A stretch of DNA of 64,000 bases from Isoetes taiwanensis (lineage: Eukaryota; Streptophyta; Lycopodiopsida; Isoetales; Isoetaceae): contig JAJEKV010000026.1 of assembly GCA_021234155.1 (NCBI GenBank), positions 17,777,147 to 17,841,146 on the forward strand, read 5' to 3'. The position numbers were made by a program, and so were the translations under genes. The notes under the pieces are model-generated. The model was given only the letters and a program-made list of their open reading frames with translations. It searched no databases and was not told the DNA's origin. How positions within the stretch are numbered: the first letter of the stretch is position 1; the number at the start of each line of letters is the position of its first letter. Positions 1-64,000 of the stretch are shown in pieces.

Positions 1-849
1 TTCGGTGCTTCGTTTCGGTTACGTATTGCTTTCGGCGGATGAGGTTGAACATGCGTGATGCGGATGGAAGAGTGGTGTCTCCTTGGGAGATTGCGCCACC
101 CAAGGATTGCGTATGCATGGAAAATGGTAGTTATTGGATATTGCCCCAACATTAGGGTATCAGCGTAACAGTGATGCGATATTATTGTTATTGTTATGCA
201 TGAATGTGAATCCCAATGTCCCTCCCCACTTGGTCCTTGTGGACTAACCCGGGATGTTTGTTGTGTTTGGCAAGATGGCTTGCGTCCTAAAGCCATGATT
301 GTGTGTTGGACCTAGACTCTTTGTTACGGTGGTTCCAGCGAGAGGCGGTAGGCTTTATGTCACAAGGAGCGAGTTCTGCGAGATCTAATATAGATTGTTG
401 GTTGTATTATGCACTTAAAGGCAACCCAGGGAGGTTGAGGCTCAAGACAGGATGGAGGAGTCTTAGAGGTAGCTACAGCGACTCCTCCTGGTCACTTCGA
501 GGAGAGGGAGAGATCAAAGACCAGTGAGCATGGGTGTGAGGGTAGCCTTGGGGTTTTGTATATATTATGGGTGTATTGTGAGATGGGGATAAAGTGAACT
601 CTTCTTTTGTATGTGTGTGGCCTTGGAAGTAGGATCTTAAATGATTTGATTGTAACAAATATTGCTGAATAGAAGTTAAGTGATGATTTGATTGTCTATA
701 TCCAAGGTTACTTAGTGCGGCCGGGCCTAGGCAAGGAGCTAGATGGATTCGATTGATATCGAGAGCCCAAAGGGGTCCGACAACAACAGACCCATAGAAT
801 TAGGGGTTAGAAACTTAAGAAGTCTGGAAGTAGAGTGTTTTATGGAAAA
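1..849. other. flank or leader of the decayed gypsy element
   Basis: No gene was recognised here. The stretch lies directly upstream of the gag-like region of the Ty3/gypsy element and could include its 5' LTR and leader. I could not match it convincingly to sequence after 4960, so LTR boundaries, primer-binding site and target-site duplication are not called. Short open frames here have no recognisable similarity. Confidence 0.35.
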
Positions 850-2606
850 TGAACCATTAGATCATTTTCCGGTGGTTACTTGAGGATGTGGGAAGCGATG
901 CGATTCGGTGAGGTAACCTCCCCTACGATGCTTGAACAAATTTTGGCAGCCATGCGGCCAAACACCATCATGCAACAACAACTTCGCATGGGATCTTACG
1001 ACCTTGATAGTCAACAAGGTTTTAAAGCAATGAAGATGGAGACCTTTGGTGGTAAAAGATACCGCAGAGCCCGAGGATCTTGATGCTTGTGGTTGAAAGG
1101 GATAGAGTTTTATTTTTCCGAAGTTAAGAAAACTTAGACCTATTAAAGGCAATATACATTCTTAGATATCTTTGATGCTTGGACCGCCAAAGATGCGGTG
1201 GGAGAAGAGTATAGAAGGCTAATCATCTTTTTAAAACCCGGGTCACATGGGTACCTTCAAAGTGGCATTTAAACTCCATTATTTACCTGGCTGAGTTTGA
1301 GTTAGGCAGGATGAACAAGTTTAATTTGGTTCAAGAAGATGTTAGAAGTATAAGCCAATGTATTTGGGGCATTACAGTATGGACCCACTATGGCCGATTG
1401 GCGCAATTAGTATAAGTTTATTGAGGCTCAAGCCCAGGAGTTGACTTTGTTAGTTGGAGGTAATATCGGCTTAGAAGAAACTGTAAGTCTCAGTTCAAGA
1501 GCAAGTCAGTAGGATCACAAAAGTGAGAGGGAAACAATCAAGGAATACCCTCATAGCCCGGTCTTAGCGGCTTACGGAGATACTGAGGAAATGCATGTCC
1601 TGAGGGAAGCGGTCAAATGGACCATAGGATGAGTTGAGGCTTGAGAACGTTAAGTAGAAAGATTGTGTTATTATTGGCTGGGCATATTACCGGTGGCAAA
1701 ATAGAGGCAATGCGGGGACGCAAGCTAGTAGTGGGAACCAGGGAGACTAGAATATATGAGCTACGGTGGCGAGTCATGAAGTGTTAGTGGACCTGAGAAT
1801 ACTCACGTGGAGGAGAGCTGCGAGCTAAAAAAGCGGTCCACATTGGAAGAAGCGGGGAGGCGACGCCGGATATGCGTGCATCGCCATTGGTGGAGAACCC
1901 TGCGGGTATATTGCCTACGGCGTTATCCATCCTACAAAGGCCAGCATTCGAGCATAACCTTTTTCATTTTACGTTTGGCGGTGTTGCTTTACACAATTTT
2001 ATTCCTTTGGGTGAAGTTTGCTTTCAGATGGGTTTTGGCGAATGTCATTTACGCAGGAATCTAGATCGTAGAGGTGGGAATGGTGTGATTAAGATGTCGG
2101 ATGGATTTGTTACTTACCAGCACGGACTTTAACTTTGTGGGCTAAAGTTTATACTAACTTTGAAGTCCTTATGCGGGTAAGTATGATTTAATCTCGAGAT
2201 GTCGGTTGGCAGGTAGGGGCCTACTATCAAGCTGTAAAAGTGTTCTTTGCACCTTGTCAAATGGTTCTATCAAGGGTGGTGAGTAAGCCCTATGCTCTCA
2301 CAGACGCCGGAGTGTTGACACACTTAAGCCGGAGCAAAGCGTATTGTTAGCGCCAAGAGAGGAATCATGTATGTTGGAATGATAAGTAAAAGGCTGCCGA
2401 AATGCGAAGCCTTGTTCAAAACTGTGGGGAGGTGTTAGAAAATTGAGGGGTGACGAGTTCTTGAGCGCCTGCTTTCGGGAGGTGAATCATGATATTGAAT
2501 TGCTTCCGGGGATCGCACCACCATGACCAAGGTCCTCTCGTTTTAATGTGGTGGAATGGCGGGGCTTAAAAGCGGCGAAAAATTGGTAGAGCAAGGGCTT
2601 TATTGG

Positions 2607-3080
2607 GCTAACATCTCCATTTAGACTCTGTCTTGTCGTAAAGAAGGATCGTCTGGCGTTTATTATTGTAGACTATCGGTACGTGTCGGTAACCATGAGA
2701 ATGGTTGCGGCATATGATGGATGTCCCCATTTGATTTAAGTGGTAGCGAGTTCTTTTCAAAAACTTGCGATCGCTTCCTGAGATCAGGATTAAGAAGAGG
2801 ATATTCCTAAAAGCTGCTTTTACTTTGAATATAGCCATTATGAATTTGTGGTAATGCCATTTGAACACAATGCAGGCCACTTTTATGAGGAGCTTATGAA
2901 TGATGATATTTTTGAGACCCATCTTGACCCGATTTTTGCTTGTGTTTTTCGACTGATATTACGATTTACTCAAAACGCGAAAACCGCGTTGAACATTTGC
3001 TTCGGTTTAAGCTTTAGCAACATAAACTTTATGGTAACAAAGGAATTGGCCCGGGATCACGAAAGGTAAAAGCTATACAG
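2607..3080 (+). pseudogene. gypsy reverse transcriptase remnant
   Basis: The translation shows LCLVVKKDRLAFIIVDYRY, the degenerate start of the RT palm (family pattern VVKKKDGSWRLCVDYR). After broken sequence comes EEDIPK, then YSHYEFVVMPFEHNAGHF and ELMNDDIFETHLDP, matching the HYEFVVMPFGLTNAP..F..LMNDIF block of Ty3/gypsy RT. The catalytic YLDD segment should follow but is lost (CVFRLILRF is read instead). Several stops and at least two frame changes separate the blocks. Assignment to gypsy RT is firm; the remnant has no coding capacity. Confidence 0.88.
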
Positions 3081-3109
3081 AATGGCCACAACCTCAATTT
3101 GTAAGGAAA

Positions 3110-3480
3110 TGGGGCATTCATAGGATTAATTGGATATTATCGCAAAGAAGTTTGTAAAGCATTTTTTCGAGCGACTCCATTGACCACCTACTTCAAAAGA
3201 TTTAGCATTCCAATGGTGGAGGTATGTGACCAAAGGTTTTCAAATCTTAAAAGATGCTTACGGCGCGTACACCCATTTTAAAGATTCCATCTGTAGATGG
3301 GACTTTTGTGTGGTAGCGATTACTTCGAACCTTGGGATTGGATGTGCTTTATTACAAGATGGCCATGTGTTGTGCATATGCATCAAAGCTTAATCGGTGG
3401 CATGATTACCCAACCTATGATTTTGATACTTGCAATTGTCCGCCCAAAGTTATTAGGCATTATCTTTCCAGGTGAACAAT
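3110..3480 (+). pseudogene. gypsy RNase H remnant
   Basis: The region begins with GAFIGLIGYYRKEVCKAFF, matching the FLGLxGYYRRFVKxFS connection between RT and RNase H. It continues with APIL-like and PSVDGTFVW segments, then NLGIGCALLQDGHVL, the family pattern D(A/T)SNxGIGxVLLQ.G. A degenerate PTYDFDTCNCPPKVIRHYL segment resembles the LELAAIVxALKxWRHYL block. The first catalytic aspartate region and other residues are disrupted by substitutions and shifts. Confidence 0.8.
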
Positions 3481-4039
3481 TTCTCTCGAGGCCCGATCGC
3501 CGAGTGTAGGTATTTCGGCTGACCCTCGGCTAAATAGTACCCGAAGCTTGATGGATGCAAGCTGCTCTTTGCGGGTATGATCTCACTATAATGTATCGAC
3601 TGGGAAAGATAACATAATTGCGAGATCGTGATTGATAGTCTGCTTGTCTTTGCCATTAGTGTTGCTAATACAATGGGACCCGCAATCTCACTTGTCCAGA
3701 GTGATTCTTATTTCCGACCTATAGTAGCAGCACTTGAGCAAGGAGAAACAAGAATCACATAAGATTGGAAGCATCCAAGTTATTCTACCGCACAATGGAG
3801 TTGTGCATACCCGGATGTCGCAGGGGCACCGAACGATTATAAAGCTCATGATAGTCCGATTATCGGGTCATCCGAGTTGAGAAAACTCTTACGCCAAAGG
3901 TGCTTAGAAGTAGTTCTTTTGGCCTAGCATGAAGAAGGAAATGCTTAGCTATGCTTAGCGAGATGTTTACCATGCAGAAGGTGAAAAGCTTCACCAAAAG
4001 GTTCGGAATTGCAGCCGTTAAATATTCACACAAAATGGA

Positions 4040-4480
4040 AAGTATGGGTATGGATTTTTATTGTGGGATTACCTAGAACACGGCGGGATATGATTCCATC
4101 TATGTAGTAATGGATGCGTCTCACCAAGCAAGCCGCACATATAACAAAATCCGCGACTACTGGCTGCGAGATATTGCTAAAGATTTTATCAAGGATATAT
4201 TAAAGATGCACATGGTATGCCTAAGGTTGTGGGGCAGAGACCACGGCGGCTTTGTTGGCCGGTTTTGGCTTGTTGTTCCACGGGGTTGGAACAATTAAGG
4301 ATGAGTGCTGACCCTGTCATCCTCAAATTGATGGTCAAGTTGAAAGAGTTAATCCGGGTTGTTGAGGACATTACTCGGGATGTATGTTCGTGAACATCCC
4401 TTACTGAGAATCTTATCGTACTTAGTTGAGTTTGCACACAGCAATACATCAGATTCCATAAAGAGTCTGACCATTTAGGC
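4040..4480 (+). pseudogene. gypsy integrase remnant
   Basis: VGLPRTRRGYDSIYVVMDASHQA corresponds to the integrase core (family pattern GLPxTxxGxDxIxVVVDRLTK) and includes its first aspartate region. Downstream, HMVCLRLWGRDHGGFVGRFW matches MPKxIVSDRDxxFxSxFW, and ADPVILKLMVKLKELIRVVEDITRDV matches AYHPQTDGQTERVNQxLEDxLR with many substitutions. EFAHSNTS follows where xFAYNxSxH is expected. The catalytic triad is not intact. Order and spacing relative to RT and RNase H support one decayed element. Confidence 0.8.
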
Positions 4481-4960
4481 ATTATATGGGCAAGAATACC
4501 CGATACCCTTGACTTGGTGTAGTCAGCAGGTGTAAAAGTTGATTTGAGGTCGAGACCATGGGGGAGGATATTGCTTCTGACTCAGCATTATTAGACAAAA
4601 ATATTGCCAAAGCAGAGCAGACAAAAGCAATATGGGATAGCGGAGAAGACCTTTAGAATTCGGAGAATGATATGAATTTCACGAAGATTAACCCTAGCGG
4701 GGTACATTGAAGTTTAAGAGGCGGCAAACTAGCACCTGAATATCTGGTCCTTTTAAAATCATACGAGAGGATGTGAGGCATCTGGATTTGGAATTATTGG
4801 CGTCAAGGTCCATAATCTATTCCATGTTAGCAACCACCTTGAAATATCTACGGTGATCCATCATATCATACCGGATAACTTGGTTGCGATGAGAAAGAGA
4901 CACTGTGATAAAACCTCAAAACAATTTTGTGAGTTGATACTGATGCTTGAATAGCCATCA

Positions 4961-7900
4961 ATACCCTAGTCAATGGATATCAAAGTTCAAAGTTATATCA
5001 GACATTTCCACTTAACTCATGAGGACATGAGTTATTTTTAAAGGTGAAATGTAACAAATCCCGAGGGGACAGCTTGTATCAGGTATTAATTTGTATGAAA
5101 CTTAGGTGGTATCGTCCATGGGTGTGTTGAGAGCCATTTAAAATCTAAATAAAGAGAAACTTTAGCTAAGGTAACTTTAAACCTTAATAGAATTGAATGC
5201 TAAAAACACACTAATCGGGGAAAGAAAAGAATCATTGGTACCGGATAGCGAGGATCTAGCTCTGAGATGCATGCCAGCATACCAAACTCACCATCGGCCT
5301 GATCACAGGATGGATCTGCCCCGGGGATTCTGCTGATCGGTATAACCCATGAGAGTTCAACGGAGGGTGTTTTGGACCATTTCGTGCATTATGCCTTAGG
5401 GTTCTGGTGTTTTAGGCACTAATTTGGAGCAATATCTAGCCGCAGAGAGGTCAAATTGCCTTTTAAAATTGCGTATACAAGGGGTTTTGCACCCTCAGAA
5501 ACGCGGATGCCCTTTATATGTATAAGTGCATCAGGATCACACTTGAAGTGTTCTTAAGGCAAGGGTATATAAGAAACCGAAGAGAGTTGGCCCGGGATGG
5601 GCAAAGAGGAGGAAAGAGAATGGTTAGGTGATCAAATTGGAAGCGAGGAAGCCGAGAGAAACAAGAGTCCAAAGCTAAACTTCGAATTGAGTTGGTCTAT
5701 TTCATGATTTCTGCGGCTTGTTTATGTAAAGGCTGAGTCCACTGAAGCATACCACCGCACATGCTTAAACTCCAGTTCATGAATAAAATCGCGTCATGCC
5801 CATTTACTCGTACTCCCAAATCCGTGACCACAGCAGATGCGATCATCCGTCTTATGAACCGCAGCTTGCTTTGGTGGCTGTAACACCTTCCGCCACATGC
5901 GCCTCTGCATTTAGCGGTGGATTTGATTTATAGATCCGGAGTCTTCTCCTCACGATTCCTACTCTAAAGCTAGTATTTTTTGTTGAATGTATTTGAACGC
6001 GTGAACTCTTTGCACGGGGCTGACTTGTAGATCCGATTCGACCGACCAAAGGCTGTTGTTGAGCATTACGCGAACTGTTACGATGATTTTCTAATTTCTA
6101 TTGAAGGGAATACCGGTGGGTATCCCAGGACCTTCTAAACATTTTAAAGTTAAAACTTAAACTACATAGAAGTTGTTATAAAGAGTTAAACAAAATCCTT
6201 AAGTGTTCTTATTTGGCCTTTACCTTCTACCAACCGTAGGCATACATACCCCATGAACCCAAGCCCGTGGAATATTGTTAAGATCCATAGTAGAGAAAGA
6301 GGTATCGCGGCTAGTGTATAGCGGGATGTTTGTCGTGTACACATCTAAATATGTGGTAGGATTTAACCCTAATTAATGGCCCGACCCGAGATGGAAAGAA
6401 CGCCCGATGTTAATCCCACACGTAGTTATCACTCATATATAATTAGGTTCCTTTTACGTTTGACACTATTTATTTGAAGCTAATTGGTTTGAAGCATTCT
6501 AATGTGCGACGCGGTAATGTGACAAAATTCTTGCGACCTTTTCCCTTTGTTTGGGTGCTTTCTGCCTTTTCCCGTTTAGGTGCTCTGTAGGTACATGGGA
6601 CCTACATTAGCATGCCGGTATGTAACGCATAGCGGGGTTTTCTTCAATGTTTTTAATGCGGCTTTTCACTAAAGGTTTTCCTATGATTTCATTGATGTAT
6701 TCAAATGGATGTACTAAATAAATTAAATCTAGAGTGCAATTCGAGCCATTGATTTTAGCCTTTTTTAATGCTTTCGGCAACCGATGGCTATGACAAAAGC
6801 CCTTTTTATTAGGTGTGGTCGCGTAATAGGCATGAAGGGCCGTGATTTTAGCCTTTTTCAATGAATTGACAACCAATGGCTGTGACAAAGCCTCTTTTGT
6901 GTGGTAGTGGTGCATAATGGGCACATGAAGGCTTGAAGAGCATGTAGTGCGGTTTCCGTACGTGACACGTTTCTTATCATAACTTTTTGATCGAGCTACG
7001 TTTTGAGGATGATTTTATTCGTTGGAAAGCTCTCGAGATCTTTTGATGGTGCATGATATGGATATGTTTGGGTAAGTTATCTAGAGCTAAAACAACAATT
7101 TTGCGGCCGGGTTTGGTAGGCTTTCACATCCTACCAGGCGATTATCTGAGGGATTAGCTATTGGATATTGTTTATGGCAATTTCGAATGAAACTTGCAAA
7201 AATTACCATGCATTTTTAGATTTTTGAGGCGGAGTTATTAAGCAAATTCCAAGGCTTCTAGATCCTTGTGCTAACAAAAGCGAGAAGCACGTTCCACTGG
7301 TTTCTCACCACAAGAATCCATGGAGGCCAAAGGCTGGCTATTCCAAATTCAGTTGAAAAATGTTTGTGTATGGGTGTTGCAAACTTTATGACTTTGAATA
7401 ATGGGACAATCCAACTATATGAGCTTTAGAATAATGGGATCAATCGCTCACAATAACAAGTAGCTTTACTTATGTTCTATTTGTTTTATTGTGATCCAAT
7501 TCAAAGCTTCTGGTGATGAGAAGCCTCAAATGAATTCTAGTCTTTTTGGTTTTGAATTCACAAAATTTTTGTCATCGGTCCCCTAAGACCACAGAGGGCC
7601 AAAAAGCCCACGCAGCTTACAAACCATTAACATCAACATATAAAAATTAAATCCCCGACACACATAACAACCATTGACATTAACAACTGACACATAGCTA
7701 CCATGCGGTTTAAATTAAAATCCCCATAAACCCCCTTTGGTTTGGGTGCATATTCAGCGGGGGTGGCGTGGGGCAGCGAGAACCCTCATAATTGTATTTT
7801 GCACCCTACGAAATCAACCATATAGTGATACGCTTTGAAATCTTATGGTATTTTTGCGAGAATCTTGTTATACGGTATAGCAAATTTTTGTACTTGCATA

Positions 7901-9900
7901 CCCACAAATGGGGAACTGCGTGCGGTGTAGATTAAGAATAAGGGGTGAATATGCCTATTCAGCGACTCTGGATTGCGGTCACTTGCTTGTGTGAATATAC
8001 AAACCAAGGGTTAAAGTTTTAATTTAAATGTGTTAGACCCAATGGTTTATTGTTAATTAATGTCGATGGTAGTTCATGTGTTGATTATGTCGATAGTTTA
8101 CATGTGTTGTGACCGGTGACCATGGTTTTCTTCAAATCGACCAAAGTCAGGCTTACCTGGAAATCTCCTCAAATCGACCCAAACCACTTCTTATAACCAC
8201 GTTCTTTCCAAAACTAGCTCTGGCTTGATCATTTCTTCTCAAAGCTTGAGATAAATAGATAAATTCTCCGATTCGACTGGCCACATGCAAATGTGAGGAA
8301 GGTCATTAATGCGGGTTATATCGGCTGGTCGGTCTATTTCAAAAGCAGTAGGTGCGCCGTGTATTTGTTGTTGGCCGCCGTTTGTCTTCAATCCCATAGG
8401 CTGATATTGCAACCTCAGACCCTAGAATCTATTCCGGGACCGCCATGGCTTTTAATGAGGCCCGGCCCTTCCCCTTAAGCTCTTATATAGCTTTTCCTTT
8501 TATTATTAACAATTTTTCCCCTTGTTAACAAGATTATTTTCTTTATGTTTTTCCATGGTTCTTCTTTGCGTCCACTTTTTCTTCAATATAACTTATTTGG
8601 AGTTCGTTACGCTTCTTCAATGATCCGTGGACATACGTTTTTAGCACTAGAATCACGCCCAGAGTGACCGTAGAAATTTCAGAAGCCGGCCTTTCAGCCG
8701 GTAGTTCGAGTCATCATTTTCGCGGTCTTTGAGACATTGATCCCATCTTTGTGCTTAAAATTGTAGCTTAAAATCCTCATTTGAAGCTTCAAAGTCTTAA
8801 ATCTTTATATTTTGGGTTGGTTTGATCTATGTGGAAGGTTTAAGCAGGTTTGATAAAATGAGATTGGTACGCTCTTTTTGGTTGAGTGGTGCGTATAAAC
8901 AAGCTTACGGAGGAAGAGTGAGAAGATGACCCTAGCTTTGGCCTTCTTCACGAGGGTAAGGTATAAGCGTCTTTTGTTTCGACCTTGCATTTCTGACCTA
9001 ATCGAGGAATCCCTTGACCTAATTGGGGGAATCCCTTTAAGCAAAAACCCTTCTTCAATCAGCGGGTACGGCGACATTGGAATTAATCCAAATTACGGTA
9101 GACTTTTTGAAACCCTTCAGCGATTAGGAGCTCGATTCTTGTCTTTGCATAAGATTCACATCATCCTTGTGTTTACACTTTACAAGAAGATTACGATTAA
9201 CACGAGTGACAGCGTTACCCGAGGGCCTTCTAATATTCTTCAAACCCCTTCTCTAAGGTACATCGAGCATTGCTGCCTAAAGGAGAACACATTTTTTGCA
9301 TAACACTATTTTTGATTCCGAAAAACATCATCCGGATAGAAATCCACTTTCATTTGACATGCTCATGCAAGCCTCACTCCTTATTGCTCACTTTCGGGAT
9401 CATTGGATCCCAAGAAATAATACTAGAAATATTCTAAATTAAAGGATACAACTTGCGATCCTGTGTATAACAAATGTTCCCCATATAGTAAAATATGTAT
9501 AAGTTACTATACATTATATGGAAATATACATATTATAATTGAAGGTCACCATTTCTTATAAGCAACACAAAAATAGTACAATGCATGAGAACTGACAAAA
9601 GGGGAGAAAAATACATGCTCCAAGAACCTTGTGTTTACAGAGTAATTAAATTGCGATGCTTTTCCAGGCCAAATCATTAAATGTTGGGCTCATGTATCAA
9701 CTGCCATGCTTGCCAAGCTCTTGTTTAAATGATCTATACAACCTCTTTATCTATTCCCTATAATAATAGGGGCATGATTTTTTTGATTTAAATTACATGT
9801 AAAATAAATGCACTAAAATATCCCCATTGTTTATGGTTTCACGAACTTCTAACTTCCTAAAAACCCCCTCCACAAATTTGCGACTCTACATACTTGCCAG
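4961..9900. other. gene-poor intergenic sequence
   Basis: I see no supportable gene here. Short open frames (for example 8926-9303 on plus) have no recognisable motifs. The only clear structure is an imperfect tandem duplication at 6746-6930. A TATA-like GGGTATATAAG at 5562 has no gene behind it. The 9480-9545 stretch is strongly AT-rich. Confidence 0.5.
6746..6930 (+). repeat. imperfect tandem duplication of about 90 bp
   Basis: Two adjacent copies share GATTTTAGCCTTTTT-AATG, then a diverged stretch, then CAACC-ATGGCT-TGACAAA-GCC and a GG-GTGGT-GCGTAATAGGC-like end. The first copy begins near 6746 and the second near 6838. The copies are diverged by substitutions and small indels, so the duplication is old. 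Confidence 0.65.
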
Positions 9901-11270
9901 ATGACATGCCCGACCAACTCGGTGGCATAAGGATGGCTCCACCTCGCCCATGGTTTCCCGCGTAGAAGACCCCGGAGACCTTGAGACCACTTCACAAAAG
10001 CGAAAACCTGGTCATGATCCAACATCACGATTTTTAGCGTGTTAATATACCCTTACCCATGCAGATACACCATTACTTGGACAAATCTTATGTAACCTGG
10101 AGCCCAACCAACAATTACCCGAATAATAGCATTTTTTTTAGATAAGATAGCCGCGAAGAATAGTTGAGTTTATCAAGTGTCTTTGCGTAATGCTTGGTGA
10201 GATAGCATTCTCTCGGCTCGTCGAGTTGGAGCAACACGGCTGGCCAAACCCGTCATTTAGTCCGGTTTCGAGGATGCTTTATCCGGTGCGCATCCTCGCC
10301 ATGGCAATCACTTGCAAGGGACCCCTTCTCGAATCCGAAGACTGCCCAGCCGCGGCTACGCGGCCGGAAGGATGAATTATCGCCAGTCACTTGAGGCTAA
10401 ATACTGCCGAAGTGGGCTGTGTATAAGTGACGGTGTCATTCGGGATCTTGGCCACTTGATCCATGGGCGGTGTACATGTGGTGATTTGACTACGAGATAC
10501 CGCGGGCTTATGCCCATTGGTGTTGTTTATTCTAGTATTATGATTTGCTTTCGGGCATAGTCCCAGAGTTCTCTTGTCTTTGGGGGCTAGTCCCCCGTTT
10601 GATTTTAACCCGGCCTTTTGGTTTGGTCACGGGCTTGGTCCCCGAGTTTTCGATCTGAGCTTTGCCTCTCTTTTGTATTAGGTCCCATAACCCGATTGGG
10701 TTCATGAAGACGTTAAAATTTCTTCCTTCCTTCCTTCCTTCCTTCCCTCTGCATAGGTTTAGAACCAAAAGAAATGTTGGCTGAGCGCCCGCGTATTCTT
10801 GTATATAATGATATGGGTCAACAACAAAAAAAAAATAAAATCCAAATATAGCAACTTCCTCCTTATTGTTTTCAAACACATTGGGCTTTGGCTCGCTCAT
10901 TCTCATGAAATATCTTGCCCAGAACGAACACGTCCTTTTCCTTACATTCTTTATGGTACTAAATCCACGAACGTAGTCTTTGTTGTTCTTATGATTCTTT
11001 TCTAATAACTTCAACATATTGATCGGCACCACAAAATAGCTAATTTATTGTCAATTATTTCTAGTTCGTGGAAAGCCTAGAAACTTGATGGGTGAATCTA
11101 TGCTTTACTATCTTAATTGTTAGTCTCCAGAGTACACACCTTTGTAATAATAGTTATATGAAGTTGAATTGTATTTTATAAGTCCTTTGCTATACTAAAA
11201 TCGATCCCAAAATCTGGAGCTCAATGCACACCATCATACTTATAGTATGATCGTGATTCTAACTATTACA
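9901..11270. other. non-coding stretch with a tetranucleotide repeat
   Basis: No gene was recognised. It contains a short (CTTC)n microsatellite at about 10721-10747. The minus-strand open frame over it, which reads KEGRKEGR, is a by-product of the repeat. Confidence 0.45.
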
Positions 11271-11275
11271 TATTA

Positions 11276-12195
11276 TCATATTGATGGCGTGTCTTTGGAG
11301 CATCCGATACCTTTAACACCATACCATAGGGTATTTGCATTTTTTTTGTTCCAAGTTGAACTGAGAAAGAATTTCTTTTGAACTTTCTCCATAGTTTTCA
11401 AGTCTCTAATGTCAATCGGACCCATACTTCCACATCCATACAGCGAGACTAGATCAACTGTTATGCTAATCTTCTTTTTCAAACTGAAGTTCCATATCTA
11501 CTGGCTTTGCATCGTTGCATTGCATGTAGTGCTTTGAGGCCATTTACTTTTGGTCCGCGACAGTTCCAACCGGACTCTTATCCACCTAGTATCCCAAGGT
11601 ACTTGCAGCTATTGCTAATTCTACAAGTTCCTTGTATTGTATAAATGATCGATCTTATTGCCCCCAAACACAACCACTTTAATATTATATTCACTTGCAT
11701 GTCCAATGAAAGCGTATCCAATACCTTTACAACCCTATATCCTCCTGAATAACACAATACTACATCATTAACATATAAAAGTAGCACAAAACATACCAAT
11801 TTATAAGCGTTCCATCTCCACCATGGTCGCATCCGACATTCAAGTTGGTCTATAAAAAGACCAAATAATATAGGCGACGAGGACATTCACATTTTACTCA
11901 CATTGCTCTTCACAAAATCATTACAAGTGAAAGGACAATTTGAACTAATACCTTTTCATATAGTTTTCAAGCTGCTTATACATATTCAACATGAATGCTT
12001 CAACTTTCCATTCTTTCCCATAGATTGTTTATCACCATATCGAAATCCTTGGAAGTCAACAAAGGCGACATATAGGGCATCTTTTTCAAAAAGCGAATCT
12101 ATCATTGCACTACTCTTGATCAAGTGCTCAATAGTGGACCTTCGAATACGAACCAGCTTACCCACTACCCTAGCATTATTATGCTCAGCCCACAT
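11276..12195 (-). mobile_element. LINE (non-LTR retrotransposon) ORF2 fragment
   Basis: On the minus strand the pieces follow LINE reverse-transcriptase order. At 12195-11986 HLIKSSAMIDSLFEKDALY followed by VAFVDFQ matches the family block ending (C/A)FVDFxKAFD. At 11886-11578 SPILFGLFIDQLE, then LLLYVNDVVL (family LLLYADDLVL, with the catalytic ADD changed to VND), then LDTLSLDMQVNIILKW match the YADD region and the following helix. At 11482-11276 SLYGCGSMGP and EKVQKKFFLSSTWNKKN match the post-RT YGCEVWG and xxVQxxFLxxxLGVKKxT blocks. Frames are broken and the catalytic motif is lost, so the fragment is dead. Confidence 0.82.
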
Positions 12196-12199
12196 ACTA

Positions 12200-13075
12200 A
12201 TTTTTAAATATTTTTATTTGAAAGGATCTAAAATACGACACCCAGAAAACATCTCACGCTTGGCTTTGGCGGAGCCGGTAGCGTTAGAATGAAGTGGTTG
12301 ACAGCAAACTTCTAAAATTTCATTTGCTTAGTGGCTATTAGATTCGTGCAGGCCGAGGCCTACACTTCACTTAGCTTCCATGCGGTTCATTCAAAGGTGC
12401 ATTCATCGATTTTCATTGAAGCAAACAAAATCAAACATGTATCGTTTTCCGAGTCGGATTCACGAGGAGAGTGTTATGGCGGAGATTTTGTTTTGACCCC
12501 TCCTTTCAAGTCGTGTAATGCGATGCATGCATGATCACCATATGATGATTTTTTCTCATTGCATATTCTATTTAGGGCTTTGCTTTGAGCTCATTACATT
12601 CCATGCAGCAAAGATTACGGTTTCAAATTCTGGATTACGCAATCGTTTGTCTTTTTGGTAAATTTTTACGAGGAGTATTCTTTGCTAGGATTTATAATGC
12701 GAGAATAACTTTCTTCGTATATAAAAACCCTTCCTGCTGCGGATCTAATGCATTTTCCTCGACAGACTTCATATGCGGACCAGTAAAGGTTGAATTTAGC
12801 CATGCTAATTGCGAGAAGCTAGCAACTCCATAGCAAATCAAGCGGTAGAGAGATTTGGAGAAACATTTGTCGATGGGATCTCTTCTATGGCGGCCAGATC
12901 TCATGATTACACTTAGTTCTCGCGATATGTTGTGATACCTTGCACAATACATGCGCCTTAAGATTCATGAATGAATATCATTGCATTTATTCCATCACGG
13001 GGTTCTGATTAAAATATATCAAAACAATTGGTGGTGAAACACATATCCATTTAAAGAAACTTGAGAGAAGAGGCC
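12200..13075. other. stretch without recognised genes
   Basis: Several short open frames occur on both strands, the largest at 12331-12534, 12585-12833 (plus) and 12692-12952 (minus). None has a recognised motif or obvious exon structure. The minus-strand segment KSVEENALDPQQEGFLYTKK looks protein-like but could not be assigned. Confidence 0.4.
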
Positions 13076-14100
13076 TAAGGGTCAATTCCCAGCAGCGAGT
13101 TAGGTTAGGTTAAATAGGGTAAATAGCAGGCTTGCTTTCACACTAGCATAAGTTACTACCGGTTAGGTTAGGACTTGGTTAAATTTTAACTATGGTTAAC
13201 AACCGGTCACTTTCATCTTGATAATAGTTAAGTTAAGTTAAGTTAAATTTTAGCTGGACCCCTTATTTTAAACTAAGTTAAGTGACACGGGAAAATTACC
13301 TTAACTCGGTTAGAACTAACTTAACCTAGCTGTTAAGTGATAAAGGGGTAACAATCTAGTTAGGTTATTATTATTTTTTTTAATATGAAAATGGCTTGTT
13401 CATCTCTTTGAGCAGCTAGAGTAGCTTGAGGATCAAAAAGCTTTTTAGATTTCCCTCCGGCTGAGGACAATTCATTAGAATCGAATTGAATCTAGGGTAG
13501 TTTTCGCACCTTAGAGCATATTTTGGGCATGTTGAACATGACGAATTTGTAGTTCTTTTTGATAGTAGAAACATTTCTTAGATTATTTTCGGGGAGGCGT
13601 GTACTTACGGTTTTTCCAATGCAAGAAAAATGTGACACCCACTAAAATAATGAGACATCAAATTAAGGTTAAAGAGAAATCTGAGAGAGAGAGAAAATAG
13701 AGACGGATAAAGAATGTCGAAAATATAGAAAGAGAAGAGATCGAAAATAAACCTTGTGTCTTCCTTGGATTATTGTAGTTTCAACAACTAAGAAATACTT
13801 TAGATATCTTTAACTTAATGGCATCTCTTAACTAAAGAGTGGAAATGGACTTAGTTATCTCTAACCTAACAAGCCTCTTAACTACTAGTGTGAAACATCA
13901 ACTCATAAATAAATGTTAGGTTAAGTTGATTTTTGAATTTAACCTAGTGATCCTAACAAGTCTAGTGGGAATGTATGTCTTCATAATCCGTTAAGTTAGT
14001 GCTGTACGCGACATAATCAGAGGCATAATCTCTTTTTCGGTTAAGTTAAAGATAACCTTGGGTCGTTAACAACTTAATGGCGAGTGGTAATGGCCCTAAG
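13076..14100. repeat. GTTAAGTTA-rich region, possible old DNA transposon
   Basis: The interval is full of short GTTAGGTTA, GTTAAGTTA and TTAACTTAAC words on both strands. The ends are roughly inverted: AGGGTCAATTCCCA at 13079 and the reverse complement of TGGTAATGGCCCT near 14085-14098. This could be a roughly 1-kb TIR element or a decayed satellite. There is no transposase and no clear target-site duplication, so the class is unknown. Confidence 0.35.
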
Positions 14101-14239
14101 TTTATTATATACCTTTAGTAAACCTTACGGCAATGGTAATGCTTCGGTGTCATGCTTCTTAAGTAGCGATGATACATATCATTTTTATTATGGTTTTGTT
14201 TTGGTTTTTTGTTTTGGTTTTTGTTACGGTTTTTGTTGA

Positions 14240-14660
14240 GGCGATGTTTCCCAGGAAACATCACTCCAGAACCGATGAAATGATACCTGACAGCTCTACA
14301 GCAGTGAGGGTGCAGGCGGCATTACCCCTCCCCCAGCAGGCCAGCCTTTGCGTCCAGCGGAGGCGGGTAAGCGCGGGGGGCTGCAGCGTCAGCCAATGGA
14401 AAACACCGGACCTTGATGGCATGCGAGAGTTACTCAAGTGGGCAGGACCATCCGCCTTTTTGAACTAACTTGAGCATGTTCAACAAGGCATTGCGGAAGG
14501 CTTTTCCCATAATGGACCACCTAACAGATAGTCTCAATCTACAAGGCGAGGAGATCCGCGTGCCCGACCCCAGTGCGGACCATCATGATGAAACAGTGTT
14601 TGCAAAGCACGGATGGCTTAGATCTATGGTTGGATTGATCGGAATTAAGTTTTTCTAAGT
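14240..14660 (+). mobile_element. LINE ORF2 fragment, endonuclease-RT linker
   Basis: WKTPDLDGMRELLKWAGPSAF matches the conserved LINE segment (A)xGPDGIxxELLKWxG that precedes the RT palm. It is followed across a frame break by MFNKALRKAFP, the (L)FNKALxxGxxP block. The two parts lie in neighbouring short frames (14169-14468 and 14470-14658). The first of these opens with an artefactual hydrophobic stretch that is not part of the LINE. No EN or RT catalytic residues are included, so this is a short dead fragment. Confidence 0.7.
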
Positions 14661-16334
14661 TTTGTCTTCATTGAAGAGGGATCGGGGCCAAGGATCAAAA
14701 AGTCCATGGCAGCCATGAGTAGTACAAAGCCATGTCTTATCACTTTTCGGCTTTGCTTTGAGTCGTCAATTCATCCTGCTGATTAAGGCGCTTCTTTCCT
14801 CATTTTCGTTTACACCTACCAGAAAGTTGTTCTTTTGGTGCGTGAACTCAGAATCTATAGGCCAGGCTAGCTAGATTATTCTATCTTCAAATGTGGAGCA
14901 CCGATTATAAGTCTAAAAATCTAGGGCCCCTTAGCAAATATTATGTCGAGGCTATGGAATGGTGAAGGGAGCATGATAACGGTGCCATTCCATTTTAAAG
15001 AGTAGTAAATCGATTGCATGAAGTGGAGAATATTTACCAAGAATTGCATTAATCCCACACCTATTATCTCGAGACATCGGTCGTTACTCTGGCATCTTCA
15101 TTTTGTGTTTTCTTGGTCGCGAGGCTAATCCGACTCGCATGGAGAGGCACGTAAACGATTAAAGCAAAGAATCTATTGATGGAGGGGCCATCTCCTCGCT
15201 ACTTATTACCATTTAAAGTGCTTTGCATTTGGTATCTATGTGTGCTATGGTATTTTTAAGCTTCTTTAGTTCTTGTTTTTTATTTACATTTAAAATTCAT
15301 ATAACACGATTCCATTGTGAGCTGCTCAAAAGCGAGATGCATATATGCTGAGATACTCTCATACCATGACAAATTGGTTCTTTGGTGTGTGAATAGCATT
15401 CCAAGATAGAGCCATCATGGCATTTCTTTGATGTTGGAGGTGTAATCTATTACAAAAGCTAAAATCGATAAAACTACGCTATGAATTGGTATCGAGATGT
15501 GATGAAGTTTCTAAAAGTTGATGGTACACCCCGGGTGAGCCACCTCAAGCTATTTTACTTTTTGGTCTTTGTTTATATTTATAATTGCCTCCCGGTTATT
15601 GTAGCTACGTGTTCAGTTGGTAGCCAAGATGTGAATGCCTTTTTTTTTCCATGTGAATGCTTTTTTCCCTTTTCCATACAGTTACTGTTGTAGCCAGGCA
15701 TACTATATACCTATTGTAAGTCTTAAGCTTCAAATTTGAACGTTCTAAAGTTTCTTCGCAGATTCATAGCCTTATTTCAAACTTCGTTTATATGTGCTTG
15801 ACCATATGAATTACTTGCAATGGGCCTAGAGCAATTTAAAGCTGCTGAGTTTGATAAAAACATGTACAGTCTGCTTGACCATACCTGTACAGTTTGCCAA
15901 TAACATTTTTGTATTTCTCATACTTGACAGTATGTTGAATATGAAGGGCATCATGGTCAGGGCCAAGCTTTTGTAGGATGTAGATGAAAGTCAAACTAAA
16001 TTCTCAATGGCAGTTTTCAAGTATGTTTAAGGCGATTATATGAGGGATTTAAGATCTCTTACGCAAAGAGATCTTTATGTACACACATTATGAACTAATT
16101 ATTATGAATCGTAGATATTTTTTTTTCTCAATCATCTCTTCGTTAATTTTAATTTTTTCTGAGACAATCTCTTGGCAGGTTTTGGGCATGACATTCAATG
16201 TTGCCATGCTATAGACAAAAGTTTTAGTGGCTATGCAAGGGATATCTCTCTACATTAAGCGTTCCTTTTGAGAAGAGTGAGTTTCCAAGTGATACATGTA
16301 GAAAGATGTGAATGGAACAAACAAATGTTGAAAG
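14661..16334. other. gene-free stretch
   Basis: I see no supportable genes. The sequence is AT-rich with homopolymer T runs, and the open frames are short and lack recognisable motifs. Confidence 0.45.
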
Positions 16335-16443
16335 ATGTGGATAGAACAAACAAGGGTATACAATAAGACTATTTTTGTTATAGGATGCCAACATATGGAT
16401 GGAACAAACAAGGGTATACACTTTGACTATTTTTGTTATAGGA
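16335..16443 (+). repeat. tandem duplication, 51-bp unit at 58-bp spacing
   Basis: Unit one (16335-16385) and unit two (16393-16443) share AT-TGGAT-GAACAAACAAGGGTATACA followed by GACTATTTTTGTTATAGGA with only a few differences, separated by 7 bp. A third partial unit (GTGAATGGAACAAACAAATG) precedes them at about 16308. Confidence 0.8.
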
Positions 16444-16449
16444 AGCAAT

Positions 16450-18475
16450 ATATTGCATTATATTGTATGGGAGAAATTATAAAGACCAAGAGTTCTTCAA
16501 GAGGTTTTATTCTTAGATTCAATCAATATACATAGGCTTTTCCATGTCTTTATCATTCTATTTATTCAAAGTAGAAACCAACGATGATTTCTTAGTGCAT
16601 GTACAATGAATTATTTAGGTGGTTCTAGGTTTTTGCAATACTTAAAAACTTATGAGTGTTAATATTGTTCATTCATTGGGTACAATGTTTCTTAAAGCAA
16701 GTTTGATATACGATTGTCAAATTCACAAGTAGGTAACACATCAATACAAAGAAGCCTTATCTGGACAACACTCATAGACAAACACTCCATGTCCAAATAT
16801 ATGGAATGCCACCAAAGGTGGGCAATTTCCCTAATATTTCATATCTTCACGATGCAAACTCTAGTTGAGGGACAAATAGAACCGTCGGCAAGATGCAGAT
16901 TGTCCGCTTCATAGACTTAAGCCAAGGTTTTTGACGGCCTTGCCTTAGGAAAAGCGTGGGCAGATTTAGCGACTGGACGCCCCAAGCCGAAGAACACGTG
17001 TATATGTTATATGAGACATGTATGAGACATGCAACCGGGTGAACCTGGGCCGAGAAAAGCGATATTCGGGCAAGACGGCCTAAGGGATGCCCCTCTCTCT
17101 CTCCCACACTATTTGGCCTGTCATTAGGCGGATTTGGGGTCTCAAAATGGCTCATATCTTGGGTTAAAGATTTCCACGTCCGATTCGCCACGACCAATCA
17201 GTTTGCGCCTTTTTACGAAAGTCGGTATTAGTTGGCGGTACAAGGATGAGCGAGCTTACTTGGCATCCACATGGCGTATTTTCATAGGGATGGTCGCTTT
17301 TGTTGCAACCATTTTAATGGCCCATATTTTTGGGGAGTCACCTGCCCAAAATAATGGTGACTTTGACCGCCCGCTTTGTTAGCGTCACCAACTCCTTGTC
17401 AAATTTTGGCGCCCAAACTTCGTCTTCGGCTCCTAAAGGCCTTACGTGCATCCTCTCGCGCCTTCCTCCTCATCTCCAATCCATGTCTCCTATAATTTCG
17501 TGTTCTTGCCTCATTCTTAACTCCCAAGGTGAAGAAGTGGGAGGTTTTTGTCTCAATAGGTTAGGTGGGGTAAGTATGTTGCCATCAACAGGGCTTGAGC
17601 ATAGAGTTAGCGACAAAGGCAATCGGGCGATGCGGACACATTGGATAGGTAGGATAAAAGAGTTCAAGTTGAATTCTAGCAGTAGGAAAGTGGAAAGTAT
17701 ATGTGTCGACATGCATATACCCCTTCCGATATGGCCAAAGAGCTAATCTCCACCAAAAGCACTTCCCAAAATTGCTGCGCGAAATGGTAACCACCTTAAT
17801 CGTATCACACGACCTTGAAGCTATCCGGAAGCCTACTTAAGCTGCGTAGAGATAGTTTCGGCGTCGTGGATCTATCTTTTCATTTCTTTCGTTGACACGT
17901 GTTTACAAACAAATTTATTGTGCGGGTTTATGTTTATCGGATGTCGTGGATGTCATTCGCCGAAAGTATTAGTAGTGTACTTGTGGGTGTATCACATAGA
18001 CATCGGAATTGTCCTTTTCAAGGGTATGGATGCGAGACCTTGCGGGGTATAGGCATCTGGTTTTACGGACATGATTATAGCGAAGGTCAGGAACCCGAGC
18101 TTGAGGCCAGTTGGAATTCCCCCCTTTAAGTGAACTTTGTAGGCCCTGGACTAATGAGAACAATGTAATTGCAATGAAGAAATGCCCAAGTGACGAGGTG
18201 CAAGCGGGAATGTGAAAACGGGCGTGAGGATGAGTTTCAAAATCTTCACACCGTTTGAGGTATTTGCTAACATATTCGGATGGCGAGGGAAGTTCGTGGT
18301 GCTCCGAAGACATATATGCGTGCTTTCTCCCCCTTTGATTTTGTGGATGGCTTATTTTTGGTTCCGACCTGGGATGTTCGATTCCACGAATCATCACATC
18401 AACTAATGTGAGTGCCGCGTGAAGTTAAGTCCCTCTTTTAAGTTCAGATACTTTCTTCCAAAACAATATTTATCA
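16450..18475. other. stretch without recognised genes
   Basis: Several overlapping short open frames lie on both strands around 16.8-18.4 kb, none recognised. A 30-bp segment at 17121-17151 is shared, in reverse complement, with a segment in each of the three tandem units (see findings). The remainder looks like old repetitive DNA. Confidence 0.4.
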
Positions 18476-18479
18476 CGTT

Positions 18480-18712
18480 AATTGTCAACTAGAACAAGGA
18501 AAAGGAAAAGAGAGGTTGCACAACTTTTTGCGAGCGTTTGAGGACCATAACGAGACACTCCGTCTGGTGGATATTGAGTATGGCGAGGGAGGAAGTCATT
18601 GCTCGACCACCATGGAAATCGAATGGCCATTATCGGACTAAAGAGTGCTAATGGAGGCAGAGGAGATTGCTAACGACTTCCATTATTTCATTGATGGCAT
18701 TAGGGTTGATTA
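18480..18712 (+). pseudogene. unrecognised exon-like segment
   Basis: One frame reads RLHNFLRAFEDHNETLRLVD, then IEYGEGG, then MEIEWPLSD, one stop codon, then MEAEEIANDFHYFIDGIRVD before a final stop. The composition is protein-like, rich in charged and aromatic residues, and unlike the surrounding AT-rich DNA. I do not recognise the family. It could be a broken exon of the gene cluster that follows or a separate remnant. Confidence 0.4.
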
Positions 18713-18981
18713 AGGCAAGAGGGAAATGTAAAGTTTAGTGAGCTCGCGATCAACAAGAAATTGTCTATCGCCTAGTGCTTTGAATCTCGAGTTTTTATTT
18801 GTGTTTTTGTCAGATGTTTTTTTAGGGTTAGGTATTTTGTCCAAATATTTTTTAGGGTTAATTACAATTATTTAAAAAAGGTTACCATCATATTTACTTT
18901 GCTTCTATTTTTACTATTTATCTCTTGCCGGTTGTCTATTTTTTGCCGTTCGTAGTATAAAGCGCCCATCATTGAGAAGCC

Positions 18982-19822
18982 ATGGCAAGAACTAAGCAAA
19001 CCGCAAGGATCCATCCCGGGGTGTAAGGCGGTGATTACATTGGTCGCCTCCTTCATCCCACATCGAATCAAGTCTAATAGAGATTCTTCTCCCTCAAACC
19101 ATACCTATGAAGATCCGAGGAAAAATCCGCATAATGACGGTGGGAGAAAGCGGCTTCGGGAAGTAAAATAAAGGAAAATTACACTACGGTTATGAAACCG
19201 GAAGGATAAAGAAAATATGAAACCAGCCCAGCGAAATCTCGCCGGATAGTTATTGAAGCGGCCCGCCTCTTCTTACTCTTCTGCTCCTCCCTACGTGGAT
19301 CACGCGGAACCTTCAAATCAAAAAGGAGGAAATTGCGCCGAAAAAAGGAAAAGCTGACGAAGAGAAATGTGAGGAAACAGAGACGGAAAAGTCAATAGAA
19401 ACAACGACCACAAAATCTTTGGGGTGAGAGGCAATGCGAGGAAGAGTCGAACAACGACACCGCAAAATCTTTGGGGTGGAGTGAGGTGAGTGGCCGAGGA
19501 AGCGGAAAACTGGCTTGGCATTAAAAGCAGCGAGATTAAGAAGTATCGAGAGAAAACCGGAGATGGTCATTCCGTCTCCCATTTGCAGAGCTCGTGAAAG
19601 AGATTACGCAAGAGTGTGGTGCAATACATCATACCGATTCTGAATTCAAGCAAGCGCCTTAAATGCTCTTCAAATGGCTTGGGCGGTTGGTGTCGGTACA
19701 TTCGAGGACTCATGACTTTGCAGCAATACATACCAAGCGTGGTGGACATGTCATGCCCAAAGACATGCGCTGATCTTACGCATAAGGGATCCCAAAGTAC
19801 TATGGTCAAAATTTTATGGCTG
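18982..19822 (+). pseudogene. histone H3-like (possibly CENH3-like) gene, broken
   Basis: A start codon at 18982 opens MARTKQTAR, the invariant H3 N-terminus; after a shift SIPGCKA follows where KSTGGKA is expected. The histone fold resumes at about 19525 with EIKKYREKT (family EIRKYQKST), then PFAELVKEITQ (PFQRLVREIAQ), NALQMA (ALQEA), GTFED-LC (GLFEDTNLC), and HTKRGGHVMPKDM followed by ILRIRD ([20 protein letters not shown]). The 450 bp between tail and fold may hold an intron. The loop between EITQ and ALQ is several residues longer than in canonical H3, a feature of centromeric H3. Stops and shifts interrupt it; whether it is a pseudogene or a live gene with consensus errors cannot be settled here. 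A hairpin of the local family lies about 180 bp downstream. Confidence 0.72.
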
Positions 19823-20003
19823 AATACAACAAGAAGAAAGACCCCCGGAAAAAGGCGGTGAAGTGCCTTTGTGTTTTTCATATGTATAATATTCATATGT
19901 ATATTTTTCATATGGCTTTATAAGCAATCTCTTAGTCCATTTCTTTCTTAGAAGCCTAGGGTTCGCATTTTGTATTTTTTTTTTTTTTTAATGTTATACG
20001 TGA

Positions 20004-20072
20004 GGATCACACGACGCGCAAAAAGCATTGTTCCTTTTTTTTGCACATAGTAGTTTTCCGGCCGTGTGATCC
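20004..20072. repeat. hairpin family member H1
   Basis: Left arm GATCACACGACGCGC and right arm GGCCGTGTGATC are inverted around a T-rich loop. It is the most diverged member of the family seen at 24.3-28 kb and lies 3' of the histone H3-like gene. Confidence 0.65.
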
Positions 20073-20092
20073 AACCCTAACCCTAACCCTAA
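20073..20092 (+). repeat. short CCCTAA interstitial telomere-like repeat
   Basis: Three CCCTAA units plus a terminal CCCTAAA stand immediately after hairpin H1. The tract is too short to be a telomere; it is probably a chance or repair-derived tract. Confidence 0.6.
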
Positions 20093-20222
20093 AATGTACG
20101 GACAAATCTCCCAGCAAGTACCGTGTCCCCTTTCATATGTCGACAACGGCTACTTGAGTTCGGCGATGGCGGTACTTTACCGCTCCTAAACATCTTCTTG
20201 CTTTAAGTAAACCGCTTTCGCC

Positions 20223-20546
20223 ATGGATTGTTATGTGAAGTTCCGGAATGGTGCATCTGCCCATGCAAAACGAGGGAAGTTGCGCCGACCGCGATTTATC
20301 CGATTCTATTGCAAGGAGTTGGACATCATGGCAAACGAAAGCGAGCTTGGATGCTATCGCGAGGTTGCTTTAGCTTTCGGCCGGACCGCTTGGTCTGCCA
20401 AGACGCCCTGCGGATGTCCCGGCTCGTGGATTCCAAAACCAGCTCTAGAGGAAGCGGCTTCCCATTTGCAAGCAGCGAAGATGTTTTTCAAGAATCTTTG
20501 TGCAACGGCTCCCTCTGGCTGCGTCCTTGTACTTTTAAGAAGGTGA
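20223..20546 (+). CDS. unrecognised open frame, possible first exon
   Basis: The frame starts MDCYVKFRNGASAHAK and runs 107 residues, rich in Arg/Lys early on. A possible splice donor AAG|GTGACT at about 20543 would end it as an exon. An overlapping second frame (20228-20626) is open too, so the true frame is uncertain. No domain is recognised. It could be the 5' exon of the gene whose broken frames lie at 21.0-21.7 kb, with an acidic segment at 20.76-20.88 kb between them. Confidence 0.35.
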   Translation: MDCYVKFRNGASAHAKRGKLRRPRFIRFYCKELDIMANESELGCYREVALAFGRTAWSAKTPCGCPGSWIPKPALEEAASHLQAAKMFFKNLCATAPSGCVLVLLRR

Positions 20547-20759
20547 CTTATTTCTCTTTGCCGTTTGCATTTGCTAGTTGCATTGCATTTCACCGCCGCC
20601 AAAGAAGACTGCTTTGGAAACAATGAAATCTTTAAACCAAATTGGGGTGGGGTTATGTGTGTGGCGACGGCGACTATGGCGTAGAAATGAAGATAGATCT
20701 ATAAGAAGAAGAGCAAGAATATAGGAGTTTTGGCATCGACCTTTGGCTTTGGGTGAACC

Positions 20760-20876
20760 TTGGAGGAGGAAGATGATTACGAAGGTAATGAGGATGAGGA
20801 TGAGGATGAGGATGAGGATGAGGATGAGGATGAGGATGAGGATGAGGATGAGGATGAAAAGAAGTTGTCGACATAA
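20760..20876 (+). repeat. GAGGAT hexanucleotide tract coding a Glu-Asp run
   Basis: About a dozen GATGAG units occupy roughly 20786-20857. In the plus frame they read LEEEDDYEGNEDEDED, continuing as ED repeats to EKKLST and a stop. An acidic tail of this kind is plausible coding sequence, but the frame is closed upstream by a TGA, so it would need a splice acceptor or an error. The opposite-strand His-Pro and Ile-Leu frames are by-products of the repeat. Confidence 0.6.
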
Positions 20877-21025
20877 CGCCAATTTTTAGTGGAAGGCAAA
20901 GAATACTTATTGCTAAGTGATATCTGAGGGAACCCGTCTTTGTTACAAATGTGTGCTAGGGAAGGCGAAAGCTTATCGGTACCTTGGCGAATGGGTAAAC
21001 CTAGGCCTAGATTTTTGAAGAGGAT

Positions 21026-21723
21026 TTGGACAAAGAGATGTTTGAAGTGTCTTCTTATACCGGCAATGCTATAAAACTTAAAGAAGCCTATGAGATTTGG
21101 AGTCTCAATTGCTCAAGAGGAGGCGAATCTACCAACGGAAGAAGAATTCCAGCGACTCCGGTGCAAAGTCATAACAGGGATCTACAGGGTTTGGCAGGCC
21201 CTTCATCAATCACGTGACATAAGCCTCATAGATGAGGAGAAATGTGAAGAAGATAAGCTTGAGGGTTCTTATTTGTCGGAAGTAGATGATTTTCTTGCCC
21301 GACATGCACGCTGGGGAGGGAAAGATTGAAGGACTCCCACATTGTTACGATATATCTCAAGATTCGTTAATGGGGAGATAATCATCTTCGTGAGAACTTT
21401 CAGTCTAAAAGGTGTTGTAGTTTGTACATTAGGTGCATTATGCATGTTCGGGAACCATTCCCAATTGGCATCAAAACGAAAGGGTGATAGCAATTGGCGG
21501 GATGTTGTGTTACAATATTTTGGCGACCAAGCCGGTCTCAAGGGCGAGCAATATATTTAATTTTTTAGGCGGGCGGCTTGACTCACCCAAGGTTGGAAAT
21601 TTGGGGGTCGATAACATGGAAGTCATTGCCTTGTTGGATCGGTGGCGGGGGATTGAAGAGCATGAAATTGACGTGAAGCTTGAAAAAATTGGAAGTTATA
21701 TATTTTCCAACTTGTATCGGTAA
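21026..21723 (+). pseudogene. unrecognised gene in several frames
   Basis: Three consecutive protein-like pieces lie in changing frames. The first is 21090-21329, with EEANLPTEEEFQRLRCK and SYLSEVDDFLARHARWGGKD. The second is 21342-21560, with NWRDVVLQYFGDQAGLKGEQ. The third is about 21565-21723, with GGRLDSPKVGNLGVDNMEVI and ending EKIGSYIFSNLYR. Together they look like one coding sequence broken by indels or introns. I do not recognise the family. The stop codon lies 13 bp before a Helitron insertion, so the Helitron separates this gene from the 3' sequence that carries hairpins H2 and H3. Confidence 0.45.
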
Positions 21724-21736
21724 AATTATTTATGTA

Positions 21737-24269
21737 CTAGTAATGGTGCCCAGCGTTGCTGGGCATAAGTTCGGCCTGTAAATGTTTTGGCTGATAGTTA
21801 TGGTGCCTAGCAATAACATGTTTTTTCTTGGCGGTATTGAGCGTTGCTGGGCTATAAAGATTGAATTGAATGGGTTGAGGTGAACGTAATTCTTAGGCTA
21901 GAAGGTGGTTGACCGTAGTTGTTAATATATAATAATTAAAAGCTTATGTAGCAACATTTGCATGGAAGAGTAATTATATCGGATGGGTTTAAAACACTAT
22001 GAAGCTTCGCGTTAAAATGTTTCAAGCAGTCATTGTATCAGGGAAAATTTTACGGTGCACATTCTAATTAAAATAAATTGGTCATTTCCCTTGTATTTTA
22101 TTCAGTCATGAAGGCCATTTTCTGGGCAAGTTTTCATCTACTCTCCTACTAAAGTTGGAACTTAATCGAAAAGCTTCAATTGAACTTGTTTATAGAAGTT
22201 CCACAAGAAAATTATATAGTTGAAATCTTATATTCACTGGATCATTACAATGTATTGAAAATGCTACATCAAGAATAATGAGGCAAGTAAAACGAACTCA
22301 TGCAATATCCTACCAAGATGCATTGGGGCACAGGCGAAGGTCTTACCTACTATAGGTTGTGATTTGAATTGATTATTACAAATTGCTCTGGTACCAAATT
22401 ATCTTATATGGTCAATGCTTTCTCTAGACAACGGACCTAAATTTGCAATTGTAAAGGCGGATAATGCTCTCTCAAATATGCATCTCTAACATGCTGGGAT
22501 AGTGGATAGACAATTATTTATGGTGTTGCTTATCTGATGTTTAGTACCAACCACCTGATTATTTGTAGTGTTGTTTGTCTGATGTTAAGACCTGGTGTCT
22601 GGTGGTTCCTTGCTCTTGTAGCAAATTGACAGATAGATTTGTGACTTTGGTATCAATTTGATAGACAGAAGCATAAATATTGATAGCAAAGATAGCAAAT
22701 CAATATATTGATCAATGACCAGAAAAGGCTATGAAATACAAAGTGAACAATGTTGAGTTGGACATTATTGGTCAAGTTAATCTTTTAGTCAGTAGGTAGG
22801 AAGATCTGCAGAAGGACCTGGAAGAATCTAATCTGTATTATTTCCATTCCAAACAATAAAGACAGCCCCCATTTCCCAACTCATATGCATCACAATGATA
22901 TATACCAACAGCATAAATACTATGCCCTTAGTATCAAAGCGTAAAAAATCGAACCTGGATTATCAGCTTTCCATCTCATTGCAGTCCATCCAGTATTAGT
23001 TAACATTGCGGTGTTTCTTTTAGCAGGATCAACCAAGTTGAAACTTGCAAGATCAGAAGAGTGATGGCTTCATGAACTCTTGATTTTCATATTTACTTCT
23101 GCCAATTCAATATGCAAAAATAGCTAAGATGGACTTCCTTTTGCATTTGAGATATCAATATAGCTCACTTTTTTCTATCAGTATCTTCCTCATCTCTAAG
23201 GTCTCTGAGCTCCATCAATTATTCTTCTACATCATTTGCTGTAGGAATAGGGAAGCCAATGATCAAAGAAACTTACAGGTAATAATAATGATCTAGAAAG
23301 TGAAATGATCAAACCAGCTTAAATCTAGAAAGCAAATTGCCTTTAGAATTGTGACTTACCAAGTGTATGGGCAGTTAGTGACTTAACTTCGTAGTCCTTC
23401 ATGCATTTCTGGGCCTTCATCCTTATCCGAACATGTAGAACAAAAATAAAAACTACCTTCTATACAAAGGAAAACCCACCCGTCCAATAAGTTGGATACA
23501 AAACCTTACCTATTTCTGGTGCAGAATGAATACATATAGCAGAAATGGTGGGGCTTCTAATTATACCTCTTGATGCTAGAGTTAGTATGTCGTCCTTTAT
23601 CCAAAAGTCCTTCTGCATCATCGGCAGCATAAGTAGTAATATGGTGAAGTCCTTGTTATATCTTCTCCTTCCAAAGCTCCACAAGCTCTGCAAAACGGCA
23701 AGCTCCCAGCTGTATAACTCTGCACACTGCATTCTTGCCGTGTCTATTTTGGGCGCCAAAAATATTCTGTGAAGATACCACAGAGTTGTAGAATACCTTG
23801 CGGAGATTGACCTCTTACGAGCCTTCTAACGTGTTTTTTAGGAGCTCGGATGCATGCCTTGACTCCTCCTCACGACATGCGACAATTCCAATGGAGCCCT
23901 ACCCTCTTAGGAAAAGCGAAGGGAGGTTTAGAAAAATAGAGTTACGTCACGATTGATGCTATGTTGCCACCATCGTTTCTTCCAAAAGGGCCACGTTAGA
24001 GGCAAAGCTCTTCTAGGGTTCGCAAACCATAGCGGGCTACAACCAATAGATTAAAGCGCACAACCATCCTCTGCACAAAATGCGACGGAACACATCCGAA
24101 CCATAGCCTTGAACTGAAGGAAGCCCAAAGCTGTAACACGAAATGGAAGCAAAAAAAACCCTTAAAAAAGGTCGCGAAAATACCCATCCGTCCGATCTAG
24201 GCAAAATAATATAGACCGTCAGATTTAGGGCGTGGTCCATTACTTGCACTAAAACATTATAATATAAGA
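21737..24269 (-). mobile_element. non-autonomous Helitron (Helitron 1)
   Basis: Read on the minus strand, the right side is the 5' end, TCTTATATTATAATG (24269 downwards). The left side is the 3' end: hairpin GCCCAGCAACGCTGGGC, then ACCATTA, then CTAG at 21740-21737. This is the Helitron layout (TC start; hairpin, short spacer, CTRR end), and the host flanks are A on the left and T on the right, as for insertion into an AT dinucleotide. The flanks join into a sequence nearly identical to 25261-25310, an empty-site paralogue. No Rep/helicase is present, so the element is non-autonomous; it carries captured gene sequence. Confidence 0.9.
22935..23050 (-). pseudogene. laccase (multicopper oxidase) exon fragment captured by Helitron 1
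   Basis: The minus-strand translation reads DLASFNLVDPAKRNT, then NTGWTAMRWKADNPG. Plant laccases have FNLVDPxxRNTxxVPxGGWxAIRFxADNPGVWxxHCH immediately before the type 1/type 3 copper-site HCH motif. The coding stretch stops at AATCCAG|GTTCG, a splice-donor-like junction just short of that motif, as if one exon and the start of its intron had been picked up. The fragment is in the same orientation as the Helitron. It has no catalytic His cluster and cannot be an enzyme. Confidence 0.78.
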
Positions 24270-24318
24270 TAGATTGTATTACCGAAATTACTAATAAAAA
24301 TTATTTTATTTGTATTTA

Positions 24319-24382
24319 TTCACACCACGCGAAATACACCAGTCTGATTTTCTGGCATATCTAGGCTTTCGCGTCGTGTGAT
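24319..24382. repeat. hairpin family member H2
   Basis: Left arm TCACACCACGCGAAAT and right arm TTTCGCGTCGTGTGAT flank a loop of about 30 nt. It lies 50 bp right of Helitron 1, in sequence homologous to that before H5. Confidence 0.8.
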
Positions 24383-24437
24383 ATTTCTCTCGAAGAAATG
24401 AAATATTATTGGAAAAAAACAATTAATTTATTTATTC

Positions 24438-24502
24438 CTCACAGGACGCGAGAAGCAACGGTCCATTTTCCTGACCGACGGCATCCTTCGCGTCGTGTGA
24501 CT
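24438..24502. repeat. hairpin family member H3
   Basis: Left arm TCACAGGACGCGAGAAG and right arm CTTCGCGTCGTGTGA are imperfectly complementary around a roughly 30-nt loop of unrelated sequence. It stands about 20 bp before the TATA box of the first small coiled-coil gene. Confidence 0.8.
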
Positions 24503-24523
24503 CAAGCTACTATGAAATCTATG

Positions 24524-24533
24524 TTATAAATAG
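24524..24533 (+). promoter_or_regulatory. TATA box of small gene A
   Basis: TTATAAATAG lies 97 bp before the ATG at 24621. The same spacing (93-98 bp) recurs at two paralogous genes downstream, which supports both the box and the start codons. Confidence 0.6.
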
Positions 24534-24620
24534 AAGACCTATGTCCACTTTGACCTCCGATCGCCTTCCGCCTTCTGCTCATCTTCTACTTCCGGCTTCC
24601 GCCTTCCACCTTCTGCTCTG

Positions 24621-25040
24621 ATGGCATCTTCATCTTCCTCTAGCATGGCGACCACGCAAAGATAGCACTCCCTACCGCCCGAGCTGCCCATGGACATCAC
24701 CCTTGCGGTGGCGATGAAGAGATTCAAGGAGATCCACGATGAAAACAGCCGTCGCCGTAGAGAATATGGAGGCGATTAAAGCCGGATTAGCCTTCGCAGT
24801 ACAGATGAGCGGGCGACATTGAGCTCGGGAAACATTAAGCCATGTACTAAGAGGCGGACTAGCAGCGAGGAGGGCGGAAGGTTGAAGCCGCCCACAATAT
24901 TTCCGCATGAGGCCTTAGAAGATATGAGAAGAAGCTCCGAGCTGCGGAGGATGAGAACGTAAACCCCGCCTCTGGAGGACCATGAAAATCGCCTAAGAGG
25001 ATGATGAAAAATCAGCTAGAGGATCATGAAGATCCCTAGC
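24621..25040 (+). pseudogene. small Ser-rich/coiled-coil gene A, broken
   Basis: From the ATG at 24621 the frame reads MASSSSSSMATTQR, a TAG stop, then LPPELPMDITLAVAMKRFKE and IHDENSRRRREYGGD before another stop. The segment ELP-DI-L-V-MKR aligns with ELPSDIVLGVLMKR in gene C, so the genes are paralogues. A pyrimidine-rich leader (CCTTCTGCT-type words) precedes the ATG. The rest to about 25040 is disrupted, ending in repeated GAGGA-CATGAA words. Function is unknown; it may be a pseudogene or a damaged consensus. Hairpins H4 and H5 follow. Confidence 0.5.
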
Positions 25041-25136
25041 CGTTGTATCTATCTATTTTTTGCTTCAAAGAAAAGTTTTCTCTATTTTTTGCTTCTATCT
25101 ATTCGGTTGTTCAAATGTATGTTCTGTTTCATTAAA

Positions 25137-25205
25137 AGATCACACGACGCGAAATGCCTTGCTTGCAATTAGGTAGCAATCAATGGATTTCGCGTCGTGT
25201 GATCT
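25137..25205. repeat. hairpin family member H4
   Basis: The arms AGATCACACGACGCGAAAT and ATTTCGCGTCGTGTGATCT pair perfectly over 19 bp around a 31-nt loop. The whole hairpin with flanking AAAAG and CCAT is repeated 210 bp downstream as H5, with only two differences. Confidence 0.9.
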
Positions 25206-25260
25206 CCATGCCGTTCTATCTTTGCTTCAATGAGAAGTTCTATCTTTACTTATGTATAAG

Positions 25261-25310
25261 TAAAATTACTTATATATAGATTGTATCACCGAAATTATTA
25301 GTAAAAATTA
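25261..25310 (+). repeat. empty-site paralogue of the Helitron 1 insertion
   Basis: TAAAATTACTTATATA followed directly by TAGATTGTATCACCGAAATT matches the left flank of Helitron 1 (TAAAATTATTTATGTA, ending 21736) joined to its right flank (TAGATTGTATTACCGAAATT, from 24270). No extra bases lie at the joint. Both copies then lead into a hairpin, H5 here and H2 there, so this is a repeated 3' segment of the gene cluster. Confidence 0.85.
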
Positions 25311-25346
25311 TTAATTCTATCTGTTCTCTTGTTTTGTTTTATTAAA

Positions 25347-25415
25347 AGATCACACGACGCGAAATGCCATGCTTGCAATTAGGTAGCAATCAATGGATTT
25401 CGCGTCGTATGATCT
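25347..25415. repeat. hairpin family member H5
   Basis: It has the same arms and loop as H4, with one arm change (right arm ATTTCGCGTCGTATGATCT) and one loop change. It is part of a local duplication with H4. Confidence 0.88.
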
Positions 25416-25494
25416 CCATAACGTACACCTCGTTGTATGTACAAATTCCTAATTTATAAATGGAAAACTATATGTAACACAAATATCTAGCTAG

Positions 25495-25620
25495 CGCCAG
25501 CACTCAAAGCACACGCCAGCGCTCAAAGCACGTGGCATGTGGATGACGTCTACTCACATACGTGGCATGTGGATGACAACGTCATGCCAAGGATGTGGCA
25601 TGCGCTGCCACAATAACACT
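25495..25620 (+). promoter_or_regulatory. direct repeats upstream of small gene B
   Basis: CGCCAGCACTCAAAGCAC and CGCCAGCGCTCAAAGCAC stand in tandem, followed by ACGTGGCATGTGGATGAC twice (about 25541 and 25560) and further GTGGCATG words to 25600. ACGTGGC is a G-box/ABRE-type core in plants. A regulatory role is inferred from position, 160-300 bp before the TATA box. Confidence 0.5.
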
Positions 25621-25783
25621 GTCTTTTGTACGGCCTGCATACAGTACGGCTAGGATATGACGGATCCCATGATGCGAACATAGGCTACCGTTGCCTGATT
25701 GGATGCTATAATTTCGCCTCGTAAGATTATTACACAACTTTATCGGTACTCGCAACCGTAGATTCCAACGTATCTCTAGTTTC

Positions 25784-25790
25784 TATATAA
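25784..25790 (+). promoter_or_regulatory. TATA box of small gene B
   Basis: TATATAA lies 98 bp before the ATG at 25882. The upstream in-frame ATG at 25792 falls only two bases after this box, where it could not normally be in the mRNA, so the later ATG (MASSSS, matching paralogues) is preferred. Confidence 0.65.
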
Positions 25791-25881
25791 AATGCCGGAG
25801 GCCTTTGTCTTCTCCTATCCGCCATCTCCTGTTCTACCACATCCGCCCTCAACCATCTCTCCTGTTCTCCCATCACTTTCA

Positions 25882-26294
25882 ATGGCCTCCAGCTCCAGTT
25901 CCATCTCTGCCGAGATCTTGTCTCAAGTTCTGGTCAAGGAAATTAAGAACATTCATGCTGAAGCGGAGGAACGGATCCGCCTTCTGAAAGAAAAGAATGA
26001 TGAAGACGTCGAGCTGGTTGCGGCAGAGGACAAGGCCGCCTTCTATAGGGAGGTGATTTTAGTGCGCGACAATCAGCGGGCTGCCATAGATCACGAATTG
26101 TGCGCCATGAGATCTAACCTCCAAGAGATGCTTAGGGCCGCAATCGAAGCGGGCGAGGCTGCCCGAGCTCAACTCGATGAGCGGGAAGATAAGGTTGCAG
26201 AGTATAAGAACGTGGTTGCGGGGCGGCAATCATGTTGGAGGAGCAAAAAAAATTATCACTGCCCTCCGGGGAAGAGCTTGCCCGGCGATCATAG
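25882..26294 (+). CDS. small coiled-coil protein gene B (one frame break)
   Basis: The start MASSSSSSISAEILSQVLVK is chosen by paralogy with genes A and C and by TATA spacing. Residues from about 20 onward are heptad-like and highly charged (EERIRLLKEKNDEDVE, DNQRAAIDHELCAMRSNLQE, ARAQLDEREDKVAEYKNVV), predicting a long coiled coil. At about 26222 (GGGGCGGCAATC) the frame breaks; one frame over, coding continues as MLEEQKKLSLPSGEELARRS to a stop at 26292. The break is of the CAG-type seen elsewhere and may be a consensus error. The family and role are not recognised. Hairpin H6 lies about 150 bp downstream. Confidence 0.6.
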
Positions 26295-26440
26295 GCATCG
26301 GGCTCCTCCTAGAGGGGCCTTTTTTTTTTAATGTTTGTAATTATTTTGTTTCTTAATGGGAAAAGTTTTTTGAAAAATGTCTTAGAATATTACGTTTCCT
26401 ATTTTTAATTTTCAATATCCGTGGAAGAGAATGACAAGAC

Positions 26441-26508
26441 AGATCACACGGCGAAACCCTTCATAGGGTTTTAAAGCGATGCGGTGCAGATTCAGCGTGG
26501 TGTGATCT
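26441..26508. repeat. hairpin family member H6
   Basis: Left arm AGATCACACGGCGAAACC and right arm TTCAGCGTGGTGTGATCT pair over most of their length. It lies in the 3' region of small gene B and upstream of gene C. Confidence 0.78.
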
Positions 26509-26633
26509 GATGTAGTTAGAATAGTTATTAATGTGTTCGGTGGGACGATTACCATTAATGTGTTCTAGCGGACAAATGAGAATCCGCTCGACATGTGCAG
26601 CAGCCCGTGTTTAATATGTTCAAGCTAATAATA

Positions 26634-26642
26634 TGTATAAAT
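26634..26642 (+). promoter_or_regulatory. TATA box of small gene C
   Basis: GTATAAATT lies about 93 bp before the ATG at 26729 (MASTSS), matching the spacing at genes A and B. Two ATTAATGTGTTC direct repeats occur upstream at about 26528 and 26554. Confidence 0.55.
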
Positions 26643-26719
26643 TGAGGTCCTTGCATTGTGCTCCTTCCGCCGGTTAGAGTCTTTGCTCCTCACTTCTATA
26701 ATCTTAACGTCCCTCCCAT

Positions 26720-27763
26720 TTGTCATCTATGGCCTCCACATCCTCAATCACTGATAAGGGAAAACGCCAGAGGATAGAACTCCCTTCTGACATAGTGTTG
26801 GGTGTTCTAATGAAGAGGTTGAATGAGCAAGATGATCTTCTAAAGGAAAACGCTGTTACAATTCAGCAGAAAGAAGAAGAGAATGAATTCAACCTTCTCA
26901 TGCTTCGTAGCCAGGAGAGGCAATTCAGGCGGTTGAATAGAAGGCTGGACAGGAGGGGAAGGTTATGCCCCAACAACTGCACTGAGGTGGTTATGACGGC
27001 ATTAGGGATTTTTTGAGATCATAAAAGGGCCTTCTAAGAACTGTTGATTAAGCTATATGAACTACCAACCAGAAAACAGAACTGGTAATCCAGTCAGCAA
27101 AACAGTTATAACTAACTCACTAGATCACATTTTCTAGCATAAGTGTTGATAGAAAAGTCCAAATGAACTCTTGTTTGGTGCAATAAATAGATCTCATTGA
27201 GATCTTTCCAACCTTGGGTGGTTTTGCATATCTTTTAGCCCCGTAGGATAGTAAAAAATGGCAAAAACCATATTTTTTGGAGTTTTGACAATCATAAGTG
27301 GTTAAAATATGTGCAAAGCACCTAAGATTGGAAAGATCTCAACGAGATCTATCTATTGCACTAAACAAGAGCTCATTTGGACTTTTCTATCAATAGTTAT
27401 GCTAGAAAATGTGATCCAGTGAGTTAGTTATAACAGTTTTGCTGACTGGACCCGTCAGGCTCTGATTTCTGATTGGTAGTTCATTTATCTTCATTTGGCT
27501 TAGTTGGCATGTTTTGAAGGCCCTTTTTTAATCTCAAAAAAACCTTAATGGCAACGAGGTTGCTAATTCAGGCAAAAGAACACGTTGTGGTATTGGGACA
27601 GGAGAGGGACATGTACAAAGAGATGGTGGACAGATTGGAGGAACGTTTGGATAGGGTGATTGCTGGCTTGAGGAGAAGAGGCGAAGACGAAGACGAAGAC
27701 GAGGACGGAGCTGATGATGATGATGAAGATAATGAAGAAGAGCTCGCACTGGAGCAACAATGA
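26720..27763 (+). pseudogene. small coiled-coil gene C, split by a MITE
   Basis: The first half (26720 or, by paralogy, 26729 to 27004) reads MASTSSITDKGKRQRIELPS, then DIVLGVLMKRLNEQDDLLKE and a charged helix to VVMTAL. A 540-bp MITE then interrupts. The second half starts at 27548 with MATRLLIQAKEHVVVLGQER, continues as a coiled coil (YKEMVDRLEERLDRVIAGLR) and ends in an acidic EDEDEDGADDDDED tail with a stop at 27761. The two halves are in the same frame once the MITE and one TTA copy are discounted, giving about 163-166 residues. The paralogues are genes A and B. The acidic tail suggests a basic partner, which is inference. Confidence 0.72.
27005..27544. mobile_element. long-TIR MITE with TTA target duplication
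   Basis: The ends are inverted repeats of about 210 bp: left GGGATTTTTTGAGAT...GGGCCTTC, right GAAGGCCC...ATCTCAAAAAAACC. Matching inner blocks such as GTTATAACTAACTCACT and GATAGAAAAGTCCAAATGA are found in inverse orientation. About 110 bp of loop separates the arms. TTA stands directly outside both ends (27002-27004 and 27545-27547), the target duplication typical of PIF/Harbinger (Tourist-like) elements. No coding capacity. The arms differ at perhaps one base in ten, so it is not brand new. Confidence 0.88.
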
Positions 27764-27844
27764 ATCGTTATATTTTGTTTTTCAATGTAACAATTTTCAC
27801 AACTTTAATCAAAAGTAACCTTTTTTTATTGTTATCTTGTAAAG

Positions 27845-27908
27845 CATCATACGACGCGAAGCCACATAAATGCAAGCAATAGCGAACTCCACTGTTCGCG
27901 CCGTATAC
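27845..27908. repeat. hairpin family member H7a
   Basis: Left arm CATCATACGACGCGAA and right arm TTCGCGCCGTATACATG are imperfect, around a loop of about 30 nt. It lies 80 bp after the stop of small gene C. Confidence 0.7.
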
Positions 27909-27969
27909 ATGACGCAAAGCTACAGTTGTGCAAACAAGGTTGGAGGCAAGTACTTCGCGTCGTGTGAAC
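27908..27969. repeat. hairpin family member H7b
   Basis: Left arm ATGACGCAAAGCTAC (diverged) and right arm TACTTCGCGTCGTGTGAAC. It abuts H7a and ends about 10 bp from the stop codon of the convergent minus-strand gene, so it sits between two converging 3' ends. Confidence 0.6.
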
Positions 27970-27979
27970 ATGCTACACA

Positions 27980-30076
27980 TTACAAGTATACTTTACCGAT
28001 TCTTTGTCTCTTAGATCTCCACTGTTGCGATGCTAGTGGGGCCCTAGAATTTTGCCAAGCAACTTTCCGTTTTCTCTTCAGCATTATGCCAATGGTGTTT
28101 ACGACTTCTGGGTTGCTCCTTAAAGCGACCTTCTTGTCGTATTTAGCCATCGCCCTTCTATAAAACCACTCAGTCATCTGTCTTAGAGGGTTAGTTCCCA
28201 CATTTCCACCCCCTCTTTGAGTGTTACGATGAAAGGCTATTTTAGCTTGTTTATGCGACTTCTCCATGCCTTGTGCACTCCACACTGCTAGGCTTCCATA
28301 CTTCCTAAAAAACCAAGGTGCATGAGCCCAAAAGATGTGCAAGTAGTGCGTGACTTCACTCTCTCCCTATCCGTCTATGAAAGCTCTAATAAATTTGTTA
28401 TTCGCTTGCACGAACATTTCTACATCTTCTCTTGTGAGGTCCATTCTCTGAATGTATGGGAACAATTCAGACAATGCATCCCATGCTTTTTTTTTCCTCA
28501 ATGTCGAACGAACGCCATACATGCGGTCCGGCTCCGCATCAACCAAACCAATTTTCCAAATTCATAGACCTTTTCTCCCATCTGGTTTCCGTTCAGAGCC
28601 TCTCTATGATTCTTTATGAAGCATCGAGCTTTCACCCCTCCAATTGACACCTTACGAGGCACACTTGTTCTTCCTGCCCGTTTCTCATCGAGCTCTAATC
28701 TTACATTGCCACCATGCAAATCTGCTTCTGATAGAACATGTTCAACTCTACGAATTCCTTCCTCTCTTCTCTTCTTATGCGAAATGTTCCACACGAATCT
28801 GCTGACTCAAAAAATATCATCTTGTCGATGATTCTCACAAAGCCGTGCAAAGTGCAGATATGAACCCTCTCTAATGGAATGGGGAAAATGCCATGGAACT
28901 TGGGATCTTTTTCTCCTCTATTAGGAGCATTTGCTTGGTTAAGGGACAAGGTTGAAATAGTCTTCCCAGTACTAGACTTCCTTGCATGATTGCAGTACAG
29001 ACAACTTTTGCATGTTTCTTGTCCTCCTCCACTTATGTTGTACATTGCTTTCTCAGTTTTTTTTAAATCGGGACGCCAAGTGAAAAATTACTTTGTAAGA
29101 TCCATAGTGATGTACTTGCAATTTTTTCCCTCCTCGAATCTAGATATTAGACTCGGGATGTCAGTTTGATTGAACACCCATTTCAATACCTCGTGGGTTT
29201 CTTTCTGAACTTTAAAGAGACCTAACCACCAGGTGTCATCTTCAGATTGACATGAGAACCATTTTTCGGCACGCTTCTTCTCCTCGTCCGTCACCTCTAC
29301 ATCTTTTTTATTATTCTTGTTGCTCTTTGATTTAGCATGTGCAATTGCATTCTCAATTGCTCTATTCATGATGACAACGGATACCCTCTCATACTTCTCA
29401 AACTTGGTCAGTTCCATTTCATCCAATTTTATGCAAACTTCAATCTCACCATTAGTTTCTGCAACTGTTAAGTCATAGTATTTGACAAGGAATTGTAAGA
29501 GACTAACCAGGTCAACCCAAAGATTATTGCGTTCATTCATTCCAACTATATCACAACAATCCTTGTCATTCTTATCATTTATGGCTATGGCAGGACCAGC
29601 ACATTCAACGTGGTGCATCTCTCCTAATATGGCATACACCATCTTTGTCCTAGTAACCCGTGTATTCTCAACAATTTGTGGACGTGGAGCGAACACTTTT
29701 TTTGTGCCCATTCTTTTCAACGCTTCATGGAATGGCTTGAATAGAGAACGGTAACAAACCCCTCGATGCCTACATCATCACAAGCTTGATCTGTACATCT
29801 GTCGCTTCTAGCTTCTTGTAGATCTCTCCTAGTACCATTTCCAATACCATCTTCTTGAGAGAAGAGTTGTAGGGCGGAACAAATCATGTCCACTATCTCC
29901 CTGTTTGTCGCTAGGTTCTTCACTACGTAACCAAGATTGCTTCTAGTTTTTCCAGATCTTAATTGGCCTTTGCTAGTGTTGTAAATGGACCTTGTGGCCG
30001 TGACCCCTGGCGTCTGAATGCACCTGATCCAAACCGGTTCCTCTATCGATTCGAAAGTGCCTCTTCCTTTTCGCAA
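27980..30076 (-). pseudogene. unrecognised large gene, broken into five frames
   Basis: Minus-strand pieces follow one another without large gaps. 30076-29717 is an N-terminal region rich in Arg and Thr. 29720-29088 holds MGTKKVFAPRP, NNLWVDLVSLLQFLVKYYDL and an EKKRAEKWFSCQSEDDTWWL region. 29045-28701 holds CKSCLYCNHARKSSTGKTIS and ERVHICTLHGFVRIIDKMIF. 28794-28498 follows. 28500-27980 ends with KAWDALSELFPYIQRMDLTR, one TAG, YLHIFWAHAPWFFRKYGSLA and VWSAQGMEKSHKQAKIAFHR. The C-terminal block (H-P-F-G-L-W-S-QG-E-H-K-R-GG) resembles proteins of unknown function scattered in seed-free plants, sponges and protists, as I recall it. Breaks fall at poly-A runs and may be errors. It could be TE-derived. 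Confidence 0.5.
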
Positions 30077-30079
30077 GCC

Positions 30080-31134
30080 AAGGGTATTTTCTTCAAATTC
30101 TTTAACCTACATTGAAGCCCAAAGTTTGCTCTTTCGAGCTCTTGGATCTTTTCTTGCAGCTACCCTATCACCAATTTGGACTTGTCCACCCATTATCTCA
30201 AAGAAGTTTCCCTCCCCAAACCGTCATTCCTTTCCTTCATTCTGATTGGAGTAATGAAGCGAGAGAAAAAGAGTCTTTGGTTTAGGTTATAATTCTCTTG
30301 TGACAATCGAGGCGGCTCATCTCAAGGCGTATTGATTCGAATGCCTTCATCCTCTCTCAATCTCTCACAATATCCCAGGAGGCCGAGTTACCGTCACCAC
30401 AAAATCGGACTAAACTTGAAGCGTCCGAAATGGCGGTTTCTTGCCCTCAACGGATCAATGGATATAAAGCTGTCATCCGCCCGGATGTCGACACTTTTTG
30501 AGCACGCAAGGCGCAATAACGTCGAGGTCTAAGTTCTTATTTTTTAGACCTCCTTTTTTTCAAGGCTGGAGCATATTCGTGAGTCGGTTGGATCCTTATC
30601 CACACATCATTTGGAGCTTCCATATCGCTGCGTGGATCGCCGGCGCGAAATGAAGGTGTACAATTTGTATGCCCCAAAGACAATTAAGCCGTGTGAGCGA
30701 ACGTCCGTACTAACCTCGTTTTTTTGAAATTTGCAAGCGTGCATATGGAAATCGAAAAGTCCATTCTCCTACAATCCATGCTTTTATACATTAAGCAAAT
30801 TCAAAATTGAATTGTAGAGGCGGGAAGCCTGTATTGGGATGAAGTAAAGATCCCGGTTTACGAACTTTTAAGGCGCAATCGCAGCGCCTCGAAATGAAAG
30901 TCTGATACAAAGCTTCAACCTGCACATTCAAATTTTGAAATGTAGAAGGCGGGGAAGCTTGTAATATGGCCTCTAAATGAAAATAGCGCAAGACAAGAAT
31001 CGGTGATGCGCATGCTTGGTATCGACAAACCAAGAACAGGTCATGAGTTGCCGGTATGCTATAATGCAAGTGGCTTTTTAGAAGCGCCACGTGTTGCATC
31101 AGTCTGTCTGACAACCAACCAAATTAAATACATA
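30080..31134. other. gene-poor stretch with a decayed tandem repeat
   Basis: No gene is called. At 30790-30960 ATTCAAAATTGAATTGTAGA-GGCGGGAAGC is repeated about 135 bp on as ATTCAAATTTTGAAATGTAG-AAGGCGGGGAAGC, and TCGAAATGAAAGT resembles an earlier CGAAATGAAGGT at 30647. This suggests an old tandem array of about 135-240 bp. Confidence 0.4.
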
Positions 31135-32981
31135 CTAGTAATGGTGCCCAGCGTTGCTGGGCATAAGCTGGGAACCTGTGTGGATGGAAACATGTTCAGC
31201 TCAACTCCTTTTCATAAATCTTAGATAATAGAAACTAAGCCCAATGTTGCTGGGCTATAAGAGGTTTTTGTGCACTCAAGTATCGTTTCCCTTTCTCTTT
31301 GCTTTTTGCTCTATCCTTGATTTCCCTTTTTCTTTTCCTTTTTTCCCATTTTCCTACAGACTTTCCTTTTTCCTTTTCCCTACACATTTATTTTTTCCTT
31401 TTCCTCTTTTCTTTTTATCTCGCTTTTTCCTTCCCTGCCCTTTCCACTTCCTGTTCTCCTTTTTCCCTTTCCCCTTTTTCTGATGGATTTTTTTTCCTTC
31501 CCTTTCATCCTTTCCCGGCCCTTCCCCTTTTTTCCTGTGCTCTTTTTTCCTTTCCTTTCCCCCTCCTCTTCCTTTTCTATTTCCCTTTCCTTTTTTCCTT
31601 CCCTTTTTCCCACCCTTTTTCATGTGCCCCTTTTCTTCTTTTTGTCCTATGCTCTTTTTCCCTTCATTTTTTTTTTTCTCACCCTTTCTCTCTTTCTCTT
31701 GTTATGCCCTTTTCCCCCTCTCTTTTTCATTTCCTCTTCCCTATTCTCATGGGCCCTTTTTCCCTTCTTTTTCTCACCATTTTATGTGCCCCTTTTCTTC
31801 TTTTTTTACCCTCTTCCCTTTTTCCTCGTGCCCCTTCTCCTTTCTTTTTTTTTTTTTTTCCCTTGTCCCATGCTCTTTTCCCTTCACTTTTCTTTTTTTC
31901 CTCTTTCTCTCTTTGGGTTTCATGCTCTTTTCCGTCTCTTTTTTCATTTCCCTCTTCCCCATTCCTCGTGCCCTTTTTTTTCCTTTCTTTTTCTTTTCTT
32001 TCCCTTCCCTTTTTCATCCTTTTCCCTGTCCTTTTCACTTTCTTCCTCCGTTTCATTTTCTTTTTCCTTCCCCTTTTCCTTTCCCCGACCCTTTTTGCCT
32101 TTTGCCATCTTTTTTTCTTTTTTTTTTGCGCCTGTTCCCTTCCTTTTTTGCTTTTTCCCTTCCTTTTCCTCCCTTTCTCACCCTTTCCCTTTTTCCCTTT
32201 TTTCTCCGCCCTTTTGCCCTTCCCATTTTCCATTTCCCTCTCCCTTTTCCTCGTGCCCATTTTTCCTTCCGATTTCCCCTTTCTCGCATTCCCCTTTTTT
32301 TTTCTTCCCTTTCTCCCTTCTCTCCACCATTTTTCCTCTTCCTTTTTCCCTTCCTTAACCTGCTTTTTCACACCCTTTCCTCTTCCCTTTTCCCATTGCC
32401 TTTTTGCCTTCCTTCCTCCCTCCCTTTCTTTTCCCTTTGTCTTTCTCTTTTCCCATGCCACTTATCCTTTCCTCACCACTTCCTTCTTTCCCTCTTCCCC
32501 TTTTCCTCGTGTCTCTTTGCCTTTTCCTTTTCACCTTCCACCCCTTTTTCTTTTTTTTTTTTCCTTTCCCTAACCTCCCCTTTTCCCCGTGCTCCTTTTT
32601 TCTCTCCCCTTTTTTTTTTTCTTTTTGTTTTCCTCTTTTCCTTTCAATCATGTAGTTCCCATTTCCCCCACCTTTCCATGCTCCCTTTTCCTCCTTTCTC
32701 CATCCCTTCTTCTTTTCCCTTTGTCCGTCCCCCTCCTTTTTCTTTCCTTTTTTTTTTACTTTTTCCATGCTCTTTTTCCCATCATTTTTCCCCTTTCTCC
32801 AACCTTTCCTTTTGGGCTTTTTTCGTGCCTTTTTTCCATCTCCTCTCCTTTTTTCTCATGCCCATTTTCTCCTCCCTTTTCCCCTTCCCAGATTGCTTTT
32901 TTCTTTTTCCTTCCCTTTCGGGTTTTCCAATGCCCCTTTCCCTTTACTTTTCCTCCTTTCCCACTCCTTTTCCCAATAGGA
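31135..32981 (-). mobile_element. Helitron 2, with internal deletion in this copy
   Basis: The left edge is the same Helitron 3' terminus as Helitron 1 (CTAG at 31135-31138, spacer, hairpin GCCCAGCGTTGCTGGGC on plus), with host A before it. On the right, tandem copies 2 and 3 preserve the 5' terminus, TCCTATATTATAATG on minus, ending at 41411 and 49884 with host T after. In this copy about 330 bp including that terminus are missing: the tract jumps from CCCACTCCTTTTCCCA to ATAGGA|TGG. Nearly all of the interior is a pyrimidine tract. No Rep/helicase coding is present. Confidence 0.85.
31270..32975 (+). repeat. 1.7-kb polypyrimidine (TTTCCC-type) tract
   Basis: The plus strand consists almost wholly of C and T, with occasional ATG/GTG words recurring every 50-150 bp (CATGCTCTTTTTCCC, CGTGCCCTTTTT). 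It is degenerate rather than a clean microsatellite. The several-hundred-residue Phe/Pro/Ser/Leu and Lys/Gly/Arg open frames on either strand are composition artefacts. It lies wholly inside Helitron 2, where the transferred strand is polypurine. Confidence 0.92.
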
Positions 32982-33990
32982 TGGTGCCATGAATGTGCGA
33001 TCCCCCTTATTCCAGGAGAATATTCCAAGCAAATCTGTAATTATGAGAGTTTGGTATTCTAGGTGGCATGGGAAAAAAGGAGCGGAAATATGACGTGGAA
33101 TGGCTGATAGGAGGCCATTTTGAGACCCAAACCGCCTCTAATGATATTGATCACCGGAGAGATGGCTCACGATAATGGAGGCACTAGGGCTCACCTTCCC
33201 ACACTGCATCACCGGGGCAACCGATCTATGCTGATGATGTGGACCTTCTAGCACACACTTAGGCAGACATGCAACGCCATCTCAATGCCCTGGGTATATT
33301 TTGCCAGGTGACTGACATGCGCATCAACTTAGCCAAAACCAAGGTAGTTCTGGTATTGTCCGTGATGCCAGCCTAAGGCCTTCAATCCTCACTTATCGCG
33401 GGCCAAAATGTTGAAGCAATGCCCGCTTACAAATATTTGAGAGTGGAGTTCCCATCGCCATGAACTGGGCAATTCCATCCGGTACGCGAGCCAGAAGGCA
33501 GGGGAAAGGCACTCTATGCAATGGAGAACAATAGCCACAAGGCAGACCAATCGCGCCTATTCAAGGTGCTGGTAGAACCTGTGCTTTTGTAAGGGGTCGA
33601 GGTCTGGGGCCTGGTGATTTCCCTCGCCACTTGGAGTGACTTGGAGCAGTGTAGAAAGCTTTCTTGGCACGGGCCCCGGGGGTGAAGTCCACAGCCCATA
33701 CCGATAATCGCAGTGTGAAATAGGTTTTTTGCCTCTTCAAAGAGGGGCCCTTTGCATTACATCGCCTACTTCCCGTAAGGTGGTCAAGATGGATGATACT
33801 CGCCTCCCTAACCTCGCTTACACTATGGCAATGGGGCCTCAACGTCTAAAAGCCTGCTGGCAGGAAAAGAGAGCTCAGTGACTGGCCAGATGGAATGTGC
33901 AGGAGCACAGGTGCATCCAAGTACAAACGGAGGCAAATCGCCGCAGTCTCAAACAGTACCTTGACACATGCTTCCTCATTAAGCTATGGG
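32982..33990 (+). mobile_element. LINE 3' ORF2 fragment, unit 1
   Basis: Diverged version of the LINE described for unit 2, with extra shifts (for example GTATTGTCCGTGATGCCAGCC versus GTATCGTCCGCATGCCAGCC). The YADD region is present as CTATGCTGATGATGTGGA. Confidence 0.8.
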
Positions 33991-34064
33991 ATGCCAAAGC
34001 ACTTTGAACAAAGTCAAGACGGCACATTATTAATGCCACATAAATCTCATGTTGGAGCAGGCCC

Positions 34065-34195
34065 GCAATGCTCTCCAACCCCGCCGGGTTTGTTCCTCGC
34101 TTGCTCCCCTCGCTCCAGCTTCCTCGCTTCGCCCTCCCCAGCCCGATTCTAGTTGTTCCCCGCCTTGCTCCCCTGTTCTCGCTTTCATGTTTTTG
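34065..34195 (+). repeat. degenerate CTCCTG minisatellite, unit 1
   Basis: A hexanucleotide-like GCTCCT/TGTTCC array, heavily altered here: CTG words of the other units appear as CTCG, CCCC or CGC. Confidence 0.65.
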
Positions 34196-34274
34196 CTCTC
34201 GTCAGAGGCTTCTTCATGCCCTCGCCAGATCTCAAGATTTCTTTGCAAGTTCATTAACTGGAAGGCAAGGTCGG

Positions 34275-36960
34275 TTCAGGTTTTGCAATCCAAGTTCAAG
34301 ATTTGTTCCAAGATTTGAAAGACAAGAAGCATAATCCTCTCGAAAAGTAGAAGTAAGGTTTGAAAGCCCAAAGGCAGCCAATTTTACAAATAAAAGGTCC
34401 CACAAAGTGGTAAAAGTTATTCTTAACTAATCCTCGTGTTTGATCGAAATTTGGTTATACTCGAAAAAAAAATCATCTATGTAAAAGTATATCTCATGAC
34501 CAAAGGGTCTGTTCCGTAAATTTTCATTTATAAATGGGGCGTGGAAAGTGATTCAGATTTGTGGCTTGATTGAGTTTTTGATAATCAACATAGATACAAA
34601 TTTTGCCATTGTGCGTGATGGCAATCATGATGGTGCTCATCCATTTAGAATGTTTGATCTCATAAATAAGGTCGATAACAAGGGTTTGCCAATTTCAGCC
34701 GTGGATAGATTCTCAGACATTTAAATCTAAATTCATGACGATAAAGTTAAAAATACATATTTTTGAAAAAAAGCCGTATTTTACGATTTTTAGTCACCGC
34801 CGAAAATTTTACAGACGCTAAACCTTCTAAACCACAGGCAGACGCTAAACAAGAAAATCGCGATACGAAAAAAAAAGGGATTTTTTTTGTGTTCGTAGTA
34901 TGCCCTTTTATACTTTTTCAAGATACGAAAAAGCTTTCGCGACGAAGTTTAGAATGTTTTCGTGATAATGCCGATATTCAAATTTCAACTTTTTTTTTTT
35001 GCTGCGCTTTATACAAGTTTTACGACGCCGGGCGAATGTGACGTAAATTCAAATTCAAATTCAGACGCTGGATTTTCATTTTTATTTTTTTCTTTCACAG
35101 ACGCGTTTTCATCGTTTAGTGTACGAAAAAAACTTTCGATAATGGTGAAATAGTGTAAAGCGTGTAAACGAATTTTTTTCACAGACGCTTTTCATCGCTT
35201 TTTTGCATACGCGAAAAACTTTCGGTACGCCGCTTTAGTTCTTTTTCACAGATGCAAAAATCTTCCGACACCGTAATTGTTTTTTTTGCCATATTTTTAG
35301 GTATTATAATGACAATTTGTGTCAGATCATACTTAATAATATATATTACATATAAAATGTAATGGGTATTGAACCTATCCCCGATTTCAAATTTTAACTC
35401 TATCACGGTAATTTAGATTAAGCCTATACTATCGTTGCTAAATGGAAAGTGAGTCCGTTTTGGTGGGAATGGTGAGTTCCCCCAACTTCTTTTTTAGTGC
35501 CAGCCTTTTTTGTGCAAATATATATATTTCTATTTCTTGAGTAGTTTGAAAGCAGCATTCTGCCGCTAGAGGCACTAGTTGATTCGTGTTAATATCATTG
35601 ACTTTTAATTTAGACTTGAAACGTGTGGAACGACACAGAAATACTGGGTTAGCGTGTTCAACTAAGAGAAGTGTTCATGGTGACATTGAAAGTGCCATCT
35701 GGGATAATCAGTTGATCATGTTGCCAATATTGTATGCTCTTTGGTTTACGTAGGAAAGGACAACCAACTAATAATACACAGTCGCATGGATCATCTCCTG
35801 CTTTTCGAATACCAAACTCAAGGAGATCATCAATGTTGGTGGTAAGTTCCATGTTGATGGAAATGACGAGATCAAGTTGACCTTACTTAAAATAATATGA
35901 ACGATTTGCTAAATTTTTGGGCACGACCGAGATCATGTTAACAAAGTGCATATCTTTGAGCACGATTATGTGCTAATGAGAGACATATTATTGTTTGTAA
36001 CTAAAATCAATCCAATTTAAGGATTTGGCTGGTGGAAGATTCGTACAGTTGATTTGAGCGATGAAACTGTAGAGTTGCTCTTACACATTATCAATGAAAG
36101 TTGTGGGAGTTTGAACTTGGTTCATAGGGAGGGAGTGGAAGCAGATCGAAGGTGGTTGTGGTCCTCTTTAGCTTTAGCAATCCAAGTCAATAGACTATTA
36201 GTCGAAGATGAAGTAGTGTGATTAGTTCCTGGAATCTAAACTTGACCCTGGGAACCACAAGACAAGTGTTCTCGATATGTCTCCATTAATGACAATTGAA
36301 ATTATAGAGCTTTTGAAGGATCAAAAGTGTTATGTGGTTGAATGGATGATGATCTTTGCTTATAAAACTACTAAGTCAGTTGTTGAGGTGGAACCTAAGT
36401 CACTGGTGTGGTTTAGATTTGATATACATTTTTATACCTAAAAGGCGGAATTTTTTTTTGTGCATTCTTCCATGACATGAGTGATCTTATTACGTTTTTT
36501 GCAATGTGGACCTCCCAGGCTAGAGTTACATTCATTGACCAGCTGTCCTTGATATTCGCCGAGATTCTTGTTGTTCTGGTTGCATGGTGTTCTGGGCCAC
36601 TAGAACTAGTAGTATGATGTTAGCGTTAGACACGGGAAGACGTGAAGAAAAGTCATTCGCAAATTGAATAGTAGTTTCTAAGGATTTTGGATGTTGAAGT
36701 TTTATCGTGATTCGAGAAGGTAGAAGACTGTTGTTCTGGAAGCCATAGCTTCCACCACCATATCTTCTCGATGTTGCAATCGCTTTCCTCCACACAACAA
36801 AACCTTTGCAAAAACACAAAAAAAAAGCCTCACAAAATGCATGTATCCTACTCAATCTATGAAAAAGCAATCTAACACAATCTAGCCACTTTCTCCATCA
36901 TGCTATCAAAGACAACCGATAGAAAACATTCTCGCCAATATAATCGACGCAAAAGGCCAA
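34275..36960 (-). mobile_element. Ty3/gypsy fragment (gag, protease, RT), unit 1
   Basis: Minus-strand equivalent of the unit 2 fragment. The protease C-terminal part is clearest here (35852-35658): CVLLVGCPFLRKPKSIQYWQ, matching the ILGxPFLRK...W-- block after the retropepsin site. Confidence 0.72.
34790..35270. repeat. CpG-motif array in AT-rich DNA, unit 1
   Basis: Repeated short ACAGACGC and GATACGAAAAA words separated by T runs. It is the most degraded of the three copies (for example ATACGAAAAAGCTTTCGCGACG). Confidence 0.55.
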
Positions 36961-37319
36961 CCATTCGTCCTCCTTAATAGTGTCTAATGCTCCCTCATGT
37001 AAGTTGACGGTCAGCCAAATGGAGGGCCACAGTTCACAACATGTAACGCCGAGAGACTTCCAATATGAGCCTTTTGGGGTTGAGAGACTTTCAATCTAAG
37101 CCATTGAATTAGCATATCTATGGCATATGTTATCAACCTACCTAAGCTTAGTTCAGGAAATTTTTAACCCTTGGTTCAAGAATTTCTCCTAAATTTTAAA
37201 CCTAACGGTGGATTTGGAAATTCACATTATAATAGAGCAAAAAATTTCCCCGCTAAAAATAGTGATTTTCCTTGATACTTTCGCTTGGAATCGATAGAAT
37301 AGATTTGAATTAATTTTTT

Positions 37320-37425
37320 TGAACTTTCGCTTGGAATGGAATGGAATGGAATAGAATAGAATAGGATAGAATTGAATTAGCTTTTCTTGATACATTCATT
37401 TGGAATAGAATAGAATCGAATTAGA
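37320..37425 (+). repeat. GGAAT/AGAAT pentanucleotide tract, unit 1
   Basis: GGAATGGAATGGAATGGAAT followed by AGAATAGAATAGG and further GGAAT/AGAAT words. The same tract recurs at 45785-45890 and 54245-54350. Confidence 0.8.
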
Positions 37426-37675
37426 GTTTATGGTTCACTTGAGACCAAATCGTAGGCCGGTTAGATCCAAATTTTGCCGATTATGCCCCAAAAATTCCCA
37501 AACCAATCACCTCAAGGGCAACCCAAATATCATTTTGGAAGATTTTAGCAAAATAACTTAAATCCGTGTTTTATTTATAGTACGCCAAATAATAACAAGA
37601 CTTCCCATTATATTTTTGCACTTGAACCAAGGGCTATCGATGGTTCTAAGTGCACCCGATTTGGGTTGGTTTCGG

Positions 37676-38016
37676 GAAACCTTCCAGTTTCATGGAAACC
37701 CCTTCCATTTTTTCCATGGAAACTCCTTCCTATTTTTCCATGGAAACCCTTCCGCCATTAAAACCAGGAAGGGTTTCCAATGGAAAATTGGAAGGGTTTC
37801 CCATTTGAAAATCGGAAGGGTTTCCTCGAAAATGGGAAGGGTTTCCATTTTTTTTCAAGACGCCGCCATTAATGGTGCACGCCATGCACGCCATAAATAT
37901 GCACGACACCCAAGAATTTAAATTTTATTCAATGGAAAACCCTTCCTATTTTCCAAAGCCATGGGAAAATAGGAAGCGCTTCCACAAATGGGGAAAATAG
38001 GAAGGGTTTCCACGCT
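37676..38016. repeat. GGAAACCCTTCC fold-back array, unit 1
   Basis: Same arrangement as in unit 2 but damaged in the left arm (GGAAACTCCTTCC, GGAAACCCCTTCC variants). Confidence 0.78.
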
Positions 38017-38039
38017 TGATCAAAAATTTCTAGGGCGCT

Positions 38040-40510
38040 TCTTGGCGCTTTGCTCTCCGGCCACGTGATCTCCCTTATGAACTGAGCTTGACGATTTGAA
38101 GAATGCGAGGAGGATGCTTCTACCGATTCATCACAATATGATTCTGGACGAAAACCGTAAGTGATTTTGCTTTTTGAAAATATTGACAATGCTGCAAGTT
38201 TTGAGGATTTAGAAGATGAAGACAATGCAGGACCAAATGTGGAGTATGATCCCTTGAAGAGGAACGCTACATTCAATGGTTTCCTCCTATTCCTCGTTAT
38301 CGCTTCTGCGAGGGCTACATTTTTAACGAAGCTTCATATTATTTGATGGTGCATTGTGTCCAAAATTCTGGCCCATCCCTTTGTTCAAGATGTCCTTCAA
38401 GCAGATCCTAATTTTCCCCAAGGGTATGTTCGCCAAACACAAAAGCCATTAGATACACAAATCATAACGAGGTGGTCGAGCTTCTAGGAGAAGTTGCAAG
38501 TCCATAGAATCTCGCCTTCTCTTGGCGCTTTGACCTTTGGCAAATGGCTCTACATCCCACCATCATGGATGTGGAAGCAAATCATCTTCGTGAGCTCATG
38601 TCGGAAGGTGGTCTACTTACTTGCCTATATGTCCCACCCTAGATAACATCAAGAAGGTATGGCGATTGAGCCAAGTTTCATGGCATTCCGTAAGATTATG
38701 TGAGGCAATGCATAGAAGTATGTGGGTGCGTTCCCGTCCGACGGCTTTTACGAGGGAGACAAGAGTTATTCAATTATGAGGAGATAGTGCCATATCACCC
38801 TTGGAAAGTCGAAAGGGAGCAGCTTATAAATAGATCACAGGACGCCATACCGTGGATTGGATGAATGATATGATATGTGTTGATTACATCCGCCATCGAG
38901 GGGAAGTGCACGGCTGGTCTCGGGTCGGGAAGACGCATAAGAAGGAGTTTCAAGATAAGATGCGGGTTTCGTCTTCGCACAATGATACCGAGCAATCCGA
39001 GTACAGATAGTTCTGCCACAATACACATTTGTGTTGGGCATGATGGACACAACCCGTGGTCTGAAGATGGCGAGTGGTCCCGGCCCTTGCATCCCTCCTC
39101 TGCAGGTGAGGTGACCGCTAACATGCCGCCGGACACCTAGATATTTTCAAGCCGCGGTGGACTAATATGTTAGAGAGAGAAAAGAAGTTGTGTCGCACCA
39201 CCACACCAAAGGGAGAGAGCCACTTATCGCTTTAAGGTGGCCCACGAGGGCATATGGCACATTGGTTACCACTTACGTATAAAAGGTATGTACACTTATC
39301 CAACATGGAAGGAATGAAATAAGTTTTTCTTGTTTTTTGGGTTACCACGCCTATTGTGTTGCAGGATCATTACTCGGACCAGATTGGGATGCCGAGAGAG
39401 TGGGATGGATGCTTGTTAGATCAGAAAGGTCATATACCACCAACCCTATGCACCGACCATGATGACCGACTAGTCGGCCTTTGGATTGTTGTCATCCAGA
39501 CAAATGGATGCTGGAACAAGCTTTATAAAGTACAGTCCAAATGGTGGTTGGACCATGGATTCCACGCTCGTAACTAACATGTATGGTTGTCCACTATATG
39601 GTGCACATGTCCCTAATCTCAATGGTATCGGCGCGTGTTTTTTCTACATGCCGCGGCACCATTGTCCCTGGGAAGCACCATGAGAGATTGGCATTGGGAG
39701 TGGCCCTCAAGGCGGCCTTTTACCCGCGATGGGCAGCGCTCGACCTAGGGCTATTATGATAGACCTCGATAACGCGAACGAAAGCAAAGATTAGATGATG
39801 TCATTCTCGAGGACCCGCGATTGTCGGGTTAGGGGAGACACAGTGAACCCTTTATGGAAGTTATTATGTAATGCATATTATATCGCCAGAATGTATTGTC
39901 CGGCAGATCGCATGTCATGTTCTTGCGTGTTGGTTCCATAGGAAACAGTGTGGCTAAAGCATCTACTACCCAAGGTAATTCCTCTATTACGGTACATATG
40001 GCATCACCTCGAAGTCGTTAATCGCTATCCCCTTGCAGGTTCCAGGTCAAGCAAGAAAGAAAGACAGCTATTCTTGCCTTTCTCTCATGATGACAGAGTT
40101 CTACCTTGCCAAGCATAATCCTGGCTTGTATAAGATCCTCCATCCGGCTGTTAGTGTAGATGGAATTGAAGCCCCAAAGGGCAATAATGGAGACGCCGAA
40201 AGAAGTCGCCTCATGCTTGTAAAGAAGAAGCAAGTTTACTCTTCAAAAGTGGGTTGATATAACGACAATGCAGTTTGACAGAATCCAGGTGGCAGAGAAA
40301 GAAGAGCTGGAGCAGATTATCCAGGAGGTATGCCGTGATGTCAGATTGCTCGGTTCCGCAGATAGCCCTGCACCTATGAAGTTCAAAGGGTCTTATGCAC
40401 AGTTGCAGGCTGCTGCACGGGGACCTCTCTATCCATCTAGATCGCCTGGTCCACTTCGACAAGAACCACCTCTCCACGCTGGAGGTAGGCCAAGGGGTGG
40501 AACAAGCATA
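38040..40510 (+). pseudogene. MULE/FAR1-like transposase gene, unit 1 (broken)
   Basis: Counterpart of the unit 2 gene with many extra frame breaks (for example at 38700, 38940 and 39720). Intron 1 is recognisable (39286-39364, AAAAG|GTATGT...TTGCAG|GATC). This copy keeps an intact acceptor TTGCAG|GTTCC at about 40038 for intron 3, which in units 2 and 3 is corrupted to TTGCGG. The last exon reads FYLAKHNPGLYKILHP and a coiled-coil tail. Confidence 0.75.
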
Positions 40511-40535
40511 CGTTTGAAGTTTCCCGAGGACGAAG

Positions 40536-41411
40536 TTTCCCTTTGTCTTTCTCTTTTCCCATGCCACTTATCCCTTTTCTCACCACTTCCTTCTTTCCCT
40601 CTTCCCCTTTTCCTCGTGTCTCTTTGCCTTTTCCTTTTCACCTTTCCACCCCCTTTTTTCTTTTTTTTCCTTTCCCTAACCTCCCCCTTTTCCCCGTGCC
40701 CTTTTTTTCTCTCCCCTTTTTTCTTTTTGTTTCCTCTTTTCCTTTTCAATTGCGTAGTTCCCATTTCCCCACCTTTTCCATGCACCCCTTTTCCTCCTTT
40801 CTCCATCCTCTTCTTCTTTTCCCTTTGTCCGTTCCCCCTCCTTTTTCTTTTCCTTTTTTTTTTTTTTTACTTTTTCCATGCTCTTTTTCCCATCATTTTT
40901 CCCCTTTCTCCAACCTTTCTCCTTTGGGCTTTTTCTCGTGCCCTTTTTCCATCTCCCTCTCCCCTTTTCTCATGCCCATTTTCTCCTCCCTTTTCCCCTT
41001 TCCGCATTGCTTTTTCTTTTTTCCTTCCCCTTTCGCTTTTCCAATGCCCCCTTTCCCTTTACTTTTCCTCCTTTCCCCACTCTTTTCCCATTGCCCTTTC
41101 TTCCTTCCCTTTCCTCTCTCCCCTCTTTGTTTTCCCTTTCTTTTTTCCCTTTCCCATGTCACTTTTCCTTTTCCTCACCATTTTCTTCTTCCCCTTTTTC
41201 CCAGTCCCTTTTTCCCTCTTCCCCTTTTTCCCAGGCCCTTTTTCCCTCTTCCCCTTTCCCTCGTGCCTTTTTCCCTTCACTTTTGCCTTTTCGTCCTCCC
41301 TTTTCCTTAATCTTCGATATTGCAATAAAATCATCACCGTTCGATAATCCACACCATTAGATTTAGGGCTTGATGGAAAACGGACACACGCTAAAACATT
41401 ATAATATAGGA
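40536..41411 (-). mobile_element. Helitron 2, 5' part in unit 2
   Basis: Pyrimidine tract followed by unique sequence (ATATTGCAATAAAATCATC, then ATTTAGGGCTTGATGG) and the terminus CTAAAACATTATAATATAGGA on plus. The terminal 100 bp share the AACATTATAATATA and ATTTAGGGC words with Helitron 1. The Helitron 3' terminus is absent because the tandem unit starts inside the element. Confidence 0.82.
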
Positions 41412-42420
41412 TGGTGCCATGAATGTGCGATCCCCCTTATTCCGGGAGAATATTCCAAGCAAATCTGTAATTATGAGAGTTTGGTATTCTAGGTGGCATG
41501 GGAAAAAAGGAGCGGAAATATGACGTGGAATGGCTGATAGGAGGCCATTTTGAGACCCCAAATCCGCCCTAATGATATTGATCAGCTGGAGAGATGGCTC
41601 GCTGATAATGGAGGCACTAGGGCTCACCTCCTACACCAGATCACCAAGCAGCTGATCTATGCTGATGATGTGGACCTTCTAGCACACACTTAGGCAGACA
41701 TGCAACGCCATCTCAATGCCCTGGGTATATTTTGCCAGGTGACTGACATGCGCATCAACTTAGCCAAAACCAAGGTAGTTCTGGTATCGTCCGCATGCCA
41801 GCCAAGGCCTTCAATCCTCACTTATCGTGGCCAAAATGTTGAAGCAATGCCCGCTTACAAATATTTGAGAGTGGAGTTCCCATCGGCCATGAACTGGGGC
41901 AATTCCATCCGGCTGCGAGCCGTAGCAGGGGAAAGGCACTCTATGCAATGGAGAACAATAGCCACAAGGCAGAGCGATTGGGCCCACCAATCGCGCCTAT
42001 TCAAGGTGCTGGTAGAACCTGTGCTTTTGTAAGGGGTCGAGGTCTGGGGCCCGGTGATTTCCCTCGCCACTTGGAGTGACTTGGAGCAGGTGTAGAAAGC
42101 TTTCTTGGCACGGGCCCTGGGGGTGAAGTCCACAGTTCCATACCAGATACTGTTGCAGGAAATAGGTTTCTTGCCTCTTCAAAGAGGGGCCCTTGACAGA
42201 CACATCGTCTACTTCCAGAAGGTGGTCAGCATGGATGATACTCGTCTCCCTAACCTCGCTTACACTATGGCAATGGGGCCTCAACGTCTAAAAGCCTGCT
42301 GGCAGGAAAAGAGAGCCCAAAGGATCGCCGATGGAATGTGCAGGAGCATGTGTGCATCCAAGTACAAACGAGGTAAATCGCCGCTAGCCTCAAACAAAGC
42401 ACCTTGACACATGCTTCCTC
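41412..42420 (+). mobile_element. LINE 3' ORF2 fragment, unit 2
   Basis: The frames read LERWLADNGGTRAHLLHQI, LIYADDVDLLAHT (catalytic YADD intact), one TAG, then MQRHLNALGIFCQVTDMRIN and LAKTKVVLVSS, the LINE RT palm and following KTK block. Downstream come FKVLVEPVLL, VEVWGPVISLATWSDLEQV and FLARALGVKSTVPYQILLQE, matching the post-RT YGCEVWG and FLRxxLGVKxxTPxxxLLxE blocks. The 5' half is missing. Helitron 2 ends exactly at its left edge. The element is dead. Confidence 0.86.
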
Positions 42421-42519
42421 ATTAAGCTATGGGATGCCAAAGACTTTTGAACAGTGTCAAGACAAAGACATTATTAATGCCACATAAATCTCATGTTGGA
42501 GCAGGGCCCGCAATGCTCT

Positions 42520-42640
42520 CCAACCCCAGTTTCTGCTCTTGTTCCTGCTCTTGCTCCTGTTCCAGTTCCTGCTTCTGCTCCTGCTCCAGTTCCGATTCTA
42601 GTTGCTCCTGCTCTTGCTCCCCTGCTCCCGCCATGTTTTG
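42520..42640 (+). repeat. CTCCTG minisatellite, unit 2
   Basis: TTCTGCTCTTGTTCCTGCTC-type hexanucleotide repeats in tandem. This is the densest run of CTG/CAG trinucleotides in the unit and the place where the three units disagree most. Confidence 0.75.
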
Positions 42641-42734
42641 CTCCCCGCTCAGAGGCTTCTTCATGCCCTCGGGCCAGATTCTCAAGATTTCTCTTTGCAA
42701 GTTCATTAAACTGAAGGCAAGGTCGGGTTCAGGT

Positions 42735-45480
42735 TTTGCAATCCAAGTTCAAGATTTGTTCCAAGATTTGAAAGACAAGAAGCATAATCCTCTGAAAAAG
42801 TAGAAGTAAGGTTTGAAAGCCCAAAGGCAGCCACCTTACAAATAAAAGGTCCCACAAAGTGGTAAAAGTTATTCTTAACTAATCCCTCGTGTTTGATCGA
42901 AATTTGGTTATACTTAAAAAATCATCTATGTAAAGTATATCTCATGACCAGTGGCCTGTTCCAGAAATTTTCATTTATAAATGGGGCAGTGGAAAGTGAT
43001 TCAGTTTTGTGGCTTGATTGAGTTTTGATAATCAACATAGATACAAATTTTGCCATTGTGCGTGATGGCAATCATGATGGTGCTCATCCATTTAGAATGT
43101 TTGATCTCATAAATAAGGTCAGATAACAAGGGTTTGCCAATTTCAGCCAGGGATAGATTCTGTACGTACGAAATCTAAATTCATGACGTATAAAGTTAAA
43201 AAATACATATTTTTTTTGAAAAAAGCGTATTTTACGTATTTTTTAGTCGCCGGCCAGAAAAAAAAAATTTTACAGACGCTGAAACCTTCTAAACCACAGA
43301 CGCTGAACAAGAAAATCGTGACATCCGAAAAAAAAGGGATTTTTTTTTGTGTTCGTGTATGCCCTTTATACTTTTTCGCATACGCGAAAAAGCTTTCGCA
43401 CGTAGTTTAGAATGTTTCGCATACGCGATATTCAAATTTCAACTTTTTTTTGCTACGCCTTTATAATTGCTTCACAGACGCGGTTTAGCTGTGACGCTGA
43501 AATTCAAATTCAAATTGTGACGCTGGATTTTCATTTTTTTTTTTTTTTCTTCACAGATTTTCATCATCGTTTAGTGTAACGCGAAAAACTTTCGTGATAA
43601 TGGAGAAATAGTGTAAAGCGTGTAAACGAATTTTTTTTTTTTTTCACAGACGCTGTTTTAATCGCTTTTGCATACGGCGAAAAACTTTCGCGGTAATGCG
43701 CTTTTAGTTCTTTTCACAGATGCAAAAATCTTCCGACACCGTGAATTGTTTTTGCCATATTTTTTAGGTATTATAATGACAATTTGTGTCAGATTATACT
43801 TAATAATATATATTACATATAAAATGTATGGCATTGAACCTATCCCCGATTTCAGCTTTTAACTCTATCACGGTAATTTAGATTAAGCCTATACTATCGT
43901 TGCTAAATGGAAAGTGAGTCCGTTTTGGTGGGAATGGTGAGTTCCCCCAACTTCTTTTTTAGTGCCAGCCTTTTTTGTGCAAATATATATATTTCTATTT
44001 CTTGAGTAGTTTGAAAGCAGCATTCTGCCGCTAGAGGCACTAGTTGATTCGTGTTAATATCATTGACTTTTAATTTAGACTTGAAACGTGTGGAACGACA
44101 CAGAAATACTGGGTTAGCGTGTTCAACTAAGAGAAGTGTTCATGGTGACATTGAAAGTGCCATCTGGGATAATCAGTTGATCATGTTGCCAATATTGTAT
44201 GCTCTTTGGTTTACGTAGGAAAGGACAACCAACTAATAATATTATTGGGCCGCATGGATCATCTCCCCTTTAATACCAAACTCAAGGAGATCATCAATGT
44301 TGGTGGTAAGTTCCATGTTGATGGAAATGACGAGATCAAGTTGACCTTACTTAAAATAATATGAACGATTTGCTAAATTTTTGGGCACGACCGAGATCAT
44401 GTTAACAAAGTGCATATCTTTGAGCACGATTATGTGCTAATGAGAGACATATTATTGTTTGTAACTAAAATCAATCCAATTTAAGGATTTGGCTGGTGGA
44501 AGATTCGTACAGTTGATTTGAGCGATGAAACTGTAGAGTTGCTCTTACACATTATCAATGAAAGTTGTGGGAGTTTGAACTTGGTTCATAGGGAGGGAGT
44601 GGAAGCAGATCGAAGGTGGTTGTGGTCCTCTTTAGCTTTAGCAATCCAAGTCAATAGACTATTAGTCGAAGATGAAGTAGTGTGATTAGTTCCTGGAATC
44701 TAAACTTGACCTCGGGGAACGACAAGACAAGTGTTCTCGATATGTCTCCATTAATGACAATTGAAATTATAGAGCTTTTGAAGGATCAAAAGTGTTATGT
44801 GGTTGAATGGATGATGATCTTTGCTTATAAAACTACTAAGTCAGTTGTTGAGGTGGAACCTAAGTCACTGGTGTGGTTTAGATTTGATATACATTTTTAT
44901 ACGAAAAGGCGTGGAATTTTTTTTTGTGCATTCTTCCATGACATGAGTGATCTTATTACGTTTTTTGCAATGTGGACCTCCCAGGCTAGAGTTACATTCA
45001 TTGACCAGCTGTCCTTGATATTCGCCGAGATTCTTGTTGTTCTGGTTGCATGGTGTTCTGGGCCACTAGAACTAGTAGTATGATGTTAGCGTTAGACACG
45101 GGAAGACGTGAAGAAAAGTCATTCGCAAATTGAATAGTAGTTTCTAAGGATTTTGGATGTTGAAGTTTTATCGTGATTCGAGAAGGTAGAAGACTGTTGT
45201 TCTGGAAGCCATAGCTTCCACCACCATATCTTCTCGATGTTGCACTGCCTTCCTCCACACAACAAAAACCTTTGCAAAAACACAAAAAAAAAGCCTCACA
45301 AAATGCATGTATCCTACTCAATCTATGAAAAAGCAATCTAACACAATCTAGCCACTTTCTCCATCATGCTATCAAGGACAACCGATAGAAAACATTCTCG
45401 CCAATATAATCGACGCAAAAGGCCAACCATTCGTCCTCCTTAATAGTGTCTAATGCTCCCTCATGTAAGTTGACGTGTCG
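42735..45480 (-). mobile_element. Ty3/gypsy fragment (gag, protease, RT), unit 2
   Basis: Read on minus from 45480: a gag-like frame with LHEGALDTIKEDEWLAFCVD, WRKWLDCVRLLFHRLSRIHA and ITIKLQHPKSLETTIQFAND (family pattern P-(S/T)LEEAI-xA); then a protease-like block near 44.2-44.4 kb; then RT at 43.18-42.74 kb. The RT includes GKICIYVDYQKLNQATNTNH followed by FPLP, then GHEIYFYIDDFF-YNQISIKP and VAAFGLSNLTSTFQRIMLL. These match NGKIRVCVDYRKLNAATxxDxFPLP, GHExYSFLDGFSGYNQI and VMPFGLxNAPATFQRxM. RNase H and integrase are absent. The strand is opposite to the flanking LINE and MULE, so this is a separate insertion. Confidence 0.8.
43230..43740. repeat. CpG-motif array in AT-rich DNA, unit 2
   Basis: About ten short motifs of two kinds, TTTCGCATACGCGAAAA (near-palindromic) and TTCACAGACGC, lie in T-rich sequence within the gypsy fragment, between its protease and RT parts. 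Confidence 0.62.
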
Positions 45481-45784
45481 TCAAATGGAGGCGCTCAGTT
45501 CACAACATGTAACGCCGAGAGACTTCCAATATGAGCCTTTTGGGGTTGAGAGACTTTCAATCTAAGCCATTGAATTAGCATATCTATGGCATATGTTATC
45601 AACCTACCTAAGCTTAGTTCAGAAATTCCCCAGAACCCTTGGTTCAAGAATTTCTCCAAATTTTAAACCTAACGTGTGGATTTGGAAATTCACATTATAA
45701 TAGAGCAAAAAAATTTCCTGCTAAAAATAGTGATTTTCCTTGATACTTTCGTTTGGAATCGATAGAATAGATTTGAATTAATTT

Positions 45785-45890
45785 TTTTTGAACTTTCGTT
45801 TGGAATGGAATGGAATGGAATAGAATAGAATAGGATAGAATTGAATTAGCTTTTCTTGATACATTCATTTGGAATAGAATAGAATCGAAT
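45785..45890 (+). repeat. GGAAT/AGAAT pentanucleotide tract, unit 2
   Basis: Same tract as in unit 1, followed by CATTTGGAATAGAATAGAAT. Confidence 0.8.
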
Positions 45891-46145
45891 TAGAGTTTAT
45901 GGTTCACGGAGACCAAATCAGGTAGGCCGGGTTAGATCCAGCTTGCTGATTATGCCCCAAAAATTCCCAAACCAATCACCTCAAGGGCAACCCAAATATC
46001 ATTTTGGAAGATTTTAGCAAAATAACTTAAATCCAGGTTTTATTTATAGTACGTCAAATAATAACAAGACTTCCCACATATTTTTGCACTTGAACCAAGG
46101 GCTATCGATGGTTCTAAGTGCACCCGATTTGGGTTGGCCTCCCGT

Positions 46146-46493
46146 GGAAACCCTTCCAAATTTCCATGGAAACCCTTCCAATTTTCCATGGAAACCCTTC
46201 CTATTTTCCATGGAAACCCTTCCGGCTTTCATTAAAACCAGGAAGGGTTTCCAATGGAAAATTGGAAGGGTTTCCCATTTGAAAATCGGAAGGGTTTCCT
46301 CGGAAAATGGGAAGGGTTTCCATTTTTTTTTTTCGCACGCCGCCATTAATGGTGCACGCTCATGCACGCTCATAAATATGCACGACACCCAAGAATTTAA
46401 ATTTTAATTCAAATGGAAACCCTTCCTATTTTCCAAAGCCATGGGAAAATAGGAAGCGTTTCCACAAATGGGGGAAAATAGGAAGGGTTTCCA
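46146..46493. repeat. GGAAACCCTTCC fold-back array, unit 2
   Basis: Four direct GGAAACCCTTCC motifs at 46146, 46168, 46190 and 46212 (22-bp spacing) are followed by four inverted GGAAGGGTTTCC motifs at 46241, 46264, 46288 and 46310. After a gap come one more direct motif (46415), a variant inverted one near 46452 and an inverted one (46482). The two blocks can fold on each other. It ends about 65 bp before the first ATG of the MULE gene and may be its promoter or a transposase-binding region. Confidence 0.85.
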
Positions 46494-46556
46494 CGTTTGA
46501 TCAAAAAATTTCTAAGGGCGCTTCTTGCGCTTTGCTCTCCGCCACTGCATCTCCTT

Positions 46557-48985
46557 ATGAATCCGGAGCTTGACGCATTTGAAGAATGCGAGGAGGATGC
46601 TTCTACCGATTCATCACAATATGATTCGGACGAAACTGTAAGTGATTTTGCTTTTGAAAATATTGACAATGCTGCAAGTTTTGAGGATTTAGAAGATGAA
46701 GACAATGCAGGACCAAATGTGGAGTATGATCCCTTGGAAGAGGAACGTTACATTCAATGGTTTCCTCCTATTCCTGTTATCGCCTCTGCTGAGGGCTACA
46801 TTTTTAACGAAGCTTCATATTATTTGATGGTGCATTGTGTCCAAAATTCCGTCCATCCCTTTGTTCAAGATGTCCTTCAAGCAGATCCTAATTTTCCTGC
46901 GGGGTATGTTCGCCAAACACAAAAGCCACGAGATACACAAATCATAACGAGGTGGTCGAGCTTCTAGGAGAAGTTGCAAGTCCATACAGAATCTCGTCTT
47001 CTCTTGCGCTTGACCTTTGGCAAATGGCTCTACATCCCACCATCATGGATGTGGAAGCAAATCATCTTCAGAGCTCATGTCGAAGGTGGTCTACGCCACT
47101 TGCCTATATGTCCTACCCTAGATAACATCAAGAAGGTATGGCAGATTGGAGCCAAGTTTCATGGCATTCCAGAAGATTATGTGAGGCAATGCATAGAAGT
47201 ATGTGGGTGCAGTTCCCGTCCGACGAAGCCTACGAGGAGACAAGAGTTATTCAATTATGAGGAGATAGTGCCATATCACTCCTTGGAAAGTCGAGTGGAG
47301 CAGTTACAAATAGATCACAGGACGCCATACCAGGGATTGGATGAATGATATGATATGTGTTGATTACATCTGTCATCGAGGGGGAAGTGCACGAAGGCGT
47401 GGTCTGTGTCAGGGAAGACAGACAAGAAGGAGTTTCAAGATAAGATGCGGGTTTCGTCTTCGCACAATGATACCGAGCAATCCGAGTACAGATAGTTCTG
47501 CCACAATACACATTTGTGTTGGGCATGATGGACACAACCCGTGGTCTGAAGATGGCGAGTGGTCCCGGCCCTTGCATCCCTCTGTTGCAGAGGTGACTGC
47601 TAACATGCTGCTGGACACGAGATATTTTCAAGCTGTGTGGACTAATATGTTAGAGAGAGAAAAGAAGTTGTGTCGCACCACCACACCAGTGGAGAGAGCC
47701 ACTTATCGCTTTAAGGTGGCCCACGAGGGCATATGGCACATTGGTTACCACTTACGTATAAAAGGTATGTACACTTATCCAACATGGAAGGAATGAAATA
47801 AGTTTTTCTTGTTTTTTGGGTTACCACGCCTATTGTGTTGCAGGATCATTACTCGGACCAGATTGGGATGCCGTAGAGAGTGGGATGGATGCTTGGGTTA
47901 GATCAGGAAAGGTCATATACCACCAACCCTATGCACCCGACCATGATGACCCGACTAGTCGGCCTTGGATTGTTGTCATCCAGGACAAATGGATGCTGGA
48001 ACAAGCTATAAAGTACAGTCCAAATGGTGGTTGGACCATGGATTCCACGTTCAGAACTAACATGTATGGTTGTCCACTATATGGTGCACATGTCCCTAAT
48101 CTCAATGGTATCGGCGTGCCTGTTTTCTACATGCTGTGCACCATTGTCCCTGGGAAGCACCATGAGAGATTGGCATTGGGAGTGGCCCTGCGTGCAGTCT
48201 TTGCCCGCATGGGCAGCGTTCGACCTAGGGCTATTATGATAGACCTCGATAACGCAGAACGAGCAGCATTAGATGATGTCATTCTCGAGGACCCGCATTG
48301 CTGGCTAGGGGAGACACAGGTGAACCCTTTATGGAAGTTATTATGTAATGCATATTATATCGCGTAATGTATTGTCTGCAGATCGCATGTCATGTTCTTG
48401 CGTGTTGGTTCCATAGGAAACAGGTGTGGCTAAAGTATCTACTACCGAAGGTAATTCCTCTATTACGTGTACATATGGCATCACCTCGAAGTCGTTAATC
48501 GCTATCCCCTTGCGGGTTCGAGTCAAGCAAGAAAGAAAATGCGGCTATTCTTGCCTTTCTCTCATGATGACAGAGTTCTACCTTGCCAAAGCATAATCTC
48601 GGCTTGTATAAGATCCTCCATCCCAATTTGTTAGTGTAGATGGAATTGAAGCCCCAAAGGGCACAATGGAGACGCTGAAAGAAGTCGCCCTCATGCTTGT
48701 AAAGAAGAAGCAAGCGACTCTTCAAAAGTGGGTTGATATAACGACAATGCAGTTTGACAGAATCCAGGTGGCAGAGAAAGAAGAGCTGGAGCAGATTATC
48801 CAGGAGGTATGCCGTGATGTCAGATTGCTCGGTTCCGCAGATAGCCCTGCACCTATGAAGTTCAAAGGGTCTTATGCCGCGATGTGCTGCTGCTTGCGGG
48901 ACCTCTCTATCCATCTAGATCGCTTTGGTCCACTTCGGACAAGAACCACCTCTCCACGCGGAGGTAGGCCAAGGGGTGGAACAAG
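46557..48985 (+). CDS. MULE/FAR1-like transposase gene, unit 2 (best copy)
   Basis: From ATG 46557 the frame reads an acidic N-terminus (MNPELDAFEECEEDASTDSS), has an in-frame TAG at 46965, and continues in the same frame with HVEGGLRHLPICPTLDNIKK and IPEDYVRQCIEVCGC (Zn-binding-like). After a shift near 47340 comes SFKIRCGFRLRTMIPSNPST then ATIHICVGHDGHNPWSE, a FAR1/FLYWCH-like C..C..H..H finger. After intron 1 the MULE-type DDE core reads GGWTMDSTFRTNMYGCPLYG, VPVFYMLCTIVPGKHHERLA, IMIDLDNAERAAL and, after intron 2, IACHVLACWFHRKQVWLKYL (the C-x-FH...W block). Introns 47765-47843 and 48320-48381 splice perfectly in frame. A Glu/Lys-rich coiled coil ends it. The TAG and shift suggest decay or consensus error. 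Confidence 0.82.
47765..47843 (+). other. intron 1 of the unit 2 MULE gene
   Basis: CGTATAAAAG|GTATGTACAC ... TGTTGCAG|GATCATTACTC. This is a phase 1 intron of 79 nt; removal joins HLRIK-G-SLLGPDWDAVE in one frame. It is conserved in all three units. Confidence 0.88.
48320..48381 (+). other. intron 2 of the unit 2 MULE gene
   Basis: GAGACACAG|GTGAACCC ... GTCTGCAG|ATCGCATG. This is a phase 0 intron of 62 nt; removal joins CWLGETQ to IACHVLACWFH, the conserved C-F-H block of MULE transposases. The next intron begins after CTACCGAAG at 48451, and its acceptor near 48515 is damaged. Confidence 0.86.
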
Positions 48986-49011
48986 CATCGTTTGAAGTTT
49001 CAGGGGGAAAG

Positions 49012-49884
49012 TTTCCCTTTGTCTTTCTCTTTTCCCATACCACTTATCCCTTTTCTCACCACTTCCTTCTTTCCCTCTTCCCTTTTCCTCGTGTCTCTTT
49101 GCCTTTTCCTTTTCACCTTTCCACCCCCTTTTTCTTTTTTTTTCCTTTCCCTAACCTCCCCCTTTTCCCCATTGCCCTTTTTTTCTCTCCCCTTTTTTCT
49201 TTTTGTTTCCTCTTTTCCTTTTCAATTGCGTAGTTCCCATTTCCCCACCTTTTCCATGCACCCCTTTTCCTCCTTTCTCCATCCTCTTCTTCTTTTCCCT
49301 TTGTCCGTTCCCCTCCTTTTTTTCTTTCCCTTTTTTTTTTTTACTTTTTCCATGCTCTTTTTCCCATCATTTTTCCCCTTTCTCCAACCTTTCTCCTTTG
49401 GGCTTTTTCTCGTGCCCTTTTTCCATCTCCCTCTCCCCTTTTCTCATGCCCATTTTCTCCTCCCTTTTCCCCTTTCCGCATTGCTTTTTCTTTTTTCCTT
49501 CCCCTTTCGCTTTTCCAATGCCCCCTTTCCCTTTACTTTTCCTCCTTTCCCCACTCTTTTCCCATTGCCCTTTCTTCCTTCCCTTTCCTCTCTCCCCTCT
49601 TTGTTTTCCCTTTCTTTTTTCCCTTTCCCATGTCACTTTTCCTTTTCCTCACCATTTTCTTCTTCCCCTTTTTCCCAGTCCCTTTTTCCCTCTTCCCCTT
49701 TTTCCCAGGCCCTTTTTCCCTCTTCCCCTTTCCCTCGTGCCTTTTTCCCTTCACTTTTGCCTTTTCGTCCTCCCTTTTCCTTAATCTTCGATATTGCAAT
49801 AAAATCATCACCGTTCGATAATCCACACCATTAGATTTAGGGCTTGATGGAAGCGGACCTGCGCTAAAACATTATAATATAGGA
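49012..49884 (-). mobile_element. Helitron 2, 5' part in unit 3
   Basis: Nearly identical to the unit 2 copy, with the same terminus ending AATATAGGA at 49884 followed by host T. It also lacks the 3' terminus. Confidence 0.82.
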
Positions 49885-50895
49885 TGGTGCCATGAATGTG
49901 CGATCCCCCTTATTCCAGGAGAATATTCCAAGCAAATCTGTAATTATGAGAGTTTGGTATTCTAGGTGGCATGGGAAAAAAGGAGCGGAAATATGACGTG
50001 GAATGGCTGATAGGAGGCCATTTTGAGACCCCAAATCCGCCCTAATGATATTGATCAGCTGGAGAGATGGCTCGCTGATAATGGAGGCACTAGGGCTCAC
50101 CTCCTACACCAGATCACCAGGCAGCTGATCTATGCTGATGATGTGGACCTTCTAGCACACACTTAGGCAGACATGCAACGCCATCTCAATGCCCTGGGTA
50201 TATTTTGCCAGGTGACTGACATGCGCATCAACTTAGCCAAAACCAAGGTAGTTCTGGTATCGTCCGCATGCCAGCCAAGGCCTTCAATCCTCACTTATCG
50301 TGGCCAAAATGTTGAAGCAATGCCCGCTTACAAATATTTGAGAGTGGAGTTCCCATCGGCCATGAACTGGGGCAATTCCATCCGGCTGCGAGCCGTAGCA
50401 GGGGAAAGGCACTCTATGCAATGGAGAACAATAGCCACAAGGCAGACCAATCGCGCCTATTCAAGGTCTTTGGTAGAACCCGCGTGCTTTTGTAAGGGTC
50501 GAGGTCGGGGCACTGGTGGGATTTCCCTACCGCCACTTGGAGTGACTTGGCAGGTGTAGAAAGCTTTCTTGGCATCGGGCCCAGGGGTGAAGTCACGGAT
50601 TCCATACCGACAATCTTTGCAGTGTGAAATAGGTTTCTTGCCTCTTCAAAGAGGGGCCCTTGACAGACACATCGTCTACTTCCAGAAGGTGGTCAGCATG
50701 GATGATACTCGTCTCCCTAACCTCGCTTACACTATGGCAATGGGGCCTCAACGTCTAAAAGCCTGCTGGCAGGAAAAGAGAGCTCAGTGACTGGCCAGAT
50801 GGAATGTGCAGGAGCACAGGTGCATCCAAGTACAAACGGAGGCAAATCGCCGCAGTCTCAAACAGTACCTTGACACATGCTTCCTCATTAAGCTA
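49885..50895 (+). mobile_element. LINE 3' ORF2 fragment, unit 3
   Basis: Same fragment as in unit 2, with YADD intact and the same TAG (AACTTAGGCAGACATG-type context). It is damaged around 50455-50640, where CTG/CAG sites are rewritten. Confidence 0.83.
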
Positions 50896-50984
50896 TGGGA
50901 TGCCAGCACCCTTGAACAGGTCAAGACGGCACATTATTAATGCCACATAAATCTCATGTTGGAGCAGGGCCCGCAATGCTCTCA

Positions 50985-51115
50985 ACCCGATTTACGCTCT
51001 TGTTCTGCTCTTGCTCTGTTCAGGTTCACCTTACGCTCTGCTCCAGTTCCGATTCTAGTTGCTCCTGCTCTTGCTCCTGTTCCTGCTCATGTTTTTGCTC
51101 CTGCTTCTGTAGAGG
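50985..51115 (+). repeat. CTCCTG minisatellite, unit 3
   Basis: Same array. Some CTG words are changed to TTACG or AGG, others intact (GTTGCTCCTGCTCTTGCTCC). Confidence 0.72.
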
Positions 51116-51199
51116 CTTCTTCATGCCCTCAGTTTCGTATCTCGAAGATTTCTCTTTGCAAGTTCATTAAATCTGGAAGGCAAGGTCGAAGTTCAGGTT

Positions 51200-53940
51200 T
51201 TGCAATCCAAGTTCAGTATTTGTTCCAAGATTTGAAAGACAAGAAGCATAATCCTCTGAAAAGTAGAAGTAAGGTTTGAAAGCCCAAAGGCAGCCACCTT
51301 ACAAATAAAAGGTCCCACAAAGTGGTAAAAGTTATTCTTAACTAATCCTCAGGTTTGATCGAAATTTGGTTATACTCGAAAAAATCATCTATGTAAAAGT
51401 ATATCTCATGACCAGTGGCCTGTTCCAGAAATTTTCATTTATAAATGGGGCAGTGGAAAGTGATTCGTATTTGTGGCTTGATTGAGTTTTTGATAATCAA
51501 CATAGATACAAATTTTGCCATTGTGCGTGATGGCAATCATGATGGTGCTCATCCATTTAGAATGTTTGATCTCATAAATAAGGTCAGATAACAAGGGTTT
51601 GCCAATTTCAGCCGGGGATAGATTACATGCGTCACTGAAATCTAAATTCATGGCGTATAAAGTTAAAAATACATATTTTTTTGAAAAAGCGTATTTTCGT
51701 ATTTTTTAGTCGCCGACCGGAAAAAAAAAATTTTCGCGTCTGTGAAACCTTCTAAACAGCAGACTTGAAAGCAAAGAAAAAAGCGCATCTGCGAAAAAAA
51801 GGGATTTTTTTTTGTGTTCGTGTATGCCCTTTATACTTTTTCGCATACGCGAAAAAGCTTTCGCACGTGGTTTAGAATGTTTCGCATACGCGATATTCAA
51901 ATTTCAACTTTTTTTTTTGCTACGCGCTTTATACTGTTTCGCGTACGCGGTTTAGAGTACGCGAAATTCAAATTCAAATTCGTACGCGGGATTTTCATTT
52001 TTATTTTTTTTCTCTTCTGCGTACGCGGTTTTCACTGTTTAGTGTACGCGAAAAAACTTTCGCATACGAGAAATAGTGTAAAGCGTGTAAACGAATTTTT
52101 TTTTCCGCGTACGCCGTTTTCAACTGATTTTGCATCTGCGAAAAACTTTAGTGTCTGGCTTTAGTTCTTTTCAGCGTATGCAAAATCTTTGACACACGAA
52201 TTGTTTTTGCCATATTTTTTAGGTATTATACGACAATTTGTGTCGTATCATACGAATAATATATATTACATATAAAATGTACGAAGTATTGAACCTATCC
52301 CTGATTTCAGCTTTAACTCTATCACGGTAATTTAGATTAAGCCTATACTATCGTTGGTAAATGGAAAGTGAGTCCGTTTTGGTGGGAATGGTGAGTTCCC
52401 CCAACTTCTTTTTTAGTGCCAGCCTTTTTTGTGCAAATATATATATTTCTATTTCTTGAGTAGTTTGAAAGCGACGTGCGCTAGAGGCACTAGTTGATTC
52501 GTGTTAATATCATTGACTTTTAATTTAGACTTGAAACGTGTGGAACGACACAGAAATACTGGGTTAGCGTGTTCAACTAAGAGAAGTGTTCATGGTGACA
52601 TTGAAAGTGCCATCACGGGATGTCGGTTGATCATGTTGCCAATATTGTATGCTCTTTGGTTTACGTAGGAAAGGACAACCAACTAATAATACGGTCGCAT
52701 GGATCATCTCTGCTTTTGAATACCAAACTCAAGGAGATCATCAATGTTGGTGGTAAGTTCCATGTTGATGGAAATAGCGAGATCAAGTTGACCTTACTTA
52801 AAATAATATGAGCGATTTGCTAAATTTTTGGGCACGGCCAAGAGATCATGTTAACAAAGTGCATATCTTTGAGCACGATTATGTGCTAATGAGAGACATA
52901 TTATTGTTTGTAACTAAAATCAATCCAATTTAAGGATTTGGCTGGTGGAAGATTAAATGCTGATTGATTTGGCGATGAAGCGTAGAGTTGCTCTTACATT
53001 ATCAATGAAAGTTGTGGGAGTTTGAACTTGGTTCATAGGGAGGAGTGGAAGCAGGTCGAAGGTGGTTGTGGTCCTCTTTAGCTTTAGCAATCCAAGTCAA
53101 TAGACTATTAGTCGAAGATGAAGTAGTGTGATTAGTTCACGGAATCTAAACTTGACCTCGGGGAACGACAAGACAAGTGTTCTCGATATGTCTCCATTAA
53201 TGACAATTGAAATTATAGAGCTTTTGAAGGATCAAAAGTGTTATGTGGTTGAATGGATGATGATCTTTGCTTATAAAACTACTAAGTCAGTTGTTGAGGT
53301 GGAACCTAAGTCACTGGTGTGGTTTAGATTTGATATACATTTTTATACGAAAAGGCGTGGAATTTTTTTTTGTGCATTCTTCCATGACATGAGTGATCTT
53401 ATTACGTTTTTTGCAATGTGGACCTCCCAGGCTAGAGTTACATTCATTGACCAGCTGTCCTTGATATTCGCCGAGATTCTTGTTGTTCTGGTTGCATGGT
53501 GTTCTGGGCCACTAGAACTAGTAGTATGATGTTAGCGTTAGACACGGGAAGACGTGAAGAAAAGTCATTCATAAATTGAATAGTAGTTTCTAAGGATTTT
53601 TGGATGTTGAAGTTTTATCGTGATTCGAGAAGGTAGAAGACTGTTGTTCTGGAAGCCATAGCTTCCACCACCATATCTTCTCGATGTTGCACTGCCTTCC
53701 TCCACACAACAAAAACCTTTGCAAAAACACAAAAAAAAAGCCTCACAAAATGCATGTATCCTACTCAATCTATGAAAAAGCAATCTAACACAATCTAGCC
53801 ACTTTCTCCATCATGCTATCAAAGACAACCGATAGAAAACATTCTCGCCAATATAATCGACGCAAAAGGCCAACCATTCGTCCTCCTTAATAGTGTCTAA
53901 TGCTCCCTCATGTAAGTTGACGTGTCGTCAAATGGAGGCG
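51200..53940 (-). mobile_element. Ty3/gypsy fragment (gag, protease, RT), unit 3
   Basis: Same structure. The RT N-terminal block is best preserved here (51651-51439: MSTIMIAITHNGKICIYVDY then QKLNQATNTNHFPLP). A 133-residue plus-strand frame across its gag end (53128-53529) is open in units 2 and 3 but has no recognised motif and lies antisense to the retroelement. Confidence 0.8.
51715..52200. repeat. CpG-motif array in AT-rich DNA, unit 3
   Basis: About twelve near-palindromic motifs such as TTTTCGCATACGCGAAAAA (51838), TTTCGCGTACGCGG (51940), CTGCGTACGCGG (52017) and CCGCGTACGCCG (52104). Where units 1 and 2 read CACAGACGC, this unit reads GCGTACGC. Confidence 0.65.
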
Positions 53941-54244
53941 CTCAGTTCACAACATGTAACGCCGAGAGACTTCCAATATGAGCCTTTTGGGGTTGAGAGA
54001 CTTTCAATCTAAGCCATTGAATTAGCATATCTATGGCATATGTTATCAACCTACCTAAGCTTAGTTCAGGAAATTCCCCAGAACCCTTGGTTCAAGAATT
54101 TCTCCGAAATTCTTAAACCTAACGTGTGGATTTGGAAATTCACATTATAATAGAGCAAAAAAATTTCCTGCTAAAAATAGTGATTTTCCTTGATACTTTC
54201 GTTTGGAATCGATAGAATAGATTTGAATTAATTTTTTTTGAACT

Positions 54245-54350
54245 TTCGTTTGGAATGGAATGGAATGGAATAGAATAGAATAGGATAGAATTGAATTAGC
54301 TTTTCTTGATACATTCATTTGGAATAGAATAGAATCAAATTAGAGTTTAT
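54245..54350 (+). repeat. GGAAT/AGAAT pentanucleotide tract, unit 3
   Basis: Same tract as in unit 2, with one base changed near its end (AATCAAATTAG for AATCGAATTAG). Confidence 0.8.
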
Positions 54351-54593
54351 GGTTCACGGAGACCAAATCAGGTAGGCCGGGTTAGATCCAGCTTGCTGAT
54401 TATGCCCCAAAAATTCCCAAACCAATCACCTCAAGGGCAACCCAAATATCATTTTGGAAGATTTTAGCAAAATAACTTAAATCCAGGTTTTATTTATAGT
54501 CGTCAAATAATAACAAGACTTCCCACATATTTTTGCACTTGAACCAAGGGCTATCGATGGTTCTAAGTGCACCCGATTTGGGTTGGCCTCCCG

Positions 54594-54940
54594 TGGAAAC
54601 CCTTCCAAATTTCCATGGAAACCCTTCCAATTTTCCATGGAAACCCTTCCTATTTTCCATGGAAACCCTTCCGGCTTTCATTAAAACCAGGAAGGGTTTC
54701 CAATGGAAAATTGGAAGGGTTTCCCATTTGAAAATCGGAAGGGTTTCCTCGGAAAATGGGAAGGGTTTCCATTTTTTTTCCCGCCATTAATGGTGCTTGC
54801 GCTCATGCACGCTCATAAATATGCACGACACCCAAGAATTTAAATTTTAATTCAAATGGAAACCCTTCCTATTTTCCAAAGCCATGGGAAAATAGGAAGC
54901 GTTTCCACAAATGGGGGAAAATAGGAAGGGTTTCCACGTT
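54594..54940. repeat. GGAAACCCTTCC fold-back array, unit 3
   Basis: Same array with all eight core motifs intact, 4 direct then 4 inverted, upstream of the unit 3 MULE gene. Confidence 0.85.
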
Positions 54941-54989
54941 TGATCAAAAAATTTCTAAGGGCGCTTCTTGCGCTTTGCTCTCCGCCACT

Positions 54990-57440
54990 GCATCTCCTTA
55001 TGAATGGGAGCTTGGCGATTTTTGAAGAATGCGAGGAGGATGCTTCTACCGATTCATCACAATATGATTGATTTATGGCCGTAAGTGATTTTGCTTTTGA
55101 AAATATTGACAATGCTGCAAGTTTTGAGGATTTAGAAGATGAAGACAATGCGAGGACCAAATGTGGAGTATGATCCCTTGGAAGAGGAGCGTTACATTCA
55201 ATGGTTTCCTCCTATTCTGTTATCGCCTCTGGCGAGGGCTACATTTTAACGAAGCTTCATATTATTTGATGGTGCATTGTGTCCAAAATTCCGTCCATCC
55301 CTTTGTTCAAGATGTCCTTCAAGCGGATCCTAATTTTCTGCGAGGGTATGTTAAGCCAAACACAAAAGCCACGAGATACACAAATCATAACGAGGTGGTC
55401 GAGCTTCTAGGGAGAAGTTGCAAGTCCATCTGAGAATCTCGTCTTCTCTTGCGCTTGACCTTTGGCAAATGGCTCTACATCCCACCATCATGGATGTGGA
55501 AAAAATCATCTTTGAGCTCATGTCGAAGGTGGTCTCGCCACTTGCCTATATGTCCTACCCTAGATAACATCAAGAAGGTATGGCAGATTGGAGCCAAGTT
55601 TCATGGCATTCGGAAGATTATGTGAGGCAATGCATAGAGTATGTGGGTGCGGTTCCGTCCGTGAAGCCCTCACGAGGAGACAAGAGTTATTCAATTATGA
55701 GGAGATAGTGCCATATCACTCCTTGGAAAGTCGAGTGGAAGCGGTTACAAATAGATCCTGCGGGGCGCCATACCAGGGGGATTGGATGAATGATATGATA
55801 TGTGTTGATTACATCTGTCATCCGAGGGGAAGTGCAAGGCGTGGTACGTAATGGGGAAGGCGGACAAGAAGGAGTTTCAAGATAAGATGCGGGTTTCGTC
55901 TTCGCACAATGATCACCAGAGCAATCCAGAATGCGAATAGTTACGCCACAATACACATTTGTGTTGGGCATGATGGACACAACCGTGGGTGCGAAGATGG
56001 CGAGTGGTCGGCCCTTGCATCCCTCACATTGCGAGGTATTTTGCTAACATCTTTCTTGGACACGAGATATTTTCAAGCTGTGTGGACTAATATGTTAGAG
56101 AGAGAAAAGAAGTTGTGTCGCACCACCACACCAGTGGAGAGAGCCACTTATCGCTTTAAGGTGGCCCACGAGGGCATATGGCACATTGTTTACCACTTAC
56201 ATTATAAAGGTATGTACACTTATCCAACATGGAAGGAATGAAATAAGTTTTTCTTGTTTTTTGGTTAACCACGCCTATTGTGTTGCAGGATCATTACTCG
56301 GACCAGATTGGGATGCCGTAGAGAGTGGGATGGATGCTTGGGTTAGATCAGGAAAGGTCATATACCACCAACCCTATGCACCCGACCATGATGACCCGAC
56401 TAATCGGCCTTGGATTGTTGTCATCGGGACAAATGGATCTTTGGAACAAGCTATAAAATGCAGATCCAAATGGTGGTTGGACCATGGATTCCACGTTCAG
56501 AACTAACATGTATGGTTGTCCACTATATGGTGCACATGTCCCCTAATCTCAATGGTATCGGCGTTACATTTTTCTACATCTTTGTGCACCATTGTCCCAG
56601 GAAGCACCATGAGAGATTGGCATTGGGGGTGGCCTGGCGTGCAGTCTTTACCCGCATGGGCAGCGTTCGACCTAGGGCTATTATGATAGACCTCGATACT
56701 TGTGAAGCGGCGGCATTAGATGATGTCATTCTCGAGGACCCGCATTCTTTGGCTAGGGGAGACGGGTGAACCCTTTATGGAAGTTATTATGTAATGCATA
56801 TTATATCGCGTAATGTATGTATTGTCTGCGGATCGCATGTCATGTTCTTCGCGTGTTGGTTCCATAGGAAGCTTGAGGTGTGGCTAAAGTATCTACTACC
56901 AAGGTAATTCCTCTATTACGTGTACATATGGCATCACCTCGAAATTAGTTAATCGCTATCCCCTTGCGGAGGTTCCAGTCAAGCAAGAAAGAAAGCGACT
57001 ATTCTTGCCTTTCTCTCATGATGGACAGAGTTCTACCTTGCCAAGCATAATCTCGCTTGTATAAGATCCTCCATCCGGTCTGTTAGTGTAGATGGAATTG
57101 AAGCCCCAAAGGGCACAATGGAGCGGCCCGAAAGAAAGTCGCCCTCATGCTTGTAAAGAAAAAAACAGCGACTCTTCAAAAGTGGGTTGATATAACGACA
57201 ATGCGGTTTGTGAGAATCCGGTGGCGAAGAAAGAGCTGGGGCAGATTATCGGGGAGGTATGCGTGATGTCAGATTGCTTTCGGTTCATGAGATAGCCCCG
57301 CACCTATGAAGTTCAAAGGGTCTTATGCATTGCGAGGCTTTCTTTGCATCGGGGACCTCTCTATCCATCTAGATCGCTGGTCCCGCCGACAAGAACCACC
57401 TCTCCGCTGGAGGTAGGCCAAGGGGTGGAACAAGCATACG
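54990..57440 (+). pseudogene. MULE/FAR1-like transposase gene, unit 3 (broken)
   Basis: Same gene with breaks concentrated at former CAG/CTG sites (for example TGCGGTTCCG for TGCAGTTCCCG near 55650). The DDE-core pieces NMYGCPLYG and RPRAIMIDLD are readable, and intron 1 borders are kept. The copy ends at the right junction of the tandem array. Confidence 0.78.
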
Positions 57441-57460
57441 TTTGAAGTTTCAGGGCGAAG

Positions 57461-57935
57461 AAATTTAGAAGCGATGTTATGTTGTACTCTACTATCTTTG
57501 CATCATGACACTATGATATACTAATTTGCACACTCACCCGGTTTTGGTCCTTTGTTGAAAACATCGGTTTTGGTAGGTCTACATGTCCTATAACCACGAT
57601 TGCAAATTAAGCGGAGTGTTGCAAACACTCCGTTCAAAGATTCCTTGAAAAAACAGCCTGATCTAGAAAATGACACTTTTTTCCTTCTAATTGGGAATTC
57701 CAATAGGCTTAATTTTTTTACCTCTTTTGGCCCCTAGTGTAAAATAACTTGAATTTGCCAAAACCAACACTTGAAAAGGGGAAGAATTTTAGACATGCTT
57801 TTGTATTCTCAAAAAGTACTATCTTGAAAACACCAGAATGTAGTGAATAAAATAATTATTATATAATGAAGAGTGTTTCAATGATACAATTTGTAACATC
57901 ACATGGTGGTCAGTATTAATGTTTTTTGGAAAAGA
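57461..57935. other. spacer between the array and the methyltransferase gene
   Basis: No gene seen. It is AT-rich towards the right and probably contains the 3' UTR and poly-A region of the minus-strand gene that follows (AATAAAATAATTATTATATA near 57847, plus orientation). Confidence 0.4.
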
Positions 57936-57939
57936 CAGA

Positions 57940-60900
57940 CTAAAGGTCCAAATCGAAGTCTTCATCATGCTTTTTGCTTGATTCTAACGTGCCGATTTCT
58001 GATCGATCCTTTTCTTGTGCCTTACCCTTGTCTACTTTTGCAGTGTCTTCAGGAATGGTAGCTAGTGCCACTTCTTTCAGCTCTGCAAAAGTAGCTTCAT
58101 CCTCTAAAGAGCTAGTGAATGGAGGCTGTATCTCAGAAGAGGTCAGCTTGGCAAAATCGGATGAGGATTTGGCCCCTAACTCTTGGTGCTCATCTGGTAG
58201 GGTAGGCAAGGCTGCAAGTCTCATCTTGATGAATTGCACAGCTTCTTTATCAATGTCCACTGCTACACAATTCCGGCCCTTCCTAAGTGCACAAGCTATT
58301 GTTGTACCAGAGCCAGAGAAGGCATCAAGCACCCAATCTCACGGGCGTGAAAACATGTGTCTAGGAGATGGTTGATTTGCACTTTGAGGCTTACGGTAGT
58401 GATTAACAATTCTACCTTGTGCACTAGGGTCCTAGAACTTTTGAAGCACGGCTGGAAATTCCAACACATTAGAAAAATGCGCATGTCACGTGTTAAAATG
58501 CTCCATGGTGCGTTTTCCATCGAAACTCCAGTAAGCAACATGGAGGTATTCAACCTTTTCAAAGAATCTCGCCCGCCGCTTATGGTAGTTTATATTTGTT
58601 TTGTACACAGCCAGAAATTAGAGTTGGTGTCACTAATCTAAAACAGAACAAGAAACAAACAAAGAGAACAAGTCAAAGGCAATTATATTACGGAATAGAA
58701 AACTAAAACAAAAGAAGAAACAAGCCCAGCATTATTCAGGAATAAAGTACTCACCAAACCAAATTCTCATAACCCGCCTTGCACGGGGATCCGGGTGAGT
58801 TTTAAACGTGGACTCCACAAGGCGATTGCATGCTTTCGAGTGAAACACACGACAAGAGGCGCGGTCTTGGCCGTTGTGACTTGTTTGATGCGTCGATTTA
58901 AAAGCATTAAACTCACGAAAATTTAAAAAGGTTGGTCGATGCGTCGAACGGCTGTCCTTTAGTTTAAAGCCATAAGGAAGGTCCCGCAATCACCCGGTGT
59001 GAAATCTTGTGGCTTTCTTGTCCCAACCAAATTAGTGCAGTCCCCGTGAATGATGGAAAACAAATTGTTTTGGTCAAATAAATTAAACTTTTCATAATCA
59101 GAAGGCTCCACATCTAGAGTTCTCCTCTCTGCCAGTGTTCTTTCTTCTCGTGCCAGTCTGACGAGGTGCATGAAACCTTCTGGCAGGTCCTTATTTTTCT
59201 TCTTGTTCTGCAAACAAAGGGGAGATTGAGACAGAGACAAGTAAAGTATGACGTGTTTAGTCAGCGTACCCATCCTTCAAAATTTGGTGCGTACTGAAGC
59301 ATACGCTCGTCGGATGTAGCTATGGGATAAAGCTCCTTGCACCTCTCCCACGTCTCCACGTTGAGTTGCTCCATCAGACATGTCTGGCAGGTGATAACAT
59401 TTTTTTGGCTAGAAAGAAAAACACAACCTTTTTAGCAGTTAAAAAGAGAAAACGCGAAGTAAACTATCTTCCTGCCACCTAAAGTTATTCTAGAATACAA
59501 GCGCTGTAATCAATATTTTTCTTGTTGCAGAAGTGTATTCCAGAATACACTTTAACTGCAAAGAAGAAGCGAAAGTGTATTCTGGAATACACTTCTACAA
59601 TGCAACAAGTTAGAGTGTGTAGACCCGTATCGTTTTTTCACGACTCAAAGGAGTAAAAGTGTATTCTGGAATACACTTTTACACTACAAGAAGAGAGAAC
59701 GTGTATTCTGGAATACACTTTCGTTCCATCGAGGGTGCGAAAGCATTTCCAGGAGCACTAGATTGCTGTTATCTGGACAGAAATCTACAAGTGAAAAGGC
59801 AGCAATAATTGTATGCTTACTTGTGCAACTCCTTCGACATTTCTTCGAGTGTGAACTCCTTGTCCACCACCTTTTGCAGAAGCTGTTCTAATAATTGATT
59901 GTCAAGAAACCCTGCATCTCCTCCTCATTGCTGATGGTCATTTCTTTCTTTGGGACGTCACGCCTTTTCTTCTTCTCAGGCACCTTTCCCTTACTTTTTA
60001 GCTCACCGCTCAAACATATTAAATATTTAGGATTCTGAAGCTCCCGGATCTGCAAACAAATTAAAAAACTTAGAAGCTAGTTGCACACTAAATCTTATTC
60101 GGAATACGCTTGTAACCTTTAATTCGCCATCCCCGAACGCTAAATTTGAAACCAATTGTCATGACCAATGATTGATGCGGATTTGTTAAGCCTCGTCATT
60201 ATTTAAGGCAACACTCAATGGCACAAACTTCTTTAAGTTCAAGAGATCTCGTGGCTTTTTGAGATCCTCTCCATACTTTTTCCTTGAAAATAACATATTC
60301 TCGTGCATGAATCTGATTTTGTCGACAAAGCTCATTTTTAACTTGTACTCGTTGTCGGGCGTTGTGAGTGTTGGTAACGATTTTGGCTTCCCTCGTCGGT
60401 CAAACCACGAAAGAAAGCCTGAGAGAGAATGGACAATTACCTAGGATTTTTTTTTCCTTGTATAATTGCCTCCTTGCCTTAAAACATGGTTCCCACCCAA
60501 AACATAATGCGTATATGTGTCCGCATTTTCTCTATCGTACTCTGCAGGAGTTGTGCACGCTCTCTATCAACAAGAACAACAATTGAGCTACATGCATTGG
60601 GATTGCTCCGGATTACATCCTTGAGGTTCCTTAGATGGTCTGCATATATCTTTCGAACCTGCGGTGGTGGATTCTCGCCTTCATTTTTGGAGGAAGCTTC
60701 ATAGTGGACCGGCAAATAAATGACACCTTGCACAAATTTGTAATGGGGTTTATTTCTTCCATTTTCTCTTTGTTTTATCAACTTTTTTTTTTCTTTGATG
60801 GCAACGCAGGTGCTTTGCCTTTCCCCCTTCTTCTTCTTGTGTACATCCTCGGGAGCATCTTCCATTTCAATGATAGCCGTTTTCTTTTCTTAGGCTCTTT

Positions 60901-61465
60901 AGCAGCCACGGTTTGCTCCCCTTCTTTCTTTGGTGGTGGAGGGTGGTCACTCTTCCGAACCTGATGAACTCATGGATGGGCTCGAGACCCGTGATGGACT
61001 CCTTGATAAATTCCTCGATCTTCCTCTTCCCCTTGTTCGACTCTCGGTAGGGGAAGTCCTCGCTCGTTATTGCTTGAATGTAATTAATGATGGCGAGAGC
61101 GACCTCTTGTTCACGTAGTGAGAAACATACTTATAAAGAGGATGTGGATTTACCTTCACAAGTCTAAGGTAGGATTCATCAACATGAATAAAGCCTTGAG
61201 ATGTCTGAAAAGACAATCTCCCTCCCTTACCGGTCTGCCCAGCTACCTCACTCACGGACAGGATGGTGCCCATGCAGACAAATTCCTCACATCGTGACTT
61301 TTGGTTCCGGGTCTGACAGACATGTAGAAAAGTCGTGTCTTTGTACTTTCCGAAGTACCCTTCAAAAACCATTGAGTTTGCAAAGCCAGAGATAGCAGCG
61401 ATCCGACTCCTCAACCCTTCTCCTGGGGGTGCGGTTTGCAGACGATTTTAAGAGGCTTCTTCATT
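57940..61465 (-). CDS. beta-class DNA N4/N6 methyltransferase-like gene, multi-exon
   Basis: The likely start is near 61465 (MKKPLKIVCKPHPQ). Exons then read GFANSMVFEGYFGKYKDTTF and LSFQTSQGFIHVDESYLRLV, ALAIINYIQAITSEDFPYRE, a Lys/Arg-rich linker, HYKFVQGVIYLPVHYEA, IRELQNPKYLICLSGELKSK, LQKVVDKEFTLEEMSKELHK, and CQTCLMEQLNVETWERCKEL. The catalytic part has FSIIHGDC, then DLPYGFKL (motif IV, DPPY-like) at about 58985, EKVEYLHVAYWSFDG, and VLDAFSGSGTTIACALRKGR with AVDIDKEAV (motif I, SAM binding) at 58335-58240, then an acidic tail to DEDFDLDL. Order IV then I is beta class. Introns have GTAAG/TGCAG borders. Frame breaks near DLPYG vanish if CGGG is read as CAG. N4-cytosine methyltransferases are known from Marchantia sperm and bdelloid rotifers; this may be related, or TE-borne. 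Confidence 0.78.
59481..59720. repeat. array of 22-bp palindromes in a methyltransferase intron
   Basis: Four copies of AAGTGTATTC-NN-GAATACACTT-type palindromes at 59531, 59573, 59657 and 59699 have central CCAG or CTGG. A degenerate fifth (AAAGTTATTCTAGAATACAA) lies at 59481. They fall between exons ending and starting at about 59820 and 59410. Spacing is irregular (42, 84 and 42 bp, multiples of 42). Confidence 0.88.
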
Positions 61466-61716
61466 TGTTTTCTTGCACATGTATGTTGCAAATTTGTGTA
61501 AACACGACCTTGTTAGAAAAAACAGTAGCAAAGAACTATTCCAGAATACAAAATGGCTTACAAAAAGGGAAAAAAGAGGGCAAAAAGAGGACAAAAATGT
61601 CAAAAAAGCACTGCAATCTTGACAAAAAAAGTGGTCTAAACAAGCTAAAAATGCAGCAAGAACGCCTAAATTAACTAAAAAACGCAAGGAAAAGTAACCC
61701 CTAAAACCTAAAAACA

Positions 61717-62038
61717 GGGTAAAAGCATGTTAGGGTGTCCCTTAAAAAGTATTATTTAGTGACCAAAAAGGTACCTAAAAAGGTAGCCAGGACTGGGTAC
61801 TAGGTACCTGTATAATATCTCAATATAAGGTATGTTTTAGAACTTTTTATATATATATTGGTCTCCGATAGCATTATCTTTATCTTAGCTTTGAATATTA
61901 CCATGTCCTTGACTTTTATTTTGGATTTTTGTGTTAGTTTTAATGAAAAGAAAAATGAGAAAGTACCCAGTTTTGAAGTACCTAGTGTATGTACTTTTGC
62001 AGGTTCCAAAAGTGGTACACCCTAACATGCTTTTACCC
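61717..62038. mobile_element. 322-bp MITE with inverted ends
   Basis: The left end GGGTAAAAGCATGTTAGGG and its exact inverse at the right (CCCTAACATGCTTTTACCC, ending 62038) form terminal repeats of at least 22 bp, extending with weaker matches (subterminal GGTACCT words). The interior is AT-rich and non-coding. A target duplication is not clear (AACA on both sides at best), so the superfamily is open. Confidence 0.82.
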
Positions 62039-62045
62039 AACACGA

Positions 62046-62184
62046 AAGTGTATTCCGGAATACACTTTGAGGCACATCTGGTAAAGTGTATTCCGAATAC
62101 ACTTTCGCTCGAAGTGGAGGGCGAAAGTGTATCGGGAATACACTTTCGCCTTCGAAAGGGAGGCAAAAGTGTATTCGGAATAAG
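62046..62184. repeat. second array of the 22-bp palindrome, diverged
   Basis: Four copies at 62046, 62084, 62125 and 62166, about 40 bp apart, read AAGTGTATTC-CG-GAATACACTT or shortened forms with centres CCG, CGGG or CGG. It begins 8 bp right of the MITE. Further partial words (GTGTATTCGAGAATAG, GTGTATTCGGAAATAAG) continue to 62500. Confidence 0.85.
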
Positions 62185-62560
62185 AAATGCATACGCAAAT
62201 GATTGCACGTTGTACTTTCAATCGACCGCCCATGGTTTCTATGTGAATGGAATACAGTCACGAATATAATAATCGAAGCGCTTGGCGCCGGGCGATTTGA
62301 GCTCGAGACTGGAATACACTGGCTGGCTGCGCAAATTTCCTTTTAAAGGTATCATTTCGGGTTTGTTCTTTTCTATGTGATCCGAATACGCTTTTGCTTT
62401 ACTATCCTACTCTTGTGTATTCGAGAATAGCTTTTATTTTGACTTTCACTTGATTAGTTTGGAACTTCTACTTGTACCCACGCGGGTGTATTCGGAAATA
62501 AGAAAAGCTCGCATTACTGTAAAGTTTCTTAAATCTCTTTACTATTTTGCGCTTGTCAAG

Positions 62561-62764
62561 ATGACGAACCGCCGTGGAACAAGCTTCCACCACCTTTTGT
62601 TGTCTCAAGCTGCCTCTGGTTCTCGAGGGACACGCTTGGGAACAACGTCATTTCTAGTGAAGACCCGGAGATTCTCCTCCTTACCTACCGCTTCATCGTT
62701 GTTGCTTCGAAGACACACCCAGGAGTCCAAAGACATACCGGATTTCCACCACCCTTCCAAATAG
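62561..62764 (+). CDS. uncertain exon of an unrecognised gene
   Basis: ATG at 62561 opens MTNRRGTSFHHLLLSQAASG followed by a Ser/Thr/Arg-rich stretch. A second frame through the same interval is open too, so the reading is doubtful. Words such as CCACCACCCTTTGTTCCA and CCACCACCTTTTGTTG recur to 62860. No family is recognised. Confidence 0.3.
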   Translation: MTNRRGTSFHHLLLSQAASGSRGTRLGTTSFLVKTRRFSSLPTASSLLLRRHTQESKDIPDFHHPSK

Positions 62765-63067
62765 TCACCAAGTCCACAGAGACAAAGATTAATCGGCATC
62801 TCCTTCCAAAGAATCACCACCAGTTCGGAGCAGGTTGCCACCACCCTTTGTTCCATCCCCGGGACCTACAGAAGCTCCACAACAAAGGGTGCTCAAGAAC
62901 AAGCTACCCCCTTTTTTTGTAGTTTCGCCTTCGTTGCAAACATACAAGGAACACAGAAAACACAGAAGACTGTGAGATTCAGTACAATTTCTCTCACCAG
63001 GACTTCACTACAAATGAGGACGACGCTCCAGCATGCACTCCTCTTCACACAACAACGGTTGTGACAC

Positions 63068-63277
63068 ATGGATTTGCAGAATTCCAAATCCGCTCCTAAA
63101 GGAGATGTTTGCAAGAACTCCTTTTCAAGATGGTATGAAGAAAGCCTGATGCCACAACCTCTTATGGGCCATCACCATCCTTTAACACCATACTCGCCTA
63201 TTCCGGGAACAACTTCACGTGGTCTGTTTTTCCTCTACAAGCACACCACTCGTGACAGAGGGAAGTCACCCCCGTGA
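63068..63277 (+). CDS. uncertain exon of an unrecognised gene
   Basis: A short open frame reads MDLQNSKSAPKGDVCKNSFS then RWYEESLMPQPLMGHHHPLT. It could continue the frame at 62561 through introns or errors. No domain is recognised; it is kept only because composition differs from the AT-rich spacer to the left. Confidence 0.28.
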   Translation: MDLQNSKSAPKGDVCKNSFSRWYEESLMPQPLMGHHHPLTPYSPIPGTTSRGLFFLYKHTTRDRGKSPP

Positions 63278-63679
63278 GTAGAAGTTTCATCGAAGATGAA
63301 GACACCAACGAGGAACAAAGAGATTACATGTTCTCAAGCCAATCTTCAAAGAAATTCAAGGTGGATTTTGGTTTGAGGGCGTGCTCCTCTCAAGAAGAAG
63401 AAGAAATCTTATGGATGAACACAAAATGAGGAGACTTTTTGAGAACTAAATGCTGCTCATTAGGTTGCATCAACAGATTTAATATGGCTAAATTACGAAA
63501 GCGCTAGAGACAACTACAGGTTCCATGACATTGGCGAGACCGTAATGCCTACTTAGCTTATCATGTAAGACCAGACCGCAACACCTTCTTGCACTACATT
63601 AACCGCCAAGAAGTTTGCCGAAATGCTTTATGGTTGTCCACCGTTTAGGGTCCACCGTAATGTCTAGAATACACAAAAG

Positions 63680-63910
63680 ATCGACAAAAATCCAGCAATC
63701 GATGATCATTGTGGACCAAGAAGAGTTGTAACCATGCATGCCCTTGCTTTGTGTCATGGATGGAGAAATATTTTAGAGAAACATGTGAGAAGCTACCTAA
63801 CAAAGAACATGTATCATTTAACCGATAACATCACCAAAAAAGATGTTTTTAATGAGTACAAAGAGACTTGCACTCAGCCAAAGACATCTCTTACTCACAC
63901 TTCACCGTGA
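63680..63910 (+). CDS. exon-like segment of an unrecognised gene
   Basis: One frame reads AIDDHCGPRRVVTMHALALC, HGWRNILEKHVRSYLTKNMY and HLTDNITKKDVFNEYKETCT without stops for about 75 codons, just after a MLYGCPPFRVHR segment in the same direction. The composition is protein-like and Cys/His/Trp containing. Family unknown; it probably continues beyond the window. Confidence 0.42.
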   Translation: MDKNPAIDDHCGPRRVVTMHALALCHGWRNILEKHVRSYLTKNMYHLTDNITKKDVFNEYKETCTQPKTSLTHTSP

Positions 63911-64000
63911 GTGGAAAAGTGAATTCGGTCTTGTGAAAATTCCTAGAAAACATAGAATGTCCATTTTGCTCGAGGTGTGCGTAATTAAAGAGTCAACGAA

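Follow-up and report, generated by a model that had tools for sequence, protein, structure and literature searches.

The stretch of DNA analysed here (the window, 64,000 nucleotides from Isoetes taiwanensis) carries on its minus strand, between 57940 and 61465, the coding pieces of an N4/N6 DNA methyltransferase (MTase). An earlier note had set the borders of the feature at these two positions. They do enclose pieces of the MTase gene, but this is one gene of a transposon that begins at 57592 and ends beyond the window, at about 66158. The element is a plant DNA transposon present in many copies, and it has inverted ends, 4-bp target duplications and two divergent genes. Its parts, with the basis of each call, are as follows.

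57592..64000, continuing to about 66158 beyond the window end (total about 8.57 kb), minus strand (that of the MTase gene): DNA transposon copy; borders common to sister copies, inverted ends and flanking 4-mers
57592..57617, minus strand: terminal inverted repeat at the MTase end (the other end lies beyond the window); end alignment of six copies
57943..58606, minus strand: MT2, the terminal exon piece, carrying an acidic tail and motif I DAFSGSGTT; PF01555 match at 6.9e-9 and sister-exon alignment, window frames broken
58796..59201, minus strand: MT1, the exon piece containing HGDC... as well as motif IV DLPYG; sister-exon alignment, window frames broken
59270..59407, minus strand: short exon piece "mid2"; frame intact and stop-free, 95.7% identity to sister copy L015
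59533..59718: intron array; its four 18-bp palindromes are near-perfect and begin at 59533, 59575, 59659 and 59701 (spacing 42, 84 and 42)
59820..60049, minus strand: exon piece "mid", the end of the ParB-like part plus a linker; sister-exon alignment
60126..60785, minus strand: ParB-like exon piece; sister-exon alignment, window frames broken
61097..61360, minus strand: N-terminal domain; residues 17-105 are 71.9% identical to L015
62048..62065: intergenic palindrome, 18 bp and perfect, with the divergent genes on either side
62533..64000, plus strand: start (approximate) of the divergent transposase-like gene, whose DUF7869 core lies beyond the window end at about 64181-64642; opposite-strand open reading frames here and in sister copies

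In a profile search, the last exon (58338-57943, minus strand) matches PF01555 at 6.9e-9, and the five joined exon pieces of a sister copy, L024, match at 2.1e-18; the search of the C-terminal domain that the earlier note had called for thus bears out its assignment. Motif IV (DLPYG) lies ahead of motif I (DAFSGSGTT), which is the beta-class order of DNA methyltransferases. The same kind of search matched no Pfam family to the N-terminal domain at 61097..61360, and Rfam and tRNA scans of the window gave no matches. Across the genome (1,658,258,908 bases in 1110 contigs), PF01555 yielded 1443 first-look candidates, and all 150 that were scored lie above the curated cut-off, well beyond what chance would give. 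GT-AG borders, which had been proposed for the window gene, recur in 11 sister copies across their exon pieces, with two exceptions: in L021 and L026 the acceptor ahead of "mid2" has no AG at the usual place. Retrotransposition as the origin of the copies was considered and rejected, introns being kept in 11 of 11 copies examined. Three copies are stop-free over 664-702 residues of five joined exon pieces. Motif I is kept in 26 of 28 loci and motif IV, in the form D-L/I/V-PYG, in 22 of 28.

The window copy itself is damaged. DLPYG and the HGDC stretch upstream of it lie in different frames, and DWVLDAFSGSGTT is preceded by a TGA. Over the aligned parts of the five exon pieces, strict treatment of gaps gives 18 frameshifting indels with 3 in-register stops, and lenient treatment 49 with 4. 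The gene structure first described stands as regards motif order and exon pieces, but not as a readable frame; the catalytic motifs, whose loss the earlier note had named as grounds for giving up its reading, are kept in sister copies, while the window frames are broken. Aligned to the sister copy E1093 over 2500 columns, the transposase part of the window copy shows 26 one-base indels. Compared with E1057, one-base indels number 1-2 in E1051, E941 and E1093 and 21-22 in E1030b and E1067, at similar levels of substitution. The counts in transposase halves are bimodal (1-2 versus 21-27 per 2.5 kb among copies of similar divergence, with E1030b, E1067 and the window high), suggesting that the assembly has a poor consensus in places. 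According to the available part of its description, the Isoetes taiwanensis assembly was built from nanopore reads polished with Illumina data and comprises 1658.30 Mb in 204 scaffolds and 909 contigs (PMC8566536). Because the one-base indel counts split between copies in this way, local assembly error is as good an explanation of the frame breaks as decay, and the broken frames of the window copy are possibly in part an assembly artefact.

Bacterial and phage relatives of the MTase domain raise the question of whether the locus is bacterial or viral contamination of the assembly; the bacterial case had been named in the earlier note as a way in which its reading could fail. Phage records matching the protein number 785 of 50,697, and the 20 matches listed all fall in the MTase part; a scan of viral_contigs gave a single match, L041, again to the MTase part only (38% over residues 548-601). 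Contamination is nonetheless extremely improbable, and its bacterial form was rejected outright: the genes contain introns, many loci lie on multi-Mb contigs, and the closest full-length relatives are in a liverwort and a fern. The protein relatives are Riccia sorocarpa R1sor_003872 (P0001, 2.8e-60), Adiantum nelumboides L7F22_048967 (P0003, 6.8e-36) and P0002 (5.6e-63). They share 31-39% identity with the element protein; P0001 is alignable over the ParB-like part and motif I, its predicted form lacking the motif IV exon, and P0002 over the ParB-like part. Searches of the same genome find 4 matches to LFY, 6 to RuBisCO and 12 to C5 DNA methylase. With PF01555 matches, GT-AG exons, and LFY and RuBisCO in the genome, the central claim of a eukaryotic multi-exon beta-class N4/N6 MTase in a plant genome holds.

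The evidence for a transposon comes from the ends, the flanks and the partner gene. Copies are alignable over about 8 kb and have common borders; the element measures ~8.1-8.6 kb, and the MTase gene occupies its 3' half. Six copies have imperfect terminal inverted repeats of ~25 bp, with ends AACA...TTGC..ATTAAACGGGAG. In 5 of the 6 the 4-bp target duplications are identical (ATAT, CTAA, AAAC, GGTT and TGTG), and the flanks of the window copy, GTAG/ATAG, differ by one mismatch. This duplication matches the length expected for Sola1, whose target site duplication is 4 bp. The target site duplication of Sola2 is also 4 bp (PMC3627910). On the strand opposite the MTase, the 5' half encodes a PF25273/DUF7869 protein (3.2e-51 in E1057), and of the 20 MTase loci fetched (L009-L028), 14 have this transposase upstream of the MTase in opposite orientation, while in 6 it was not found. 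Genome-wide, DUF7869 gave 9902 first-look candidates, and 150 of 150 scored were above cut-off. Among the 120 listed of 142 protein matches, the named sources include liverwort, ferns, Chara, Cymbomonas, lancelets and bivalves. Three acidic motifs (IDGMDQ, LDNTTRENKN and GHTHDQIDQMF) are present in most of seven copies, and we infer that they could form a DDE/D triad; a PDB search with the transposase-like protein returned no relative. The N-terminal part of the transposase, in sister copies and at about 62533-62922 (plus strand) in the window, contains a repeated proline-rich motif, LPPPF..SP. Loci L037-L040 carry DUF7869 transposase relatives with 47-53% identity to the element's own, and these are likewise abundant in the genome. 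In four 3.6-kb loci of other DUF7869 families there was no palindrome of the kind described below, the stretches covered ending short of the position expected for an array.

These features bear on whether the MTase is a domesticated host epigenetic writer, comparable to Marchantia DN4MT1 or bdelloid N4CMT, that by chance lies near repeats. The existence of intact copies under selection, one of which may be domesticated, is what such a writer would share, but high copy number, transposon ends, flanking duplications and linkage to a transposase-like gene all speak against it, and for the window copy it is contradicted by the copy's own inverted repeats and target duplication; we regard it as very improbable. 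Unlike the Marchantia and bdelloid enzymes named for comparison in the earlier note, the MTase is not a low-copy host gene: it is the passenger of a high-copy transposon with terminal inverted repeats, target duplications and a DUF7869 gene. Marchantia DN4MT1 is a low-copy host amino-methyltransferase gene. Bdelloid N4CMT is, in the part of its description available, a host gene carrying a chromodomain (PMC8885841). As far as these accounts go, all are bacterial-type amino-methyltransferases in a eukaryote; unlike the two host genes, the one described here belongs to a high-copy transposon and has motif IV as D[L/I/V]PYG. Counts of N4/N6-methylase genes in the genomes of seed-free plants can include transposon genes that are not host epigenetic writers.

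We compared codon positions between L024, as reference, and the other copies, dropping any copy that aligned over less than 85% of an exon. Differences at positions 1/2/3 were.103/.045/.420 in the ParB exon (15 copies),.089/.057/.407 in MT1 (19 copies),.050/.035/.277 in MT2 (10 copies) and.067/.024/.363 in "mid" (17 copies); the window copy gave.135/.069/.518 in the ParB exon. As judged by this pattern, the MTase has evolved under strong purifying selection, in a set that favours intact copies because all those compared are the best PF01555 matches. The stops and frameshifts of some copies and the broken state of the one in the window would fit an MTase that is a dead passenger, or a neutral one, and that looks conserved only because of recent bursts. 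This reading fits poorly with third positions that differ by 28-42% against 2-6% at second positions (in the same set favouring intact copies) and with three copies stop-free through 664-702 residues, and we consider it improbable.

The two halves of the element have different histories. At third positions, E1051 and E1057 differ by 3.3% in the transposase and 46% in the MTase, and the window copy and E1093 by 6.9% and 53%; for E1051 and E1067 the values are 11.6% and 11.7%. Among seven copies, four MTase lineages (E1051-E1030b-E1067; E1057; E941-window; E1093) sit on closely related transposase halves. The simplest reading of these alignments is exchange or gene conversion, by which closely related transposase halves have swapped their MTase halves.

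The long basic N-terminal extension reported for the MTase is real, and part of it is probably a ParB-like domain, on weak sequence evidence. After the basic stretch, this region matches TIGR03764 at 0.0012, far below the cut-off, and PHROG 723 (ParB-like) at 0.32; a search against plasmids gave 4 matches with E values of 0.3-0.6, all 4 annotated as ParB family proteins, and hhalign gave a P value of 0.0024 and a probability of 12%. Searches found no match to a Pfam ParB family, a PDB entry or a phage protein. An AlphaFold model of P0002 made without an alignment had a pLDDT of 33 and was not used. A published Ectocarpus ParB-MTase with the same arrangement strengthens the ParB name for the region, a name that we still infer.

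That Ectocarpus element, Sola1-1_Ec32, has a ParB-like plus DNA MTase gene opposite its transposase, predicted to produce 4mC or 6mA, and its proteins were proposed to bind and modify their own transposon, according to the sections of the article available (PMC12477816, Genome Biol 2025). Similar ParB-MTase proteins of green and red algal transposons are cited there (Iyer et al. 2011; Petroll et al. 2025, Bostrychia). Going by these sections, a ParB-MTase gene opposite a transposase is already known from Ectocarpus and cited for green and red algae, and the Isoetes element resembles Sola1-1_Ec32 in arrangement, in its MTase domain and, more tentatively, in its ParB-like part; it differs in size (about 8.1-8.6 kb here, 21.5 kb there) and in host (a lycophyte, as opposed to a brown alga). 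The same sections of PMC12477816 mention neither a palindrome array nor cassette exchange and name no target site. In the literature searched, we found no lycophyte case, palindrome array, cassette exchange or test of purifying selection on the MTase.

The closest solved structures to the MTase are MboIIA (2.5e-8; an N6-adenine enzyme by name), CcrM and RsrI, the latter two of which we take to be N6-adenine MTases; PDB chains named N4-cytosine MTases match more weakly, at 0.019 and worse. Judging from motif IV and these solved relatives, we lean towards N6-adenine over N4-cytosine as the probable target, without deciding between them.

A palindrome, AAAGTGTATTCCGGAATACACTTT, is arrayed at ~42-bp spacing between the divergent genes and within an intron of the MTase gene. 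Its core is GTGTATTCCGGAATACAC and its longer form CAAAGTGTATTCCGGAATACACTTTG. Allowing up to 2 mismatches to the core, we found 151 sites in 21 loci and none in shuffled loci; neighbouring sites are less than 130 bp apart in 112 cases, and 79 of these spacings measure 41-43 bp, which is roughly four turns of the helix. In 15 of the 21 loci there are two groups of sites 1.6-2.3 kb apart, one intergenic and one in the intron after "mid", as read from the spacings. In seven extended copies, the 56.9 kb of element sequence contains 53 sites, whereas the 87.7 kb of flanking sequence contains 0. The exact 24-mer palindrome occurs 1474 times in the genome, its reversed control 0 times, and among the matches listed, judged by eye, an exact palindrome lies no more than 2 kb from 6 of the 7 places that match PF01555 on contigs up to C135, the exception being the one on C29. 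In the divergent copies L005 and L007, perfect palindromes are kept in an intron whose remainder fails to align. Some loci are poor in sites: L002 and L027 have none, L013 has one, and L001 a single poor site elsewhere. Deviations from the palindrome number 104; the central CpG accounts for 56 of them, as C>T or G>A changes, which would be expected if the host C5-methylates that CpG.

Phased long palindromes beside and inside a ParB-like MTase gene suggest that they serve as an operator, holding the enzyme on the element that encodes it. The ParB-like part would bind the palindromes as ParB binds parS, this binding would place the MTase on its own element, and the enzyme would then methylate adenine, or N4 of cytosine, there; the mark may shield the element promoter from silencing by host C5-methylation, or regulate that promoter. 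Binding of the palindromes by the MTase protein is, from the arrangement of the sequences, the most likely mechanism; that the element benefits from its own methylation is a guess. The account as a whole, a high-copy DUF7869/ParB-MTase transposon whose palindromes recruit the MTase to the element itself, is the best explanation we have, and we give it an even chance. As in ParB/parS, a ParB-like region and arrays of long palindromes lie on the same element; unlike ParB/parS, the ParB likeness is weak, the region is fused to an MTase, the palindrome differs in sequence from parS, and binding is a prediction. More tentatively, the palindromes may be operators in a bidirectional promoter and in the gene's own intron, the non-C5 mark (6mA/4mC) may counter host C5-methylation, and MTase cassettes may be swapped between transposase backbones in the manner of restriction-modification specificity modules; this fuller version we hold to be possible but rather unlikely.

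The same transposon could also work differently, with the transposase or a host factor binding the palindromes for mobilisation or expression and the MTase acting elsewhere, perhaps modifying transposon DNA in general. DNA transposons commonly contain repeated motifs that their transposase binds, and of the 14 loci in which a transposase was matched, 13 show more than one palindrome site. The arrays, however, lie mid-element and in the MTase intron, away from the element ends, and they persist in L009, L018, L021, L022 and L028, whose fetched stretches gave no transposase match (these loci may be truncated, or the stretches too short). We judge this alternative clearly less probable than recruitment of the MTase to its own element, though by no means negligible. 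The phased 24-bp palindrome provides a candidate cis site on the enzyme's own element, which makes the idea of self-marking directly testable.

Outside the transposon, the window contains three tandem units of about 8.4 kb between 32976 and 57460 (32976-40535, 41406-49009 and 49879-57460) that are 90-93% identical, and the array ends 132 bp from the transposon border. The middle unit carries a MULE transposase domain (47762-48361, 5.4e-8). Strand-asymmetric pyrimidine-rich tracts between the units (31251-32950, 40501-41350 and 49001-49800) yield spurious long open frames. Beyond the far end of the transposon there are long direct repeats, both in L036 and at the window end (past 64000), for example with 86% identity over 1.5 kb.
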